Source: Microbacterium sp. zg-Y1090 (GTDB taxonomy: Bacteria; Actinomycetota; Actinomycetes; Actinomycetales; Microbacteriaceae). Taken from it: DNA of 64,000 bases. Under the pieces are notes generated by a model. The model was given only the letters and a program-made list of their open reading frames with translations. It did not search any database and was not told the DNA's origin. Numbering within the stretch: position 1 is the first letter of the stretch; each line of letters opens with the position of its first letter. The translations under genes and the position numbers were made by a program. The stretch lies in NCBI RefSeq assembly GCF_030246945.1, contig NZ_CP126742.1, positions 2,790,001-2,854,000 of the forward strand, in the 5' to 3' direction. Shown here piece after piece: positions 1 through 64,000 of the stretch.

Positions 1-2609
1 GCATGCACGTCCATGCGCCGTGGGCGCTGGCGGTCAACGCCCGCATCCGCGAGCGGCTGGGGGTCGAGGGTGCCGCCGTGGCGAGCGACGACGGCATCAT
101 CGCCCGCGTCCCGGACGCCGCTGCCGAGCCGCCGGGCGCCGACCTGTTCGTCTTCGACCCCGAGGAGCTGGAGCAGATCGTCACCGACGAGGTGGGCGGA
201 TCGGCTCTCTTCGCGTCCCGGTTCCGCGAGTGCGCCGCCCGGGCGCTGCTGCTGCCGCGGCTGAACCCCAACAAGCGCGCGCCGCTCTGGCAGCAGCGCC
301 AGCGCTCGGCGCAGCTGCTGGAGGTCGCCCGGCGGCATCCGACCTTCCCGATCATCCTCGAGACGCTCCGCGAGGTGCTGCAGGACGTCTACGACCTCCC
401 CGCCCTGCTGCGCATCGCGCGGTCGATCGGCGACCGCCGCATCCGCCTCGTCGAGACCGATCCCGCCCAGCCCTCGCCCTATGCGCGGGACCTGCTGTTC
501 GGCTACGTGGGCGCCTTCATGTACGAGGGCGACTCGCCCCTCGCCGAACGACGCGCCGCCGCGCTCTCGGTCGACCCGGCGCTGCTGGCGGAGCTGCTGG
601 GCAAGGTCGAGATGCGCGAGCTGCTCGATCCCGAGGTCATCGCGCAGTTCGAACGGGAGGTGCAGCGGCTCGACCCGGAGCGCCACGTGCGGGGCGTCGA
701 GGGCGTCGCCGACCTGCTGCGCCTGCTCGGGCCCCTGGACGCCGGCGAGGTCGCCGCCCGGCTCGACACCGAGACCGACCCCGATGCGGCCGGAGGCACC
801 GACGCCGACGAAGGGCGCCTGGCCGCCGCCACCGCCCACCTCGACACCCTGGTGACGGCACGACGCGCCATCCGCGTGACCGTCGGCGGGGTGGAGCGCG
901 TCGCGGCGATCGAGGATGCCGCGCGCCTGCGCGACGCCCTCGGCACCGCCCTGCCGGTGGGGCTTCCCACCGCGTTCCTCGAACCGATCGCCGACCCGCT
1001 GGCCGACCTCGTCGCCCGGCATGCGCGCACGCACGGCCCGTTCCGCGCGTCGGCCGTGGCCGCGCGCCTGGGCCTCGGCCCCGCGGTGGCGCGTCAGGCG
1101 CTGCAGCGGCTGGAATCCCAGGGGCGGGTGTCGGCCGGGTTCTTCCTCCCCGAGACGATGTCGACCGGCGCCGCCGACGAGGGCGAGTGGTGCGACAGCG
1201 AGGTGCTGCGGCGCCTGCGCATGCGCTCGCTCGCGGCGATCCGGGGCAGCGTCGAGCCGGTCTCCCCCGAGGCGTACGCCCGCTTTCTGCCGGTGTGGCA
1301 GCACGTCACCCGGCCGCTGGAGGGCATCGACGGGGTCGTGGCCGTGATCGAGCAGCTGGCCGGGGTGCCGATCCCCGCCAGCGCGTGGGAATCGCTCGTG
1401 CTGCCGTCGCGCGTGCGCGACTACGCGCCGGGCATGCTCGACGAACTCACCGCCACCGGCGAGGTGCTGTGGTCGGGGCACGGCTCGCTCCCCGGCCGCG
1501 ACGGGTGGATCGCCCTGCATGTGGCCGACGCCGCGCCCCTGACCCTCGCCGCTCCCGACGACGACCTCGCCGAAGCCCGGGAGTCCGGCGCGGACGGCCT
1601 CGAAGCCCGCATCGTCGCCGCCCTCGCCGGCGGGGGCGCGTACTTCGCGGCGCAGCTGCGCCAGCTGGCGGATGCCGAGAACGAGCAGTCCGTCATCGAG
1701 GCGCTGTGGAACCTCACCTGGCAGGGCCGCATCACCAACGACACGTTCGCCCCGGTGCGCACGCTCCTCGCCGGCGGCTCGCAGGCCCACCGCACCGCGC
1801 GACGCACCCCCCGGGCGCGGCTGTACCGGGGAACGGCGCTGCCGCGTCCGACCGGCGCCGCCCCGCCCCGCCCTCCCGCGCTCGGCGGCCGGTGGTCGCT
1901 GCTGCCCTCGCCCGAATCCGACGCCTCCGCCCGGGCGACGGCGACGGCGAGCCTGCTGCTGGACCGCTACGGCGTCGTCACCCGCGGCAGCGTGCAGTCC
2001 GAGGGCGTCCCCGGCGGCTTCGCCCAGACCTACCGGGTGCTCGCCGGTTTCGAAGAGGCCGGACACTGCCGCCGCGGCTACGTCATCGAGAAGCTCGGCG
2101 CCGCCCAGTTCGCGGCCTCGGCGACCGTCGACCGGCTGCGCGAGTTCGCCGGCGTCGCCGACCCGCCGCCGCTGCGCGCGGTGACCCTCGCGGCCACCGA
2201 CCCGGCCAACCCGTACGGCGCGGCGCTGGGCTGGCCGGCGCTGGACGGCGTCTCCCACCGCCCCGGCCGCAAGGCGGGGGGTCTCGTGGTGCTCGTCGAC
2301 GGCACCCTCACTCTCTACCTCGAGCGCGGCGGCCGATCGGCGCTGGCGTTCACCGACGACGAGGCCGCGCTCTCCGCCGCGGCCGCCGACCTCGTCGCCA
2401 CGGCGCGCGCGCGGCGGCTGGACACCCTGACGATCGAGCAGGTCAACGGCGAGTTCGTCTACGGCACCGCGGTCGGGCGCGCCCTCCGGACCGCCGGCTT
2501 CGTCGAGGCGACGCGCGGGCTGACCCTGCGCAAGGTCACGGCGGGCACGGCGCTGCGCTCCCCGCACGGCACGGCGCCGACGGGCGCACGCGGGGCGACG
2601 GATGCCTGA
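1..2609 (+). CDS. lhr: ATP-dependent helicase Lhr, C-terminal part (5' end outside window)
   Basis: This is the C-terminal ~868 residues of a large Lhr-type superfamily 2 DNA helicase; family members run to about 1,500 residues, so the RecA-like motor domains lie upstream of the window. The visible part has the Lhr-specific region starting with HAPWALAVNARIRERLG, an NPNKRAPLWQQRQRS stretch typical of the family, a winged-helix-like region and the long Lhr C-terminal domain ending near residue 850. Family role: 3'-5' translocase linked to DNA repair. The stop codon overlaps the start of nei by eight bases, so the two genes are probably co-transcribed; the lhr-nei pairing is also found in mycobacteria. 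The frame is open to the window edge, so the first in-frame ATG at base 3 is not a real start. Confidence 0.93.
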   Translation, partial: MHVHAPWALAVNARIRERLGVEGAAVASDDGIIARVPDAAAEPPGADLFVFDPEELEQIVTDEVGGSALFASRFRECAARALLLPRLNPNKRAPLWQQRQRSAQLLEVARRHPTFPIILETLREVLQDVYDLPALLRIARSIGDRRIRLVETDPAQPSPYARDLLFGYVGAFMYEGDSPLAERRAAALSVDPALLAELLGKVEMRELLDPEVIAQFEREVQRLDPERHVRGVEGVADLLRLLGPLDAGEVAARLDTETDPDAAGGTDADEGRLAAATAHLDTLVTARRAIRVTVGGVERVAAIEDAARLRDALGTALPVGLPTAFLEPIADPLADLVARHARTHGPFRASAVAARLGLGPAVARQALQRLESQGRVSAGFFLPETMSTGAADEGEWCDSEVLRRLRMRSLAAIRGSVEPVSPEAYARFLPVWQHVTRPLEGIDGVVAVIEQLAGVPIPASAWESLVLPSRVRDYAPGMLDELTATGEVLWSGHGSLPGRDGWIALHVADAAPLTLAAPDDDLAEARESGADGLEARIVAALAGGGAYFAAQLRQLADAENEQSVIEALWNLTWQGRITNDTFAPVRTLLAGGSQAHRTARRTPRARLYRGTALPRPTGAAPPRPPALGGRWSLLPSPESDASARATATASLLLDRYGVVTRGSVQSEGVPGGFAQTYRVLAGFEEAGHCRRGYVIEKLGAAQFAASATVDRLREFAGVADPPPLRAVTLAATDPANPYGAALGWPALDGVSHRPGRKAGGLVVLVDGTLTLYLERGGRSALAFTDDEAALSAAAADLVATARARRLDTLTIEQVNGEFVYGTAVGRALRTAGFVEATRGLTLRKVTAGTALRSPHGTAPTGARGATDA

Positions 2610-3375
2610 GGGCGACACCGTCTTCCGCACCGCCCGGCGCCTGAACGACGCCCTCGCCGGCGGGGTCATCACGCGGTTCGACATCCGGGTGCCCGGCAGC
2701 GCCACCGCGGATCTGCGCGGTGAGACCGTGCACGACGTCGTCGCCCGCGGCAAGCACCTGCTGCTGCGGGCGGGCGCCATGAGCCTCCACTCCCACCTGA
2801 AGATGGAGGGCGAGTGGCACGTCTACTCCCCCGACGGCCGGTGGCGCCGCCCCGGGTACACCGCGCGGGCGATCGTCGGCACCGCCGAGGCGGATGCCGT
2901 CGGCTTCGACCTGGCGATGGTCGAGGTGCTGCCGACCTCCGCCGAGGACAGGGTCGTCGGCCACCTCGGGCCTGATCCGCTCAGCGATCACTGGGACGCC
3001 GCCGAAGCCGCGCGCCGTCTCGCGGCGGACGACAGGGCCGTGCACGTCGCGCTGCTGGATCAGCGCAACGTCGCCGGCTTCGGCAACGTGTACGCCAACG
3101 AGGTGCTGTTCGTCCGCGGCATCCTGCCCGACACCCCCGCCTCGACGGTCGACGTCGCCGGGGTGATCGACACCGGCGCACGCATGATCCGCACCAACCG
3201 CGATCGATCGCGGCGGGTGTTCACCGGCGATGCGCGCCCGGGGCAGGGAATGTGGGTCTACGGCCGCGACGGCAAACCCTGCCGCCGGTGCGGCACCCTC
3301 GTGCGCTCGAGCTCGCTCGGCGCGCGGCCCACCTCGGATCGCAACGTGTTCTGGTGTCCGGTCTGCCAGCACTGA
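2602..3375 (+). CDS. nei: Endonuclease VIII-like DNA glycosylase/AP lyase (Nei/Fpg family)
   Basis: A bifunctional DNA glycosylase of 257 residues that removes oxidised bases and cleaves the abasic site. The protein begins MPEGDTVFR: after Met removal, Pro2 is the Schiff-base nucleophile and Glu3 the catalytic acid. A conserved lysine sits in the GKHLLLR segment, the H2TH region follows (LLDQRNVAGFGNVYANE), and a C-terminal zinc finger has the pattern CRRC...CPVC. PEGDT rather than PELPE at the N-terminus points to the Nei branch instead of MutM. The start overlaps the end of lhr, giving translational coupling. The actinobacterial Nei1/Nei2 subclass cannot be fixed by eye. Confidence 0.93.
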   Translation: MPEGDTVFRTARRLNDALAGGVITRFDIRVPGSATADLRGETVHDVVARGKHLLLRAGAMSLHSHLKMEGEWHVYSPDGRWRRPGYTARAIVGTAEADAVGFDLAMVEVLPTSAEDRVVGHLGPDPLSDHWDAAEAARRLAADDRAVHVALLDQRNVAGFGNVYANEVLFVRGILPDTPASTVDVAGVIDTGARMIRTNRDRSRRVFTGDARPGQGMWVYGRDGKPCRRCGTLVRSSSLGARPTSDRNVFWCPVCQH

Positions 3376-3396
3376 CGGGCCGCGCGCCCGCCGTCG

Positions 3397-4029
3397 TCAT
3401 CGACCGATGTACCGCCCGGGACGGTGGTTGAGCGCCAGGACGAGGTTCAGCAGCACCGCACCGAGCGCGCTGAGCACGACGTTCGGCCACGGCACCACCA
3501 GCAGTGCGGACAGCACGACGAGCACGTCGAAGACCATGAGCGTCCAGCCGGCACGGAAGCCCGTGGCGTCCTGCACGACGAGGGCGACGATGTTGAACCC
3601 GCCCAGGCTCCCGCCGTGGCGGAAGACGATGAGCAGCCCGATGCCGCACATGAGGTTGCCGGCCAGCGTGCCGTAGACCGGGTTCAGCTCCGCGATCGCG
3701 AAGAACGCCTCATGCACGACGGAGAACCCCGACACGAGCGCGATCGCGACGACCGTACGCAGGGTGAACCGCCACCCCTTCTTCCAGATCGCCAGCACCG
3801 CGAACGGCAGATTGATCACGGCGAACAGCAGCCAGAACGGCCATGTGGTGGCGAAGCCCAGCAGCAGGGACAGGCCCGCCGTGCCGCCCGTCACCGCCTC
3901 GGAGGCGTTGAGCAGGAACAGCCCGAAGGATGCCGTGAAGGTGCCGGTCAGCATGCCCAGAATGTCCTCGGGCACGCTGTGCACCACCTGCGTGCGGTCG
4001 AACACCAGCGAGGGCCCGGTCTCAGTCAC
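3397..4029 (-). CDS. YitT-like multi-pass membrane protein
   Basis: A hydrophobic protein of about 210 residues with five to six predicted membrane segments, resembling the YitT/YczE-type integral membrane family of unknown function. It has a helix pair near residues 20-70, a GGTAGLSLLLGF loop and the motif FRHGGSLGGFNIVALVVQD in the second half, a hallmark of YitT-type proteins. The open frame extends far upstream, but membrane homology begins just after VTETGPSL, so GTG 4029 is chosen; a GAGGAT -10-like hexamer lies six bases before it. The gene converges on nei with a 21-bp gap. Function is not inferred beyond membrane location. Confidence 0.82.
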   Translation of the reverse strand: MTETGPSLVFDRTQVVHSVPEDILGMLTGTFTASFGLFLLNASEAVTGGTAGLSLLLGFATTWPFWLLFAVINLPFAVLAIWKKGWRFTLRTVVAIALVSGFSVVHEAFFAIAELNPVYGTLAGNLMCGIGLLIVFRHGGSLGGFNIVALVVQDATGFRAGWTLMVFDVLVVLSALLVVPWPNVVLSALGAVLLNLVLALNHRPGRYIGR

Positions 4030-4125
4030 ACCCCCATCCTCGCAGGATGTCCATGTGCGGGAATGAATCCCTCTGGATCGGCGTTCTTCCAAGTCCGGCG
4101 CCAACAGGCGCTGCAGGAGGGGACT

Positions 4126-4533
4126 GTGGGAAAGAACTACGTCGACATCGAGAACGACCGCGGCGAGACGCTGCGCTACCGCAAGCACGTCAATGGGCGC
4201 GGGCTGATCGCGCACGGGGCGAAGGTGCACGCGACGGCGCTCGTCGAAGCAGGAGCGTACGTCGAGCCCGGCTGCGAAGTCGGCGCGGGTGTGCGCATCC
4301 GTCGCGGTGCGTGGATCGAACCCGACGCCGTCATCGGCCCGAACGTCGAGATCGCAGAACTGGCCCACGTGGGCTCGGGAGCCGCGATCGGTGCGGGCGC
4401 GAAGATCGGCATCCGCACCTCTGTCGGCGCTCACGCGCAGGTGGTCACCGGGTCGCTCATCGGCGACGGCGAGATCGTCGGCGACGGCGAGAGGGTCGCC
4501 ACCGACCGTCGCGGGCTGCGTCTCGCGGCCTAG
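4126..4533 (+). CDS. Hexapeptide-repeat (left-handed beta-helix) protein, acyltransferase-like
   Basis: A protein of 135 residues built largely of isoleucine/valine-spaced hexapeptide repeats (GAKVHATALVEAGAYVEPG, EVGAGVRIRRG, VIGPNVEIAELAHVG, AKIGIRTSVG and on), which fold as a left-handed parallel beta-helix. This scaffold occurs in acyltransferases and gamma-class carbonic anhydrases. No separate catalytic domain or obvious catalytic histidine motif is visible, so the activity is unknown. GTG 4126 is chosen because GGAGGGG lies just upstream and the beta-helix sequence begins soon after. The frame is open upstream over the antisense of the YitT-like gene, but that extension has no recognisable content. 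Confidence 0.8.
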   Translation: MGKNYVDIENDRGETLRYRKHVNGRGLIAHGAKVHATALVEAGAYVEPGCEVGAGVRIRRGAWIEPDAVIGPNVEIAELAHVGSGAAIGAGAKIGIRTSVGAHAQVVTGSLIGDGEIVGDGERVATDRRGLRLAA

Positions 4534-4598
4534 CCCGGGCGCCCGGCCTGGCCGCTGAGCCTCGCCGGCGCCGGTCACGCGGCATCCGCCGCCGCCGA

Positions 4599-4604
4599 TA
4601 GGCT
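4599..4604 (+). promoter_or_regulatory. -10 box TAGGCT of a leaderless promoter
   Basis: TAGGCT fits the actinobacterial TANNNT -10 pattern and is exactly six bases before the GTG start of the thermonuclease gene, so transcription would begin at the start codon. Confidence 0.55.
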
Positions 4605-4610
4605 CGCGAC

Positions 4611-5219
4611 GTGACCCGCATCATCCTCACCACGATGGCGGCGATGCTCGTGGTGTTCGCCCTGGTCTTCGGCCTCTGGCAACAGTTCGCCGAGCCGGAG
4701 GACCGAGCAGACTCGCTGACGCCCGGGCCGTCCGATGCCCTCGTCGGGGTGCCCGAGCCCCGCGATGTCGCTCCTGTCGAGGCCGCCCCGGTGGCGGTGC
4801 CGTTGCCCGCCGACGCCGTCGCGCTCACGGTCGAGCGCATCGTCGACGGCGACACCATCCGCGCCGTCGCACCCGGTGGCGACGGCGAGTCACTGCGCAT
4901 CCGCCTCATCGGCATCGACACCCCGGAGATGGATCCCACGCAGTGCTGGGCGCCCGAGGCCACCGATGCCCTCGCGGCGCTCATCCCGCCGGGCTCCACC
5001 GTCTGGGCGGCCCCCGATGTGGAGGACCGCGACCGGTACGACCGGCTGCTGCGCTATCTGTGGACTCCGGACGGGCGATTCGTGAACCTCGAACTGGCCG
5101 CGGCCGGCGCCGCGGACACGCTGAGCATCGCCCCGAACACCACGCACGCGGCCACGCTGGCCGCCTCGGTCGCCGCCGCCCAGCAGGCGGGCACCGGGAT
5201 GTGGGGGGCGTGCGGCTGA
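4611..5219 (+). CDS. Thermonuclease (staphylococcal nuclease-like), membrane-anchored or secreted
   Basis: A 202-residue protein with one N-terminal hydrophobic segment (residues 3-22, signal peptide or anchor), a Pro/Ala-rich linker to about residue 65, then a staphylococcal-nuclease-like OB fold. Family signatures are VDGDTIR, RIRLIGIDTPEM and DRYDRLLRYLW, which supply the Ca2+-binding Asp and the catalytic Arg/Glu region. Expected activity is Ca2+-dependent cleavage of DNA and RNA outside the membrane. GTG 4611 is supported by TAGGCT exactly six bases upstream. The gene converges on the DUF1304 gene with a 6-bp gap. Confidence 0.88.
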   Translation: MTRIILTTMAAMLVVFALVFGLWQQFAEPEDRADSLTPGPSDALVGVPEPRDVAPVEAAPVAVPLPADAVALTVERIVDGDTIRAVAPGGDGESLRIRLIGIDTPEMDPTQCWAPEATDALAALIPPGSTVWAAPDVEDRDRYDRLLRYLWTPDGRFVNLELAAAGAADTLSIAPNTTHAATLAASVAAAQQAGTGMWGACG

Positions 5220-5230
5220 GGCCCCTCAGC
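5215..5230. terminator. Small inverted repeat over two convergent stops
   Basis: GCTGAG and CTCAGC form a 6-bp stem with a GCCC loop, covering the stop codons of the thermonuclease and DUF1304 genes. No T-tract follows, so it is only a weak bidirectional terminator candidate. Confidence 0.35.
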
Positions 5231-5630
5231 GCGCCACGAGCAGCAGCACGATGCCGATCAGCGGCAGGGTGCCCTGCACGGCGGCCGGACGGAGGTAGCG
5301 TGCCCCCGTCGTGACGAGCACGACAGCGGCGGCGAGCATCGAACCGAGGCTGAAAAGCATGAGCGTGTAACCGGCGACGGCCATCGGCGTGTCCCCACCC
5401 GCGCCTGCGGCGCCGTACAGCACCGCCCCCAGCGCCGCCCCCACCGCCAGGAAGAGGTTGTAGAAGCCCTGGTTGTAGGCCATCGACCGCGTCGTCTCCG
5501 CTGCCGCCTGGTCTGCCACTCCGAAGCGCTGCCACACAGGCGGGCGCGTCCACAGGACGCTCTCCATCGTGAAGATCACCACGTGCAGCACCGCCGCCAG
5601 CACCGCCACCACGATTCCTGCGATCGCCAT
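5226..5630 (-). CDS. DUF1304 family membrane protein
   Basis: A 134-residue protein with four predicted membrane helices that matches the DUF1304 pattern: an N-terminal helix followed by FTMESVLW, the conserved MAYNQGFYNLFLAVGA, and a C-terminal helix pair. The family is widespread in bacteria and has no established function. ATG 5630 is supported by a TAGGGT -10 box exactly six bases upstream on the same strand. The gene is divergent from the LysR-effector-like gene, with both putative -10 boxes in the short gap between them. Confidence 0.87.
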   Translation of the reverse strand: MAIAGIVVAVLAAVLHVVIFTMESVLWTRPPVWQRFGVADQAAAETTRSMAYNQGFYNLFLAVGAALGAVLYGAAGAGGDTPMAVAGYTLMLFSLGSMLAAAVVLVTTGARYLRPAAVQGTLPLIGIVLLLVAR

Positions 5631-5636
5631 GCCGTG

Positions 5637-5642
5637 ACCCTA
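5637..5642 (-). promoter_or_regulatory. -10 box TAGGGT of a leaderless promoter
   Basis: TAGGGT on the minus strand lies six bases before the ATG of the DUF1304 gene. Confidence 0.5.
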
Positions 5643-5652
5643 GCGCGCGGGC

Positions 5653-5658
5653 TACGCT
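5653..5658 (+). promoter_or_regulatory. -10 box TACGCT of a leaderless promoter
   Basis: TACGCT lies six bases before ATG 5665 and diverges from the DUF1304 promoter within a 34-bp gap. Confidence 0.5.
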
Positions 5659-5664
5659 TCTGTA

Positions 5665-6429
5665 ATGGCACGAGGCGGCAGCGGACGATCCCACGGCACC
5701 CCCCGCCGGCCCGCCGCACGGCCCGCCGGCAAGGGCGCGAAGGCCGCGCAGGCCGGCAAGGCGGCGAAGGGCGCGCACCGGCCGCAACGCCCTGCGGCGC
5801 CGCGCGCCGAGCCCTCCCCCGAGGCGGCCGTGGCGCCCGGCCCGTTCCGCCTCGGCGCGATCCCCGGCGCCACCCCCGGCAAGTGGATCGACCTCTGGAC
5901 GCAGCGGATGCCGCGCAACCCGCTGGAGCTCGTGCCGTTGACGGTGGCCTGGCAGCGCGAGGCCCTCACCTCGGGCGAGGTCGACGCCGCCCTGGTGCGC
6001 ACCCCGATCGATGCCGTCGGGCTCTCGGCCATCCCCCTCTACGATGAGCAGCCCGTCGTCGTCTGCTCCGCCGACTCGCACCTCACCGCCGCCGAGGAGC
6101 TGACGCTCGAGGACCTCGCCGGCGAGGTGCTGATCGTCCCCGACGACGCCGTGGTCGACGCGAAGGTGCCCGGGGCCGTCCCGCCCTCGTTCGCGGCGCC
6201 CACCGACACCGCGGAGGCGGTGGAGACGGTGGCGGCGGGCGTCGGCATCCTGATCGTTCCCATGTCGCTCGCCCGACTGCATCACCGCCGCGACATCACC
6301 TTCCGCCCGCTGCGGGATGGACCGACGTCGCCGGTGGCGCTCGCCTGGCCGACGGAGGCGACGACGCCCCTCGTCGAGACGTTCATCGGCATCGTGCGCG
6401 GTCGTACGGCGAACTCGTCCCGCGGCTAG
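5665..6429 (+). CDS. LysR-type substrate-binding domain protein without HTH, with basic N-terminal tail
   Basis: This 254-residue protein starts with about 60 residues rich in Lys, Arg, Ala, Pro and Gly, with KGAKAAQAGKAAKGA-type runs like histone H1 tails. From about residue 62 (FRLGAIPGATPGKWIDLW) it follows the periplasmic-binding-like fold of LysR effector domains: LVPLTVAW, GEVDAALVRTPID, PLYDEQPVVVCSADSHL, and AAGVGILIVPMSLARLH. No helix-turn-helix is present. It could bind a small molecule and use the basic tail to contact DNA or RNA, but that is inference. ATG 5665 is supported by TACGCT six bases upstream. The glutamine amidotransferase gene follows on the same strand with its own -10 box overlapping the end of this gene. 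Confidence 0.75.
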   Translation: MARGGSGRSHGTPRRPAARPAGKGAKAAQAGKAAKGAHRPQRPAAPRAEPSPEAAVAPGPFRLGAIPGATPGKWIDLWTQRMPRNPLELVPLTVAWQREALTSGEVDAALVRTPIDAVGLSAIPLYDEQPVVVCSADSHLTAAEELTLEDLAGEVLIVPDDAVVDAKVPGAVPPSFAAPTDTAEAVETVAAGVGILIVPMSLARLHHRRDITFRPLRDGPTSPVALAWPTEATTPLVETFIGIVRGRTANSSRG

Positions 6430-6432
6430 GAT
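6427..6432 (+). promoter_or_regulatory. -10 box TAGGAT of a leaderless promoter
   Basis: TAGGAT overlaps the stop codon of the preceding gene and lies six bases before ATG 6439, so the amidotransferase gene need not depend on read-through. Confidence 0.5.
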
Positions 6433-6438
6433 CACGGC

Positions 6439-7164
6439 ATGGTGACGCTGGCGTACGTGTGTGCGCGACCGCAGGCGGGCGCCGCCGATGGGGAGTACGC
6501 CTCCTTCCGCGCGGCGATGCGCCGTGACGACCTCGAGCGCATCGACCTCGTGCGCGATGGGCTCCCCGCCGACGCCTTCGACCGGTACGCCGGCTTCGTC
6601 GTCGGCGGCAGCCCTTTCAACGTCACCGACCCGCGCTCGACGAAGACCGACGTGCAGCTGAGGGTCGAAGGCGATCTCGAGCGCATCGCCGAGCGCGCCG
6701 CCTCCGCAGCCACCGGGGCGCTGTTCACCTGTTACGGCATCGGGATCGTCACGCGCATGCTGGGCGGCGAGGTCTCGAGGGCCTACCCCGAGGACACCGG
6801 ACCCAGTGTCATCCGACTCACTCCCGCGGCAGCATCCGATCGCGTCTTCGGCGGTCTCGCCGCGCAGTTCACGGCGCTCACCGCGCACAAGGAGGGGTCG
6901 GGCGACGTGCCCCCCGGTGCGACGCTGCTCGCCACGAACGACGCCTGTCCGGTGCAGGCCTACCGCGTCGGCGACACCCTCTACGCCACCCAGTTCCACC
7001 CCGAGCCCACCGGGAGCGCGTTCACCGAGCGCATGGCGGTCTACCGCGACGACGGGTACTTCTCCGCGAACGATTACGACGCCATCGCCGCGCGGGTGGT
7101 GCGGGCCTCCCTCACCGAGCCGGTGCGCCTGCTGCAGCAGTTCGCACGCGCATTCGGCGCCTGA
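6439..7164 (+). CDS. Class I glutamine amidotransferase-like protein
   Basis: A stand-alone class I (triad) glutamine amidotransferase of 241 residues related to GuaA-type GATase domains. The nucleophile lies in FTCYGIG (Cys98) and the His-Glu pair in ATQFHPEP (His187, Glu189); an oxyanion-type GGSP loop is at about residue 57. Such proteins hydrolyse glutamine or gamma-glutamyl substrates; the acceptor is unknown and no synthetase partner is adjacent. Length is normal for the family. ATG 6439 is supported by TAGGAT six bases upstream. The 3' end lies inside a hairpin shared with the convergent TspO-like gene. Confidence 0.87.
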   Translation: MVTLAYVCARPQAGAADGEYASFRAAMRRDDLERIDLVRDGLPADAFDRYAGFVVGGSPFNVTDPRSTKTDVQLRVEGDLERIAERAASAATGALFTCYGIGIVTRMLGGEVSRAYPEDTGPSVIRLTPAAASDRVFGGLAAQFTALTAHKEGSGDVPPGATLLATNDACPVQAYRVGDTLYATQFHPEPTGSAFTERMAVYRDDGYFSANDYDAIAARVVRASLTEPVRLLQQFARAFGA

Positions 7165-7181
7165 CGCCGCCTGTCAGGCGC
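7157..7181. terminator. Hairpin spanning both convergent stop codons
   Basis: GCGCCTGAC and GTCAGGCGC form a perfect 9-bp stem with a 7-base loop. The left arm contains the amidotransferase stop and the right arm the stop of the TspO-like gene. It is a likely bidirectional transcription stop, although no clear T-tract follows. Confidence 0.55.
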
Positions 7182-8007
7182 GGTTGCGGGAGAAGTGCAC
7201 CGCCGTCACCACGATGGGGGTGAGCACGACCACGGCGGCCGCGGCCCATGCGGCGAAGGCGATCGGATCGCTGACCGGCTCATCGGCGAACCGGCCGATG
7301 CCGATCCACGTCAGTCCCCATCCCATCGCGAGGCCCGGGGCGATGCGGCCGCGGCTGGCGATCGCGATGCCCGCGCCGATGATCGCGACGACGATGAGCA
7401 CCGCGATGCCCACCGGCTCCGCCGCCTGCTCCCACTCCGCCGGTGCGATCGTGGTGAGCCACGCGGCGGTGTTCGCCACCGTGGCCAGCGCGACCCATCC
7501 CAGGTGCAGTCCCACCGTGATGTCGGTGAACAGCGCCTGGCGCACGCCGCGCGGCGGCATCGACACCGCGAGGCGGAAGGTCCACGCGAGGGCGATCAGC
7601 AGCAGCACGATGACCAGCACCGTGAGCGGGAGGGTGGCGAACTGCGCGGCGACCAGCCACAGTCCGTTCAGCACGGCGGTGAGGGCGATCCACCAGCCCA
7701 GCAGCCGCTGGCGCGCGTCGGCGCGCTGCGACGGCAGTGCCTGCCAGATCGCGTAGGCGGTCATGAGCACGTAGATGACGCTCCAGATGGAGAACGCCTG
7801 GCTGGCGGGGGCGAGATACGACGCGTCCGAATCCAGCGACCCGCCCTGCACGTCCTCCACGGGCGTACCGCCCAGCACGCCCACCCCCACGACGGCGGAG
7901 ATCAGCATGAAGACCACCGCGCTGATGACGGCGATCTGGCGGACGAGGTCGGCGGGCCGGGCCTCGGCTTCCGCCGCCCGAGGACGAGTCGTGGTCGTGG
8001 CGCTCAT
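7174..8007 (-). CDS. TspO/MBR-like (tryptophan-rich) membrane protein
   Basis: A 277-residue protein with an N-terminal cytosolic stretch of about 23 residues followed by roughly seven to eight hydrophobic helices. Tryptophan-containing segments such as FSIWSVIYVLMTAYAIWQALP, LNGLWLVAAQF and LHLGWVALATVANTAAW resemble the TspO/MBR tryptophan-rich sensory family, here in a longer actinobacterial form. The ligand is unknown; porphyrins are bound by better-studied members. ATG 8007 is supported by TAGCGT six bases upstream. It is a single-gene unit converging on the amidotransferase gene. Confidence 0.78.
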   Translation of the reverse strand: MSATTTTRPRAAEAEARPADLVRQIAVISAVVFMLISAVVGVGVLGGTPVEDVQGGSLDSDASYLAPASQAFSIWSVIYVLMTAYAIWQALPSQRADARQRLLGWWIALTAVLNGLWLVAAQFATLPLTVLVIVLLLIALAWTFRLAVSMPPRGVRQALFTDITVGLHLGWVALATVANTAAWLTTIAPAEWEQAAEPVGIAVLIVVAIIGAGIAIASRGRIAPGLAMGWGLTWIGIGRFADEPVSDPIAFAAWAAAAVVVLTPIVVTAVHFSRNRA

Positions 8008-8013
8008 CCCCTC

Positions 8014-8019
8014 ACGCTA
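8014..8019 (-). promoter_or_regulatory. -10 box TAGCGT of a leaderless promoter
   Basis: TAGCGT on the minus strand is six bases before the ATG of the TspO-like gene. Confidence 0.5.
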
Positions 8020-8063
8020 GGCGGCGATCGCCGCCGGGGCACGGGGTTGACAGGGCGGCGGCC

Positions 8064-9815
8064 TCAGGGAAGGGGCGGGCCGACGACGACCGCCGAGTCG
8101 GGGGCGACGGCGAGCGCGCCCTCGGTCACGGCATTGCCGGCATCCGTCGTCAGCAGCACGACGTCGCCCGCGGTCAGGCCGACCGTCCACGTCTCGGCGG
8201 AGAGGTTCACCAGGACCGTCAGGGAATCGCGTCCGAGGCGATAGCGGCGGCCGCCGGGACCCTCGACCGCGTCGGCGGTGAGGCTTGCGGATGCAGGATC
8301 GGTCAGCTCCGGCCGCCGCCGGCGCAGCCGCGCGAGGTCGCGGTACAGCTCCAGCAGGCGCCGGTGCGGCGCGGAGGCCACCCCGTCGGACAGGTGCTCC
8401 GACCAGTCCAGTTTCGAGCGGCGGAACGTCTCGGGGTCGTTCGGGTGCGGCACGAGCGACTCGTCCCAGCCCATGCGCGCGAACTCCTCCGTGCGACCCT
8501 TGGCGGTCGCCTCGGCGAGCTCGGGCTCGGGATGCGACGTGAAGAACTGCCAGGGCGTCGATGCCCCCCACTCCTCACCCATGAACAGCATGGGCGTGCC
8601 GGGCGCCGTGAGGGTGAGCACCGCCGCGATCGCGAGGCGCTCGGGCGGCAGGGTCGCCGTCAGGCGGTCGCCCGCGGCCCGGTTGCCGATCTGATCGTGG
8701 TCCTGGGCGAAGGTGACGAGGCGCCACGTGGGCACCTCGGCCGGCAGCGGATGCCCGTGGTCGCGCCCGCGGAACGAGGAATACGTGCCGTCGTGGAAGA
8801 ATCCGCGCGTCCACACCTTCGGCAGCGCCTCCAGCGCCGCGAAGTCGGCGTAGTAGCCGCTGGTCTCCCCGGTGAGGGCGACGTGCACGGCATGGTGCCA
8901 GTCGTCGCTCCACTGCGCGGTGAGGCCGAAGCCGCCGGCCTCGCGCGGGAGGATCAGCGTCGGGTCGTTCAGGTCGGACTCGGCGATCAGGGTGAGCGGC
9001 CGGCCGAGATGAGCAGACAGCGCGTCGGCCGCTTCGGCGATCTCCTGCAGCACGTGGCGCGGACGGTCGTCGTGCAGGGCATGCACGGCATCCAGGCGCA
9101 GCCCGTCGACGTGGTAATCGCCGAGCCACATCATCGCGTTCTCGACGATGAACGAGCGCACGGCATCCTGGTCGAGGTCGATGCTCATCCCCCAGGTGTT
9201 GCGGGACGCATCGCGCAGGTATGGGCCGAACTCGGGGAGGTAGTTGCCGCTCGGGCCGAGGTGGTTGTACACGACGTCCTGCACGACGGCCAGGCCCGCC
9301 GCGTGGGCGGCGTCCACGAAACGGCGGTAGGCGTCGGGACCGCCGTACGCCTCATGCACGGTGTACCAGAGCACGCCGTCGTAGCCCCAGTTGTGCACGC
9401 CGTTGAAGCCGTTCACCGGCAGCAGCTCCACGTGGGTGACCCCGAGCGAGACCAGATGGTCGAGACGGCCGATCGCGGCATCCAGCGTGCCCTCGGGCGT
9501 GAACGTGCCCACGTGCATCTCGTACACGAGTCCGCCGGCCAGCTGCCGGCCCGCCCAGGAGTGGTCGGTCCAGGTGAACTGCGACACGTCCACGTGCGCC
9601 GACGTGCCGTGTACGCCATCGGGCTGGCGCCGCGAACGGGGATCGGGCCGCACCGCGTCCGAGTCGTCGAGCACGAAGCCGTACCGCTCACCGTCGGCGA
9701 GGTCGACGTCGGCCGCCCACCACCCGTCGTCGCCCGCGATCAGGTCGAGGTCGTCCGCGCCCTCGCGGCGCAGCCGCACGCGCTGCGCCCGCGGCGCCCA
9801 CACGTCGACGCTCAT
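8064..9815 (-). CDS. treZ: Malto-oligosyltrehalose trehalohydrolase
   Basis: A cytosolic GH13 enzyme of 583 residues that releases trehalose from maltooligosyl-trehalose, the last step of the TreX-TreY-TreZ route. An N-terminal beta-sandwich (residues 1-90) precedes the TIM barrel. The catalytic elements are [11 protein letters not shown] (nucleophile Asp242), LIAESDLND (acid Glu279) and [11 protein letters not shown] (Asp374). [14 protein letters not shown] is the TreZ form of GH13 region I. ATG 9815 overlaps the treY stop by four bases (ATGA), which fixes the start and indicates translational coupling as the third gene of glgX-treY-treZ. Confidence 0.96.
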
Positions 9816-12216
9816 GCCCGTCTCCTCTCGTCGCTCCCCGCATCGGCGGCAGGGGTCAGCAGCGCCACCGGGTAGGTCGCCAGCACGTCGCCGACCGACG
9901 CGGCACCGCCCTCGATGATGCGCCCGGTGAACTCGTCGCGCCAGGGCCCCGCCGGGAGCATCACCGCGGTGTCGCCCCAGCCGCCGCGGGCGGCGAGCGC
10001 CACCGGCAGACGGGTGGCGAGGGTGATCGCACCGCCCCGGTCGAACGCCACGAGGTGGTCGGATGCCGCGCCCACCGCCGTGACCGGTCGATAGTGGGTG
10101 AACAGCTCGCGTCGGTCGCGGCGCAGCCGCAGCGCCCGCGAGACGACCAGCAGCTTCGCCGCACCGCTGGAGTCCACCCGCGGCATCCACCCCTCGTCGA
10201 TGCGTGCCAGCAGACGACCGCGCGCGGGGAAGTCCACGGGGCGCCGGTTGTCGGGGTCGACGAGCGAGGTCTCCCACAGCTCCGACCCCTGGTAGACATC
10301 GGGCACGCCGGGAGCGGTCAGCTGCACCAGCTTCGCGGCCAGCGAGTTGGACCATCCCGGCATCGCGATCTCGGTCGCAAAGGAGTCCACGATCTCGTGC
10401 GCGCCGTCGAAGGCCGCGTCGACCAGGGCGTGCATGCGCCCTTCGAAGGCCGGATCCGGGTCCCACCAGCCCGTGCGCTCGGCCGCCTCGCGCGCCGCCT
10501 TCTCGGCGTAGGCGTGCAGCCGCTCGGCGCTCGCCGGCCAGGCGCCGATGATCGCCTGCCACAGCAGGGAGTCGAAGGGTCCGTGACCGGTGGATGCCAC
10601 GCCCCGCAGCTGCAGCAGCACCTCGGCCCACCGCTCGGGGATCTCGGCGAGCACCGACAGGCGGGCGCGCACGTCCTCGCCGCGCTTGGTGTCGTGGGTC
10701 GACAGCGACGTCATGGCGTGCGGCCACTGCGCCTGCCGCCGCGCCTGCGCAGTGTGGAAGCGCTCGACGTCGAGGGCGAACACCGACGGATCGCCGCCCA
10801 CCTCGGTGAGGGTGCCCAGGCGCGTCATGCGGTAGAACGCGGTGTCCTCCACGCCCTTGGCCATGACCGGCCCGGTGGTCTGCATGAACCGGCGCGCCAG
10901 CTCCGTGCCCGGGCGCGCGACGAGCGCCGCGAGGGCCAGGGCGGTCGCGGCGAGGTCGGGCCGGCGGCGCGCGGTCTCGGCGACGGCGTGGTCGAGGTGC
11001 TCGATGCCGGCGGGCAGGTATGAGCGGTACACCGGAAAGTTCGCCAGCAGCTCGGCCAGGGCGTCGGTCACCTGCGCGTCGTCGGCGAGCGCGGGATCGG
11101 CCGCGGCCGCCTCCCCCGCGGCCTCAGCGCGCAGCGTGCGCACGAGGCGCGCGATCTCGGCCTGCTGGATCGTGTCGGCGATCATGCGCTTGGTGTCATG
11201 CATCAGGTCGGCGTAGCCGGTGAGGGGCGGCAGGCCGCTCTCCGCGCGGAGTGCTGCGTCGAGGCGGTCGAGCCCTGCCTCGCCCGCCGGGTCGATGAGC
11301 AGCCGGTCGATCTCGGCCATCGCGTCGTAGCCGGTCGTGCCGGTCGTGCGCCACCAGCCCGGCAGCGCCTCGGGGTGGTCGGTCGCGGCGTGCTCGAGGA
11401 TCTTCTCCACGAGCACAGGCAGGTCGCCGGTGGCCGCGGCGAGCCGGTCGAGGTAGGCGCCGGGGTCGGCGAGCCCGTCGGGGTGGTCCACCCGCAGCCC
11501 GTCGACGAGGTCCTCGCGCACCCAGCGGAGGATCTCGGCGTGCGACCGCTCGAACACCTCGGGGTCCTCCACACGCAGCCCGGCGAGGGTCGTCACGGCG
11601 AAGAAGCGGCGGTAGTTCAGCTCCGCCGCCTCCCGCCGCCAGAAGATCAGCTCCCAGTTCTGTCGCGCGAGGACCGCGGCGACGTCGGCGGGGTCGAGCC
11701 CGTCGAGGGAGCCGGGAGCCAGCGGCAGCGCGTGCTCGTGATAGCGCACGACGTCGGCATCGGCGTCGACGACGATCTCGCCGGCGGTGATGACCTCCGC
11801 CGGCTCCGCGCCGAGGATCGGCACGCGCACGCGCCCCTGCCCGTACTCCCAGTCGATGTCGAACGCGCCCGCGTGCTCGCTCTCCCGCCCCCGGCGCAGC
11901 ACGTCCCACCACCAGGGGTTCTCCGCCGGCTGCGAGATGCCCATGTGGTTGGGGACGATGTCGATGAGGATGCCGAGGCCGGCGGCGCGGGCGGCTCCGG
12001 CGAAGCGGTGCAGACCCTGGGCGCCGCCTCGGGCGGGATCGACCAGGGTGGGGTCGACGACGTCGTACCCGTGGTCGGAGCCGGTCGTGGCGCGCAGCAG
12101 CGGCGACAGGTACGCCCAGTCGACCCCGAGTCGGCGCAGGTAGCCGGTGAGGTCCGCTGCGGCATCCAAGTCGAACGACGGCCGGATCTGCAGCCGGTAG
12201 GTGGAGGTGGCGGGCG

Positions 12217-12220
<4 letters not shown>
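9812..12220 (-). CDS. treY: Malto-oligosyltrehalose synthase
   Basis: An 802-residue GH13 family intramolecular transglycosylase that converts the reducing-end alpha-1,4 bond of maltodextrins into the alpha,alpha-1,1 bond of trehalose. It starts [16 protein letters not shown], the usual TreY N-terminus. [23 protein letters not shown] (nucleophile Asp245), VLVEKILEH (acid Glu272) and [14 protein letters not shown] carry the conserved regions. The GTG start overlaps the glgX stop (GTGA), and its own stop overlaps treZ. Length is typical for the family. Confidence 0.96.
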
Positions 12221-14427
<2,207 letters not shown>

Positions 14428-14433
14428 GTTCAC

Positions 14434-14439
14434 ACGATA
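14434..14439 (-). promoter_or_regulatory. -10 box TATCGT for the glgX-treY-treZ operon
   Basis: TATCGT on the minus strand ends six bases before GTG 14427, suggesting a leaderless operon mRNA and resolving the choice of start. Confidence 0.5.
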
Positions 14440-14495
14440 GACCGGCCGAGAACATGGCCCGGAGCGCTTGACAAAGCCCTGCGTGCCCCCGCCTG

Positions 14496-14996
14496 TCAGG
14501 TGGCGCCGGTGGGCGGCTCGCGCAGCAGGGCGATGCGCTCGGCGAGGTAGTCCGTCAGCGCGCGGTAGCCGCCGGCCGCGCTCCACCGCACGACCGGGGC
14601 GCCGTCGACGATCGCCAGCGGACCGGATGCCGCGCCGTCGGCGACGGCTTCCAGGTCGATGCGCCGCCACCCCACGTGCACGGTCTCCCCCTCGGCGAAA
14701 CCACCACGGAACGCGGCGGCGGCCAGTTCGGCGCGCTCCCGCTGCGATTGGGCCGTGTACCCGCGGCGCACCTCACGGCGCGCGCGGACGATGTCGCCGG
14801 TGGCCAGCACCGCGTCGTCGGTGATGAGCAGCACCCCCAGGTGCCATGCCTCGCCGACCGGCACGAGCCGCGGGGCGCGCGGGAAGAGGCGCAGGCGCCG
14901 CGCGGGAGGCGCCGCGCCCAGCCGCTCGCGCGGGAGCCCCGCCAGTCGCGCACGCGCGTCGGCGACGATCTGCGCGGTCGGCGTCGGTTCGCTCAC
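14496..14996 (-). CDS. Hypothetical protein
   Basis: A 166-residue soluble protein that I do not assign to a family. It has an arginine-rich N-terminal half (LRLFPRAPRLVPVGEAWHLGVLLITDDAVLATGD), a basic helical middle (RARREVRRGYTAQSQRERAELAAAAFRGGF) and a C-terminal segment ending in a helix (YRALTDYLAERIALL). No catalytic motif or signal peptide is visible. Its ATG overlaps the stop of the upstream coiled-coil gene by four bases (ATGA), so the two are made together. The stable reading frame and coupling support it as a real gene. Confidence 0.7.
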   Translation of the reverse strand: MSEPTPTAQIVADARARLAGLPRERLGAAPPARRLRLFPRAPRLVPVGEAWHLGVLLITDDAVLATGDIVRARREVRRGYTAQSQRERAELAAAAFRGGFAEGETVHVGWRRIDLEAVADGAASGPLAIVDGAPVVRWSAAGGYRALTDYLAERIALLREPPTGAT

Positions 14997-15871
14997 TCGC
15001 CCGTCCCCTTTCCGGACGGCCGGGTCGCAGCATCCACGGCGCGGCGGGCCTCGTCGGCGACGCGACGCGCGGCGCGCGCCCCTTCGGCGGCAGCCGTGCG
15101 CTCGTCCTCCGCCGCGGCGACGGCGGCCTCAGCCCTCGCCGCATCCGCCTGAAGTCGCTCGAGTTCGGCCCGCAGCTCATCGGTGCGCTCGGCGAGGTGT
15201 CCGGCCCGCTCCCGCGCCTTGGCGACGGCGGCCTCGACGCGGCCGAGACGGCGGTCGGCGTCGGCCGCCGCGCGCTCGGCCTCACGCAGCGCTTTCTCGG
15301 CGGCGCGGCGCGCGCGGCGCTCGGCCAGGTCGTCGCGCGGCGCCGGCGGCCTCGCCGGCCGATCGGCGATGCCGGGGATGGAGCCGCCGACCGCGTCGGT
15401 GAGGTCGACCGGGTCGACCCCCGTCGCTGCGAGCGGGCGCACCAGGCGGCCCGTCAGCACCGCCGCTGCGGCCGCGTCGTCGCGCACCGCGGCGTCGATC
15501 GTCGACTCCACGTCGCCGAGGGCAGCCGCGCTGACGGCGACCCCGCGGTCGCGGGCCAGGTCGGCGGCCTGCCGGGAGAGGGCCGCGACGAGCGCGCGGC
15601 GCTGCCTGCCCAGGCGGGTCATCTCGGCGGCATCGAGGTCGTCCTGGGCCTCGCGGAGCGCGGCGGCCAGTTCCAGCGCCTCGCCGAGCGCGCCCGCCTG
15701 CGCGAGCAGGTCGACGGCGTAGGCGGCCACGACGGGCTTGCGCAGAGCCCGGATGGCCCGGGCGGCGTCCCCCGACGCCCGATCCGCGCGGGCGTTGCGG
15801 GCGGCGGTGAACTCTGCCGGCGTGAGGGCGTAGAGCTCCGCCGCCACGTCGTCGAGGTCGTCGTCCGCCAC
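14993..15871 (-). CDS. Hypothetical protein with alanine/arginine-rich coiled coil
   Basis: A 292-residue soluble protein with an N-terminal helical domain (residues 1-130; AAELYALTPAEFTAARNARAD, AIRALRKPVVAAYAVDLLAQ). A proline-rich linker follows near residue 175, then a long Ala/Arg/Glu coiled coil (about 180-280; EKALREAERAAADADRRLGRVEAAVAKARE). This N-terminal pattern is known in actinobacterial hypothetical proteins, but I know no function. GTG 15871 is preferred because the recognisable N-terminus begins there and a CAGAAT hexamer lies six bases upstream; the frame stays open further upstream. The stop overlaps the start of the following hypothetical gene. Confidence 0.72.
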   Translation of the reverse strand: MADDDLDDVAAELYALTPAEFTAARNARADRASGDAARAIRALRKPVVAAYAVDLLAQAGALGEALELAAALREAQDDLDAAEMTRLGRQRRALVAALSRQAADLARDRGVAVSAAALGDVESTIDAAVRDDAAAAAVLTGRLVRPLAATGVDPVDLTDAVGGSIPGIADRPARPPAPRDDLAERRARRAAEKALREAERAAADADRRLGRVEAAVAKARERAGHLAERTDELRAELERLQADAARAEAAVAAAEDERTAAAEGARAARRVADEARRAVDAATRPSGKGTGE

Positions 15872-15877
15872 CCGCCC

Positions 15878-15883
15878 ATTCTG
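15878..15883 (-). promoter_or_regulatory. Putative -10 box CAGAAT
   Basis: CAGAAT on the minus strand lies six bases before GTG 15871. It matches TATAAT at four of six positions and has the same spacing as the stronger leaderless promoters in this window. Confidence 0.4.
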
Positions 15884-15905
15884 CCCGGACGGGGGCGCGC
15901 CGCGC

Positions 15906-16592
15906 TCAGACCGGGCGGATCTGCGGCGGGCGGCGCCGCTCGCCGTGCAGCTCCTGGTGCAGCCGCTGCATCCGCTCGTCGAGGGCCGAGGCCGAGTCGG
16001 CGGCATCCTTCAACTCGTCCAGCAGGGAGTCGGGCACCTGCTGCGCGTACTTGTAGTAGATCTTGTGCTCGAGGCTCGCCCAGAAGTCCATGGCGATCGT
16101 GCGGAACTGGATCTCCACCGGCACCTGCACGGGACCCGTGGACAGGTACACCGGCACCGAGACGATGGCGTGCAGACTCTTGTAGCCGTTGGGCTTGGGC
16201 TCGGCGATGTAGTCCTTGACCTCCATCACCGTGATGTCGGGCTGCGCGGTGAGCAGATCGAACAGTCGGTAGGCGTCGGCGCGGAAGCTGCAGGTGATGC
16301 GCACCCCGGCGACATCGGTGATGTGGGTGCGGATGCTCTCGAAAGACGTGTCGACGCCTTTGCGCGCCACCTTCGCCACGAGGCTGTCGGGCGTCTTGAC
16401 GCGACTGCTCACGTGCTCGATGGGGTTGTAGTCGTGCATCAGCGCGAACTCGTCGCGCAGGATCGAGATCTTCGTCTCGACCTCCTGCAGGCCGAAGCGG
16501 TACTCCAGCAGGAACCGCTGCAGGTCGTCACGCAGGTCGCGCAGCTCCCGCGCCGACAGGGACACGGGCTCCTCGCCCACGGGGATGGCCAT
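15906..16592 (-). CDS. Small alarmone synthetase ((p)ppGpp synthetase, RelQ-like)
   Basis: A 228-residue single-domain GTP pyrophosphokinase that transfers pyrophosphate from ATP to GTP/GDP. It contains the synthetase fold but no HD hydrolase, TGS or ACT domain, so it belongs to the small alarmone synthetases. Motifs: HVSSRVKTPDSLVAKVARKG, ITDVAGVRITCSF, KPNGYKSLHAIV (the G-loop region) and PVEIQFRTIAMDFWASLEHKI. The C-terminal helix fits the RelQ-type tetramerisation region. ATG 16592 is supported by TAGGGT six bases upstream. It lies downstream of xylB in the same direction but seems to have its own promoter. Confidence 0.9.
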   Translation of the reverse strand: MAIPVGEEPVSLSARELRDLRDDLQRFLLEYRFGLQEVETKISILRDEFALMHDYNPIEHVSSRVKTPDSLVAKVARKGVDTSFESIRTHITDVAGVRITCSFRADAYRLFDLLTAQPDITVMEVKDYIAEPKPNGYKSLHAIVSVPVYLSTGPVQVPVEIQFRTIAMDFWASLEHKIYYKYAQQVPDSLLDELKDAADSASALDERMQRLHQELHGERRRPPQIRPV

Positions 16593-16598
16593 GTCACG

Positions 16599-16604
16599 AC
16601 CCTA
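16599..16604 (-). promoter_or_regulatory. -10 box TAGGGT of a leaderless promoter
   Basis: TAGGGT on the minus strand is six bases before the ATG of the alarmone synthetase gene, separating it from the xylAB transcript. Confidence 0.5.
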
Positions 16605-16660
16605 CGACGCCCAATGAGGCGTCCGCTGTGAGCGGCCGCGCGCCCGCCGCCATGGCGGGG

Positions 16661-17983
16661 TCAGGTGCGCAGCAGCCCCGCCGCCTGCCGGGCGGCGCCG
16701 AGGGCGACGTACTCGCCGGGCTCCGGGACCTGCACGGGCATGCCGAACACCTGCGGCGCGATCTCGCGCACCGCCTGCGACCGTGCGCCTCCGCCGATCA
16801 GCAGGGCGCGCTCGAGCGGCACGCCGAGGCCGCGCAGCGCGTCGAGGCCGGCGCCGAGCCCGGCGAGCATCCCCTCCACCGCGGCGCGGGCGAGGTTCTC
16901 CCGGGTCGTGGATGCCAGCGTCATGCCGGTCAGCGACGCGGTGGCATCCGGCAGGTTCGGGGTGCGCTCGCCCTCGAAGTACGGCACGAGGGAGAGACCG
17001 CCCGCGCCGGGCGCAGCGGCCAGCGCCAGGCGCGACAGCTCGGCGTGGTCGACCGCGAGGAGCCGGCCGATCGCGTCGAGCACGCGTGAGGCGTTGAGGG
17101 TCGCCACCAGCGGCAGGAACCCGCCGTCGGCGGCGGCGAACCCGGCGACCGTGCCGGTGGGGTCGACGGTGCGCTCGGCACTGACGGCGAAGACGGTGCC
17201 GCTCGTGCCGATCGACACCACCACGTCCCCGGTGCGGGCGCCCGCGCCCAGCGCAGCCGCGGCATTGTCGCCGGCACCGGCGCCCACCAGCCGACCGGCG
17301 GCGTCGGTCACGCTCTCGCGCGGACCGAGCACCCGCGGCAGCACCGCGTCATGGCCGAGCGCGGCGATGAGCAGCTCACGGTCGTACCCGCCGGTCTCGG
17401 GATCCCAGTACCCGGTGCCGGAAGCATCGGAGCGGTCGGTCACCAGTTCGTCCAGCTGCGGCCCCAGCGGCGACTCGCCGGCCGGGCCGAAGCCGCGCAG
17501 CCGCCAGGTGAGCCAGTCGTGCGGCAGCGCCACCGCGGCCACCCGTGCGGCGTTGTCGGGTTCATGGTCGCGCAGCCAGCGGAGCTTGGTGATGGTGAAG
17601 GATGCCACCGGCACGAGCCCCGTGCGCCGGGAGAGCTCCTCCGCGCCGAACTCCGCGATGAGGTCGGCCGCCGCGCCCGCCGAGCGGGTGTCGTTCCACA
17701 GCAGCGCGTCACGGACCACCCGGCCGTCGGCGTCGAGCGCCACCATGCCGTGCTGCTGCCCCCCGACGGCCCACGCGACCACGCCGTCGGACGACGAGGG
17801 GTCGCCGAGACCCCCCGCCGCGGCGATCGCCGCCTGCAGCGCTTCCCACCACGCCGCCGGGTCCACGCTCGTGCCGTCGGGGTGGGCGGCGCGCCCCTCC
17901 CGCACGATGGCGCCCGTCGCGGCATCCGTCACGACCACCTTGCACGACTGCGTCGACGAATCGACACCCATCACCAGTGCCAT
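16661..17983 (-). CDS. xylB: Xylulokinase
   Basis: A FGGY-family sugar kinase of 440 residues that phosphorylates D-xylulose to xylulose 5-phosphate. It begins [18 protein letters not shown], the phosphate-1 loop. [14 protein letters not shown] and [12 protein letters not shown] are xylulokinase signatures, [14 protein letters not shown] is the ATP-binding region and [21 protein letters not shown] is near the C-terminus. ATG 17983 is preferred over the longer frame because the N-terminal beta-strand begins there. It follows xylA in the same direction after an 82-bp gap that holds a strong hairpin. Confidence 0.94.
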
Positions 17984-18021
17984 GTCGGCTCCCTCTCTCG
18001 TTTCGAACCCCGGCGCGGACG

Positions 18022-18053
18022 AGGCGGGGCGCCGCCGCAGCGACGCCCCGCCT
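18022..18053 (-). terminator. Intercistronic hairpin between xylA and xylB
   Basis: AGGCGGGGCG and CGCCCCGCCT form a perfect 10-bp GC stem with a 12-base loop in the xylA-xylB gap. No U-tract is visible on the transcript, so it may be an attenuator or an mRNA 3'-end stabiliser favouring xylA over xylB. Confidence 0.5.
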
Positions 18054-18065
18054 GTCGTCATCGCG

Positions 18066-19253
18066 TCAGCGGGCACCCATCAGGTGCTCGGTGGCCAGCT
18101 GCTGCAGCCTCACGAAGCCGAAGCCCTTGCCGCCGAAGTACACCGACGGGTCGAAGTCCTCGTACGCCGAGCGGTCGGCGAGGAAGTCGTCGTACGACTC
18201 CCCCTCGCCGAGCGTGGGCACCGAGAGCTCGTCGACGCGAGCGGCGGCGAGCGCCTCCTGCACCTCGGGGTCGGCGCGGAAGGCCGCGGCGCGCTCCTTG
18301 AGCAGCAGATAGGTGCGCATGTTCGCAGCCGCCGAGTCCCAGACACCGTTCTCGTCCTCGGTGCGCGAGGGCTTGTAGTCGAAGTGGCGGGGGCCGTCGT
18401 AGGCGGGGACGCCGCCGGGGCCGCCGTTCTCCAGCAGGTCGACCAGCGCGAACGCGTTGTGCAGGTCGCCGTGACCGAAGACGAGGTCCTGGTCGTACTT
18501 GATGCCCCGCTGACCGTTGAGGTCGATGTGGTAGAGCTTGCCGTGGTACAGCGCCTGCGCGATGCCGGCGGCGAAGTTGAGCCCCGCCATCTGCTCGTGG
18601 CCGACCTCGGGGTTCAGCCCCACCAGCTCCGGGCGCTCGAGCGAGTCGATGAACGCCAGCGCGTGACCGAGCGTCGGCAGCAGGATGTCGCCGCGGGGCT
18701 CGTTCGGCTTGGGCTCGATGGCGAACCGGATGTCGTAGCCCTTGTCGGTGACGTAGTCGCCGAGCAGGTTGACGGCTTCGCGGTACCGCTCGAGGGCCGC
18801 ACGGATGTCCTTGGCCGAGTCGTACTCGGCACCCTCGCGGCCACCCCACATGACGAACGTCTTCGCACCGAGCTCGGCACCGAGGTCGAGCTGGCGGAAC
18901 ACCTTGCGCAGGGCGAAGCGCCGCACGGCCCGGTCGTTGGACGTGAAGCCGCCGTCCTTGAACACCGGAGCGGAGAAGAGGTTGGTGGTGACCATCGGCA
19001 CGATCAGGCCGGTATCGGCGAGGGCGCCCTTCAGGCGGTCGATCTGCGTCTGGCGCTCGGCATCGCTGGAGCCGAAGGCGAACAGGTCGTCGTCGTGGAA
19101 GGTGAGGCCGTACGCGCCGAGCTCGGCGAGCTTCTCCACGGCGTGCACGACGTCCAGCGCGGGGCGCGTGGGGCCGCCGAACGGGTCGGCGCCGTTGTAG
19201 CCGATCGTCCAGAGTCCGAACGAGAACTTGTCGTCGCGGGTGGGGGTGGGCAT
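18066..19253 (-). CDS. xylA: Xylose isomerase
   Basis: A cytosolic metal-dependent isomerase of 395 residues converting D-xylose to D-xylulose, of the compact actinobacterial class. Key features are [17 protein letters not shown], the ring-opening His in [21 protein letters not shown], and the metal-ligand Glu/Lys in [16 protein letters not shown]. Further metal-site segments are [15 protein letters not shown] and [23 protein letters not shown] 19253 has AAGGAG just upstream. It is the first gene of xylAB, divergent from the GH30 xylanase, with a promoter and palindromic operator at 19281-19321. Confidence 0.97.
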
Positions 19254-19280
19254 GACGCTCCTTCGTTGGTCGCGCTAAAT

Positions 19281-19321
19281 GTTGTTAACGACAACGTATA
19301 GCAGAACGGATGCCGCGTCCA
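19281..19321 (-). promoter_or_regulatory. xylA promoter with palindromic operator (probable XylR/ROK site)
   Basis: On the minus strand, TGGACG (19316-19321) and TACGTT (19293-19298) are separated by exactly 17 bases and form a -35/-10 pair. Directly overlapping and following the -10 is GTTGTCGTTAACAAC (19281-19295), with 5-bp inverted arms around a 5-base centre. A repressor here would block transcription start. The palindrome differs from the AACGTTTAC sites elsewhere in the locus, so a second regulator, probably the ROK protein at 40754, is inferred. Confidence 0.6.
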
Positions 19322-19371
19322 GTGCGACGGCGCACCACGCGCCACCCTGTCGGCGGCCACGTCCGGCACCC

Positions 19372-19410
19372 TTGACCGCAGACGACGGCACCCCTAGGTT
19401 AACGTTTACA
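19372..19410 (+). promoter_or_regulatory. GH30 xylanase promoter with LacI-type operator
   Basis: TTGACC (19372-19377) and TAGGTT (19395-19400) form a -35/-10 pair with a 17-base spacer. TTAACGTTTACA (19399-19410) overlaps the end of the -10 and the transcription start. It shares its core with sites before uxaC, the GH10 gene and the importer operon. Confidence 0.65.
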
Positions 19411-19438
19411 TTCCCACCGCGTCGAAGGAGACTGCGAA

Positions 19439-21364
19439 GTGAAGAAGACTCTGTCCCTGGTGAGCACCCTCCTCCTCGTCGGCGCGGCGCTCGTCGTCCC
19501 GAGCGCTGCCGCGGCCGATCCCGGCCCCACCGCCATCGACCTGCAGCCACAGAACACGCAGCAGACGATCGACGGATTCGGATACTCGGCGGCGTTCCAG
19601 CGGACGCATCGCCTGAACCTGCTGTCCGACGAGAAGAAGGCCGAGGCCGTCGAACTGCTGCTCGGAGACAGCGGCGTGGATCCGTCCATCCTGCGACTGG
19701 GCATCGGCGCGCAGACCCACGACACGTACGACGTGATGGTCTCCATCCAGCCGGAGGATCCAGGTGGCCCGGACGCGGCACCCGACTACCGGTGGGACGG
19801 CTACGACAACGGCCAGGTCTGGTTCGCGCAGGAGGCCGAGGCGGCCGGGGTCGAGTACATCTACGGCAACGCCTGGAGCGCCCCCGGCTACATGAAGACC
19901 AACGGCATCCCCACCGATGGCGGGGTCCTCTGCGGAGTCCCCGGCACCGACTGCGCGAGCGGGGACTGGCGGGCCGCCTACGCCGACTACCTCGTGGCCT
20001 GGGCGGACTTCTACAAGCAGGAGGGGGTGGAGATCGACGGCCTCGCCTTCACCAACGAGCCGGACTACACGACGTCGTACGAGGCGATGCGGCTGACACC
20101 GGCCCAGGCGGCCGACTTCACCAAGGTGCTCGGCCCTGTCGCCGATGCGGCCGGCTACGACGTGCTGTGCTGCGAGTCGTTCGGCTGGAACCAGGGGAAG
20201 AACTACCACAGCGCCCTGCTGGAGGACGCGGAGGCCTCCCGGTGGGTCGACGTCCTCACGGCGCACTCGTACGCGAGCCGGTCCGACACCGCGTTCGAGA
20301 CCGACAAGTCGCTGTGGATGTCGGAGTGGGCCGCCTCGGTGGCCGGCCTGACCGAATTCAACGCCGACTGGGACGGGCCGACCGGCGCGGGGTCGGACGG
20401 CATCCGCATGGTCGACCACATGATGGACACACTCACCCGCGCCAACGCCACCGGCTATCTCTGGTGGCTGGGGGTGAGCCAGGGCGGGTCGGGGTCGCTC
20501 ATGATCGTGGACGTCGAGAACGACACCTTCACCGTCGGCGCACGGCTGTACGGGATGGCGGCCTTCAGCCGCTTCATCCGCCCGGGCGCGACCCGCTTCG
20601 ACGCGGTCCACGCCGTCGACGGCCTGAAGGTCGCCGCCTTCGACAACGCCGACGGCACGCGCGTCGTGCAGCTGCTCAACACCACCTCGTCTCCGGTGAG
20701 CACCGACATCGACCTGGCGACGCAGCCGCGCGCGTTCGTCAACAGCCAGGAGCACCGGCTGGAGGAGATGGAGGGCATCGCCACGACCGCCGACGGCACC
20801 ACCGCGCTGGCCCTGCCGGCGCGGTCCCTGGTCACGCTGGTCGTCGATCCCGAGGCGCCTTCCGGCGACGGCATCCCGATCGAGGCGACCGTGCCCGAGG
20901 GGCAGGAGCCGGGCACGCTGGCACTGACGGTGGACGAGTACGGCGACCGCGTCGAGCTGAGCGAAGTCCGCAACGCCGGCACCAGCCTGCGGTTCGACGG
21001 CGCGCTCCCCACGGTCACCGTCACCGATTCCCGCACCGACGCGCAGGCGGACGGCGGCGGCTGGCAGGTCACCGGCCAGGTAGGGGACTTCACCGCCGAC
21101 GAAGCCACCGTGGCGTCGTCGCACCTGGGCTGGACGCCGCGCGTGGTCACCCCCAGACCGGGCGTGGCCGCGGGCGGCACCGTGGCGACCGCCCCGCAGG
21201 GCGGCCCCGGGCTCTCCTCCCCCGCGAGGCTGGCCGGCGCCGACTCCGACGGGCGGGCGGGGTCGACGGCGCTGACGGCGGGCCTGCGCCTGGACCTGCC
21301 GGTGGAGACGCCTTCGGGCACCTACCGGGCGACCATGACGCTGTCGCTGTTCCCCGTCGACTGA
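19439..21364 (+). CDS. Secreted GH30 endo-xylanase (probable glucuronoxylanase) with C-terminal module
   Basis: A 641-residue secreted glycoside hydrolase. A signal peptide covers residues 1-26 (cleavage near AAA-ADP). The catalytic barrel runs from about residue 40 to 360, followed by a beta-domain to about 470, as usual in GH30. Signatures are TIDGFGYSAAF, NAWSAPGYMKTNG, FTNEPDYTT (acid/base Glu207) and LWMSEWAAS (nucleophile Glu296). This pattern resembles the glucuronoxylan-specific GH30 enzymes that cut near methylglucuronate branches. Residues 475-641 form a separate beta-rich module nearly identical in layout to the C-terminus of the GH10 enzyme at 27287. GTG 19439 is preceded by AAGGAG. 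Confidence 0.88.
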   Translation: MKKTLSLVSTLLLVGAALVVPSAAAADPGPTAIDLQPQNTQQTIDGFGYSAAFQRTHRLNLLSDEKKAEAVELLLGDSGVDPSILRLGIGAQTHDTYDVMVSIQPEDPGGPDAAPDYRWDGYDNGQVWFAQEAEAAGVEYIYGNAWSAPGYMKTNGIPTDGGVLCGVPGTDCASGDWRAAYADYLVAWADFYKQEGVEIDGLAFTNEPDYTTSYEAMRLTPAQAADFTKVLGPVADAAGYDVLCCESFGWNQGKNYHSALLEDAEASRWVDVLTAHSYASRSDTAFETDKSLWMSEWAASVAGLTEFNADWDGPTGAGSDGIRMVDHMMDTLTRANATGYLWWLGVSQGGSGSLMIVDVENDTFTVGARLYGMAAFSRFIRPGATRFDAVHAVDGLKVAAFDNADGTRVVQLLNTTSSPVSTDIDLATQPRAFVNSQEHRLEEMEGIATTADGTTALALPARSLVTLVVDPEAPSGDGIPIEATVPEGQEPGTLALTVDEYGDRVELSEVRNAGTSLRFDGALPTVTVTDSRTDAQADGGGWQVTGQVGDFTADEATVASSHLGWTPRVVTPRPGVAAGGTVATAPQGGPGLSSPARLAGADSDGRAGSTALTAGLRLDLPVETPSGTYRATMTLSLFPVD

Positions 21365-21409
21365 TCGGCCCGGGCGAGGGTGCGGCCGGGCCGCTCCCTC
21401 GCCCTCCCG

Positions 21410-22405
21410 TCACTGCGCGGCGACGGCCGCGGTGGAGTCGCGCACGACGAGCCGCGGCGACAGCTCGCGGTGCGCGCCGGCTTCGTCGCGGGGGCCGTCC
21501 ACGTGCTCGAGCAGCAGACCGACGGCTTCTTCTCCGAACGCCCGCAGATCCGCGCCGACGCTGGTCAGCCGCGGCGACGACAGCTCGGCGACGAAGGTGT
21601 TGTCGAAGCCGACGAGGCTGACGTCCTCGGGCACCCGCAGGCGACGCTCCGACCACTGGGCGAGCAGACCCAGCGCCACCAGGTCGTTGTACGCGATCAC
21701 GGCAGTCGGCGCCTCGGCGAGCGCCGCCTCGGCGGCCGCGCGCCCTCCGTCGGCGTCGGCGGCGAAGCTGCCCACCTCCAGCAGTGTCACTCCGGCATCC
21801 TGCGCCGCCTGCCGCACGCCCTGCACGCGTCGCTGCTGCGACCACGAGCTCACGGGACCGCCGACGTACGCGATGCGGCGGTGCCCCAGGCCGCTCAGGT
21901 GGCCGATGGCCGCCGCGCCACCCGCCCGCTCGTCGATGGTGACGGTGGGCACAGGCAGACCGGCGGCGGTGAGGTCGCGGTTGATGAGCACGCAGCGGAT
22001 GCCGTCGACGGCCTCGGCCAGGCGGGCATCGGGAAGCCGCGACGACGCGAGGATGATGCCGTCGATCTGCGGCCGCAGCGCCGCGATCTCCTCCGCCTCG
22101 ACGTCGGCCTGCTCGGTGGTGTCCACCACGACGAGGCCGTAGCCGCGCGACCGGGCGATGGCCTGTGCCCCCTTGGTGAGGGAGGAGAAGTAGGGGTTCT
22201 CGATGTCGGGCACCACCAGGGCGATGACCCCGGTGCGGCCGCGGCGCAGACTGGCGGCGGCGCGGTTGGGCCGGTAGCCGAGATCGCTGACTGCGGCGAG
22301 CACGCGCTCGCGGGTGTCGGCCGAGACCCGGTGCGGCTCGCGCAGGGTGCGCGACACCGTCGCGATCGAGACGCCGGATCGGGCGGCGACGTCGTGTACG
22401 GTCAC
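21410..22405 (-). CDS. LacI-family transcriptional repressor
   Basis: A 331-residue LacI/GalR regulator. The N-terminal HTH reads VTVHDVAARSGVSIATVSRTLREP, followed by the hinge YRPNRAAASLRRG and the periplasmic-binding-like effector domain from about residue 60 (IALVVPDIENPYFSSLTKGAQ). It is divergent from uxaC and downstream of the convergent GH30 gene. AACGTTT-core sites lie at the promoters of all main xylan operons around it, making it the best candidate for the locus-wide repressor, with a xylo- or aldouronic oligosaccharide as probable inducer (inference). GTG 22405 is chosen; an in-frame TTG lies one codon upstream. Confidence 0.9.
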   Translation of the reverse strand: MTVHDVAARSGVSIATVSRTLREPHRVSADTRERVLAAVSDLGYRPNRAAASLRRGRTGVIALVVPDIENPYFSSLTKGAQAIARSRGYGLVVVDTTEQADVEAEEIAALRPQIDGIILASSRLPDARLAEAVDGIRCVLINRDLTAAGLPVPTVTIDERAGGAAAIGHLSGLGHRRIAYVGGPVSSWSQQRRVQGVRQAAQDAGVTLLEVGSFAADADGGRAAAEAALAEAPTAVIAYNDLVALGLLAQWSERRLRVPEDVSLVGFDNTFVAELSSPRLTSVGADLRAFGEEAVGLLLEHVDGPRDEAGAHRELSPRLVVRDSTAAVAAQ

Positions 22406-22440
22406 CAATTCTCTGAGCCACCTCGTGTCGATCCAGCCGA

Positions 22441-22464
22441 AGCGCCCGGTCCCCGCCGGGCGCT
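22441..22464. other. Inverted repeat in the LacI-uxaC intergenic region
   Basis: AGCGCCCGG and CCGGGCGCT form a perfect 9-bp stem with a 6-base loop, between the LacI start and the uxaC -35 box. It would fold in the leader of the LacI mRNA if transcription starts near the uxaC promoter. Its role is unknown; attenuation or a protein-binding site is possible. Confidence 0.45.
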
Positions 22465-22465
22465 A

Positions 22466-22505
22466 TGGACACTTTCGCATAACAGCTACGATAATAACGT
22501 TTACA
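22466..22505 (+). promoter_or_regulatory. uxaC-manD-aguA promoter with LacI-type operator
   Basis: TGGACA (22466-22471) and GATAAT (22490-22495) are near-consensus -35/-10 boxes with an 18-base spacer. AACGTTTACA (22496-22505) abuts the -10 and covers the expected start site. GGGAG at 22512-22516 is the ribosome-binding site of uxaC. Confidence 0.68.
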
Positions 22506-22523
22506 TAGCGAGGGAGTGCACCA

Positions 22524-24005
22524 ATGACGGTGACGAGCACGATCGGTGTCGACCAACGCCCCTGGACCCTGCACGCCGACCGCGCGCTGCCGGCCGAGCC
22601 GGAGGTGCGCGCCGTGGCGCGGCGCATCCTGGGCGAGACGAGCGCGCTGCCGATCGTCTCGATGCACGGCCACGTCGACGCCGCCCTGCTCGCCGACGAC
22701 GAGGCTTTCCCCGACCCCGCGCGGCTGCTGGTGACGCCCGACCACTACCTCGTGCGCATGCTGGTGTCCCAAGCGACCTCCCCGGGACCGGTGCGCGATG
22801 CGGGCGTGCGCAGTGTCGCCGACCTCGGCGTCGGCGACGACGGCGAGCGCGACCCGCGCGTCATCTGGCGCCGGTTCTGCGCGGGGTGGAGCGCGCTGAG
22901 GGGCACCCCGACGCGGTTCTGGCTCGAGCACGTGCTCGCCGAGGTGTTCCACGCCCCGGCGTCGCCGTCGCCGGAGACCGCCGACGCGCTGTTCGACCAC
23001 CTCGCCGACCGTCTCGCCGAGCCCGCCTTCCGCCCGCGCGCCCTCTTCGAGCGGTTCGGCATCGAGCTGCTCGCCACCACCGACTCCGCCGTCTCGACGC
23101 TCGACGCGCACCGCCGGCTCGGCGAGCAGGGGTGGGGCGAGCGGGTCATCCCGACCTTCCGCCCGGACCCGCTGTTCGAGATCGCCCGCCCCGGCTGGCC
23201 CGCCCTGCTCGACGAGCTGAGCGCGGTCAGCGGCATCGACGCGCATGACTACGACGGCTTCCTGCTGGCGCTGCGCGAGCGCCGGCGCGCCTTCATCCGC
23301 GCCGGCGCCCGCGCCTCGGATCACGGGCATCTGCGCGCCGACACCACCCCTCTGCCCGCCGCCGAGGCGCGCATCCTCTTCGACGTCGCCCGCCGGGGGC
23401 ACTCCGACCCCGCCGCTGCGGCCGCCTTCACGGCGCACATGCTCTTCCAGACCGCCGAGATGGCCGCCGACGACGGTCTCGTGATGCAGCTGCATCCCGG
23501 TGTCGTGCGCGACCACGACCGCGGCGTCGCGGCGCGCTACGGCTCCGACATCGGCTACGACATCCCGGTCGCGACAGAGTTCACGCGCGCGCTGCGGCCG
23601 TTGCTCGAGGCCTTCGGGCACCATCCCGGCTTCCGCATGATCGTGTTCACGGTCGACGAGACGGTCTACTCCCGCGAGCTGGCGCCGCTCGCCGGGGTGT
23701 ACCCCGCCCTGCGTCTCGGGGCGCCCTGGTGGTTCCTGGACACCCCCGACGCCATCCGGCGGTTCCGCGAGGCGACCACCGACACCGCGGGACTGCGCAA
23801 CACGAGCGGATTCGTCGACGACACCCGGGCGTTCTGCTCGATCCCGGCACGGCACGACCTGTCCCGACGGGCGGATGCCGGCTTCCTCGCGCGCCTGGTG
23901 GCCGAGCACCGGCTCGAGTTCGACGAGGCACTCGAGACCGCGGTCGACCTGGCCTACCGGCTGCCGCAGGAGAGCTACCCCCGCCCCGCGGCGGTCTCGG
24001 CATGA
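22524..24005 (+). CDS. uxaC: Glucuronate isomerase
   Basis: A 493-residue uronate isomerase of the amidohydrolase superfamily that converts D-glucuronate to D-fructuronate. Family features include the metal-site [81 protein letters not shown] and the C-terminal [20 protein letters not shown]. It is the first gene of an operon with manD and aguA; its stop overlaps the manD start (ATGA). The promoter carries a LacI-type operator. It acts on glucuronate released by the GH67 enzyme encoded two genes downstream. Confidence 0.95.
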
Positions 24006-25237
24006 CCGCCGCCGTGACGATCCGACTCGTCGAGGTGCTCGTGGCCAGCCCCTCGCGCAACTTCGTCACCCTGCGCATCACGACCGATGACGGGCTGATC
24101 GGCCTCGGCGACGCCACGCTCAACGGCCGGGAGCTCGCCGTGGCGTCGTACCTGCGCGACCACGTCGCGCCGCTGCTGGTCGGCATCGACGCCTCGCGCA
24201 TCGAGGACACCTGGCAGCTGCTGTACCGCTCCGCGTACTGGCGCCGCGGCCCGGTGACGATGTCGGCGATCGCGGCGGTCGACATGGCCCTGTGGGACAT
24301 CGCCGCCCGCCGGGCGGGGGTGCCGCTGTACCAGCTGCTCGGCGGCGCGTCGCGCGACGGCGTGCTCGTGTACGCGCACGCCTCCGGGGGCGATCTCGAG
24401 CAGCTGGGCGACTCCGTACGCGGCCGCCTGGCGGAGGGCTACCGGGCCGTGCGGCTGCAGGTGGCCGTGCCCGGCATGGGGGCGATGTACGGCGTCGGCG
24501 GCGCAGCCGCCCCCGGGCGCTACGCATACGAGCCGGCCAAGCGGGCCGGAATCAGCGTCGAGGAGGGCTGGGATTCCGCCCGTTACCTGCGGTTCCTCCC
24601 CGGCGTGTTCGCCTGGGCGAGGGAGCAGTTCGGCGACGAGCTCATGCTGCTGCACGATGCGCACCACCGGCTGACCCCGATCCAGGCTGCGCGCCTGGGC
24701 CGGGACCTCGAGCCCTACGACCTGTTCTGGCTGGAGGACTGCACTCCGGCCGAGAACCCCGAGGCACTGCGCCTCGTGCGCCGCAGCACCGTCACCCCTC
24801 TGGCGATCGGCGAGGTGATGAACTCCCTCGAGGACCTGCGGGTGCTCATCCAGGAGCAGCTGATCGACTACGTGCGAGCGTCGGTCACGCACACCGGCGG
24901 CATCACGGGCCTGCGCCGCGTCTTCGACTTCGCCGCCCAGTACCAGATCAGGTCCGGCAGTCACGGGCCGACCGACATCTCCCCCGTGGGGATGGCCGCG
25001 GCGCTTCACCTGGACCTCGCGATCCACAACTTCGGCATCCAGGAGTACATGCAGCACCAGCCGCTGGCCGGCGAGGTGTTCCGCACCTCCTACCGGTTCG
25101 CGCACGGCTCGCTGCACCCCGGCGACGCACCGGGGCTGGGCGTGGGGTACGACGACGATGCCGCTGAGCATTTCCCCTACGCGCCGGCGTACCTTCCGGC
25201 AGCACGGCTGGTCGACGGAACCGTGCACGATTGGTGA
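24002..25237 (+). CDS. D-mannonate dehydratase-like enolase-superfamily enzyme, copy 1
   Basis: A 411-residue member of the mandelate racemase/enolase superfamily in the ManD group, which dehydrates D-mannonate to 2-keto-3-deoxygluconate. The capping domain opens with [21 protein letters not shown]. Metal ligands lie in [11 protein letters not shown] (Asp), [13 protein letters not shown] (Glu) and LAIGEVMN (Glu). It is a close paralogue of the gene at 38597 but differs after the third ligand: MNSLED replaces the FNTVWD of copy 2, and the copy 2 sequence looks closer to known ManD proteins. Substrate or efficiency may therefore differ. ATG 24002 overlaps the uxaC stop. Confidence 0.85.
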
Positions 25238-25257
25238 CCTGGATGAAGGAGACGGCG

Positions 25258-27225
25258 ATGACGAGAGTCCACCCGATGTGGCTGACGCAGCAGACGCCGC
25301 TGCGCGGACGCACCCTGCACCTGGCGGGCGAGCACCGACTGCTCGATTCGGTGCGGGCGGATGCCACCGCTCACGGGCTGCGCCCCGTCGACACCGATGA
25401 GGCGGAGATCGCCTTCGTCCCCGCATCGGCTGCCGCGGGCCGGTACGGCTTCGACGACGACATCGCCGACCTCGGGCACGAGGGCTTCGCGATCTCGCGC
25501 CTCGACCCCGAGCGCATCGTGGTGGCCTGCGGCGGCGGGGCTGGGGCGCTCTACGGCTGGTTCCAGCTGCTGCGCGACGCGGTCGCCCCCGGCGATCCCG
25601 CCGTGGTGGCACGGCACGAGCCCGAGCGGGAGCTGCGGATGCTCGACCACTGGGACAACGTCGCGGTGCATCCGGTGATGGGCCAGGTCGAGCGCGGCTA
25701 CGCCGGCGGGTCGATCTTCTTCGCCGACGGCCGGGTGCGCGAGGACCTCTCCCGCGTGGAGCGGTACGGCCGGCTGCTCGCATCGATCGGCATCAACCGC
25801 GTCGCGATCAACAACGTCAACGTGCACGCCCGCGAGGCGCGGCTGCTCACCGACGGCCTGCCCGACGTGGCTCGCATCGCGGCGGCGCTGCGACCGTGGG
25901 GCATCCGCGTGCACCTGTCGGTCAGCTTCGCGGCGCCCATGACGCTCTCCGGCATGCCCTGTGCCGACCCGCTCGATCCCGCCGTGCAGCAGTGGTGGGC
26001 GGCGGCTGCGGCCGAGGTGTACGGCGCGATCCCGGATTTCGGCGGATTCGTCGTCAAGGCCGACTCGGAGGGCCAGCCCGGTCCGTTCGCGTACGGCCGT
26101 GACCACGCCGACGGGGCCAACATGCTCGCCCGCGCTCTGGCCCCGCACGGCGGACTCGTGCACTGGCGCGCCTTCGTGTACGACCACCGGCAGGACTGGC
26201 GCGACCGCAAGACCGACCGCGCCCGCGCCGCGCACGACCATTTCGCCCCGCTGGACGGCAGGTTCGACGACAACGTGCTGCTGCAGGTGAAGTACGGACC
26301 GCTGGATTTCCAGACGCGCGAGCCGGTGTCCCCCGTCATTCCGGCGATGCGGCAGACCCGGGTGACCCTCGAGCTGCAGATCACGCAGGAGTACACCGGC
26401 CATCAGCGCCATGCGGTGTACCTGGCCCCGCAATGGCGGGAGATCCTCGACTTCGCCCCCTTCGGCGACGACGGGCCGCGCATCGCGCAGCTGGCCCGGG
26501 GCGGCATGGCCGCCGTCGCCAACGTCGGTGACGACGCGTACTGGACCGGTCATCCGCTCGCCCAGGCGAATCTCTACGCCTATGGCCGCCTGGCATGGGA
26601 CTCGACGCTGACGGCCGAGGGCATCCTCGACGAGTGGATCGCCCTGACCTTCGGCGACGACGCGGCGGTGCGCCGCGGCATCCACGACGTGCTCGACGAG
26701 TCGTGGCTCACCTACGAGGCGCACACCGCTCCACTGGGGGTCTGCTTCATGGTCAACCCGCAGGGCCACTACGGCCCGTCCGTCGACGGCTACGAGTACT
26801 CGCCCTGGGGCACATACCACTTCGCCGACCGCGACGGGATCGGCGTGGACCGCACCGTGGCGACCGGCACCGGCTTCGCCGGCCAATACCCCGAGCCGTG
26901 GGCGAGCAGGTATGAGTCTCTCGAGACGGTGCCCGACGAGCTGGTGCTCTTCTTCCACCACGTGCCGTACACGCACCGGCTGCGCAGCGGCCGCACGGTG
27001 ATCCAGCACATCTACGACACCCACTTCGATGGCGTCGAGCGGGTCGAGCGGGTGGTGGAGCGGTGGCGCGGGCTCGCCGGCGCCGTCGACGACGATCTGC
27101 ACGCGCGGGTGAGCGAGCGCATGGCCGAGCAGCTGCGTTCCGCTGTGGAGTGGCGCGATCAGATCAACACGTACTTCCTGCGCAAGTCCGGCATCCCCGA
27201 CGAAGCCGGACGCACGGTCCACTGA
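25258..27225 (+). CDS. aguA: GH67 alpha-glucuronidase
   Basis: A 655-residue intracellular glycoside hydrolase (no signal peptide) that removes (4-O-methyl)glucuronate from the non-reducing end of aldouronic acids. The N-terminal domain includes MWLTQQTPLRG and ends near residue 130; the barrel contains INRVAINNVNVHAREARLL, GGFVVKADSEGQPGPF, GRDHADGANMLARALAPHGG and ILLQVKYGPLDFQ-like segments; the C-terminal helical domain includes GTYHFADRDGIGVDRT. GH67 enzymes do not act on internal substituents, which fits a position downstream of xylanase and import. ATG 25258 has GAAGGA seven bases upstream; an in-frame ATG at 25243 is the alternative. Third gene of the uxaC operon. Confidence 0.94.
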   Translation: MTRVHPMWLTQQTPLRGRTLHLAGEHRLLDSVRADATAHGLRPVDTDEAEIAFVPASAAAGRYGFDDDIADLGHEGFAISRLDPERIVVACGGGAGALYGWFQLLRDAVAPGDPAVVARHEPERELRMLDHWDNVAVHPVMGQVERGYAGGSIFFADGRVREDLSRVERYGRLLASIGINRVAINNVNVHAREARLLTDGLPDVARIAAALRPWGIRVHLSVSFAAPMTLSGMPCADPLDPAVQQWWAAAAAEVYGAIPDFGGFVVKADSEGQPGPFAYGRDHADGANMLARALAPHGGLVHWRAFVYDHRQDWRDRKTDRARAAHDHFAPLDGRFDDNVLLQVKYGPLDFQTREPVSPVIPAMRQTRVTLELQITQEYTGHQRHAVYLAPQWREILDFAPFGDDGPRIAQLARGGMAAVANVGDDAYWTGHPLAQANLYAYGRLAWDSTLTAEGILDEWIALTFGDDAAVRRGIHDVLDESWLTYEAHTAPLGVCFMVNPQGHYGPSVDGYEYSPWGTYHFADRDGIGVDRTVATGTGFAGQYPEPWASRYESLETVPDELVLFFHHVPYTHRLRSGRTVIQHIYDTHFDGVERVERVVERWRGLAGAVDDDLHARVSERMAEQLRSAVEWRDQINTYFLRKSGIPDEAGRTVH

Positions 27226-27233
27226 GCACGCGA

Positions 27234-27271
27234 AAGGGGGTGGATGCCTTCGGGCCGGCATCCACCCCCTT
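27234..27271. terminator. Strong bidirectional terminator between aguA and GH10 xylanase
   Basis: AAGGGGGTGGATGCC and GGCATCCACCCCCTT form a perfect 15-bp stem with an 8-base loop in the 61-bp gap between two convergent genes. Confidence 0.85.
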
Positions 27272-27286
27272 CTGCGTCCCCCGGTG

Positions 27287-29434
27287 TCAGTCCACCGGGA
27301 ACAGCGACACCGTGAGGGTGCCGCGGTAGGTGCCCGGAGCCGTGCCGACGGGCACGTCGAGCACCAGGCCGGCGCTGAGCTGCGTCGACCCGTACCGGCC
27401 GTCGCTGCTCGCGGAGGCCAGACGCTGCGCGGTGGCCAGGCCCGGCCCGTCGCTCAGCGCGGTCGCCACCCATGCACCGGCGGTGACGCCGGGGCGGGGG
27501 GTGAGCACCTTGGGCGTCCAGCCGAGGTGATCGGCGGTCAGCGTGCGCTCACCGGAGACGAGCGAGGTCGACTGGCCGGAGGTCGACCACCCGCCGTCGC
27601 GCGCCTGCTCGTCGTTGCGGGAGTCGGTGACGGTGACCGTCGGCAGCTGTCCGGTGAACCGCAGCCGGTCGCCGGCGTTGCGCGCCTCCTCGAGCGTGAC
27701 CGCGTCGCCGTGGTCGGCGACCGTCAGCGTGAGGGTGCCGGGCTCGGTGGCCTCGGGCACGGTGGCCTCGACCACGATCCCGTCGCCGTCGGCCGCATCG
27801 CGGTCGTACCAGCCCTGCGGGTCGGACACCGCCCACATCGCCAGCTTCTCCGACCAGTCTCCGTTGAGCAGCAACGGGTTGTGCGTCGCACGCCAGCTGC
27901 GCTGGTCGTTCAGGCCCCAGAAGGTGACCCGGTCGATCGCGTCGGCGTACTTCGTGTACACGGAGAAGTACTCCGCGAACCGCTGGGCCTGGATCTCCTC
28001 GAGCTCGGCACGGTGCGAGATCTTGTCGACCCAGTAGGTGAACTCACCCCGCGAGATGCGCTCGCGCACCTCGGGGTCGTTCAGATCCCGGTAGTTCGCC
28101 GCGTTCGACGTCTCGGGCTCCGCGTTCCAGGCCTCCCACACGAACAGGTCGAGTTCGCTGATCGCGACCCGCAGCCCGGCGTCGATGATCTGCTGGATCG
28201 TGGCCTCCACCGATGCCGCGTTCGAGCAGGCGCCCGCCTGCCAGGCCTCGGCATCCTCGTCGACGAGTCCGCCCAGCTGGGTGCGGTCTGCGCAGGCGAA
28301 GGCCGGCGTCTGGCTGATGTAGTTGTGCGACTGCATGCCGATCGTCTCGATCAGCAGGCGGGGGTCCTCGGGGTGCTCGGCGGCATACCGGGCGTTGAGG
28401 TCCTTCGCCATGGCGATCGCGGCGCGACCCTTGCCGGCCGACTGGAACATGTTGAAGTCGTTGTACTGCAGGTTGACCTCGGGGCCGTACTGGCGCGCGA
28501 ACACGAACGCGTCGTAGATGAAGTCGCCGGGGGTCTCCCCCGCGTCGGCGTCGGCACCCTCGGCGTAGACCTTGTACCAGTTCGACTGACCGCCGTTCGG
28601 GCCGCCGCGCAGGAAGTCCTGCCAGCTCTGGGTGGCCGGGTCGAAGGAGTCCAGCCCGTCGACGAACGCCTCGTTGACGACATCCCACGTGGGAACCCGA
28701 CCACTGAAGTGCGTGAGCACCTCCTCGATGTAGCGGCGCATGTTCTCGCGCGCCAGTTCGCGGGTGCCTCCCGTGGTGCCGGAGTTCAGCTTGGGCGGCG
28801 ACTGACCGTGCCACACCAGCACGTGGCCGTGCACGGTGGATCCGCGGGCGATGGTCTCATCGACGAACTGATCGGCCTGACCGAAGTTGAACGTGAAGGC
28901 GCCGGTGGTGTCGTCGATGTTGGCGTTGGGCAGCAGCGACTCCGGCTTCATGGCGTTCTCGGCCGTGATCACCTCGAAGTCGCGCTCCATCCGCGCGGAT
29001 GCCGGCGACCCGGCCTCGTAGGTCTGGGGGCCGGACCAGATGTTGCCCATCTGGAACAGACCGTCGTACACCTCCTTCAACGGACGCGCCTGCGGCCGGA
29101 ACGACGTGTCGATGACGACGTCGGATGCCGGCATGGTGAACGTGTCCAGACGCGCGCGGAGCCAGTCGAGCTGCTCCGACGTCCAGCCACCCCAGACGTT
29201 GCCGTCGGCGGGCGTGGCGCCGAGCTGCACCGTCTCGCCCGGGGCATAGGTGCCGGCGCCCGTGGTCTCCCCGCCGCCGGTGGCGCGGATCTCCACGTCG
29301 TACGTCTCGGCTGCCTGCGCCGGCGTGACGAGCCCGGTCAGCGCCAGCGCGAGCGCGGCCGCCGCAGCGACGCCTCCCGCTGAGCGTCGCCTGCCGCCGT
29401 CGCCTGCGCGAGCACGGAATGGTGAATGTTGCAT
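27287..29434 (-). CDS. Secreted GH10 endo-1,4-beta-xylanase with N-terminal InlB-like repeat and C-terminal module
   Basis: A 715-residue secreted xylanase. Residues 1-42 form a long signal peptide (cleavage near AQA-AE). A short beta-repeat follows (about 44-115; GTYAPGETVQLGATPADG...FTMPASDV), like bacterial InlB-B/Flg_new repeats. The GH10 barrel spans about 120-540 with WDVVNEAFVDG (acid/base Glu255) and AISELDLFVW (nucleophile Glu427). About 166 C-terminal residues match the GH30 module and end in the same SLFPVD. ATG 29434 has GGAAGAGG upstream. A single-gene unit with a LacI-type operator overlapping its -35 box. Confidence 0.93.
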   Translation of the reverse strand: MQHSPFRARAGDGGRRRSAGGVAAAAALALALTGLVTPAQAAETYDVEIRATGGGETTGAGTYAPGETVQLGATPADGNVWGGWTSEQLDWLRARLDTFTMPASDVVIDTSFRPQARPLKEVYDGLFQMGNIWSGPQTYEAGSPASARMERDFEVITAENAMKPESLLPNANIDDTTGAFTFNFGQADQFVDETIARGSTVHGHVLVWHGQSPPKLNSGTTGGTRELARENMRRYIEEVLTHFSGRVPTWDVVNEAFVDGLDSFDPATQSWQDFLRGGPNGGQSNWYKVYAEGADADAGETPGDFIYDAFVFARQYGPEVNLQYNDFNMFQSAGKGRAAIAMAKDLNARYAAEHPEDPRLLIETIGMQSHNYISQTPAFACADRTQLGGLVDEDAEAWQAGACSNAASVEATIQQIIDAGLRVAISELDLFVWEAWNAEPETSNAANYRDLNDPEVRERISRGEFTYWVDKISHRAELEEIQAQRFAEYFSVYTKYADAIDRVTFWGLNDQRSWRATHNPLLLNGDWSEKLAMWAVSDPQGWYDRDAADGDGIVVEATVPEATEPGTLTLTVADHGDAVTLEEARNAGDRLRFTGQLPTVTVTDSRNDEQARDGGWSTSGQSTSLVSGERTLTADHLGWTPKVLTPRPGVTAGAWVATALSDGPGLATAQRLASASSDGRYGSTQLSAGLVLDVPVGTAPGTYRGTLTVSLFPVD

Positions 29435-29491
29435 CGTGCGACCTCTTCCTTGAGTCCCGATGTGCGAGGCGTCACCCCGCGAGGTCGTCCG

Positions 29492-29542
29492 AACGTAACC
29501 AGCGCCCGCCGAGTCGTCAAACGTTTTCGACAACGTTTACCG
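29492..29542 (-). promoter_or_regulatory. GH10 xylanase promoter with paired LacI-type operators
   Basis: On the minus strand TTGACG (29515-29520) and TACGTT (29492-29497) are 17 bases apart. Two operator-like elements read on the plus strand as CAAACGTTTTCG (29518-29529, overlapping the -35) and CAACGTTTACCG (29531-29542). The close tandem arrangement suggests cooperative repression. Confidence 0.65.
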
Positions 29543-29609
29543 ACAGGTTGACGGCTGCGGGGGGCGCGCGTACGCTCGCTCTTCCGGCTGCTGTCCGCGT
29601 CGCGCTGGG

Positions 29610-30296
29610 TCAGGGAGCGACGAAGCGCTCGCGCACGTCGGCGATGACACGGCGCTCGGTCGCCAGCGCGAAGGCGGCGAACGCGGATGCGAGCGCGGCC
29701 AGCACGACGTCCGAGGCGAACGCGACCACCGCCGTCGCCAGCACCAGGCACGACAGCACCCCGAGCGTCGCCAGGGGCTTCGCCGCGATGTAGAACAGCC
29801 CGAGCCGCGCGACGTCGCGTGCGCGGAAGCGGAACAGCGACGCGATCACCAGGGCGTGGAAGGCCCACACCGCGACGAGCACGAGGAAGACCACCGCGGC
29901 ACCGACGAAGAAGCCGTCGACGTCGGCCGCTGCGCCGAACGCGATCGTCGTGGCCAGCACCGTGGCGGCAGCCAGCGCGGGCACCCACACCCACAGCACG
30001 TCCACGACGTTGCGGGCGTACGCGCGCCAGTACCGCGGCCACACCGACAGGTCCTCGGCGCGTGTGCGGCTCTCGAGCGTCGCCATGGCCGCCGAGAACG
30101 CCGGCGCCACCGGCAGCAGGCACAGGGCGTAGAGCGGGATGTTGCTGGCCGCGCGCTCCAGCAGCAGGATGCCGGCGAAGCCCGGCAGCGCGGCCAGCAG
30201 GAAGCAGCCCTCGACGACGAGCAGCCAGTAGAGCGCGCCGGTCGCGGCCGCCAGGGCGCTGCGGCGCGGGTCGGGGGAAGCGGCAGGGGTGCTCAT
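29610..30296 (-). CDS. DUF624/YesL-family membrane protein
   Basis: A 228-residue protein with about five predicted membrane helices in the YesL/DUF624 pattern: N-terminal segment ALYWLLVVEGCFLLAALPGF, a second pair around LWVWVPALAAATVLATTIAFG, the basic loop FRFRARDVARLGLFYIAAKP and a last helix. YesL-type genes usually accompany LplB/YtcP-type oligosaccharide importers, as here, but their role is unknown. It is the last gene of the importer-GH42 operon, 29 bp after the GH42 stop. ATG 30296 follows GGAGGCG; in-frame ATG 30305 is an alternative. Confidence 0.8.
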   Translation of the reverse strand: MSTPAASPDPRRSALAAATGALYWLLVVEGCFLLAALPGFAGILLLERAASNIPLYALCLLPVAPAFSAAMATLESRTRAEDLSVWPRYWRAYARNVVDVLWVWVPALAAATVLATTIAFGAAADVDGFFVGAAVVFLVLVAVWAFHALVIASLFRFRARDVARLGLFYIAAKPLATLGVLSCLVLATAVVAFASDVVLAALASAFAAFALATERRVIADVRERFVAP

Positions 30297-30325
30297 CGCC
30301 TCCATCCTGCCCGGCCGGCCGGCCA

Positions 30326-32353
30326 TCACGACACCGCGATGACGGCGACGTCGGTCGCCGCCAGGTCGAGGTCGTCGCCCACGGCGATGTGTCGGCCGGT
30401 CAGCAGGTCGGTGCCGGCGAAGGGCGACGACACGCGCACCGGTCCGGCGCGGTGGTTCAGCACGAACTCGTACCTCGCCCCGTCGACGGTGCGGGTCGTG
30501 TGCTCGAGGTCGGCGACGTCAGCGAACGGGCCGAGCGCCTGCTGCTCGGCCAGCACCCGGCGCACGACCCAGTCGACGCCGGCCTGGTCGAGGACGGCGC
30601 CGACGTACCAGGCGCTTCCCCGGCCATGGGCGTTGCGCGTGACCGCGGGCGTGCCGGCGTAGAAGTCCTCCGTGTACCGGCCCACCACCTCTGCGCCCTG
30701 CGGCATGACGAGGTCGAACACCAGCCGTGCCTGCGCCGTGGCCTGCTCCTGACCGGGCAGGGAGAGCACCACGGGGTTCGCCGCATCGGGGGGCAGGGAG
30801 TCCGTCTCGTCCACGCGCACGCCGAACGTGGCGGCGAAGGGCCCGGGCACGTCGGCCAGGAAGGCGTTGTCGTCCTCGTCGACACGGCCCGACATCACCG
30901 TGGTCAGCACGGTGCCGCCTCGACGGGCGACGTCGTCGACGCGTGCGGCGATGTCGCCCTTCAGCAGGTGCAGGAAGGGTGCGACCACCACGTCGTAGCG
31001 GGACAGGTCCGCACCCACGCCGACGACGTCCACGATCGCCCCGGCCTGCCACAGCGCCTCGTGGTACGACACCAGCTGCTTCTCGTACTTCACCGCGCGG
31101 CTGTAGCCGTCGGACATCTCCAGCGCCCACCACGAGTCCCAGTCGAACAGCACCGCCACACGCGCCGGGGTGCGGGCGTTCTGCAGCCGGTCCCCCACCC
31201 GGCGCAGCTCGGCGCCGAGCCCGGCGACCTCGCGGAAGGCGCGGGTGTCGGTGCGCCCGGCGTGGTTCAGCACGGCGCCGTGATACTTCTCCGATGCCCC
31301 GCGGCTGTGGCGCATCTGGAAGAACAGCACCGAATCGGCGCCGTGCGCGACGGCCTGCCACGACCACAGGCGCATGACGCCGGGGCGCTTGACGGGGTTG
31401 TGGTCGCGCGTCGCCGTCATCGTGGGCGTCTGCTCCATGAGCCAGAAGGGCTGACCGTCCTTGAGCCCCCGCATGAGCGCGTGGCTGAGCGCCATGCGCG
31501 AGACCGGCGAGCCGTCGGTGGGGTAGTTGTCCCACGAGGCGAAATCGAGGTGCGGAGCCCAGCGGTGGTAATCCAGCTGGCGGTAGATGGCCATCATGTT
31601 GGTCGTGACCGGCAGCGGCGAGTGGGCGCGGATGGCGTCCTTCTCCTCGCGGAACGTGCGCAGCAGGTTGTCGGTGTTGAACCGCAGGTAGTCCAGGGTG
31701 ACACCCTGGAACGCGGTGTGGTCGGGCCCGCGCCAGTGCTCCGACAGCGCATTGGGCGGCACGACCTGATCCCAGTCGCTGAAGCGGTGCGACCAGAACG
31801 TCGTGTTCCAGGCGTCGTTGAGGCGCTCCAGCGACCCGTGGCGATCGCGCAGCCACTGCCGGAACTCCACCGCGCACAGGTCGCAGTAGCAGACGCCGCC
31901 GTACTCGTTGTTGATGTGCCAGGCGACGACCGCCGGGTGGTCGGCGAAGCGCTCGGCGATGCGGCCGGCGACGGCCGCCGCGAGCCGGCGATAGGCGGGC
32001 GAGGAGGGGCACGCGTTGTGCCGCACCCCGTACACATGGCGCCTGCCCTCGAAATCGGTGCGGCAGACATCGGGATGCCGGTGCGCGAGCCACGGCGGCA
32101 CCGCGGCGGTCCCGGTGGCCAGGCACACCCGGCGGCCTTCGGCGTGCGCGCGGTCGAGGATGCGCGTGAGGGTCGAGAAGTCGTAGGTGTCCTCATCGGG
32201 CTGCGTGAGCGCCCAGGTGAAGACGCCGACCGTCAGCAGGTCGATCCCCGCGAGGTCGAACGCCCGATAGTCGGCATCCCACACCTGCTCGGCCCACTGC
32301 TCGGGGGTGTAGTCGCCCCCGTAGGGGATGCCGGCGACAGCGGGCAGGGTCAT
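30326..32353 (-). CDS. GH42 beta-galactosidase family enzyme
   Basis: A 675-residue intracellular GH42 enzyme in the usual three-domain layout: barrel to about 380, trimerisation domain to about 600 and a C-terminal beta-domain. It starts IPYGGDYTPEQW. Catalytic residues are in HINNEYGG (acid/base Glu150) and WLMEQTP (nucleophile Glu307). Cys115 with CYCDLC (155, 157, 160) gives the structural zinc site. In a xylan importer operon the substrate may be terminal beta-galactose or alpha-L-arabinopyranose on imported side chains, since some GH42 enzymes act on the latter; this is inference. ATG 32353 follows a hairpin-containing gap after the binding-protein gene. Confidence 0.92.
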   Translation of the reverse strand: MTLPAVAGIPYGGDYTPEQWAEQVWDADYRAFDLAGIDLLTVGVFTWALTQPDEDTYDFSTLTRILDRAHAEGRRVCLATGTAAVPPWLAHRHPDVCRTDFEGRRHVYGVRHNACPSSPAYRRLAAAVAGRIAERFADHPAVVAWHINNEYGGVCYCDLCAVEFRQWLRDRHGSLERLNDAWNTTFWSHRFSDWDQVVPPNALSEHWRGPDHTAFQGVTLDYLRFNTDNLLRTFREEKDAIRAHSPLPVTTNMMAIYRQLDYHRWAPHLDFASWDNYPTDGSPVSRMALSHALMRGLKDGQPFWLMEQTPTMTATRDHNPVKRPGVMRLWSWQAVAHGADSVLFFQMRHSRGASEKYHGAVLNHAGRTDTRAFREVAGLGAELRRVGDRLQNARTPARVAVLFDWDSWWALEMSDGYSRAVKYEKQLVSYHEALWQAGAIVDVVGVGADLSRYDVVVAPFLHLLKGDIAARVDDVARRGGTVLTTVMSGRVDEDDNAFLADVPGPFAATFGVRVDETDSLPPDAANPVVLSLPGQEQATAQARLVFDLVMPQGAEVVGRYTEDFYAGTPAVTRNAHGRGSAWYVGAVLDQAGVDWVVRRVLAEQQALGPFADVADLEHTTRTVDGARYEFVLNHRAGPVRVSSPFAGTDLLTGRHIAVGDDLDLAATDVAVIAVS

Positions 32354-32377
32354 GCCGGGCTCCTTCAGGCGCCGGGT

Positions 32378-32419
32378 CGCAGACGGCCCCGCGCCGTCGA
32401 GGGCGCGGGGCCGTCTGCG
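32378..32419 (-). terminator. Long intercistronic hairpin downstream of the binding-protein gene
   Basis: CGCAGACGGCCCCGCGCC and GGCGCGGGGCCGTCTGCG form a perfect 18-bp stem with a 6-base loop, just after the binding-protein stop and before the GH42 start. As a partial terminator or 3'-end stabiliser it would keep binding-protein mRNA above that of the downstream genes. Confidence 0.75.
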
Positions 32420-32425
32420 GGTGGA

Positions 32426-34114
32426 TCAGTTGGCGTCGGCGTACCGCTGCTGGGCGCCGTTGACGAGTTCGAGGTACTGCGGCATGTTCATGCCCTCGAG
32501 CTCGGCGACGTAGGAGTCCCACTCGTCCAGCGAGCGCTGCCCGAGGATGAACGCGGCGGTGTTCTGCCACACGTGGTCCTTCAGCGCCGACTGGTACAGC
32601 GAGACCTGCTCGCGCTCGACCTCGCTCAGCGGGGCGGGCGGGGGCAGCTCCAGCACCTCCTTGGTCGACATCGCCTCGACGAAGTCGATGACCTCGGGGC
32701 GCAGCATCGAACGGTCCAGTTCCACCGTCGAGCCGTGCACGAGCGTCCAGACGCCGTTGGAGAAGCCGTAGTCGGCCTGCAGGTTCTCGGGCGCCTCGGG
32801 GTTCAGACCCATGGCGGTGATGTTCTCGGCGAGCACCCGCGTGCCGTCGGCATCCTTCGTGTAGGTCTCGCCCTCGACGCCCCACTTGGCGAACTCGAGG
32901 CCCTCGTCGGAGTAGTACAGCCAGTCGAGGAACTGCAGCATGGCGAGGAAGTTCTCGCTCTCGGCCGCCTTGGCCGACAGCATGAAGCCGCCGACCGTGC
33001 GCTGCCCGGCCTGGAAGTTGTCACCGGCGGGGCCGGCCGGCACCCGGATCTGCGTCATCTCCACATCGCTGCCGAGCTCGTCGACCGTTGTGCGGTACCG
33101 CACGATCTCCTGGTCGTTCGTGGCGATCGACATGGCGTTGCCCGAGGCGAACTTCTGCACCGCCTGGTCGTCGTCCTGCGTGACCGCCTCGGGGTCCAGC
33201 AGACCCTCTTCGACCAGCGATGCGTAGAACTCGATGAGATCGCGGTACTCGTCGCTCGCCCCGGTGTAGACGAACTCGTCGCCGTTCCAGGTGAGACCCT
33301 CGCCGAAGCCCCAGCCGGCGGACGTGCCGAAGTTGGGCGAGACGAACGACAGCGTCGCCTCGAGCGGACCGTTGGCCGACCACCGGTCGGTCATGGGGTA
33401 CACGTCCGGGTACGCCTCCTTGACGGTGCGCAGCTGGTCGCGCAGCTCATCGAAGGTCGCGGGCTCCAGGCTGAGGCCCAGCTCCTCCCAGACGTCCGAG
33501 CGCACGGCGAACGAATACTCGGCGCGCGGCTCCTCACGGAACCCGGGGAAGACGTAGTACTTGCCGTCCTCCTGGCGCATCTGGTCGAGGTCGGGCTCGA
33601 GGTCCCACTTCTCGACCTTGTCCATGTAGTGGGGCATGTACTGCACGAAGTCGCTGGCGGGCAGGATCGCACCGCCCGAGACGAACGCGACCTCCTGACC
33701 CGGGTAGGTCACCGAGATGATCTCGGGGGCGTCGCCCGCGCCAATCACGAGCGACTTGCGCTGGTCCCACTCCGACAGCGGCGCGCTGACCATGTCGAAC
33801 GTGACGCTCTGCTTCTCCTCCAGCTCCTGGAGGATCAGCCAGTCCTCCTTGAGCGGGTAGTTCGGGTGGTCGCGGTAGAAGAGCCCGAACTCGACCGGCT
33901 CGGTGGCCGAGAAGGTGTCGCCCACGCCGTAGTCCGACATGGCGCCGACGTCCTTACCGGTGAAGTCGAAGTCGCCCTCGCTGTCGCCGGACCCGCCGCC
34001 GCCACCGGCGTCGCATCCGCTCAGGACGAGCGCGCTCGCGGCGATCACCACTCCCGCGTAGAGGGCGCCGCGTCGCACGGGGCGCCGCGTGGCCTCTCGG
34101 ATCTGCTGTGTCAT
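32426..34114 (-). CDS. LplA-type extracellular solute-binding lipoprotein
   Basis: A 562-residue ABC importer binding protein, anchored as a lipoprotein: basic N-terminus, hydrophobic segment and lipobox LVLSGC with Cys34, then a Gly/Ser/Asp linker. The mature part has the two-lobe fold (ILQELEEKQSVTFDMVSAPLSEWDQRKSLVIGAGDAPEII, FAVRSDVWEELGLSLEPATFDEL, AMLQFLDWLYYSDEGLEFAKWG) of long LplA/YtcQ-type proteins. In Paenibacillus, LplA-LplB-YtcP importers serve aldouronates from glucuronoxylan; the GH67/uronate genes here suggest the same ligand (inference). Third gene of its operon, 26 bp after the second permease. Confidence 0.9.
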   Translation of the reverse strand: MTQQIREATRRPVRRGALYAGVVIAASALVLSGCDAGGGGGSGDSEGDFDFTGKDVGAMSDYGVGDTFSATEPVEFGLFYRDHPNYPLKEDWLILQELEEKQSVTFDMVSAPLSEWDQRKSLVIGAGDAPEIISVTYPGQEVAFVSGGAILPASDFVQYMPHYMDKVEKWDLEPDLDQMRQEDGKYYVFPGFREEPRAEYSFAVRSDVWEELGLSLEPATFDELRDQLRTVKEAYPDVYPMTDRWSANGPLEATLSFVSPNFGTSAGWGFGEGLTWNGDEFVYTGASDEYRDLIEFYASLVEEGLLDPEAVTQDDDQAVQKFASGNAMSIATNDQEIVRYRTTVDELGSDVEMTQIRVPAGPAGDNFQAGQRTVGGFMLSAKAAESENFLAMLQFLDWLYYSDEGLEFAKWGVEGETYTKDADGTRVLAENITAMGLNPEAPENLQADYGFSNGVWTLVHGSTVELDRSMLRPEVIDFVEAMSTKEVLELPPPAPLSEVEREQVSLYQSALKDHVWQNTAAFILGQRSLDEWDSYVAELEGMNMPQYLELVNGAQQRYADAN

Positions 34115-34140
34115 GGTCTTCCCTTTCTGAGGTCGAAGCG

Positions 34141-35088
34141 TCACTGCTTCACGGAGCCGAGCATCACGCCCGAGACGAAGTACTTCTGGATGAACGGATA
34201 GAGGCAGACGATCGGCAGCACGGTCAGCAGCATGGTCACGGCCTTGACGTTCGATGCGACCTGGGAGGCCTCGCCGGTGCCTCCCGTGCCGAGCGCCTCG
34301 GTGCCGGTGGCCGCGGCGAGCATGTTGCGCAGGTACACCGTGACCGGATACAGCTCCGCCCTGTCCATATAGAGGAAGGCGGTGAACCACTGGTTCCAGA
34401 ACGAGACCGCGTAGAACAGCACCATGGTCGCGATCACCGCCTTGCTCAGCGGCAGCACGATCTTCCAGAGGATGCCGTACGTGTTCAGGCCATCGATGGC
34501 GGCGGCCTCCTCGAGGTCCTCGGGGAAGTTCTCGAAGAACGCCTTCATCACGAGCAGGTTGAAGACGCTGATGGCATTGGGGATGACGATCGCCCACAGC
34601 GTGTTCTTGAACCCGAGGGTGTTGATGAGGATGTAGTTCGGGATCAGCCCGCCGTTGAAGAACATCGTGAACACGGCCACGCCGATGAAGAACGACCGGC
34701 CCTTGAGGTTCCGCTTCGACAGCGCGTACGCGAACGTCGTGGTGAGGATCATCGCGATGACGGTGGCCACCACGGTGTACAGCACGGTGTTGCCGTAGTT
34801 GCGCCAGAACATCGGGTCGCCCATGACGTACCCGAACGTGGTCACGTTGAATCCGCGCGGGATGAGGTTCACCTGGCCGGAGTTGATGTACGCCTCCGAG
34901 CTGAACGCCTGCGCGATGACGTTGAGGAACGGGTAGAGCGTGACGAAGCAGATCACCACGATCAGGCCCGCGTTGACCATGCGGAACACGGTGTAGCTGC
35001 GGGAGTCCTTGATGCCGCCCTGCACCGCGGGGCGGAACAGCCGGTCGGACATCCGGCGGGGCATGGTGCGGACACTCGAGGTCACCAC
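34141..35088 (-). CDS. Carbohydrate ABC importer permease (YtcP/LplC type)
   Basis: A 315-residue inner-membrane permease of the MalG-like class with six predicted helices. FVTLYPFLNVIAQAFSSEAYI marks the first helix and periplasmic loop, typical of YtcP/LplC. The EAA loop reads EDLEEAAAIDGLNTYGILWKIVLPLSKAV, and the C-terminus is the family-typical YPFIQKYFVSGVMLGSVKQ. The start is a GTG-GTG pair at 35088/35085 that overlaps the stop of the first permease, giving translational coupling. Confidence 0.93.
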   Translation of the reverse strand: MVTSSVRTMPRRMSDRLFRPAVQGGIKDSRSYTVFRMVNAGLIVVICFVTLYPFLNVIAQAFSSEAYINSGQVNLIPRGFNVTTFGYVMGDPMFWRNYGNTVLYTVVATVIAMILTTTFAYALSKRNLKGRSFFIGVAVFTMFFNGGLIPNYILINTLGFKNTLWAIVIPNAISVFNLLVMKAFFENFPEDLEEAAAIDGLNTYGILWKIVLPLSKAVIATMVLFYAVSFWNQWFTAFLYMDRAELYPVTVYLRNMLAAATGTEALGTGGTGEASQVASNVKAVTMLLTVLPIVCLYPFIQKYFVSGVMLGSVKQ

Positions 35089-36092
35089 AGGCTCGTCCCC
35101 ACTGCTCGGCGCGAGATCGCGTTGGCGGTCAGAATCAACGTCAGTCCGATGACGGCCTCGAACAGGCCGATCGCGGTGGCGTAGGAGAAATTGCTCGAGA
35201 TGATGCCGACCCGGTACAGATAGGTCGCGATCACATCAGCGGTCGGATACAGCAGCGGGTTGTACAGCAGCAGGATCTTCTCGAACCCGACGGCCATGAA
35301 CGTGCCGATGTTGAGGATCAGGAGCACGATCATCGTGGGCCGGATGCCGGGCAGGGTCACGTGCCAGATCTGTCGCCACCGGCTGGCGCCGTCGATGCGC
35401 GCCGCCTCGTACAGCTGCGGGTCGATCGTGGTCAGCGCCGCGAGGTAGAGGATGGTGCCCCAGCCCACCGTCTGCCAGATCTCCGATGTGACGTAGATGG
35501 TGGGGAACCACTGCGGCAGCTGCATGAACGGGATCGCGCCGCCGCCGAGCGCCTCGATGCCCTGGTTGATCGAGCCGCGCAGCGCCGTCAGCTGCAGCAC
35601 CATGCCCGCCACGATGACGATCGACATGAAGTGCGGCAGGTACGAGATCGACTGGGCGATGCGCTTGAACCGACGCGAGCGCAGCTCGTTGAACATCAGT
35701 GCCAGCACGATCGGCAGAGGGAAGACGATCACGAGCGACAGTCCGCCGAGCATGAGCGTGTTCCAGAAGGCCCGCCAGAACGTCGGGTCGCTGATGAACA
35801 GCTCGAAGTAGCGCAGGCCGACCCACTCGTCGCCGAACATGCTGCCACCGGGGCGGAAACGCCGGAACGCGATGACGTTGCCCGCCATCGGGAGGTAGCG
35901 GAAGATGAGCAGGAAGAGCAGCGGCAGAAGCAGCAGGGAGTACAGCCGCCAGTCGCGCTTGAGCGCCTTGCGCCACGTGACGCGATGCGTGGGGGTGCGT
36001 GTCGGCTCCCCGCCTCCGCGTTCGCGCTGTTCCTCCTCTTCGGAGTTCAGCTCGATCGCGCCGGCGACGACGACGCTGTTGTTGACGGACAA
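35082..36092 (-). CDS. Carbohydrate ABC importer permease (LplB/YteP type)
   Basis: A 336-residue MalF-like permease, first gene of the importer operon. A charged N-terminal stretch (about residues 10-45) precedes six predicted helices (YSLLLLPLLFLLIFRYLPMAG first). LplB-type features are RYLPMAGNVIAFRRFRPGG and the EAA loop LYEAARIDGASRWRQIWHVTLPGIRP. The chosen start is TTG 36092: the sequence AAGGAGCGCA lies directly before it. Upstream in-frame codons would read back through the promoter. No ATP-binding gene occurs in the operon, so a shared MsmK-like ATPase encoded elsewhere is expected. Confidence 0.9.
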   Translation of the reverse strand: MSVNNSVVVAGAIELNSEEEEQRERGGGEPTRTPTHRVTWRKALKRDWRLYSLLLLPLLFLLIFRYLPMAGNVIAFRRFRPGGSMFGDEWVGLRYFELFISDPTFWRAFWNTLMLGGLSLVIVFPLPIVLALMFNELRSRRFKRIAQSISYLPHFMSIVIVAGMVLQLTALRGSINQGIEALGGGAIPFMQLPQWFPTIYVTSEIWQTVGWGTILYLAALTTIDPQLYEAARIDGASRWRQIWHVTLPGIRPTMIVLLILNIGTFMAVGFEKILLLYNPLLYPTADVIATYLYRVGIISSNFSYATAIGLFEAVIGLTLILTANAISRRAVGTSLW

Positions 36093-36118
36093 TGCGCTCC
36101 TTCGCGTACGGTCATCCG

Positions 36119-36139
36119 GGTGAAAAACGGTTTCGAAAG
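36119..36139. promoter_or_regulatory. Second operator-like element in the importer leader
   Basis: Read on the minus strand, CTTTCGAAACCGTTTTTCAC lies about 20-40 bases downstream of the expected importer transcription start. It contains an imperfect palindrome (GAAACCGTTTTTC) like CcpA/LacI-type sites. It is a candidate auxiliary or catabolite-control site. Confidence 0.4.
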
Positions 36140-36165
36140 GCTGGACTAGCCCCCGGCACACGTTG

Positions 36166-36202
36166 ACGGTAACCTCTGGCGGAGGCGATGTCAACGTTTT
36201 CA
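36166..36202 (-). promoter_or_regulatory. Importer operon promoter with LacI-type operator shared with the esterase promoter
   Basis: On the minus strand TTGACA (36189-36194) and TACCGT (36166-36171) are separated by 17 bases. The plus-strand element TCAACGTTTTCA (36191-36202) overlaps the -35. On the plus strand a TATCGT hexamer at 36206-36211 could be the -10 for the esterase operon, so one operator would control both directions. Confidence 0.65.
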
Positions 36203-36267
36203 TTGTATCGTCCTGGACGTGACCTCCTCCCTCGCACGGGAGGCCCGGACGACGGAAGGAAACCGCG

Positions 36268-37251
36268 ATGGCGCGTTTCGATCTCCCCGAGCAGCAGCTG
36301 CGGGCCTACCTCCCCGAGCGCCGCGAGCCGGCCGACTTCGATGCGTTCTGGCGGGAGTCGATCGCGCTCGCGCGCGCTGCCGGCGGCGCCGTCACGCGGC
36401 GTCGCGCCCCCTCGCCGCTGACCCTCGTCGACGTGCACGACGTGACCTTCCCCGGGTTCGACGGCGACCCGGTGCGGGCGTGGCTGGTGGTGCCCCGCAC
36501 CGCCGAGACGCCGCTGCCGGCGATGGTGGAGTTCATCGGCTACGGGCGAGGCCGGGGCCTCCCGCACGAGCGGCTGTACTGGCCGGCGGCCGGTCACGTG
36601 CAGCTCATCGTCGACACCCGCGGTCAGGGATCCACCTGGGGCACCGGCGGCGACACCCCCGACCCGCACGGTGCGGGACCGTCGGGCGCCGGGTTCCTGA
36701 CGCGCGGCATCGACGACCCGCACGACTACTACTACCGCCGGGTCTTCGTCGACGCGGTGCGGGCGGTGGATGCCGTGCGCACGCTGGCCGAAGTCGACCC
36801 CGACCGCGTCTCGGTCACCGGCAACAGCCAGGGCGGAGCCATCGCGATCGCCGCGGCGGCGCTGAGCGAGGGCCTCGTGGCCGCCCTGCCCACGGCCCCC
36901 ATCCTGTGCGACCTGCCGCGGGTCATCAGGCTGACCGACGCCGACCCGCATGCGGAGATCACGCGCTACCTGTCGGTGCACCGCGCGGCGGCCGAGCGCA
37001 CGTTCGCGACCCTGTCCTACTTCGACGGCGTGAACTTCGCCGCCCGCGCGACCGCGCCCGCGCTCTTCGGCGCCGGCCTGCTCGACACCGTCGCCCCGCC
37101 GTCGGGCGTGTTCGCCGCGGCCAACCACTGGGCGGCGGGGGCGCAGACCGTCGCATATCCCTGGAACGGGCACGAGGGCGGCGAAGGCACGCACTGGCTG
37201 CGGCAGGCACAGTGGCTCGCCGAGCGCCTGGGCGCCACGGTGACGGCGTGA
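36268..37251 (+). CDS. Acetylxylan esterase (CE7 family)
   Basis: A 327-residue cytosolic alpha/beta-hydrolase of the CE7 acetylxylan esterase/cephalosporin C deacetylase family, which removes acetyl groups from xylo-oligosaccharides. The CE7 hallmarks are VDTRGQGSTWGTGGDT, GNSQGG (Ser187), GLLDTVAPPSG (Asp273) and WNGHEGG (His302). With no signal peptide it should act after import. ATG 36268 has GGAAGGA seven bases upstream. It is the first gene of the operon axe-uxuB-manD2-kdgK; its stop overlaps the GTG of uxuB. Confidence 0.94.
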   Translation: MARFDLPEQQLRAYLPERREPADFDAFWRESIALARAAGGAVTRRRAPSPLTLVDVHDVTFPGFDGDPVRAWLVVPRTAETPLPAMVEFIGYGRGRGLPHERLYWPAAGHVQLIVDTRGQGSTWGTGGDTPDPHGAGPSGAGFLTRGIDDPHDYYYRRVFVDAVRAVDAVRTLAEVDPDRVSVTGNSQGGAIAIAAAALSEGLVAALPTAPILCDLPRVIRLTDADPHAEITRYLSVHRAAAERTFATLSYFDGVNFAARATAPALFGAGLLDTVAPPSGVFAAANHWAAGAQTVAYPWNGHEGGEGTHWLRQAQWLAERLGATVTA

Positions 37252-38600
37252 CGGTCGCCAGCGCCACGCCCCTGCTGACGCGCGAGGCACTCGTCGGCCG
37301 CGGCGGCGGCCGCCCCTCCCCCTCGCCGCGCATCGTGCACATGGGCGTGGGGGCCTTCCACCGCGCCCACCAGGCCTGGTACACCGCCCGCGTCGATGAC
37401 GCCCGCACGTGGGGGATCGCGGCGTTCACAGGCCGGTCCCCCGGGGTGGCCGAGCACCTCACGGCGCAGGACGGCCTGTTCACCCTCGTCGAGCGCGGCC
37501 CGCGCCGCGACCGGTTCACCGTGGTCGACAGCGTGTGCGAAGCCCATCCCGCGACCGCCCACGACCGGTTCCTCGCCCTGGCGACCTCGCCTCGGACGGC
37601 CATCATCACCCTGACCGTCACCGAGGCGGGCTACCACCTCGGCCCGCACGGGCGGGTGGACCTCGCCGACGCCGCGGTGGCATCCGACGTCGCCACCCTG
37701 CGGCGCGGCGACGTCCAGGCGCTCCAGACGCCCGTGGGCCGCCTGACCGATGCGCTGCACCGTCGGCACGGCGCGGCGGCGGGTCCGGTGGCGGTGGTGT
37801 CGTGCGACAACATCCCCGACAACGGCGGCACCCTGCGCCGCGCCGTCGCCGACGTCGCAGCGGCGTGCGGCTGGGACGCGTCCGCGTGGCCGGCGTCGTT
37901 CGTCGCGACGAGCGTCGACCGCATCACGCCGCACACGACCGACGCCGACCTGCAGCTGGTGACCGATGCCACCGGCTGGCGGGACACCGCCGCCGTGGTG
38001 GCCGAGCCCTTCACCGACTGGGTGCTCTCGGGCGACTTCCCCGCCGGCCGCCCCGAGTGGGAGCGGGCGGGCGCGCGGTTCGTCGCGGCGATCGAGCCGT
38101 ACGAGCAGCGCAAGCTGCTGCTGCTCAACGGCGGGCACCTGGCTCTGGCGTTCCGGGGGCTGCAGCGCGGTCATGACACCGTTGCGGCGGCGATGGCCGA
38201 CCCGGTGTGCCGGAACGCCCTGGAGCGGTTCTGGGACGACGCCGAGCGCGTCGTGGATCCCGCCGCCGACCCGGCGGCGTACCGCCCGGCCCTCGTCGAG
38301 CGCTTCGAGAACGGGCGCATCGCGCACCGCCTGGCGCAGATCGCCGTCGACACGGCCACGAAGCTGCGGCTGCGGGTGCTGCCGGTCATCGCGGCCGAGC
38401 GGGCCGCCGGGCGCGAGGCGCGCGGCGCGCTGGGGGTCGTGGCCGACTGGGCCGGCGGCATCCGCTCCGGGGCACTGGAGCCCGGCGCCGATGCCGCGCA
38501 GCTGCACGCCGCGCTGACGTCGGGGCTCTCCCCGGCCGAGGCGGCCCCCCTCACCGCGGCGCTGGCCGCACCGTTCGACGCGAAGGAGACAACGACATGA
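37248..38600 (+). CDS. uxuB: Fructuronate reductase / mannitol dehydrogenase family protein
   Basis: A 450-residue NAD-dependent polyol/uronate dehydrogenase. The Rossmann N-terminal domain contains [17 protein letters not shown]; later segments are [34 protein letters not shown] and the catalytic region [13 protein letters not shown]. The substrate-domain pattern fits the mannitol dehydrogenase superfamily; operon context with ManD and KdgK makes reduction of D-fructuronate to D-mannonate the likely reaction. GTG 37248 overlaps the esterase stop (GTGA) and its own stop overlaps the next ATG, so the genes are translationally coupled. Confidence 0.9.
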
Positions 38601-39835
38601 AGATCGACCGCGCAGAGGTCATCGTCACGAGCCCCGACCGCAACTTCGTGACCCTCAAGCTCACGACCGACGACGGGCTGACGGGGCTGGGCGACGCGAC
38701 CCTCAACGGCCGGGAGCTCGCCGTGGTGTCGTACCTGCGCGACCACGTCGTGCCGCTGCTGCTCGGGCGCGATGCCCACCGCATCGAGGACACCTGGCAG
38801 TTCCTCTACCGCAGCGCCTACTGGCGCCGCGGTCCGGTGACGATGGCCGCGATCGCCGCCGTCGACATGGCGCTGTGGGACATCAAGGGCAAGGCCGCCG
38901 GCATGCCCGTGTACCAACTCCTGGGCGGGGCATCGCGCACCGGGCTGCTGGCGTACGGGCACGCATCGGGCCGCGATCTGCCGGAGCTCTTCGACAGCGT
39001 GCGCGAGCACCAGGCTCAGGGCTACCGCGCGATCCGCATCCAGACGGGCGTGCCGGGACTGAAATCCATCTACGGCATCGCGTCCAACGCCACCTTCGAA
39101 GCCAACACCGGCGTGCGCTACGACCACGAGCCCGCCCAGCGGGGGGCGAAGCCGGCGGAGGAGGACTGGGACAGCCGCTCCTACCTGCGCCACGTGCCCA
39201 CGGTCTTCGAGGCGGTGCGCGCCGAGTTCGGGCCCGAGATCCCGCTGCTGCACGACTCCCACCACCGGCTCACCCCCATCCAGGCCGCGCGGCTGGGCAA
39301 GTCCGTCGAGCCGTACGACCTGTTCTGGCTCGAGGACGTGACCCCTGCGGAGAACCAGGAGGCCCTGCGGCTGGTGCGCCAGCACACCACGACACCGCTG
39401 GCCATCGGCGAGATCTTCAACACGGTCTGGGACTACCAGCAGATCATCCGCGAGCAGCTGATCGACTACGTCCGCAGCGCCGTCACCCACACCGGGGGCA
39501 TCTCGCACCTGAAGAAGGTGCTCGACTACGCCGCGCAGTACCAGATCAAGTCGGGAATGCACGGCCCCACCGACATCTCGCCCGTCGGCATGGCCGCGGC
39601 GATGCACCTGGGGCTGTCGATCCACAACTTCGGCATCCAGGAGTACATGCGCCACGGCGCCAAGACCGATGCCGTGTTCCAGCAGTCGTTCACCTGGGCC
39701 GAGGGCTTCCTGCACCCCGGCGACCAGCCGGGGCTGGGTGTCGACCTCGACGTCGACGAGGCCGGAAGGTACCCGTACGCGCAGGCCTACCTGCCGTACA
39801 ACCGCCTCGCCGACGGGACGGTGCACGACTGGTGA
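38597..39835 (+). CDS. manD: D-mannonate dehydratase (enolase superfamily), copy 2
   Basis: A 412-residue ManD enzyme that dehydrates D-mannonate to 2-keto-3-deoxy-D-gluconate. It keeps family features: [34 protein letters not shown] (Arg/Tyr catalytic loop), [24 protein letters not shown] and [12 protein letters not shown] for the metal ligands and barrel loops, and [14 protein letters not shown]. It looks like the canonical copy compared with the paralogue at 24002. ATG 38597 overlaps the uxuB stop and has AAGGAG upstream. Its stop overlaps the kdgK GTG. Confidence 0.94.
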
Positions 39836-40782
39836 GCCCCGACGTGCTGTGCCTCGGCGAGACGATGGCGCTGCTCGCCCCTTCGCCGGGCGAGCCGCTG
39901 CAGCCCGGCTCCGCGCTGACGCTGGGGGTGGGCGGGGCGGAGTCGAACACAGCCGTCGCGCTGCGCGGCGCCGGCGTGGATGCCGCCTGGGCGGGGCTGC
40001 TCGGCGACGACCCGCTGGGCGACGTCGTCGCGGGCTTCCTCGCCGCGCGCGATGTGGACATCTCGCTGCACGAGCGCCGGCCGCTGCCCACCGGGCTCTA
40101 CGTCAAGGCCACCGGTCCCGACGGCACGGTCAGGCCGCTCTACTACCGACGCGGCTCCGCCGGCTCCACGATGGATGCCGCGCTGGCCCGCCGCTGGGCG
40201 CAGGCCGCGACGCCGCGCATCGTGCACGTGTCGGGCATCACGGCGCAGATCTCCGAGGCCGGCGCGCAGTTCCTGCATGCCGTGTGCGTAGACCGCGTCT
40301 TCGGCGAGGCACTTTTGAGCTTCGACGTGAACCACCGCCCCGCGCTGGCAGGCCCTGCCACCCCCGGCACCCTGCGGCACCTCGCCCGGGCGAGCGACGT
40401 CGTGTTCGTCGGCGCGGACGAAGCCCAGACCACGTGGGGGGTGGCCGCAGATGACATCCCCCGGCACCTGTCGGGACCGCGCCATCTCGTCGTGAAGGAC
40501 GCCGGCGCCGACGCCTCCGAGTACGGCCCCGACGGTACCGTGCGGGTGACGGCGGGACCGGCCACGATCGTCGACGCGGTCGGCGCCGGCGACGCGTTCG
40601 CCGCCGGGTGGCTGGCCGCCCTGATCGCCGGCACCGACGCGGCGGGCCGGCTGTCGGAAGGACACCGCCAAGCGGCGCGGGTGCTCGCCAGCGCGGGCGA
40701 CGTCGCCCCCGCAGCCGAGCGGGCCGCCACCGGCGCGTCAGTACAGTGGTGCGGTGAGCGACCTTCTCCACACGCCCGGTGA
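39832..40782 (+). CDS. kdgK: 2-keto-3-deoxygluconate kinase (PfkB family)
   Basis: A 316-residue ribokinase/PfkB-family kinase expected to phosphorylate KDG to KDPG. It begins [36 protein letters not shown] is the substrate-binding glycine region, [12 protein letters not shown] fits KDG kinases and [14 protein letters not shown] holds the catalytic Asp and anion hole. GTG 39832 overlaps the manD stop. The 3' end overlaps the ROK regulator gene by 29 bases and contains that gene's -10 box. No KDPG aldolase gene is in the window. Confidence 0.9.
40742..40747 (+). promoter_or_regulatory. -10 box TACAGT for the ROK regulator inside kdgK
   Basis: TACAGT lies exactly six bases before GTG 40754, within the 3' end of kdgK, giving the regulator its own leaderless promoter. 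Confidence 0.5.
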
Positions 40783-41926
40783 CGGCGTGCGCCAGCGCAA
40801 CCTGTCACGGCTGCTGCGCCTCGTGCACCACGACGGCCCGCACTCGCGCGCGGCGCTCACGGAGATGACGGGACTCAACCGCTCGACGATCGCCGACCTC
40901 GTCTCGGAGCTGTGCCGTCGAGGGCTCGCCGTCGAGCAGGCACCGGCCGCCGTCGGCCGGGTGGGACGCCCGTCGCCGGTCGTCGCGGCATCCGCCGACA
41001 CCGTCGCCGTCGCCGCCAACCCCGAGGTCGACGCGCTCGAGATCGCCGCGATCGGCCTGGACCGCACCGTGCGCCTGCGTGAGCGCATCGAGCTCGACCA
41101 CCTCGCCGGCCCCGACGAGATCGCACGCCTGCTGGCGGATCGCGTCGCGACGTGGCGCTCCGGCGAGCTCGCGGGCGCCCGCCTGTCGGCCGTGGGACTC
41201 GCCGTTCCCGGGCTCGTGCGCGCCGGCGACGGACTCGTGCGCAACGCCCCCCACCTGGGGTGGACCGATGCCCCGGTGGCCGAGCTGGTCGCCGCTGCCA
41301 CCGGATTGCCGACGACCGTCGGCAACGATGCGTCCCTGGGCGCCGTCGCCGAGCACCTCTTCGGTGCGGGACGCGGCATCGACGACCTCGTCTACCTCAA
41401 CGGCGGCGCGAGCGGCATCGGCGGCGGACTGATCGTGCAGGGGATGCCGGTGGCGGGCGCCGGCGGCTACGCGGGCGAGTTCGGGCAGAACCGCCCCGGC
41501 ATCGCCACCGTCACCGACCGCCGCGCCGGCCGGGGCGTGCTCGAAGACGAGGTCAGCCGTGCACGGCTGCTCGCCGTGACCGGACTCGCCGCCGCCGACG
41601 AACAGACGCTCGCCGCCGCGCTGCGCACCGCGACCTCGCCCTCGGTCACCGAGGAGGTCGCCCGACAGCGCCGGATCCTCTCCACGGCGCTGGCCAACGC
41701 CGTCAACGTGCTGAACCCGTCGGTGGTGGTGCTGGGCGGATTCCTCGCGACGCTCGCCGGATCCGACCTCGACGGCATGCTGCAGCTGGTGCGCGCCCAG
41801 GCGATGCCGGCATGCGCAGAGGACCTGCAGATCCGGCCCGCGCTGCTTGCCGAGGACCGCCTGCTCGTCGGCGCCGCGGAAGCCGCCTTCGAACCGCTCC
41901 TGCGGGACCCCTCCCTCAGCGGCTGA
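40754..41926 (+). CDS. ROK-family transcriptional regulator (XylR-like)
   Basis: A 390-residue ROK (repressor, ORF, kinase) protein with an N-terminal winged helix (RQRNLSRLLRLVHHDGPHSRAALTEMTGLNRSTIADLVSELCRRGL) and an actin-like sugar-binding domain (VGLAVPGLV, VGNDASLGAVAEHLFGAG, YLNGGASGIGGGLIVQG). The usual GH...CxCGxxGC zinc motif is absent: after YAGEFGQN the sequence is RPGIATVTDRRAGRGVLE, with no cysteines. Position next to the xylose/uronate genes and the separate palindrome before xylA make it the best candidate xylAB repressor (inference). The end overlaps the convergent NRDE gene by 11 bases. Confidence 0.87.
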   Translation: MSDLLHTPGDGVRQRNLSRLLRLVHHDGPHSRAALTEMTGLNRSTIADLVSELCRRGLAVEQAPAAVGRVGRPSPVVAASADTVAVAANPEVDALEIAAIGLDRTVRLRERIELDHLAGPDEIARLLADRVATWRSGELAGARLSAVGLAVPGLVRAGDGLVRNAPHLGWTDAPVAELVAAATGLPTTVGNDASLGAVAEHLFGAGRGIDDLVYLNGGASGIGGGLIVQGMPVAGAGGYAGEFGQNRPGIATVTDRRAGRGVLEDEVSRARLLAVTGLAAADEQTLAAALRTATSPSVTEEVARQRRILSTALANAVNVLNPSVVVLGGFLATLAGSDLDGMLQLVRAQAMPACAEDLQIRPALLAEDRLLVGAAEAAFEPLLRDPSLSG

Positions 41927-42641
41927 CGCCCAGCGCGTCGCGCTGCCAGTGCCCCGGGCGGTCGAACGCCCCGTATCGCACGTCCACCCCGTCGGAGCCG
42001 ACCGTCGCGGTGCACAGCAGCAGCGACAGCGTCGGGTAGCCGAACGGCCGGTTGTCGCGGATGATCGCGCGATCATCCTCCGGGTCCAGCGCCGCGGAGG
42101 CGTCGAGCACGGCCAGCCACGGCGCGAAGCCATCGGGCCCGGCGCCGTCGGCGGCGTCGCGGAACCTGTCCAGCCACGCGGCGATGCGCGGTGTGTTCGG
42201 GTCGTCGACGTCGTCGTGGGCGATCATGTGGGTGCCGGGCGTCAGGCGCTGCTCCCGCCGGCGCACCCCGTCCCACGAGACGACGCGCACGCCGGCGGCA
42301 TCCACCTCGACGAGGTTGAAGCCGCGTTCGGTCGGGGTCGGCGCGGGCGGGTTCCCGGCGACCGACTCCAGGGCCAGCCGGCCACGCGTCGTGACCTCGT
42401 CGTCACCGCGGTCGGAGAGGTCGGCGCGGTTCAGCACCACCGCCAGGCGATGCGCCATCGGGTCGGCAGCGAGCCACGCCCCGCCCGCACGCCGGTCGCG
42501 CACGCCGACCACGCCCGGATGAGTCTGCGGCCACCACCGCCCCAGCGGATCCCACGGCCGACCGGGGTCCTCGTCGCGGACCGCGATGAGCTGCACCGGG
42601 GCGCCTGCTTCCTCTGGCACCCGCACGATCACCGTGCACAT
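41916..42641 (-). CDS. NRDE/TANGO2-like protein
   Basis: A 241-residue protein with the N-terminal MCTVIVRV and the NRDE-family layout (RDEDPGRPWDPLGRWW, GGAWLAADPMAHRLAVVLNRAD, RGRLALESVAG). Cys2 would be N-terminal after Met removal, as in Ntn-hydrolase-like folds, but no activity is established for the bacterial family; eukaryotic TANGO2 is linked to haem and Golgi function. The C-terminal region keeps FGYPTLSLLLCTATV. The gene is divergent from coaBC and overlaps the ROK gene tail to tail. Confidence 0.82.
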   Translation of the reverse strand: MCTVIVRVPEEAGAPVQLIAVRDEDPGRPWDPLGRWWPQTHPGVVGVRDRRAGGAWLAADPMAHRLAVVLNRADLSDRGDDEVTTRGRLALESVAGNPPAPTPTERGFNLVEVDAAGVRVVSWDGVRRREQRLTPGTHMIAHDDVDDPNTPRIAAWLDRFRDAADGAGPDGFAPWLAVLDASAALDPEDDRAIIRDNRPFGYPTLSLLLCTATVGSDGVDVRYGAFDRPGHWQRDALGVSR

Positions 42642-42682
42642 CGCTCATTCCCCTCTCCGGCCGGCGCGACGCGCCCACGTGC

Positions 42683-42688
42683 GACAAT
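42683..42688 (+). promoter_or_regulatory. Putative -10 box GACAAT
   Basis: GACAAT lies six bases before GTG 42695 (coaBC), at the same spacing as the other putative leaderless promoters. Confidence 0.4.
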
Positions 42689-42694
42689 CGAGCC

Positions 42695-43921
42695 GTGTTC
42701 ATCGTGGTCGGCGTGACCGGCGGCATCGCCGCCTACAAGACGGTGCATCTCGTGCGCCTCCTCATCCTCAACGGTCACGACGTGCACGTGATTCCGACCG
42801 AGACGGCGCTGCGGTTCGTCGGCCTTCCCACGTGGGAGGCCATCAGCCGCAATCCGGTCACGACGTCGGTGCACGACGACGTCGCGCAGGTGCGTCACGT
42901 CGCCCTCGGCCAGCGCGCCGACCTCGTCATCATCGCACCGGCGACCGCTCATACGCTCGCCAAGATGGCCGTAGGCCTGGCAGACGACCTGCTCGGAACG
43001 ACGCTGCTGGCCACGCGGGCGCCGGTCGTCGTCGCCCCGGCCATGCACACCGAGATGTGGCAGCACCCCGCCACCGTCAGCAACATCGCCCTCCTGCGCG
43101 AGCGGGGCGTGCACGTGGTGGGTCCGGCATCGGGCCGCCTCACGGGCAGCGACACCGGGCCCGGCCGCATGAGCGAGCCGGAGGAGATCGTCGCCGCCGC
43201 TCTCAGTGTCGTCGAGGGCGGCGGCGCGGGCGACCTCGACGGACTCCGCGTGGTCGTCAGCGCGGGAGGCACGCGGGAGCCGCTCGACCCGGTGCGCTAC
43301 CTCGGCAACCGATCCAGTGGTCGTCAGGGCGTGCAGCTGGCATACGCGGCCGCCGCGCGCGGCGCCGAGGTCACCCTCGTCGCCGCGCACCTCGACGGCG
43401 ACGTGAGGGCGGGAGTCCGCGCGCACGACGGCATCCGTCTCGAGCAGGTGGAGACGGCGCTGCAGCTGCGGGATGCGATGACTGCGGCGGCCGTCGGCGC
43501 CGACGTGGTCGTGATGGCCGCCGCGGTCGCCGACTACCGCCCGGCGGAGGTGTCCGAGGGGAAGATCACCAAGGAGGCGGGCGGCGGCACACTGTCGGTG
43601 CGCCTGGTGGAGAACCCCGACGTGGTCGCCGAGCTGGCGGCGGCGCGCCGGCCGGGTCAGACGATCGTCGCGTTCGCTGCGGAGACCCACGGCGATCCCG
43701 CCGAGCGCCTGGAGCGTGCGCGCCGCAAGCGCGAGCGCAAGCAGGTCGATCTGCTGGTGCTCAACGAGGTGGGCTGGCGCCGAGGCTTCGAATCCGACGA
43801 GAACGCGGTGACGATCATCGGCGCGTCCGGCGACGTGGCCGCCGAGGCGTCCGGGAGCAAGCGGCGCACGGCGGACGCCCTCTGGGATGCGGTGGTGGCG
43901 TTGCGGGCTCAGCGCCGCTGA
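42695..43921 (+). CDS. coaBC: Bifunctional phosphopantothenoylcysteine decarboxylase / phosphopantothenate-cysteine ligase
   Basis: A 408-residue CoA biosynthesis enzyme. The N-terminal CoaC flavoprotein domain (1-180) has VGVTGGIAAYKTVHLVR, the substrate motif PAMHTEMWQHPA and the active-site stretch GRLTGSDTGPGRM. The CoaB domain (from about 187) has VVSAGGTREPLDPVRYLGNRSSG, MAAAVADYRP and the conserved KITKE. Reactions: phosphopantothenate plus cysteine to phosphopantothenoylcysteine, then decarboxylation to phosphopantetheine. GTG 42695 is the start, preceded by a GACAAT hexamer. The 3' end overlaps a small convergent reading frame. Confidence 0.95.
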   Translation: MFIVVGVTGGIAAYKTVHLVRLLILNGHDVHVIPTETALRFVGLPTWEAISRNPVTTSVHDDVAQVRHVALGQRADLVIIAPATAHTLAKMAVGLADDLLGTTLLATRAPVVVAPAMHTEMWQHPATVSNIALLRERGVHVVGPASGRLTGSDTGPGRMSEPEEIVAAALSVVEGGGAGDLDGLRVVVSAGGTREPLDPVRYLGNRSSGRQGVQLAYAAAARGAEVTLVAAHLDGDVRAGVRAHDGIRLEQVETALQLRDAMTAAAVGADVVVMAAAVADYRPAEVSEGKITKEAGGGTLSVRLVENPDVVAELAAARRPGQTIVAFAAETHGDPAERLERARRKRERKQVDLLVLNEVGWRRGFESDENAVTIIGASGDVAAEASGSKRRTADALWDAVVALRAQRR

Positions 43922-44055
43922 GCGCGACCGCCGCCCGGGCGTGCGCTGCGGGGCATGAGTTCACCCTCGACCACATCGAACTCGGGGAGCCGGGCGAAGA
44001 TCGCCTCAGCGGCGTCCGTCTCGGCCTGGTTCGGCTCGTCGGATGGGTAACGCAC
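43909..44055 (-). CDS. Small hypothetical protein
   Basis: A short frame of 48 residues (MRYPSDEPNQAETDAAEAIF...) with an acidic front half and a basic, Arg/Gly-rich C-terminus. I do not recognise it. Support comes from a strong AGGAGG ribosome-binding site seven bases before GTG 44055 and a composition unlike random GC-rich read-through. It overlaps the coaBC 3' end by 13 bases tail to tail. Confidence 0.5.
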   Translation of the reverse strand: MRYPSDEPNQAETDAAEAIFARLPEFDVVEGELMPRSARPGGGRAQRR

Positions 44056-44162
44056 AATGGCACCTCCTCGCATCTCCTGCTCCCCCACACTCACACCCCG
44101 CAGGGGACCGCGGCGAGGTGTTGACAAAGCGTCGGACAGGTGCGAGCAACCCCGGGCGCCGG

Positions 44163-44168
44163 TAACGT
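44163..44168 (+). promoter_or_regulatory. -10 box TAACGT
   Basis: TAACGT lies seven bases before GTG 44176 of the first DUF7882 gene. Confidence 0.45.
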
Positions 44169-44175
44169 GACGGCC

Positions 44176-44508
44176 GTGGGCATCATGTACTACGGCGGCG
44201 AGAGCACGCCGATCACCATCGACGACAGGGCGCTGGCACACCTGAAGGTCGTCATCGCGACCAAGCTGCGGCGTGGGGAGAGCTTCACGGTGTCGTGGCG
44301 GCATCCCGAAGGCGATCCTGAAGGACGCAGCACCATCTGGGTGCATCCCTCCATCCCCCTGCGGTTCGTCTTCGACGACCCCGAGCCGGCGGTGCTCAGC
44401 CGCGAGTGGATCGAGGAGCTGGCCGGGTCTGCGAACTCGTCCGGCGGCATCATGCTCGTCGCGGAGCACCTCGACCCGCAGCAGCGCGACGCCGAGTCGT
44501 CGGCCTAG
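44176..44508 (+). CDS. DUF7882-like protein, copy A
   Basis: A 110-residue protein of a Microbacteriaceae-enriched family often mislabelled as ATP-dependent DNA ligase. It shares with the two genes downstream the start MGxxxYG, the acidic ITIDDRALAHLKVVIATKLRRGESFTVSW block, a tripartite STIWVHPSIPLRFVF segment and a helix with ELAGSANSSGG. The pattern suggests a small mixed beta fold with a conserved Lys-Leu-Arg-Arg-Gly turn. No nucleotidyltransferase KxDG motif is present, so ligase activity is not supported. GTG 44176 is chosen by paralogy and a TAACGT -10 box seven bases upstream. It converges on copy B. Confidence 0.8.
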   Translation: MGIMYYGGESTPITIDDRALAHLKVVIATKLRRGESFTVSWRHPEGDPEGRSTIWVHPSIPLRFVFDDPEPAVLSREWIEELAGSANSSGGIMLVAEHLDPQQRDAESSA

Positions 44509-44518
44509 GCCGCCGCCG

Positions 44519-44534
44519 GAGGGCTTCAGCCCTC
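44519..44534. terminator. Small hairpin between convergent DUF7882 genes
   Basis: GAGGGC and GCCCTC form a 6-bp stem with a TTCA loop, covering the stop codon of copy B just after the end of copy A. Confidence 0.4.
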
Positions 44535-44843
44535 TTCGACGAGGGAGTCCTCCTTGGGCTCCGGCACCACCGCGAGTCCGTTGGGGCCGCTGGCCGACTG
44601 CATCAGCGCTTCGACCCAGACCCGGTTGATGCGCGGCGCGCGGCTGCCGTGGAAGAGGAACTGCAGCGGCACCGAGGGGTGGATCCAGAAGCTGCGGCGA
44701 TCTCCCCCGGGACCGGCATCCACATCGAACATGAACGGCTCGCCGCGGCGCAGCTTGTTCATGAAGACGATGCGCAGGTGAGCGAGGGTGCGGTCCTCGA
44801 TCTCCACCGCGTTGCCCACGGTGTCGTAGATGAATCGGCCCAT
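44526..44843 (-). CDS. DUF7882-like protein, copy B
   Basis: A 105-residue paralogue starting MGRFIYDTVGNAVEIEDRTLAHLRIVFMNKLRRGEPF, with SFWIHPSVPLQFLFHG in the middle. It is the most divergent of the three: the VVIATKLRRGESF block becomes IVFMNKLRRGEPF and the YYG start becomes IYD. The C-terminus (EPKEDSLVEEG) is acidic. ATG 44843 is supported by TACGCT exactly six bases upstream. It converges on copy A, and copy C lies just upstream on the same strand. Confidence 0.78.
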   Translation of the reverse strand: MGRFIYDTVGNAVEIEDRTLAHLRIVFMNKLRRGEPFMFDVDAGPGGDRRSFWIHPSVPLQFLFHGSRAPRINRVWVEALMQSASGPNGLAVVPEPKEDSLVEEG

Positions 44844-44847
44844 GGGG

Positions 44848-45207
44848 TCAGCGTAGCGCTCCGGACTGTGACCGCCCGACCAGGCCGTCCTCGGGGCCTG
44901 CGTCGGGGATCCGGTCCGTCAGCGACACCGTCAGTCCGCTGGCGGAGTTCGCCGCGGCGGCGAGGTCGCGGACGACATCCGCGTTGAGCGTCTCGGGCTC
45001 GGGCGAGCCGAAGACGAAGCGCATCGGGATCGCCGGCTGCATCCAGATCGTGCTGCGGCCCGCGGGCTCGTCCGCCGCGTGCTGCCACGTGAGGGTGAAG
45101 CTCTCGCCGCGGCGGAGCTTCGTCGCGATGACCACCTTCAGGTGGGCGAGCAGCCGATCGGGCACCTGGATGGGTGACGCGTTCATTCCGTAATAAAGAT
45201 CACCCAT
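44848..45207 (-). CDS. DUF7882-like protein, copy C
   Basis: A 119-residue paralogue starting MGDLYYGMNASPIQVPDRLLAHLKVVIATKLRRGESFTLTW. STIWMQPAIPMRFVFG and DLAAAANSASGL align with copy A, to which it is clearly closest. The C-terminal tail (DAGPEDGLVGRSQSGALR) is longer and looks disordered. ATG 45207 has GGGGAGAGA upstream. An imperfect inverted repeat at 45251 lies in its promoter region. Confidence 0.8.
   Translation of the reverse strand: MGDLYYGMNASPIQVPDRLLAHLKVVIATKLRRGESFTLTWQHAADEPAGRSTIWMQPAIPMRFVFGSPEPETLNADVVRDLAAAANSASGLTVSLTDRIPDAGPEDGLVGRSQSGALR
44850..44855 (-). promoter_or_regulatory. -10 box TACGCT of a leaderless promoter
   Basis: TACGCT on the minus strand lies six bases before the ATG of DUF7882 copy B and overlaps the end of copy C. 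Confidence 0.45.
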
Positions 45208-45250
45208 GCGAATCTCTCCCCCGTGCGGCCAGAGTGGCTTATCGGGGAGA

Positions 45251-45269
45251 TTACTAGTTTATCTAGCAA
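45251..45269. promoter_or_regulatory. Imperfect inverted repeat in an AT-rich promoter region
   Basis: TTACTAGTTTATCTAGCAA has 7-bp arms with one mismatch and a 5-base centre. It sits between DUF7882 copy C and the next small gene in an unusually AT-rich patch and could bind a dimeric regulator such as the nearby MarR protein (inference). TAAACT within it, on the minus strand, fits a -10 box for copy C. Confidence 0.45.
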
Positions 45270-45285
45270 AAAGCGAGAGCGATGA

Positions 45286-45522
45286 TCACCCGGCGTCGCC
45301 GAGCATCTCGCGGGCGCCGTCTTCCACAGCGGCGGGGATGACGAGGGGCCGGCCGGCGCAGAACGCCTCCCACTCGCGCACCAGCAGCGCCTCGATGCGC
45401 GCGGCCGGGATGCCGGGGAATTCGCCGGCGAGCCGGGCGGCTGCGGCAGCGAAAGTGACGACCGCCAAGCCCTCGACATGGGGGAAGGCGCCGTCTGCGG
45501 GGGCGGATTCCAGGTCGTTCAC
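45286..45522 (-). CDS. Small protein resembling the three-helix bundle dimerization domain
   Basis: A 78-residue helical protein. The core FAAAAARLAGEFPGIPAARIEALLVREWEAFCAGRPL resembles the short actinobacterial three-helix-bundle dimerization domain, in which a helix rich in small residues is followed by the Pro-containing turn FPGIP and an acidic-aromatic helix. Function is unknown. The GTG 45522 frame is the longest consistent with this core. It stands alone between the MarR gene and DUF7882 copy C. Confidence 0.62.
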   Translation of the reverse strand: MNDLESAPADGAFPHVEGLAVVTFAAAAARLAGEFPGIPAARIEALLVREWEAFCAGRPLVIPAAVEDGAREMLGDAG

Positions 45523-45608
45523 ACCCCCATGTTTCCACGCAGATCCCGCGTCGGGCGACTGTCAATCCTGCGGGTAACTCGGCGGGCGAGTAACTAGTCC
45601 GAATGGAC

Positions 45609-46118
45609 CTATTCGTGGGCGTCGACCTGGTCGACGGCGTCCTGCAGGCGGTTGAGGCAATCGATGACGACGCGGCTGTCCTCGGGGGTCATGTCCTGGA
45701 CCGCCGCCATCATGCGCGCGTGCATCGCACCGAGGGTGTCCCGCACCTCCTGATCGGACTTGTCCGTGGCGATGACGTGGATGCTGCGCCGATCGGTCGG
45801 GTGAGGGCGGCGCACGATGTGGCCGGACTTCTCGAGGCGATCGATGATGGCGGTCGTCGACGCGGTGGACACCGCGAGGTAGCGAGCGAGCTCGGACGGC
45901 GAGACCATGCGGCCCTCGCCCTGCGCCTTGAGCAGGTAGCGCAGCACCAGCAGCTCGTTCTCCCCCATCGCCATGGCCTCGCGGGTACGGCGGCGCATGG
46001 CCAGTTCGGCCGCGCGGTAGAGCCGGAAGGCCTGGAGCACGTCCACCGCACGGCGGCGACGGTCGTCTTCACCATCGCCGTACCAGTAGTGAGCCGTCGG
46101 AGCGTCGGGATTGGCCAC
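45609..46118 (-). CDS. MarR-family transcriptional regulator
   Basis: A 169-residue winged-helix regulator. The N-terminal helix VLQAFRLYRAAELAMRRRTREAM is followed by the wHTH MGENELLVLRYLLKAQGEGRMVSPSELARYLAVSTASTTAIIDRLEKSGHIVRRPHPTDRRSIHV, with the typical beta-wing DRR motif, and a C-terminal dimerisation helix. It is divergent from the AGCS symporter gene with a 59-bp gap, so it may control that gene. GTG 46118 is chosen because TATGAT, a near-consensus -10 box, lies exactly six bases upstream; the frame stays open further upstream. Confidence 0.9.
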   Translation of the reverse strand: MANPDAPTAHYWYGDGEDDRRRRAVDVLQAFRLYRAAELAMRRRTREAMAMGENELLVLRYLLKAQGEGRMVSPSELARYLAVSTASTTAIIDRLEKSGHIVRRPHPTDRRSIHVIATDKSDQEVRDTLGAMHARMMAAVQDMTPEDSRVVIDCLNRLQDAVDQVDAHE

Positions 46119-46124
46119 GACGGC

Positions 46125-46130
46125 ATCATA
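46125..46130 (-). promoter_or_regulatory. -10 box TATGAT for the MarR gene
   Basis: TATGAT on the minus strand lies six bases before GTG 46118 and matches TATAAT at five of six positions. Confidence 0.6.
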
Positions 46131-46165
46131 TGGCACACCCGCTCGCAACCCCGGGCCACCCGAAC

Positions 46166-46171
46166 GATACT
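46166..46171 (+). promoter_or_regulatory. -10 box GATACT for the AGCS symporter gene
   Basis: GATACT lies six bases before ATG 46178. With the opposite MarR promoter 35 bp away, one MarR dimer could affect both. Confidence 0.5.
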
Positions 46172-46177
46172 GTCGGC

Positions 46178-47650
46178 ATGGATGCCGTGAACAATGCCGT
46201 CCTCGTCGCAGGCGATTCACTGTGGACGTGGGCAGTGCTCCCCATCCTGGCGGTGCTCGGCATCTACTTCACCGTGCGCTCGGGCGTCGTGCAGCTGCGG
46301 CTCATCCCGGAGATGTTCCGCACCCTCGGGGACCGGACGCCACGCTCCGAGGACGGCACCCCGCAGTCGGTGTCGGCGTTCCAGGCGTTCACGCTCTCCG
46401 CGGCATCCCGCGTGGGGGTCGGCAACATCGCCGGGGTCGGCACCGCCATCGCCATCGGCGGTCCCGGCGCGGTGTTCTGGATGTGGACGATGGCGTTCAT
46501 CGGGGGCGCGTCGAGCTTCGTGGAGTCCACCCTCGGCCAGCTGTTCAAAGTGCGCGATGCCGACGGTTTCCGCGGCGGCCCCGCCTACTACATGCAGTAC
46601 GGCCTCAAGGCGCGGTGGATGGGGATCGTCTTCGCCGTCATCCTCATCGTCTGCTTCCCCTTCGCCTTCAGCTCGCTGCAGGCGAACACGATCAGCGCCA
46701 CCGTGTCGTCGAGCTTCGGCGGCGATGTCTCGTGGGTGCCGTGGGTGGTCGGCGCGGCGCTGGCCGCCCTCACCGGCCTCGTCGTGTTCGGCGGGCTGCG
46801 CCGCATCGCGCACGTCACCGAGGCCGTCGTGCCGGCGATGGCCCTCGCCTACCTGCTGCTGGGCCTGGTGATCGTCGCCCTGAACATCGAGCGACTCCCC
46901 GAGGCGTTCCTGTCGATCTACACCCAGGCGTTCGGGTTCAACGAAGTGGCGGCGGCCACGCTCGGCGTCATCATCATGAACGGCGTCAAGCGCGGGATGT
47001 TCTCCAACGAGGCCGGGCTCGGCTCGGTGCCGAACGCCAGCGCGACGGCGGCGGTGACCCACCCCGTCAAGCAGGGCCTGGTGCAGACCCTCGGCGTGTA
47101 CTTCGACACGCTGCTGGTGTGCTCGATCACGGCGTTCATCATCCTCGTCTCGACGCCCGACCTCGCCGGCGCCGGCCGCGGCATCGGGCTGACGCAGAGC
47201 GCCGTCGTGGGAACGCTCGGCCCCTGGTCGAACGTCCTGCTCAGCATCATCATCTTCCTGCTGGCGTTCAGCTCGATCCTCGGCAACTACTACTACGGCG
47301 AGTCGAACATCGAGTTCATCTCGCCGCAGCGGCGCTTCCTGCTGACCTACCGCGTGCTGGTCGTGCTGGTGGTCTTCCTCGGCTCCATCGCGTCGGCCGA
47401 CCTCATCTGGAACACGGCCGACGGGATCATGGGCCTCATGGCCCTGGTGAACCTGGTGGCGATCGCCCTGCTCTCCGGGCTCGTCTTCCGGCTGCTGAAG
47501 GACTACACCAGGCAGCGCCGCGAAGGCCGGAATCCGGTCTTCACGCGCGACCGTCTCCCCGACGTGACGGGCATCTCCTGCTGGGAGGACGAGCGCACCG
47601 TCACGGGCGTGCTCCCGGTGGTCACCGGCAGGAAGCACGCGCGCCGCTGA
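46178..47650 (+). CDS. Sodium:alanine/glycine symporter (AGCS family)
   Basis: A 490-residue secondary transporter with about ten to eleven membrane helices. AGCS signatures are clear: GVGNIAGVGTAIAIGGPGAVFWMW near the N-terminus, FRGGPAYYMQYGLKARW, NGVKRGMFSNEAGLGSVPNASATAAVTHPVKQG and FSSILGNYYYGESN. It imports small neutral amino acids with Na+. ATG 46178 is chosen because GATACT lies six bases upstream and the membrane-proximal N-terminus starts there. Confidence 0.94.
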   Translation: MDAVNNAVLVAGDSLWTWAVLPILAVLGIYFTVRSGVVQLRLIPEMFRTLGDRTPRSEDGTPQSVSAFQAFTLSAASRVGVGNIAGVGTAIAIGGPGAVFWMWTMAFIGGASSFVESTLGQLFKVRDADGFRGGPAYYMQYGLKARWMGIVFAVILIVCFPFAFSSLQANTISATVSSSFGGDVSWVPWVVGAALAALTGLVVFGGLRRIAHVTEAVVPAMALAYLLLGLVIVALNIERLPEAFLSIYTQAFGFNEVAAATLGVIIMNGVKRGMFSNEAGLGSVPNASATAAVTHPVKQGLVQTLGVYFDTLLVCSITAFIILVSTPDLAGAGRGIGLTQSAVVGTLGPWSNVLLSIIIFLLAFSSILGNYYYGESNIEFISPQRRFLLTYRVLVVLVVFLGSIASADLIWNTADGIMGLMALVNLVAIALLSGLVFRLLKDYTRQRREGRNPVFTRDRLPDVTGISCWEDERTVTGVLPVVTGRKHARR

Positions 47651-47751
47651 GTCGGGCCCGCCCGCAGAGGCGCGCGACGTCGGGCGAATGCCGTCGACAC
47701 GATCATCGACGGGCTGCTCACACCGGCGCGGGCGGGGCCACTACAGTGATG

Positions 47752-47783
47752 CTCACGCGCCGGCGACCCGACCGGCGCGTGAG
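47752..47783 (+). other. Hairpin in the leader of the MFS gene
   Basis: CTCACGCGCCGG and CCGGCGCGTGAG form a perfect 12-bp stem with an 8-base loop, about 40 bases before the GTG of the MFS gene. TACAGT at 47742-47747 may be its -10 box, placing the hairpin at the start of the mRNA. It could also terminate the symporter transcript, although no T-tract follows. Confidence 0.55.
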
Positions 47784-47821
47784 TTCGCAGCGCGGCAGAG
47801 TCGCCGCGCAGAAGGAGCACT

Positions 47822-49060
47822 GTGAGCACGCTCTCCCCCGCCCTGCCGCGCACGACGGACCGCCGCCTCCTCACGTGGATGTTCGTGATGAACGCGGCGC
47901 TGCTGACCTGCTATGCGGGGTTCATGGTGATCTTCATCCCAGACCAGGTGCAGCAGATCGATCCTGCGAACAAGGTCGGCAACCTCGCTCTGGTGATGAC
48001 GGCGTCATCGATCGGCGCGATCATCATCCACCCGCTCATCGGCGCATTCTCGGACCGTACACGCAGCCGGTTCGGGCGACGGGCGCCGTGGATGGTCATC
48101 AGCGCGGCCACCGCGGCGATCATGATGGTGCTGCTCTCCGGCGCCGCCGACCTGTGGACCCTGGGGGTGTATTGGGTGCTCGTCATGCTGGCGCTGAACG
48201 CCCTGGCCACAGCCCAGGCCGCGATCGTGCCGGACCGTATCGCCCGGGAGCGCTTCGGCGCGGCATCCGGAGTGCTCGCGATGGGGACGTTCCTCGGCAT
48301 GGGTCTGGGCGTCGCCGGGGCGGGGATCTTCATCAACAGCCTCGGCGTCGGCTACGCCACCTTCGGCGGCATGATCCTCATCGCCGCGCTGCTGTTCACG
48401 GTCTTCAACCGCGATTTCTCCTCGCGGGACATGGAGGTGGCGCCCTTCCGGTGGAAGGCGTTCTTCTCGAGCTTCTGGGTCGACCCGCGCTCCTATCCCG
48501 ACTTCTGGTGGGCCTTCGCCGGGCGCTTCCTGCTGATCCTGGCCTACCAGAGCGTGCAGTCGTATCTGCTCTACATCCTGCGCGACTACATCGGCGTCTC
48601 GGACGAGGCGTCCACCGCTCTGAGCACGCCCCTCACCGCGGTGATGCTGGTGGGGGCGTTGGCGACGGCGTTCGCTGTCGGCAAGCTCAGCGACCGCCTG
48701 GCACGCCGCAAGGTCTTCGTGATCATCGCGTCGCTCATCATGGGGTCGGCCCTCGTCATCCCGCTGCTGTCGCCCACGGTCGCGGGCATGTTCGCCCTGG
48801 CCGCCGTCTTCGGGCTGGGCTACGGCATCTACCTGAGCGTGGACGCCGCTCTCATGACCGAGGTGCTCCCCACCGCCCAGGCGGCGGCCAAGGACCTCGG
48901 CATCCTGAACATCGCGACGACCCTGCCGCAGGCGCTGACGCCGGTGGTGGTGTGGGCGCTCATCTCCCTGACCGGCAGCTACACCGCCGTCTTCACCGCA
49001 GGCATCGTCTGCGCCGTGGCCGGCGCACTGTCGGTGCTGCCGATCCGGAGCGTCCGATGA
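47822..49060 (+). CDS. MFS transporter
   Basis: A 412-residue major facilitator with twelve predicted helices. The cytoplasmic loop 2-3 signature is GAFSDRTRSRFGRRAPWMV, and a related GKLSDRLARRKVFV lies in the second half. The pattern resembles the glycoside-pentoside-hexuronide and sugar-porter-like MFS groups, but the substrate is not clear. GTG 47822 has AAGGAG upstream and a 75-base leader with a hairpin. The stop overlaps the DUF2804 ATG (ATGA), indicating a two-gene operon. Confidence 0.88.
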   Translation: MSTLSPALPRTTDRRLLTWMFVMNAALLTCYAGFMVIFIPDQVQQIDPANKVGNLALVMTASSIGAIIIHPLIGAFSDRTRSRFGRRAPWMVISAATAAIMMVLLSGAADLWTLGVYWVLVMLALNALATAQAAIVPDRIARERFGAASGVLAMGTFLGMGLGVAGAGIFINSLGVGYATFGGMILIAALLFTVFNRDFSSRDMEVAPFRWKAFFSSFWVDPRSYPDFWWAFAGRFLLILAYQSVQSYLLYILRDYIGVSDEASTALSTPLTAVMLVGALATAFAVGKLSDRLARRKVFVIIASLIMGSALVIPLLSPTVAGMFALAAVFGLGYGIYLSVDAALMTEVLPTAQAAAKDLGILNIATTLPQALTPVVVWALISLTGSYTAVFTAGIVCAVAGALSVLPIRSVR

Positions 49061-50058
49061 CGGGCCGGGAGATCACCTCACCCGTCGCGCTGGTGGACCG
49101 GCGCGGACGGCTGGATCCGGCATCCATCGGCTGGACCCGCCGGCAGCTGCACGACACCGACCGCATCGGGCGGGGCTGGTACGGCTGGGGTCGCAACAAG
49201 CGCTGGGAGTACTGGGGCGTGATGACGCCGACGCACGTGGTGGCCATGACCATCGCGGCGCTCGATTTCGCCAACGTGCGCCAGCTCTGGGTCCTCGACA
49301 GGGAGACCGGCACCGCGGTCGACCGCTTCGAGATCTCTCCGCTCGGTCGCGGCGTGCGCATGGCGGGCACCCACGGCGGCGGCCCGAACACCTCACGCGG
49401 GCGGCGGCTCACCCTGCGCTTCGAGGAGACCAAGGGCGGCACGCGATTGCGGGCGCAGAGCGACCGCGTGCGGGTGGACCTGCTGGCGCGCGCTCTGCCC
49501 GGCCACGAGGCGATGGGCATCGCCTCGCCGCACAGCGACCGGCTCGTGGACTACACGGTGAAGGACGTCGACCGGCCGGTGCAGGGCCTCCTCACCGTGG
49601 ACGGCGTCACGCACGGCGTCGAGGGATTCGCCGTGCTCGACCACGCCCGCTCCCGCCCGCCGTATCGCACCGACTGGAACTGGGGCGCGGCCATCGGCGC
49701 CGTCGGCGGTCGGCGCATCGGCATCAACCTCGGCGGCGGGGGCCCGCGGGGTCTGCGTCACGGACTCTCGCACACCGTGCTCACCGTCGACGGCCGGGTG
49801 CACAAGATCCCGACCGCGCTGGAGTGGGAGTTCGATCCGAGCGACTGGATGGCCCCGTGGCGCATGCGCACGGCGCGCATCGAGCTGGAGTTCACGCCCT
49901 TCTACGACCGGTATGCGCGCACGAACCTGCTCGTCATCCGCTCGACGACCCACCAGTGCTTCGGCACGTTCACGGGGCGGGTGCAGACCGACGAGGGCGA
50001 GTGGATCACGGTCGACGGGCTCGAGGGCTGGGCTGAGGACGTCCACAACCGCTGGTGA
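49057..50058 (+). CDS. DUF2804 family protein
   Basis: A 333-residue soluble protein of the DUF2804 family, recognised from GWGRNKRWEYWGVMTPTHVVAMTIAALDF near the N-terminus, LVDYTVKDVDRPVQG, RTDWNWGAAIGAVGGRRIGINLGGG and the C-terminal FGTFTGRVQTDEGEWITVDGLEGWAEDVHNRW. The beta-rich pattern is compatible with a lipocalin-like AttH/CrtC fold, but the activity is unknown. It is coupled by ATGA overlap to the MFS gene, suggesting that its ligand may be the transported compound or a lipid-like molecule. Confidence 0.85.
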   Translation: MTGREITSPVALVDRRGRLDPASIGWTRRQLHDTDRIGRGWYGWGRNKRWEYWGVMTPTHVVAMTIAALDFANVRQLWVLDRETGTAVDRFEISPLGRGVRMAGTHGGGPNTSRGRRLTLRFEETKGGTRLRAQSDRVRVDLLARALPGHEAMGIASPHSDRLVDYTVKDVDRPVQGLLTVDGVTHGVEGFAVLDHARSRPPYRTDWNWGAAIGAVGGRRIGINLGGGGPRGLRHGLSHTVLTVDGRVHKIPTALEWEFDPSDWMAPWRMRTARIELEFTPFYDRYARTNLLVIRSTTHQCFGTFTGRVQTDEGEWITVDGLEGWAEDVHNRW

Positions 50059-50064
50059 GCGGCG

Positions 50065-50604
50065 CTACGCCAGCGTGCGACGGTGGATCTGCGAGGTGAG
50101 GGACACCCCGTTCAGATCGAGGTACACCTGACCTTCGGTGACCGACAGCGTGGCGGTGTTGCGCCGCGCGATCACAGCGGCGGCGGCGTCGACGAACCCG
50201 GGGTCGAAGCTGTGCAGACCGATCGACTCCGGCCGGTGGATGGGCTTGCCGGTCCACAGCGCGAGCAGCTTCTCGGGGTCGCGGTGGGTGTACACCGCGG
50301 TGCGATCGGCGAGCTTGCTGCCGTAGTGCAGGCGCGCGGCATCCGGGGCGCCCACCTCGATCCACGCGGTGACGCGGCCGGTGAGGTCGCGCACGAGCAC
50401 GGCGGGCTCGTCGGTGGCCGCGATGCCCTCGCTGAACGCAATGCCCTCCTCATACTCGAGGCAGTACGCCAGCAGGCGCGTGACCATGAACGCGTCGGTC
50501 TCGGACGGATGCCGCGCGACGCGCAGGGCCAGCTCGTCGTAGACCCCGCGGTCGACGTCGGCCAACTGCACCGTGAAGGTGTGGATCACTGCGCCCGCGG
50601 CCAT
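50065..50604 (-). CDS. YaeQ family protein
   Basis: A 179-residue protein of the YaeQ family, which has a PD-(D/E)XK-like nuclease fold. It starts AVIHTFTVQLADVDRGVYDELALRVARHPSETDAFMVTRLLAYCLEYEEGI; WIEVGAPDAARLHYGSKLADRTAVYTHRDPEKLL carries the Glu and Lys expected in such a fold. Biochemical activity is not established. ATG 50604 is chosen; a TAGGCT hexamer lies eight bases upstream. It converges on the DUF2804 gene. Confidence 0.88.
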   Translation of the reverse strand: MAAGAVIHTFTVQLADVDRGVYDELALRVARHPSETDAFMVTRLLAYCLEYEEGIAFSEGIAATDEPAVLVRDLTGRVTAWIEVGAPDAARLHYGSKLADRTAVYTHRDPEKLLALWTGKPIHRPESIGLHSFDPGFVDAAAAVIARRNTATLSVTEGQVYLDLNGVSLTSQIHRRTLA

Positions 50605-50641
50605 AACGATCGAGCCTACGCGGCGCGCGGCGCCGCTGCGG

Positions 50642-51808
50642 TCAGAGGCGCTCGATGATCGTGGCGTTGGCCATGCCGCCGCCCTCGCACATCGTCTGCA
50701 GCCCGTATCGGCCGCCGGTCGCCTCAAGGTGGGCGAGCATCGTGCCGAGCAGTCGCGTGCCGGATGAGCCCAGCGCATGGCCGAGGGCAATGGCGCCGCC
50801 CCACGGGTTGAGCTTGGCGGGGTCGGCCCCGGTCTCGGCCGCCCACGCCAGCGGCACCGAGGCGAAGGCCTCGTTGACCTCGTACACGTCGAGGTCGTCC
50901 ATGCCGAGGCCGCTGCGTTCCAGAATGCGCGCCGTCGCCGGGATGGGACCGGTGAGCATCATCAGCGGATCGTCGCCGACGACGGCAAAGGAATGGAAGC
51001 GTGCGCGGGGGGTGAGCCCGAGCGCGGCGGCCGTCTGCTCGCTCATGATGAGGGCTGCCGACGCGCCGTCGGTGAGGGGGGACGAGTTGCCGGGGGTGAT
51101 GCGCCAGTCCAGCTCGGGGAAACGCGCGGCGGCGGCGTCGGTGCGGAACGCCGGAGCCAGACCGGCCAGCGCGTCGGCCGTGGTGCCCGGACGCACCGTC
51201 TCGTCGGTCGCGACGTCTCCCACCGCGACGAGCTGCGACGCGAAGCGCCCCTCCGCCGCGGCGCGGGCGGCGCGCTCGTGGGATGCCACGGCGAAGCGAT
51301 CGAGGTCGTCGCGGCCGAGGTTCCATCGCGCGGCGATGAGCTCCGCCGAGACCCCCTGGTTCACGAGCCCGTCGGGGTAGCGCTCACGCAGACGGGGCGA
51401 GAATGCCGAAGCGCCCGAAGCCGCGGTCCCCAACGGCACGCGGCTCATCGACTCCACCCCGCCCGCGATGACGATGTCGTACGCGCCGGCGATGACACCC
51501 TGTGCCGCGAAATGGGCCGCCTGCTGGCTGGAGCCGCACTGGCGGTCGATGGTGGCGGCCGGCACGGTCTCGTCGAAGCCGGCGGCGAGCACCGCCTGGC
51601 GTGCGATGTTGCCCGACTGCTCCCCCACCTGGCTGACGCAGCCCAGCAGCACGTCGTCGATCTGGCGGGATTCCAGGCCGTTGCGCTCGAGCAGGGCTGT
51701 CAGCACCCCGGCGGCGAGATCCACGGGGTGGACGCCGCTGAGCGCCCCTCCCGGCTTGCCGCGCCCCGACGGCGTGCGCACCACATCCACGATCACGGCA
51801 CTCGACAT
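50642..51808 (-). CDS. Acetyl-CoA C-acetyltransferase (thiolase)
   Basis: A 388-residue thiolase II. The nucleophile is Cys91 in IDRQCGSSQQAAHFAAQ; the second half has NPWGGAIALGHALGSSGTRL with the catalytic His and GLQTMCEGGGMANA with the second Cys. Such enzymes act in beta-oxidation or in acetoacetyl-CoA formation; no adjacent fatty-acid genes point to one role. ATG 51808 has GGGAGGA upstream. It stands alone between YaeQ and the YhgE-like gene. Confidence 0.93.
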   Translation of the reverse strand: MSSAVIVDVVRTPSGRGKPGGALSGVHPVDLAAGVLTALLERNGLESRQIDDVLLGCVSQVGEQSGNIARQAVLAAGFDETVPAATIDRQCGSSQQAAHFAAQGVIAGAYDIVIAGGVESMSRVPLGTAASGASAFSPRLRERYPDGLVNQGVSAELIAARWNLGRDDLDRFAVASHERAARAAAEGRFASQLVAVGDVATDETVRPGTTADALAGLAPAFRTDAAAARFPELDWRITPGNSSPLTDGASAALIMSEQTAAALGLTPRARFHSFAVVGDDPLMMLTGPIPATARILERSGLGMDDLDVYEVNEAFASVPLAWAAETGADPAKLNPWGGAIALGHALGSSGTRLLGTMLAHLEATGGRYGLQTMCEGGGMANATIIERL

Positions 51809-51870
51809 CCGCGGTCCTCCCTCGCACCGGCTGCGGCCGGCAGCGCCGGCACCCACGGTGCCACGCTAGC

Positions 51871-53718
51871 TCAGCCCAGGATGCTGGGCTCCAGATCGCG
51901 CAGCGCCCGGAAGTGCGTCTGCCGGGTCACGCCGATGGCGGCGATCACGAACCCGGCGACGAGCCAGGCCAGGAGTACCGCGGCATCCAGAATGGTGCGA
52001 CTGAGGTCGCCGCCGTACATGAACTGCCGCATGCCGTCGACGACGAAGCTCATCGGCAGCACCTGGTGCAGCGCGGCGAGAGGGCCGGGGAGCGTCTGCC
52101 AGGGGAAGGTGCCGCCGGCGCTGACGAGCTGCAGCACCATCAGCACGAGTCCCAGGAATTGGCCCACCTCCCCCCACCACACGTTGAGCGCGAGGATGAT
52201 CGCGGTGTACGTCAGGGTCGCCAGCAGCATGATGCCGAGCGTGCCGAGCGGATAGACCATCGGGAACCCGAGCGCGTAGACCAGCACGAGGAAGAGCAGC
52301 GCCATCTGCAGCATCCCGAAGAGTCCGGGCGTCAGCCAGCCGGCGAGCGTGATCCGGATGGGCGAGTGCAGCGCCGTGACGGCGCGGCGGGAGATGGGCC
52401 GGACGATGAGGAACAGCGCGTAGATGCCGATCCAGCCGGCGAGCGCGCCGAAGAACGGCGCGAGCCCGGCACCGTAGTTCGCGGCCTCTGCAGCCGCCGT
52501 CGTGTCGATCGTGATGGGGTCGGCGATGATGCGCGCCTGCGCGGCGCGGACGTCGGCGCTGCTGTCGGGGATCTCGCCCGCGCCGCTGACGAGGGCGTCG
52601 CGCAGCTCCACCGTGCCCGAGGAGAGCGTGCCTGCGCCGTCCCGCAGCGTGGCCGTCCCCGATGACAGCTCCTGCAGGCCGGAGGCGAGCGTGCCCAGCC
52701 CGTCGCGCAGCGACACCGCACCGTTGGCCACCTCCGCGCTGCCGCGGGAGAGCTCGTCGATCTCGCCGACGACCTCCTGCACGCGCTGGTCGCCGACGCG
52801 GATGCCGTCGGCGACGGTGTCGAGCCGCGACAGGATGGCATCGACGGTGGGGGGGTCGAGGCCGAGCGCGACCAGTTCGGCGGTGATGTCGGCGCGGGCC
52901 TGCGGCAGATCGGCGGTCAGCTGCGCGACCACCGATCCGACGCGGTCGGCGGCCGCGGCGATCTGTTCATCGCCGCCCGCCACCTGGGCCGCACCGTCGG
53001 CCAGTTGGGCGGCGCCGGCCTGCAGCTGCGCGGTGCCGTCGACGGCGCTCACTGCTCCCTCCGCGATGCGCACCGTGCCATCGGCCAGCTCCGCGGCGCC
53101 GGAGGCCAGCTGATCGGCACCTTGGCCGGCCTCGACGATCTTGCCGCGGATGGTCGAGATCGAATCGAGCAGCGTGGCGGCCGCCTCACGACTGACCTGC
53201 TGGGTTACGGCCGCGCGGATGCGGTCCACCGCCTGCGAGGCGATGTTGCTGGCGAGGTAGCTGTTGGCGTCGTAGGTCTCCAGCAGGATCTTCGCGCGTT
53301 GAGGATCATCTCCCGAGACCGATTCGAGGGAGGCGGTGAAATCCGTCGGCAGCGTGATGGCGAAGTCGAACCGGTCGCGCTCCAGGCCTTCCCTGGCCTC
53401 GGCCGCGGAGACGCGGCTCCAGTCGAAGTCGCGCCCCTTGAGGAGTTCGTTCGCGACCTCGTCGCCGATATTGCGGGCCGGGGTGTCCCCCTCGGCGGCG
53501 ACCCCCTCGTCCTCCACGACGAGGGCGACGGGGACGTCGGGGAACTTCGCGTAGGGGTCCTGGTTGGCCCAGAGGTACAGACCCCCGTACAGGATGGGGA
53601 CGATGATGAGGGCGAACAGCGCGAGCGCCGACATCTTCGTCGACACGAGCCGGCGCAGCTCGGCGAGGATCATCTGCGGCACCTTGAGGTGCGGCACCGG
53701 GATCGGCGCGGCCCTCAT
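51871..53718 (-). CDS. YhgE/Pip-type membrane protein
   Basis: A 615-residue membrane protein of the YhgE/Pip family. One N-terminal helix (about residues 30-53, ALFALIIVPILYGGLYLWA) precedes a large extracytoplasmic region with many ALA-rich heptad-like repeats (QLASGAAELADGTVRIAEGAVSAVDG and similar), then five to six C-terminal helices of ABC-2 type permease character from about residue 430. Related proteins include phage-infection proteins and ESX-type/type VII-linked factors, but here no type VII genes are near. ATG 53718 overlaps the stop of the degenerate ABC ATPase gene (ATGA), so the two are coupled. Confidence 0.9.
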   Translation of the reverse strand: MRAAPIPVPHLKVPQMILAELRRLVSTKMSALALFALIIVPILYGGLYLWANQDPYAKFPDVPVALVVEDEGVAAEGDTPARNIGDEVANELLKGRDFDWSRVSAAEAREGLERDRFDFAITLPTDFTASLESVSGDDPQRAKILLETYDANSYLASNIASQAVDRIRAAVTQQVSREAAATLLDSISTIRGKIVEAGQGADQLASGAAELADGTVRIAEGAVSAVDGTAQLQAGAAQLADGAAQVAGGDEQIAAAADRVGSVVAQLTADLPQARADITAELVALGLDPPTVDAILSRLDTVADGIRVGDQRVQEVVGEIDELSRGSAEVANGAVSLRDGLGTLASGLQELSSGTATLRDGAGTLSSGTVELRDALVSGAGEIPDSSADVRAAQARIIADPITIDTTAAAEAANYGAGLAPFFGALAGWIGIYALFLIVRPISRRAVTALHSPIRITLAGWLTPGLFGMLQMALLFLVLVYALGFPMVYPLGTLGIMLLATLTYTAIILALNVWWGEVGQFLGLVLMVLQLVSAGGTFPWQTLPGPLAALHQVLPMSFVVDGMRQFMYGGDLSRTILDAAVLLAWLVAGFVIAAIGVTRQTHFRALRDLEPSILG

Positions 53719-54368
53719 GAGCGGGCATCCTCGACGGCGGGCTCGCCGGGATCGCCGGCCTCGCGGTCGGTGTCGTCGGTGATGGCCCCGATGACCTTGG
53801 CCGAGGAGTACCCGGCGATCATGAGCATTCCGAAGCCCCGGTCGGCGAGCGCGAGTGCCTGGTCCCACCAGATGCGCGGGTCGCCGCCGTGACGGTCGGG
53901 GGCGACGACGACGAGCGCCTCGACGTCGGCGCGCAGCACCGCCAGTTCGGTGAGCAGGTGCATCCGCGCGCGGGGGGCGACCGTGGCGATGGGGCGGCGC
54001 ATGAGGTGGTCGAGATGATGGTGACTGAGCCAGCGATGCACCGTGCGGCGGCCGGACGACACGCCTGCGAACATGAGCTCCTCCGCCGTCACGGCGCCGA
54101 CCGTGACACGCGGCGCGGGTTCGGAGATGTCGGGCGCATCCACCAGGGCGATCCGCCGGCGCATGCCCGCGGCGTCGGCCATGCCGTCGATCTCGATGGT
54201 GCCCTCGTCCGGCTTCATCCGGCCGGAGGCCAGCAGACCGAGCACGGTCGGGCGCTGCTCGGTCTCGGCGCGGGCGAAGACCGCCTGGCCCGTCTCGAAC
54301 GAGAGGTCGGTCTGCGGCAGGGCTTCGCCGTTGCGCCCCTTGCTCACTCCGCGAAGCTCGATCTTCAT
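53715..54368 (-). CDS. Degenerate ABC ATPase-like protein
   Basis: A 217-residue protein with the outline of an ABC ATPase (IELRGVSKGRNGEALPQTDLSFETGQAVF, GRMKPDEGTIEIDG, LVVVAPDRHGGDP at the Walker B place) but without its catalytic motifs. The Walker A site (about residues 33-42) reads ARAETEQRPT with no GxGKS/T. The LSGGQ signature is not visible: RPIATVAPRARMHLLTELAVL stands there. Walker B lacks the DE pair. ATP hydrolysis is therefore unlikely. ATG 54368 has GGGAGG upstream. It precedes and is coupled to the YhgE/Pip gene, so it may be a structural cytoplasmic subunit. Confidence 0.75.
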   Translation of the reverse strand: MKIELRGVSKGRNGEALPQTDLSFETGQAVFARAETEQRPTVLGLLASGRMKPDEGTIEIDGMADAAGMRRRIALVDAPDISEPAPRVTVGAVTAEELMFAGVSSGRRTVHRWLSHHHLDHLMRRPIATVAPRARMHLLTELAVLRADVEALVVVAPDRHGGDPRIWWDQALALADRGFGMLMIAGYSSAKVIGAITDDTDREAGDPGEPAVEDARS

Positions 54369-54519
54369 GGCGTAACCTCCCGGTGCTGGGCTCCCGACCG
54401 CTGCGCTCCTGCGCGCCGGCGTGGAAACCGAGTCTCCCCGGCGGCACCCCCGCCGTCCATAGCCCCGCTCGGCGTCGGGCGTGCACGCCCGATTTGCCAT
54501 CCGGGACGACCGGCGGCAG

Positions 54520-54537
54520 GATACCCCTGGGGGTATC
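54520..54537. promoter_or_regulatory. CsoR/CstR-type operator overlapping the -10 region
   Basis: GATACCCCTGGGGGTATC is a perfect 8-bp inverted repeat around TG. The ATACCCC...GGGGTAT form is typical of CsoR-family operators, which include the persulfide sensor CstR. TATCTT (54534-54539) fits a -10 box overlapping its right arm, so a repressor here would block transcription of the CoA-disulfide reductase gene. No CsoR-family gene is in the window. Confidence 0.7.
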
Positions 54538-54563
54538 TTGCCCCGAAGGAAAGTGAGTACGCG

Positions 54564-56282
54564 ATGACGTCATCCCCCAGCCGCACTGCATCCGCCACGG
54601 GACCGCGGGTCGTGATCGTCGGCGGCGTGGCCGCCGGCATGTCCGCCGCCACCCGCCTGCGCCGCTTGGATGAGACGGCTCAGATCACCGTGCTCGAGCA
54701 GGGTCGGTACGTGAGCTTCGCCAACTGCGGGCTGCCGTACTACGTGGGCGGGGTGATCGCCGACCGTGATTCGCTGCTTCTGCAGACTCCGCAGTCACTG
54801 CGCGCGCGCTTCGACCTGGACGTGCGGGTGGGCCACGAGGTCGTCGCCATCGACCGTGACGCACGCACCGTCACGGCACGTGAGATCGCCAGCGGGGAGA
54901 CGGTCGTCGCGGCGTACGACCACCTGATCCTGGCGACCGGTGCCGCGCCGCGCATGCACGTGGACGCCGCGCCGGACGCCGCGCCCGTGGTGACGCTGCG
55001 GACGATCGATGACGTCGATCGGATCACGGCCGTGCTCGCGGCTCGCGGCGAAGAGCAGGGTCGCGCCGTCGTCATGGGCGCGGGCTTCATCGGCTTGGAG
55101 GCGACCGAGAACCTGGTGCACAGAGGCCTGGCGGTCACGCTCGTGCAGCAGGGCACGCGCCCGATGTCGCCGCTCGACCCCGAGATGGCGGCCGCGGTGA
55201 TGGACACGCTGGTGGCTCACGGTGTGGATGTGCGCACGAGCACCACCGTCGACGCGATCGACGCGGCCGGCGTGCATCTGTCCGACGGCACCGTCGTCAC
55301 GGCCGACCTCGTGGTGGATGCGCGTGGCGTCGCCCCCGCGGCAGGCCTGGCCCGGGCGGCCGGCCTGCGCATCGGTGCCACGGGAGGGGTCGTCGTGGAC
55401 GGGCATCAGCGCACCGACGACCCGCGGATCTTCGCCGTCGGCGATGCCGCCGAGAAGACGGATGCCGTCTCGGGCGAAGCCACCCTGGTCACGATGGCCG
55501 GGCTGGCGAACCGCCACGGGCGTGCGGCGGCGGACGTCATCGCGTGGGACAACGGCCGACTGGATGCCGCTCCCCGGCTTGCCGGCCCCGCGCTCGGGAC
55601 GGCCATCATCGGCCTGTTCGACGTGACGGTGGCGATGGTGGGCTGGAGCGAGCAGCGCCTGATCGCCGCGGGCCGTGAGCACCGGGCGATCCACACCCAC
55701 CCCACCGACCACGCCGGGTACTACCCCGGGGCGCAGCGTATGGCGATGAAGGTGATGGTCGATCCCCTGTCCGGTCTGATCCTGGGCGCGCAGATCGTCG
55801 GCGGGAACGGCGTGGACAAGCGCATCGACGTCATCGCGACCGCGATGCACGCGGGACTGCCCGCTGCCGAGCTGGCACACCTCGAGCTCGCCTACGCGCC
55901 GCAGTATGCGTCGGCGAAGGACCCGCTGAACATGGTGGGGTACGTCGCGGAGAACCTCGCGACCGGTGTGACCGACTCGGTGCAGTGGCATGAGCTGCCG
56001 GCGGCGCTCGCCGCGGGAGCAACCCTGATCGACGTGCGCTCACCGCAGGAGTTCTCCGCGGGCGGGATCCCGGGGAGCATCAACATTCCCGTCGACGCGC
56101 TGCGCGAGAGCATCGCGTCGCTGCCCGACGGCGAACTGATCGTGCACTGCCAGGTGGGTCAGCGCGGCCATACCGCCGCGCGCATCCTCGCGCAGCTGGG
56201 ACGTCCCGCCCGCAACCTCGACGGCGGATACCTCACCTGGAAGGCCGGTGCCGCCGTCGCCGCCGCTCTGCAGCCTGCCTGA
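54564..56282 (+). CDS. CoA-disulfide reductase-like flavoprotein fused to rhodanese
   Basis: A 572-residue cytosolic enzyme. The N-terminal FAD/NAD(P)H oxidoreductase (15-460) has VVIVGGVAAGMSAATRLRR, the active-site Cys55 in SFANCGLPYY, the second nucleotide-binding VVMGAGFIGLEATENL and FAVGDAAEK. The rhodanese domain (about 475-560) has LIDVRSPQEFSAGGIPGSINIP and the sulfur-carrying Cys529 in VHCQVGQRGH. CoADR-Rhd proteins reduce CoA disulfides and CoA persulfides. The CsoR/CstR-type palindrome in the promoter supports a persulfide-detoxification role. ATG 54564 has AAGGAAAG upstream. Confidence 0.93.
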   Translation: MTSSPSRTASATGPRVVIVGGVAAGMSAATRLRRLDETAQITVLEQGRYVSFANCGLPYYVGGVIADRDSLLLQTPQSLRARFDLDVRVGHEVVAIDRDARTVTAREIASGETVVAAYDHLILATGAAPRMHVDAAPDAAPVVTLRTIDDVDRITAVLAARGEEQGRAVVMGAGFIGLEATENLVHRGLAVTLVQQGTRPMSPLDPEMAAAVMDTLVAHGVDVRTSTTVDAIDAAGVHLSDGTVVTADLVVDARGVAPAAGLARAAGLRIGATGGVVVDGHQRTDDPRIFAVGDAAEKTDAVSGEATLVTMAGLANRHGRAAADVIAWDNGRLDAAPRLAGPALGTAIIGLFDVTVAMVGWSEQRLIAAGREHRAIHTHPTDHAGYYPGAQRMAMKVMVDPLSGLILGAQIVGGNGVDKRIDVIATAMHAGLPAAELAHLELAYAPQYASAKDPLNMVGYVAENLATGVTDSVQWHELPAALAAGATLIDVRSPQEFSAGGIPGSINIPVDALRESIASLPDGELIVHCQVGQRGHTAARILAQLGRPARNLDGGYLTWKAGAAVAAALQPA

Positions 56283-56347
56283 CAGCACAGCTGACACGTC
56301 GGCGGGCAGGTCGCCACCGGGTCGTCCCGTGCGGCACGATGGAGGCC

Positions 56348-56923
56348 ATGGCTCTGCTCCTGCGTCCGTGGACCGGCGAAGACGCCGCGGCGCTCGCCCG
56401 TGCTGCGCACCGCGACCCGGACCTCTCCATCCAGTTCAACGGCGGCGATCTATCGGATCCCGCAGCGGCGGCATCCTTCATCGAGGCGAACCTGCGCTTC
56501 GACGAGCGGACGAAGAACTGGGCGCTGGTCGACGACGGCGTCGCCGTCGGCAACGTCGGCGCGTCCGGCATCGAGTTCCGGCACGGGACGGCATGGATCT
56601 CGTACTGGCTCGCCGCCCCCGCTCGGGGCAAGGGGTACGCGACCAGCGCTCTTCTCGCGGTGTGCGACTGGGCGTTCGGGCAGGGAGTGCACCGCTTGGA
56701 ACTGGGGCACCGCGTGAACAACCCCGCTTCGTGCCGGGTCGCGACCGCGGCCGGCTTCCGCGCCGAGGGGATCGAGCGCGAGAAGCTCCGCTACGGCGAC
56801 GAACGCTTCGACGTCGAGACGCACGCCCGCCTGGCCACCGACCCTCAGGTCGTTGCGCAGCCGTCGTCGCCCCCCGTGACCCTCTTCTCCACCGCAGAGG
56901 ACGCCCTCACGGGCCTGGGCTAG
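56348..56923 (+). CDS. GNAT-family acetyltransferase (RimJ/RimL-like)
   Basis: A 191-residue GNAT acyltransferase. The pattern LLLRPWTGEDAAALARAAHRD, GTAWISYWLAAPARGKGYATSALLAVCDWAFGQGVHRLEL (acetyl-CoA pyrophosphate loop R/Q-x-x-G-x-A, here RGKGYA) and NNPASCRVATAAGFRAEGIEREKL matches RimJ/RimL-type N-acetyltransferases. The substrate is unknown. ATG 56348 fits the family start and lies seven bases after a CACGAT hexamer; in-frame ATG 56339 is an alternative. About 25 extra C-terminal residues look disordered. It converges on the HNH gene with 3-4 bases of overlap. Confidence 0.88.
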   Translation: MALLLRPWTGEDAAALARAAHRDPDLSIQFNGGDLSDPAAAASFIEANLRFDERTKNWALVDDGVAVGNVGASGIEFRHGTAWISYWLAAPARGKGYATSALLAVCDWAFGQGVHRLELGHRVNNPASCRVATAAGFRAEGIEREKLRYGDERFDVETHARLATDPQVVAQPSSPPVTLFSTAEDALTGLG

Positions 56924-58353
56924 AACGGCGGCGGCACCCCCGCGCTACCCGCCGCGCTGAATGCCAGCACCCGTGCCGGCACGTCGGGGTAGACCCTGCC
57001 CGTCGGGCTGGTCCACTCCAGCGCTCCCCCTGCGCGCTGCACCACCGTCCACGCGGAGTGGTGCTTGAGACTGTGATGTCGCCGGCACAGGTGCGCGAGA
57101 TTGCAGACCTCCGTGGCGCCGCCGCGCGCGAAGTCGACCGTGTGGTCGATGTCGCAGCGCCAGACACCGGAGCGGCACCCCGGGAACCGACAGTGCTCGT
57201 CGCGCGCCCGCAGATATCGCCGCTGCGCCTGCGTCGGTCGGTAGCAATCGCTCGCGGTCACGGCGCCGGTGCCGGCATCCACGAAGAGCCGGTCCCACGA
57301 GGGCGCACCGCCGGCGAGGTGCCGGGCCGTCGCCGGATCCACCGAGCCGTGGCCGGGGATGAGGGCGACACCGTCGCCCCCATTCAGCGTCGCCGCGGGA
57401 ACCGTCACCTGGACGTGCGCGACGATCGCCTCGGTCTCGCACCTCGTCGCATCGGACGCCGTGGCCGTCGCGTGTCCGGTGAGCAGCAGGTCCGCCAGCA
57501 CATCGGCGCGACGCTGATCGATCGTGCGCGCGTCGACAGCGCCGCCGAGGTCAGCCTCGCCGCCGTCGCCGGGTTCGCGACCCTCGCCACGTCCGCCGAA
57601 TTCTCCCGCGCCCGCCTCGCCACGACCGCCGCACCCGGTCGCATCGTGAGCCGCATCGCTGCCACGCCCCTCGTCGCCGCCTGCCGCGCCGCCTGCCGCA
57701 TCGCGGAGAGCCCGGGCGTACCGGTCGATGCGGTCGCGGATGCCGTGCGCCAGCGCCGCGGGGAGCAGCGCCACCAGTTCGGCCATGCCGTCGTCGAGAT
57801 CGCGCACCCACACCCGCCGCCCCTGCGCGGCATCGACGTGCCGCTCGGTCGGCGGCGCAGGGTCGATGCGCTGTGCCAGCATCGCGATGATCGGCCGCGC
57901 CCGGCCGGGCGTCTCGCGCTCGGCCACCACCAGCGCCGCCTGCTCGAACAGAGTGCGAGCCTCGGGATCGACGATGCGGGACCCCGCCTCATCGATGACG
58001 CGCACGTGCGCTGCGTCGATGCGCCCCTCGCGCAGCGCAGCGACGACCAGCGGGAACGCGACCAGCAGCGCGGCCGTGCGGTGGATGCGCTCCTGCATCC
58101 CTCGATCGGACCGCCGCAGCGCGGCCCCCACTTCGGCGGCGATCGACCGTAGGGGCAGCTCGCGCTCCCGCTGCGCGGACACCGGGATGCGTGCGGTCTG
58201 TGCCGCGGCGATCTCGCCGGCGCGCCCCAGCAGCTGCAACTCGCGAGCATGGAGCGCCGCCATCGCCCGCCGGTTCTCCTCGAGCCCTTCCACCACGTCG
58301 CTCATCGACCGCGCATGGGTCGGCTCGGGAAGAGCGGCGGAGGAGGTGTGCAT
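56920..58353 (-). CDS. DUF222 / HNH endonuclease family protein
   Basis: A 477-residue protein in the DUF222 (13E12-type) plus HNH layout found in many actinobacterial copies. The N-terminal helical DUF222 domain spans about 20-215. A low-complexity Gly/Glu/Arg/Asp linker follows (about 220-270). The HNH site is near residues 388-432: CRFPGC, CDIDHTVDFARGG, CNLAHLCRRHHSLKHH, with cysteines for zinc and the HNH residues. Related sequences are often multicopy and lie near repeats, as here. ATG 58353 has AGGAG about nine bases upstream. Whether it is an active nuclease is unknown. Confidence 0.9.
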   Translation of the reverse strand: MHTSSAALPEPTHARSMSDVVEGLEENRRAMAALHARELQLLGRAGEIAAAQTARIPVSAQRERELPLRSIAAEVGAALRRSDRGMQERIHRTAALLVAFPLVVAALREGRIDAAHVRVIDEAGSRIVDPEARTLFEQAALVVAERETPGRARPIIAMLAQRIDPAPPTERHVDAAQGRRVWVRDLDDGMAELVALLPAALAHGIRDRIDRYARALRDAAGGAAGGDEGRGSDAAHDATGCGGRGEAGAGEFGGRGEGREPGDGGEADLGGAVDARTIDQRRADVLADLLLTGHATATASDATRCETEAIVAHVQVTVPAATLNGGDGVALIPGHGSVDPATARHLAGGAPSWDRLFVDAGTGAVTASDCYRPTQAQRRYLRARDEHCRFPGCRSGVWRCDIDHTVDFARGGATEVCNLAHLCRRHHSLKHHSAWTVVQRAGGALEWTSPTGRVYPDVPARVLAFSAAGSAGVPPPF

Positions 58354-58460
58354 AAGGAGATTCTCCTCGCACCCTCCGACATTGAGGCAGGGAATTCCCC
58401 GGTCAGATGACTATTGTGGACAACTCAGACCGTACCCGACCTGTGCAGAAGGCGCGGCCG

Positions 58461-58590
58461 CAGCAGGTGGGCGGGCGACGCGCAGCAGGCGGCCGGGCGA
58501 CGCGCAGCAGGCAGGCGGGCGACGCGCAGCAGGCAGGCGGACGACGCGCAGCAGGCAGGCGGACGACGGCAGCAGGCAGGCGGACGACGC
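58461..58590. repeat. Tandem array of a 22-bp unit (six copies)
   Basis: Six head-to-tail copies start at 58461, 58483, 58505, 58527, 58549 and 58570. Each begins CAGCAGG and ends in GACG-type GC sequence; the first four are 22 bp and the last two 21 bp. Differences are single-base (GTGGGC, GCGGCC, GCAGGC; GGGC versus GGAC). The unit length is not a multiple of three, so it is not protein-repeat coding. The rest of 58354-58721, a gene-free stretch of 368 bp, is C/G-rich without further genes; a 14-bp sequence around the next gene's stop is repeated at 58662. Confidence 0.9.
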
Positions 58591-58721
58591 CAGCACCGCA
58601 AGCGGGCGAGCCGCCGGATCGGGCTGCCGGCCCTGCGTGCGGCCACGCCGGCCCCACCCCTTCAGTCCCCCAGCCCGCGGACGCCCCCGCACCGCGCACG
58701 CCCCCGCCGGCCCTCAGCCCG

Positions 58722-58943
58722 TCAGTCCCCCAGCCTCCGCCGCACCCGCGGCGGGGGCGGCGGCGGAACCTCTTTCGCCGCGATGATCGCCCCGCGGGGA
58801 ATGCGCTCCACGCCGCGCTTGCCGTCGACGACCACCGTCGTGGCATCCGCGCTCAGCAGCTCGCCCAGCGCATCGGTCGCCTGACCGGTCGGCAGCAGGT
58901 AGCGCACCGCGACGCGCCGACCGGGCTCGGGCAGGGTCACCAT
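58722..58943 (-). CDS. Small SH3-like domain protein
   Basis: A 73-residue protein, VTLPEPGRRVAVRYLLPTGQATDALGELLSADATTVVVDGKRGVERIPRGAIIAAKEVPPPPPPRVRRRLGD. It matches the beta-barrel (SH3-like) segment found at the N-terminus of some actinobacterial GNAT proteins (Rv0428c type), here as a stand-alone protein with a proline/arginine tail. It may bind a partner protein or RNA; function unknown. ATG 58943 overlaps the stop of the SDR gene by seven bases, so it is the second gene of that operon. Confidence 0.75.
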   Translation of the reverse strand: MVTLPEPGRRVAVRYLLPTGQATDALGELLSADATTVVVDGKRGVERIPRGAIIAAKEVPPPPPPRVRRRLGD

Positions 58944-60457
58944 GAGCCGGGAGCGTAATCCTTCAGGAACACCCCGAACAGGTCCTCGCCGGCCTCGCCG
59001 CGCACGATCGGGTCGTAGACGCGGGCCGCGCCGTCGACGAGGTCGAGCGGCGCGTGGAAGCCTTCTTCGGCGAGGCGCACCTTGGTGGGGTGCGGCCGCT
59101 CGTCGGTGATCCAACCGGTGTCGACGCTGGTCATGAGGATGCCGTCGCTCTCGAACATCTCCCGCGCGCTCGTGCGCGTGAGCATGTTCACCGCGGCCTT
59201 GGCCATGTTGGTGTGGGGATGCCCCGGACCCTTGTAGCCCCGGCCGAACACACCCTCCATGGCACTGACGTTGACGATGTAGGTGCGGCGCGCGGCACTG
59301 GCCGCCAGGGACGGCCGCAGCTTCGACACCAGCAGGAACGGCGCCGTGGTGTTGGCCAGCTGCACCTCGAGCATCTCGAGCGGATCGACCTGCTCGACGC
59401 GCTGGGTCCACGAATTGATGCCGTCGAGGTCGGGGATGAGCCCGCCGGCGTCGATCGCCGTGCCGGCGGCGAGCCGCTCGAGCGAGCTCGAGCCCGCAGC
59501 CATGGCCTGCTCGGTCAGCTCCTCGGCCCGCGACACGACGGCCGCCTGCGCGGTCAGCTCGTCGGCGCGCGAGGCGGCGGCCGCGAGGATGGGGTGCGCG
59601 CTCACCGAGCGCTCCAGCGCCTGCGGATGCCGGTCGTTGGTGTGACCGAAGGTGATCAGTTCCGGCAGCGGCCCGTCGGGGAGGGGCGCCAGCTCGGCGT
59701 CCACCAGCGGCTGATACGCGCCGGGCGAGCGCCGCACGGTCTGCGTGGCGTTGTTGATGAGGATGTCGAGGGGGCCGGCGGCCGCGACGTCGTCGGCCAG
59801 GCCGATCACCTGCGCGGGGTCGCGCAGGTCGATGCCGACGATCTTCAGGCGGTGCAGCCATTCGGCCGAGTCGGGCAGGCTGCTGAACCGGCGCACCGCG
59901 TCGCGCGGGAAGCGTGTGGTGATCGTGGTGTGCGCGCCGTCGCGCAGCAGTCGCAGCGCGATGTACATGCCGATCTTGGCGCGGCCGCCGGTCAGCAGCG
60001 CCCGCCGGCCGGTCAGGTCGGTGCGGGCGTCGCGCTTGGCGTGACTCATCGCCGCGCAGGCAGGGCACAGCTGGTGGTAGAACGCGTCGACGATCGTGTA
60101 CGGCTGCTTGCAGATGTAGCAGCCGCGGGGCTTGATCAGCGTCCCGGCCGTCGGGGCGGTCGTGGTCGTCGAGATCGGGATGCCTCGGGTCTCGTCATCG
60201 ATGCGATCGGGGGCTCCGGTGGCGGTCGCGGCGACCACGGCGCGGTCGGCCTGAGCCACGGCGTCGCGGATCTCGCGACGGCGCACCTTCTTGACGGCCT
60301 TGAACATGGCCGCCGTCGCCTGACGCACGGCGATGTAGTCGGGGTGACTCTGATCCACCCGGTCCATCTCGGCCAGCACCCGGAGGGTGGTCTCGAGGTC
60401 GGCGGGATCGATCCCGCTCGAGGTCACGTCGGACGTGGGTGATATCGCAGCGGGCAC
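58937..60457 (-). CDS. SDR-family protein with N-terminal zinc-ribbon-like domain
   Basis: A 506-residue protein. An N-terminal helical region (about 10-95) is followed by a CxxC...CxxC zinc-ribbon-like segment (RGCYICKQPYTIVDAFYHQLCPACAAMSH, about 110-138). A short-chain dehydrogenase domain then has the nucleotide motif GRRALLTGGRAKIGMYIALRLLRDGA, PLDILINNATQTVRRS (NNA motif) and VNVSAMEGVF...PHTNMAKAA in place of the YxxxK catalytic motif: the Tyr is replaced by His, with the Lys kept. Substrate unknown. GTG 60457 is chosen because TAGAAT ends five bases before it; ATG 60481 is the alternative start. Confidence 0.82.
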   Translation of the reverse strand: MPAAISPTSDVTSSGIDPADLETTLRVLAEMDRVDQSHPDYIAVRQATAAMFKAVKKVRRREIRDAVAQADRAVVAATATGAPDRIDDETRGIPISTTTTAPTAGTLIKPRGCYICKQPYTIVDAFYHQLCPACAAMSHAKRDARTDLTGRRALLTGGRAKIGMYIALRLLRDGAHTTITTRFPRDAVRRFSSLPDSAEWLHRLKIVGIDLRDPAQVIGLADDVAAAGPLDILINNATQTVRRSPGAYQPLVDAELAPLPDGPLPELITFGHTNDRHPQALERSVSAHPILAAAASRADELTAQAAVVSRAEELTEQAMAAGSSSLERLAAGTAIDAGGLIPDLDGINSWTQRVEQVDPLEMLEVQLANTTAPFLLVSKLRPSLAASAARRTYIVNVSAMEGVFGRGYKGPGHPHTNMAKAAVNMLTRTSAREMFESDGILMTSVDTGWITDERPHPTKVRLAEEGFHAPLDLVDGAARVYDPIVRGEAGEDLFGVFLKDYAPGSW

Positions 60458-60462
60458 AAGGA

Positions 60463-60468
60463 ATTCTA
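60463..60468 (-). promoter_or_regulatory. -10 box TAGAAT of a leaderless promoter
   Basis: TAGAAT on the minus strand matches TATAAT at five of six positions and ends five bases before GTG 60457 of the SDR gene. Confidence 0.55.
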
Positions 60469-60494
60469 CGACGGGCCGCATGGGCGAAACCTGT

Positions 60495-60500
60495 TACCGT
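60495..60500 (+). promoter_or_regulatory. -10 box TACCGT of a leaderless promoter
   Basis: TACCGT lies exactly six bases before GTG 60507 of the Nudix gene, divergent from the SDR promoter. Confidence 0.5.
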
Positions 60501-60506
60501 GCCAGC

Positions 60507-60917
60507 GTGACGACAGCGATGGATGCCCCGCCGCGCAGCATCCGCGTCTCGGCGGCGGTCATCGTCGACGCCGAGGGGCGGCTGCTGGTGGTGCGGAAGA
60601 CCGGCACGACCGCGTTCATGCAGCCGGGCGGCAAGCCCGAGCCCGGCGAGACGGCGAGCGAGACGCTCAGTCGCGAGCTCGCCGAGGAGATCGGCATCCG
60701 CATCGCGCCCGACGCCCTGCGCCCGCTCGGCGTCTTCACCGCCGCTGCGGCCAACGAGCCGGGCTTCCTCGTCGTAGCCGACGTGTTCGCCGCCGACATC
60801 GGCGGTCAGCAGCCGCGCGCCGCAGCCGAGATCGCCGAACTGCGGTGGGTGACGCGAGCGGATGCCGACGAGCTCGACATCGCCCCGCTGGCGCGGGAGA
60901 ACTTCCTGCCCGAGTGA
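60507..60917 (+). CDS. Nudix hydrolase
   Basis: A 136-residue Nudix enzyme hydrolysing a nucleoside diphosphate linked to another moiety. The Nudix box GGKPEPGETASETLSRELAEEIG is complete, with the RELAEEIG metal-binding core. IRVSAAVIVDAEGRLLVVRK gives the first strands and ELRWVTRADADEL the C-terminal region. The substrate is not predictable; similarity to MutT-like oxidised-nucleotide hydrolases is only general. GTG 60507 is preferred over the longer frame because TACCGT lies six bases upstream. It converges on a DHA2 exporter across a strong terminator. Confidence 0.9.
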   Translation: MTTAMDAPPRSIRVSAAVIVDAEGRLLVVRKTGTTAFMQPGGKPEPGETASETLSRELAEEIGIRIAPDALRPLGVFTAAAANEPGFLVVADVFAADIGGQQPRAAAEIAELRWVTRADADELDIAPLARENFLPE

Positions 60918-60925
60918 AGCCGATC

Positions 60926-60967
60926 GCCTCGTCGCTGCGGCGGCCGCGGGTGCCGCAGCGACGAGGC
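60926..60967. terminator. Strong bidirectional terminator between Nudix and DHA2 genes
   Basis: GCCTCGTCGCTGCGGC and GCCGCAGCGACGAGGC form a perfect 16-bp stem with a 10-base loop in the 58-bp gap between convergent genes. Confidence 0.8.
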
Positions 60968-60975
60968 GCGTCGAT

Positions 60976-62649
60976 CTACGGGGCGCTGCCGTCCGCCGTC
61001 GTGGAGTCCGCCGCGCCGGGCCGGTGCGGCGCGGCATCCGGCGCCGCCGCCTCGCCGACCTTCCCGGGGACGTCCTCCTCGCGGGCGCGCCGGCCGAGCG
61101 GGATCGTCGTGAGCAGACCCACGAAGAGCGCAGCCACCGCGACCCACGCGGCCACCGATACGCCCTGCGTCAGCGCGTCTCGCGCCGCGTCGGCGATCGC
61201 GGCCGTGGCCGGGTTCTTGCCGAGCTCGCCGATGAGAGCACCGGCGGACGTCGAGACGGCATCCACCAGTTCGCCCACCTTCGGATCCGCCGCGATCTGG
61301 TCGCTGAGGCGCGACTCGGTGCCGATGCGCAGCGTCGTGAACAGCGCGGTCCCGAGCACCGCGATGCCGAGGGCGGACCCCACCTGACGCGAAGTGGACT
61401 GCACCGACGACGCCTGTCCCGACTTCTCCACGGGCACGTCGATGAGGATGAGCTGCGTCAGCTGCGCCGTGGCGAAGCCGACGCCCATGCCGTAGAAGAA
61501 CAGCGGAACGCCGGTGACCCACAGGTTCGAGTCGGGGCGGATGAGCAGGGCGAGCGCGGCGAGCGAGACGATCTCCAGGATCACGCCCAGGCGCACCATC
61601 TGCACCGGCGACAGGCGCTTGGACAGCGACTGGATCGACCCGCTCGCGAGGAACGAGCCGACCGCGAGCGGCAGCAGGGCCAGGCCCGCTTCCAGGGCGT
61701 TCATGTCCCGGGCGTACTGGAACCACAGCGGCAGGGAGAGGATCAGGCCGAACTCTCCGAGCGAGACGGTCAGGGCGGTGATGTTGCCGTTCGCGAACGT
61801 GCCGATGCGGAACAGGGACACGTCGATCAGCACCGACTTGCTCGCGGCCACACGCCGGCGCTCCCGCCACACCAGGGCGGCGAGCACGAGGATCGAGAGG
61901 ACGAACAGCACCGGGATCACGCTGAATCCGCCGAGGCTGATCGGTGCGGAGTCCGTCGCCTCCCACCACCCGTAAGCGCGCCCTTCGATGAGGGCGAACA
62001 CGAGCAGGCCGAACCCGAGCACCGAGGTGCCCACGGCGATCCAGTCGCTGAAGCGGCCGGCGTCGCGCTGGCGGGATTCGGGGATGCAGAGCATCACGCC
62101 GATGATGACCACGACGCCGAACGGCAGGTTGATCCAGAACGCCCAGTGCCACGAGAACGCGCTCGTGAGCCAGCCGCCGAGCACCGGTCCCACTGCGGCC
62201 ATCGACCCGATCGTCGCACCCCAGACCGCGAACGCGATGCCCCGCTCCTTGCCCCGGAACGTGGCGTTGAGGAGGGCCAGGGTGGTCGGCAGGATCATCG
62301 AGCCGCCGACGCCCTGCAGGGCGCGGGCGGCGATCAGCCAGGTGCCGTCGATGGCGAAGGCGCAGAGGATGCTCGACGCGACGAAGACCACGACACCGAT
62401 GACGAGCAGCCGGCGACGGCCGAGGCGGTCGCTCGTCGTGCCCCACACCATGAGCAGAGCGGCGAAGACGAGCGTGTACACCTCCTGCACCCATTGGATC
62501 TGGGTGGTGGTGAGATCGAGCGACTCGACGATGCTCGGGACCGCGACCGAGACGATCGTCGAGTCCATGATGATCAGTGCGACGGCGACGGAGATGGCCG
62601 CCAGACCCCACCAGCGAAGGCGGTGGTAACGCTCAGTGTCCTGGTTCAC
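60976..62649 (-). CDS. MFS drug exporter (DHA2/EmrB-QacA type)
   Basis: A 557-residue proton-coupled exporter with fourteen predicted helices, as in DHA2 proteins. WWGLAAISVAVALIIMDSTIVSVAVPSIVESL and ILPTTLALLNATFRGKERGIAFAVWGATIGSMAAVGPVLGGWL (motif C region) are typical; GTTSDRLGRRRLLV is the loop 2-3 signature. The extended C-terminal tail is hydrophilic. The start is GTG 62649. A second DHA2 exporter gene lies just upstream on the same strand; substrates are unknown. Confidence 0.92.
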   Translation of the reverse strand: MNQDTERYHRLRWWGLAAISVAVALIIMDSTIVSVAVPSIVESLDLTTTQIQWVQEVYTLVFAALLMVWGTTSDRLGRRRLLVIGVVVFVASSILCAFAIDGTWLIAARALQGVGGSMILPTTLALLNATFRGKERGIAFAVWGATIGSMAAVGPVLGGWLTSAFSWHWAFWINLPFGVVVIIGVMLCIPESRQRDAGRFSDWIAVGTSVLGFGLLVFALIEGRAYGWWEATDSAPISLGGFSVIPVLFVLSILVLAALVWRERRRVAASKSVLIDVSLFRIGTFANGNITALTVSLGEFGLILSLPLWFQYARDMNALEAGLALLPLAVGSFLASGSIQSLSKRLSPVQMVRLGVILEIVSLAALALLIRPDSNLWVTGVPLFFYGMGVGFATAQLTQLILIDVPVEKSGQASSVQSTSRQVGSALGIAVLGTALFTTLRIGTESRLSDQIAADPKVGELVDAVSTSAGALIGELGKNPATAAIADAARDALTQGVSVAAWVAVAALFVGLLTTIPLGRRAREEDVPGKVGEAAAPDAAPHRPGAADSTTADGSAP

Positions 62650-62704
62650 GTCGGGTCACACTACTCCTGCTTCCGGGTTTTGGACGACGGATACCGACAC
62701 GGTG

Positions 62705-64000
62705 TCAGCTTCCGCTTCGGGCGGCGAGGCCGGGCTTGTCCGACAGGCGGAGCTCCTTCAGGAAGAACGCCACCACGAACCCGGCCACCCCGAGCGGAAG
62801 GAGGTACCAGAACGAGGTCGCGAGGGCATCGGCGTACGCCTCGACGACCCGGTCGCGCAGCTCGGCAGGGAGCTGCTGCACGGCGGAGGGGGTGAGCGAT
62901 TCGGCCCCGAACCCCGAGGGCACCTGCGAACGGGGGAGCCGGCTGATCGTCTGCTCGAGGTCGTCGCGCAGCGACGTGGTGAAGGCGGTGGAGAACAGAC
63001 TGGTGCCCACCGCCGCGCCGATCTCGCGCAGGAAATTGTTCGTCGAGGTGGCCACGCCGATGCGCTCGGGGTTCACCGCGTTCTGGGCGGCGATCACGAG
63101 CGTCTGCATCACGAATCCGAGCCCGAACCCCAGCACGAAGATCATGGCGCCGAAGGTCACCATCGACATGTCGGCCGAGAGCTGGGTGAGCCACAGCAGC
63201 CCGAGCGTCGCGATGCCGAACCCCGCGATCGGGAACACCTTGTAGCGGCCCGTGCGGGTGATCAGCAGTCCCGACGCCAGCGCGGTGATCATGAGGCCGA
63301 CCGTCATCGGCAGCATCAACAGCCCCGAGTCGGTGGCGCTCGCGCCCTCGGCCATCTGGAGGAACGTCGGGAGGAACGTCAGCGCGGCGAACATCGCCAC
63401 GCCGAGGATGAGCGAGAGCGTCGCGGCGACGGCGAACGTCCGGCTGCGGAAGATGTCCAGCGGCACGAGCGGGTCGGAGGCCTTGGACTCCACCACCAGG
63501 AACAGTGCGAATGCCAGGATCGTCCCGGCCAGGAGTGCCAGGAGCCCTGGGCTGGCCCAGTCGTACGAGGTGGTGCGGGTGAGCGAGGTCCAGCTGGTGA
63601 GGAAGACGATGCCGGCCGTCGTCGCGGCCAGCAGCACCGCCCCGGCGAGGTCGAACCGATGCTGCCTGCGGTGCTCCGGAATCCGCAGGGTGAACCATGC
63701 GATGAGCAGGGCTGCGATGCCGACCGGAACATTGAGCCAGAAGCACCAGCGCCAGCCCGGCCCCGAGGTGAGCCAGCCGCCGAGCAGCGGGCCCGCCACC
63801 GTGGCGATGCCGAACACCGCCCCCATGGGTCCCATGAACTTGCCGCGCTCCCGAGGCGAGACGATGTCGGCGATGATCGCCTGCGAGAGGATCACCAGCC
63901 CGCCGGCGCCCAGCCCCTGCAGCGACCGCCAGGTAATGAGGCCCTCGAACGACCCCGAGAGCGCAGAGCCCGTCGAGCCGACGATGAACAGGGCGATGGC
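62705..64000 (-). CDS. MFS drug exporter (DHA2 type), N-terminus beyond the window end
   Basis: The C-terminal 431 residues of a second DHA2-type exporter, with its N-terminus outside the window. The frame is open to base 64000 (AIALFIVGSTGSALSGSFEGL...). Recognisable are SLQGLGAGGLVILSQAIIADIVSPRERGKFMG and ATVAGPLLGGWLTSGPGWRWCFWLNVPVG (motif C), and the later FGLGFVMQTLVIAAQNAV. It is a paralogue of the neighbouring exporter, sharing motifs but not close in sequence. Length cannot be judged. The internal GTG at 63895 is not the true start. Confidence 0.88.
   Translation of the reverse strand, partial: AIALFIVGSTGSALSGSFEGLITWRSLQGLGAGGLVILSQAIIADIVSPRERGKFMGPMGAVFGIATVAGPLLGGWLTSGPGWRWCFWLNVPVGIAALLIAWFTLRIPEHRRQHRFDLAGAVLLAATTAGIVFLTSWTSLTRTTSYDWASPGLLALLAGTILAFALFLVVESKASDPLVPLDIFRSRTFAVAATLSLILGVAMFAALTFLPTFLQMAEGASATDSGLLMLPMTVGLMITALASGLLITRTGRYKVFPIAGFGIATLGLLWLTQLSADMSMVTFGAMIFVLGFGLGFVMQTLVIAAQNAVNPERIGVATSTNNFLREIGAAVGTSLFSTAFTTSLRDDLEQTISRLPRSQVPSGFGAESLTPSAVQQLPAELRDRVVEAYADALATSFWYLLPLGVAGFVVAFFLKELRLSDKPGLAARSGS

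Follow-up and report, generated by a model that had tools for sequence, protein, structure and literature searches.

WxL domains (PF13731/IPR027994) are C-terminal beta domains of 160-190 residues found mainly in Bacillota, and more than 91% of 938 known WxL sequences are reported to come from Firmicutes (PMC9772566). A D-x-R element ahead of the first conserved tryptophan forms a hydrogen-bonded pair (PMC9772566), and the distal strand follows the published pattern Yxxx(L/I/V)TWxL (PMC5817068). The WxL-interacting proteins (WxLIP/CscA; PF06030 plus PF11797) combine a pair of beta-sandwich domains with a membrane helix at the C terminus, and for Enterococcus faecium a strand of this receptor is predicted to complete the sandwich of the tail (PMC10599100). 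In the csc clusters of Lactobacillus plantarum, CscA (DUF916 plus a transmembrane anchor) and the WxL proteins CscB/C are proposed to form a surface complex for the use of plant carbohydrates (Siezen 2006, PMC1534035), and a lactococcal WxL domain is reported to display on cells the proteins to which it is fused (PMC6700490). The literature on WxL, DUF916 and WxLIP deals mostly with lactic acid bacteria and other Bacillota: the word stem 'actino' is absent from the main text of PMC9772566 and PMC10599100, and we found no description of WxL-like tails on actinobacterial enzymes in the open, non-preprint papers searched. Here we describe such tails on two xylanases of Microbacterium sp. zg-Y1090, encoded within a 64,000-nucleotide stretch of its genome (the window), together with the WxLIP-type genes that accompany related tails in other actinobacteria.

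Two xylanases with a common C-terminal tail

Comparison of the GH30 and GH10 enzymes encoded in the window by BLASTP revealed that their C-terminal 166 residues align without gaps, with 106 of 166 positions identical (64%; E 5e-71), bearing out the ungapped shared tail of about 166 residues and about 60% identity that had been noted by eye in the initial annotation. Both tails run up to the stop codon.

19439..21364, plus strand: GH30 enzyme gene (641 residues; PF14587, PF02055 and PF17189 above cut-off; signal peptide by eye)
20861..21361, plus strand: WxL-like C-terminal module of the GH30 enzyme (BLASTP, profile comparison)
21026..21064, plus strand: proximal motif of the GH30 tail, D-x-R...W, with W-Q-V here; counterpart of WxL motif 1
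21317..21349, plus strand: distal motif of the GH30 tail, GTYRATMTLSL; counterpart of YxxxLTWxL, with L in place of W
27287..29434 (open reading frame to 29533), minus strand: GH10 enzyme gene (InlB-type repeat PF18998, GH10 PF00331, then the tail)
27290..27787, minus strand: WxL-like C-terminal module of the GH10 enzyme (AlphaFold2 mean pLDDT 96, nearly all beta)
27587..27625, minus strand: proximal motif of the GH10 tail, D-x-R...W, with W-S-T here (motif columns)
27302..27334, minus strand: distal motif of the GH10 tail, GTYRGTLTVSL, with V in place of W (motif columns)

The GH10 reading frame (27287-29533, minus strand) spans 748 residues from a TTG start. We prefer the ATG at 29434, which by eye is the better fit to a signal peptide and is also implied by the numbering (550-715) used for the GH10 tail in the initial annotation. 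At the DNA level the two tails are 69% identical across 498 common bases (70.5, 75.9 and 61.4% at codon positions 1, 2 and 3), and the presence of changes at every codon position indicates that the sharing is old and does not reflect a recent copy. GH10 and GH30 are separate families of (beta/alpha)8 enzymes that belong to the same clan, GH-A, so the earlier description of their catalytic domains as being of different folds does not hold. The point is nevertheless rescued by another carrier, since an Esterase-family (PF00756) protein of this genome, with an alpha/beta-hydrolase fold, ends in the same tail.

This esterase is one of two further carriers in the genome, a single contig (C1) of 3,068,413 bases that contains four tail copies including the two in the window. 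Directly downstream of each additional tail gene lies a gene whose product, referred to here as a partner, is secreted and membrane-anchored and has two beta domains.

C1:412221-412712: third tail copy, at the end of the Esterase-family (PF00756) protein; 63% identical to the GH10 tail in the genome search, 58-62% to the two window tails in the pairwise comparison
C1:411050-412069: partner 1, on the same strand directly after the esterase-tail gene; secreted, C-terminal membrane helix
C1:522231-522743: fourth tail copy, a stand-alone secreted protein of ~210 residues from the likely ATG; 41% identity in the genome search, 32-37% to the two window tails in the pairwise comparison
C1:522874-523959: partner 2, on the same strand directly after the stand-alone tail gene; secreted, C-terminal membrane helix

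The two partners are 36% identical to each other, and the 15-kb stretch around each of their genes holds one tail gene (L114, L115). A search of the genome for a third partner found none, the sole other match having E 3.52. The GH30 and GH10 genes of the window have no adjoining partner; their downstream neighbours are a LacI-type and a GH67 gene, which form part of the following set.

16661-18076, minus strand: FGGY-family sugar kinase (context)
18066-19253, minus strand: xylose isomerase-like TIM barrel (context)
21410..22408, minus strand: LacI-type regulator, adjoining the GH30 gene
22524..24005, plus strand: glucuronate isomerase UxaC
25231..27225, plus strand: GH67 alpha-glucuronidase (PF07488/PF07477), between the xylanase genes, without a tail
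32426..36203, minus strand: ABC sugar importer (solute-binding domain in the open reading frame 32426-34597; permeases 34141-35088 and 35082-36203)

Together with an MR_MLE-type protein also encoded in the window, these genes supply the rest of a glucuronoxylan route. The GH67 enzyme is probably intracellular, as no signal peptide is apparent by eye.

Relationship of the tail and its partner to WxL and WxLIP proteins

A profile of the module (165 sequences, 104 of which remain after the hhalign filter) matches 15 Bacillota WxL domains over nearly its full length (columns 33-181 of 184 against 32-201 of 211), with an hhalign probability of 94.3 and a P value of 9.5e-8. With reversed profiles the probability fell to 0.0 and 0.1, and across 100 permutations of the columns it never exceeded 1.2 (score 18.6 versus 53.5 for the true pair). 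A profile of the partners likewise matches nine Bacillota WxLIPs across the first domain (94.9, P 4.2e-8), compared with 1.6 for the reversed profile and at most 2.6 for 60 permutations (score 25.6 versus 64.9). Cross pairs of tail and receptor profiles gave 0.3-0.4, and the two actinobacterial profiles, module against partner, gave 7.9, the highest value for an unrelated pair. Judged from these profiles, the tail is almost certainly homologous to the Bacillota WxL domain.

The motif columns are consistent with this relationship. Five residues, D55, R57, W67, G152 and Y154, are the same in every one of the 165 modules, thus preserving the D-x-R ahead of the first conserved tryptophan and a G-x-Y in the distal strand, which takes the form Yxxx(L/I/V)Tx(x)L. 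The resemblance to WxL domains that the initial annotation had sensed is therefore well supported. The tail also differs from the Bacillota domains. The spacing between the arginine and the tryptophan is 6 residues, the usual Bacillota value, in only 20 modules and 7-12 in the other 145. The first motif, mostly W-x-V, is a literal W-x-L in 28 of 165 modules as against 14 of 15 Bacillota controls, and the second is a literal W-x-L in none of the 165, compared with 12 of the 15 controls; under a slightly relaxed form of the Yxxx(L/I/V)TWxL pattern, an aliphatic residue (L, I or V) replaces the second tryptophan in 159 of 165. Whereas a length of 166 residues and a position at the extreme C terminus fit the criterion of 160-190 residues used for WxL domains, the double W-x-L is missing, and we consequently file the tail as a WxL-like sister family and not as a canonical WxL domain. 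Neither window copy rises above the cut-off of any Pfam or NCBIfam model, Pfam recognizing only the catalytic parts and the N-terminal InlB-type repeat of the GH10 enzyme, and PF13731 gives no match to either module. The profile search suggested in the initial annotation thus left the window copies outside every Pfam and NCBIfam family at cut-off, as its description as perhaps undescribed had anticipated, but profile-profile comparison makes it the sister of a known one.

Searches with individual sequences point in the same direction. PF13731 is the family most commonly matched by 89 single modules (21 at E<=1, best 3.8e-5), followed by DUF4402 (19 of 89, best 5.8e-4). Among 299 genomes of the same family, PF13731 has matches at E<=0.1 in 36 and above cut-off in 7; 23 of 56 such places coincide with module places (coordinates compared by eye) and several others lie just upstream of PF06030, suggesting that canonical and variant forms intergrade. 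Module profiles gave no match to the solved WxL chain 9i25_A; of Bacillota WxL domains, one gave E 5e-4 and another no match.

On the partner side, WxLIP_PGBD (PF06030) is matched by 58 of 71 partners at E<=0.01, and the second WxLIP domain, PF11797 (HBD/DUF3324), is absent from the 17 families that these 71 partners match at that threshold. Partner 2 scores 28.2 bits against the PF06030 cut-off of 27.3, and partner 1 has no match to this family. The model of partner 2 has as its top PDB match the WxL-interacting protein of E. faecium (9i1y/9i25); its second beta domain is present, a helix occupies residues 350-399, and the two-domain fold of the solved WxLIP is reproduced. By eye, the actinobacterial partners carry a GPDGR...LDPG stretch where NQIDKxxxYFDLK stands in WxLIPs.

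The best fold matches of the tail are pilin-type domains, and those of the receptor, after WxLIP, are pilus chaperones, with both halves of the solved complex 6k73 among the matches. The tail may fit its receptor in the manner of a pilus subunit in its chaperone. Chain 9i25_A is not among the 50 fold matches listed for the tail (Foldseek, VIA-align), an absence that is evidence neither for nor against a common fold.

Tail and partner genes across actinobacteria

The module profile matches 80 of the 299 genomes of the same family, in 39 of 85 genera, and a profile built from a broader alignment matches 26 of 396 genomes sampled across the phylum (18 of 236 genera). Three of six Microbacterium genomes searched have both the module and PF06030, and the other three have neither. 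Among the best 80 of 263 loci, carriers include Cellulomonas, Cellulosimicrobium, Ruania, Microbispora, Nonomuraea, Micromonospora, Actinoplanes, Glycomyces and Rathayibacter.

We then assembled 163 tail genes from 160 fetched loci, comprising the best match of each of 78 other genomes (80 matching; G006 left out), two stretches of the present genome, and the best 80 of the 263 loci; as some places sit in both sets, the genes are not independent cases. In all 163, the tail stops 0-3 residues short of the stop codon. A partner lies directly downstream, defined as fewer than 600 bases between the stop codon of the tail gene and the point where the partner's domain begins, in 130 of the 163; in the remainder it lies further downstream (7), is not seen (23) or falls where too little sequence is available (3). 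The use of one best match per genome means that these counts favour partner-linked copies. A gene order of tail protein, then WxLIP-type receptor, is likewise found in eight regions around WxL matches of lactobacilli and enterococci: in seven, an annotated WxL gene is followed by a gene for DUF916 plus DUF3324, and in the eighth a WxL match that lacks annotation is followed by a DUF916/DUF3324-type gene. Thus, the gene pair recurs in actinobacteria as it does in Bacillota. In annotated plasmid regions of Clavibacter phaseoli and Cellulosimicrobium protaetiae, the annotation calls the partner a 'DUF916 domain-containing protein' and its tail-bearing neighbour a 'hypothetical protein'. In a plasmid region of Streptomyces goshikiensis, the gene ahead of DUF916 is annotated as RICIN domain-containing.

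The association also holds at the level of genomes. Within the same family, 75 genomes have the module and PF06030, 5 the module only, 9 PF06030 only and 210 neither, a co-occurrence with a Fisher P of 1e-53 when no phylogenetic correction is applied. In four of the module-only genomes (G021, G071, G080 and G135), a partner missed by PF06030 adjoins the module (L036, L059, L078 and L050, respectively); in the fifth, G277 (L100), there is no partner within 1,074 bases after the module. The corresponding numbers for the 396 genomes of the phylum are 22, 4, 20 and 350, and for the 390 that remain when the same family is removed, 17, 4, 20 and 349.

Tails that lack an adjoining partner, like those in the window, are nonetheless common. 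Nine genomes chosen for having several copies contain 54 tail genes (G280 contributes 2 of its 5 copies), of which 24 have an adjoining partner, 28 have none and 2 lack downstream sequence; among the 28, two have a partner 1.5-2.1 kb downstream. One genome, G060, has 12 tails, 4 of them partner-linked. Across the 24 adjoining pairs, the divergence of tails matches that of partners within genomes (30 comparisons, rho 0.39; none of 4999 within-genome permutations as high), a pattern that joint duplication can also produce. In Microbacterium helvum, a GH30 protein bears a tail that shares 67% identity with the GH10 tail and whose gene is directly followed by a partner gene (L118).

The proteins that carry the tail are diverse. 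In 49 non-redundant fused proteins, matches at E<=0.001 include Esterase (4), HtaA (4), alkaline phosphatase (3) and metallophosphatase (3), with single cases of S15, ThuA, GDPD, M64 and LPMO_10, as well as Ig-like domains. Additional scans identified GH30, GH97, GH92 and LamG proteins as further carriers, and purple acid phosphatases are also among the tail-bearing enzymes. The phosphatases accord with a report of DUF916 genes beside metallophosphatases (PMC12537917). In 72 of the 163 tail genes, fewer than 130 residues precede the tail, so that it dominates the protein. The range of esterases, phosphatases, peptidases, HtaA proteins, GH92/97 enzymes and an LPMO indicates that the tail is not specific to xylan.

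A candidate docking role and its alternatives

These observations suggest that the tail probably serves as a docking domain that displays enzymes on WxLIP-type receptors. Of the two roles put forward in the initial annotation, surface anchoring is well supported by computation, through the WxL profile match and the frequency with which a WxLIP-type gene directly follows the tail gene (130 of 163). Counting against this reading are the missing second W-x-L and the rarity of a literal first one, the lack of a PF13731 match to either window module, the failure of partner 1 to reach PF06030, the missing PF11797, the lack of a module-profile match to 9i25_A, the orphan state of the window genes and the 28 partnerless tails among 54. 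As the window enzymes lack an adjoining receptor, they would use one in trans, and partner 1 (C1:411050-412069) is the predicted choice, since the window tails are closer to its neighbouring esterase tail than to the tail beside partner 2; on balance we favour docking of both the GH30 and GH10 enzymes on this protein.

A partly overlapping alternative is that the tail binds peptidoglycan directly, with the WxLIP-type protein merely stabilizing the interaction or being dispensable for the enzyme copies. Non-covalent binding of WxL domains to peptidoglycan, and their binding to cells in trans, have both been reported (PMC5817068, PMC10599100), and the abundance of partnerless tails in the multi-copy genomes would be expected under such a scheme. 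The near-obligate co-occurrence of the two families and the co-divergence of tails and partners suggest, however, that the partner matters, with the proviso that joint duplication gives the same matching, and we regard this alternative as rather unlikely. Whether the tail touches peptidoglycan at all is a separate matter, for which we judge the chances to be even.

The second role proposed in the initial annotation, binding to xylan, would make the tail a carbohydrate-binding module, directing enzymes towards xylan or cellulose instead of the cell. All four copies in this genome lie on or beside genes for plant-polysaccharide degradation (GH10, GH30 and Esterase, with a GH43+CBM6 gene shortly before the stand-alone copy). 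An alignment of 12 sequences shows full conservation of W67 and near-invariance of W90, and NPCBM_assoc has weak matches to 7 of 89 modules (best 0.0053). In vitro, moreover, small WxL proteins from L. brevis and E. faecalis have been reported to bind cellulose and in most cases xylan (PMC9026416), and by analogy some xylan binding by the tail may occur. As a general role it fits the distribution poorly: tails are found on purple acid and alkaline phosphatases, GDPD, M64 and S15 proteins, HtaA, GH92 and GH97, many tail genes encode little beyond the tail, and linkage to a WxLIP-type gene is unexpected for a carbohydrate-binding module. No Pfam profile of such modules matches either window tail at E<=1, and there is none among the matches listed for the 89 modules (25 of 29 families). 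Targeting to polysaccharide thus appears improbable as the tail's principal function. A role in maturation or secretion, in which the tail would be a signal cut off on export and leave no lasting anchor, is very improbable, for the tail, in spite of its strictly C-terminal position in 163 of 163 genes, is a confidently predicted beta fold of 166 residues (pLDDT 96) that also occurs as a nearly stand-alone protein, and the last 60 residues contain LPxTG in 0 of 163 genes and a transmembrane-like stretch in 1 of 163.

A C-terminal membrane helix is detected by hydropathy in 130 of 133 partners, and in all 130 the next 12 residues include at least three R/K, with more of these after the helix than before it. 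This charge distribution fits a stop-transfer anchor in the membrane of the bacterium itself. It does not fit insertion into host membranes, the location proposed for the WxLIP helix (PMC10599100).

By this scheme, the GH30 and GH10 enzymes would be exported and their tails would bind non-covalently to the two-domain ectodomain of a WxLIP-type receptor whose C-terminal helix would fix it in the membrane of the same bacterium, probably with the assistance of peptidoglycan. Docking would keep the two xylanases, the esterase and the small stand-alone tail protein at the cell surface, where xylan would be cut beside the importer and short aldouronates and xylo-oligosaccharides released; GH67, UxaC and the xylose pathway would then complete the breakdown inside the cell. 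Paenibacillus sp. JDR-2 anchors its surface xylanase through SLH domains, which are unrelated to the WxL-like tail. The logic of that system is similar, in that a surface GH10 enzyme releases oligosaccharides near the cell that are imported and finished inside (PMC4765114). Like the csc clusters (PMC1534035), the proposed arrangement would constitute a surface complex for plant-carbohydrate use; unlike them, enzymes themselves bear the tail in actinobacteria, and often one tail gene sits by the receptor with orphan tails elsewhere. Large WxL proteins of Bacillota, in contrast to these enzyme fusions, are described as mostly adhesin-like (PMC9772566).

More tentatively, these components could form an actinobacterial enzyme-display system resembling a minimal cellulosome without scaffoldin repeats, in which one or a few WxLIP-type receptors would serve many enzymes through interchangeable tails and paired subtypes, and whose cargo might encompass xylanases, esterases, LPMOs, GH92/97 enzymes, phosphatases, peptidases and heme-related HtaA proteins. 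The docking role would provide a testable function for tails at no fewer than 263 loci, including genes annotated as encoding a hypothetical protein in the two plasmid regions above, and the charge pattern of the partners bears on where the WxLIP helix resides, favouring the bacterium's own membrane over host insertion (PMC10599100). If correct, it would extend the WxL/WxLIP system, so far associated with adhesion, virulence and proposed plant-carbohydrate use in Bacillota, to a phylum of soil and plant decomposers that employs it to display enzymes.

The GH10 enzyme and its neighborhood

The GH10 open reading frame, which encodes one of the two enzymes in the window that bear the WxL-like C-terminal module (here called the tail), is associated with two further features:

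29093-29302, minus strand: divergent InlB-type repeat (PF18998), residues 78-147 of the 748-aa GH10 open reading frame
29610-30329, minus strand: gene for a small membrane protein of the DUF624 family, lying between the GH10 and GH42 genes and directly adjoining the latter

The repeat is placed between the signal peptide and the catalytic domain of the GH10 enzyme, and a Pfam scan did not find it in the GH30 enzyme.

Tail and receptor genes in other actinobacteria

Two genomes of putative Rathayibacter (G171 and G045) carry as many as nine tail genes each (loci L038, L039, L230, L232-L236, L239, L241 and L242), the majority of which are small and have no adjacent gene for the WxLIP-type receptor; only two per genome are partner-linked. 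A tail-receptor pair is also borne by plasmid pCP of Clavibacter phaseoli (L199, 52229-63074), surrounded by two GH43 genes and by sugar ABC permease genes. At another group of loci (L102-L113), the first partner gene is followed by a second, more weakly scoring partner-like gene (28-98 bits), an arrangement that suggests, from sequence, longer clusters in some Microbacteriaceae.

Further Pfam matches of the tail, and fold resemblance to chaperone-pilin pairs

When the 89 tail modules of alignment A2 were scanned singly against Pfam at a threshold of E<=1, DUF4402 (PF14352) was matched by 19 of them, with a lowest E of 5.8e-4, and Cohesin by a single module (E 0.12). For the predicted receptor structure (m62345e676164), the top fold matches after WxLIP are largely pilus chaperones (CfaA, CsuC, FimC and Caf1M), and pilin domains (CfaE, CfaB and FimA) account for many of the best matches of the predicted tail structure (m51801a0f3f90). 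Both halves of a solved chaperone-subunit complex, 6k73, occur among the matches of the two models. As judged from these models, chaperone-pilin and WxL/WxLIP pairs may be related by distant kinship or by convergence.
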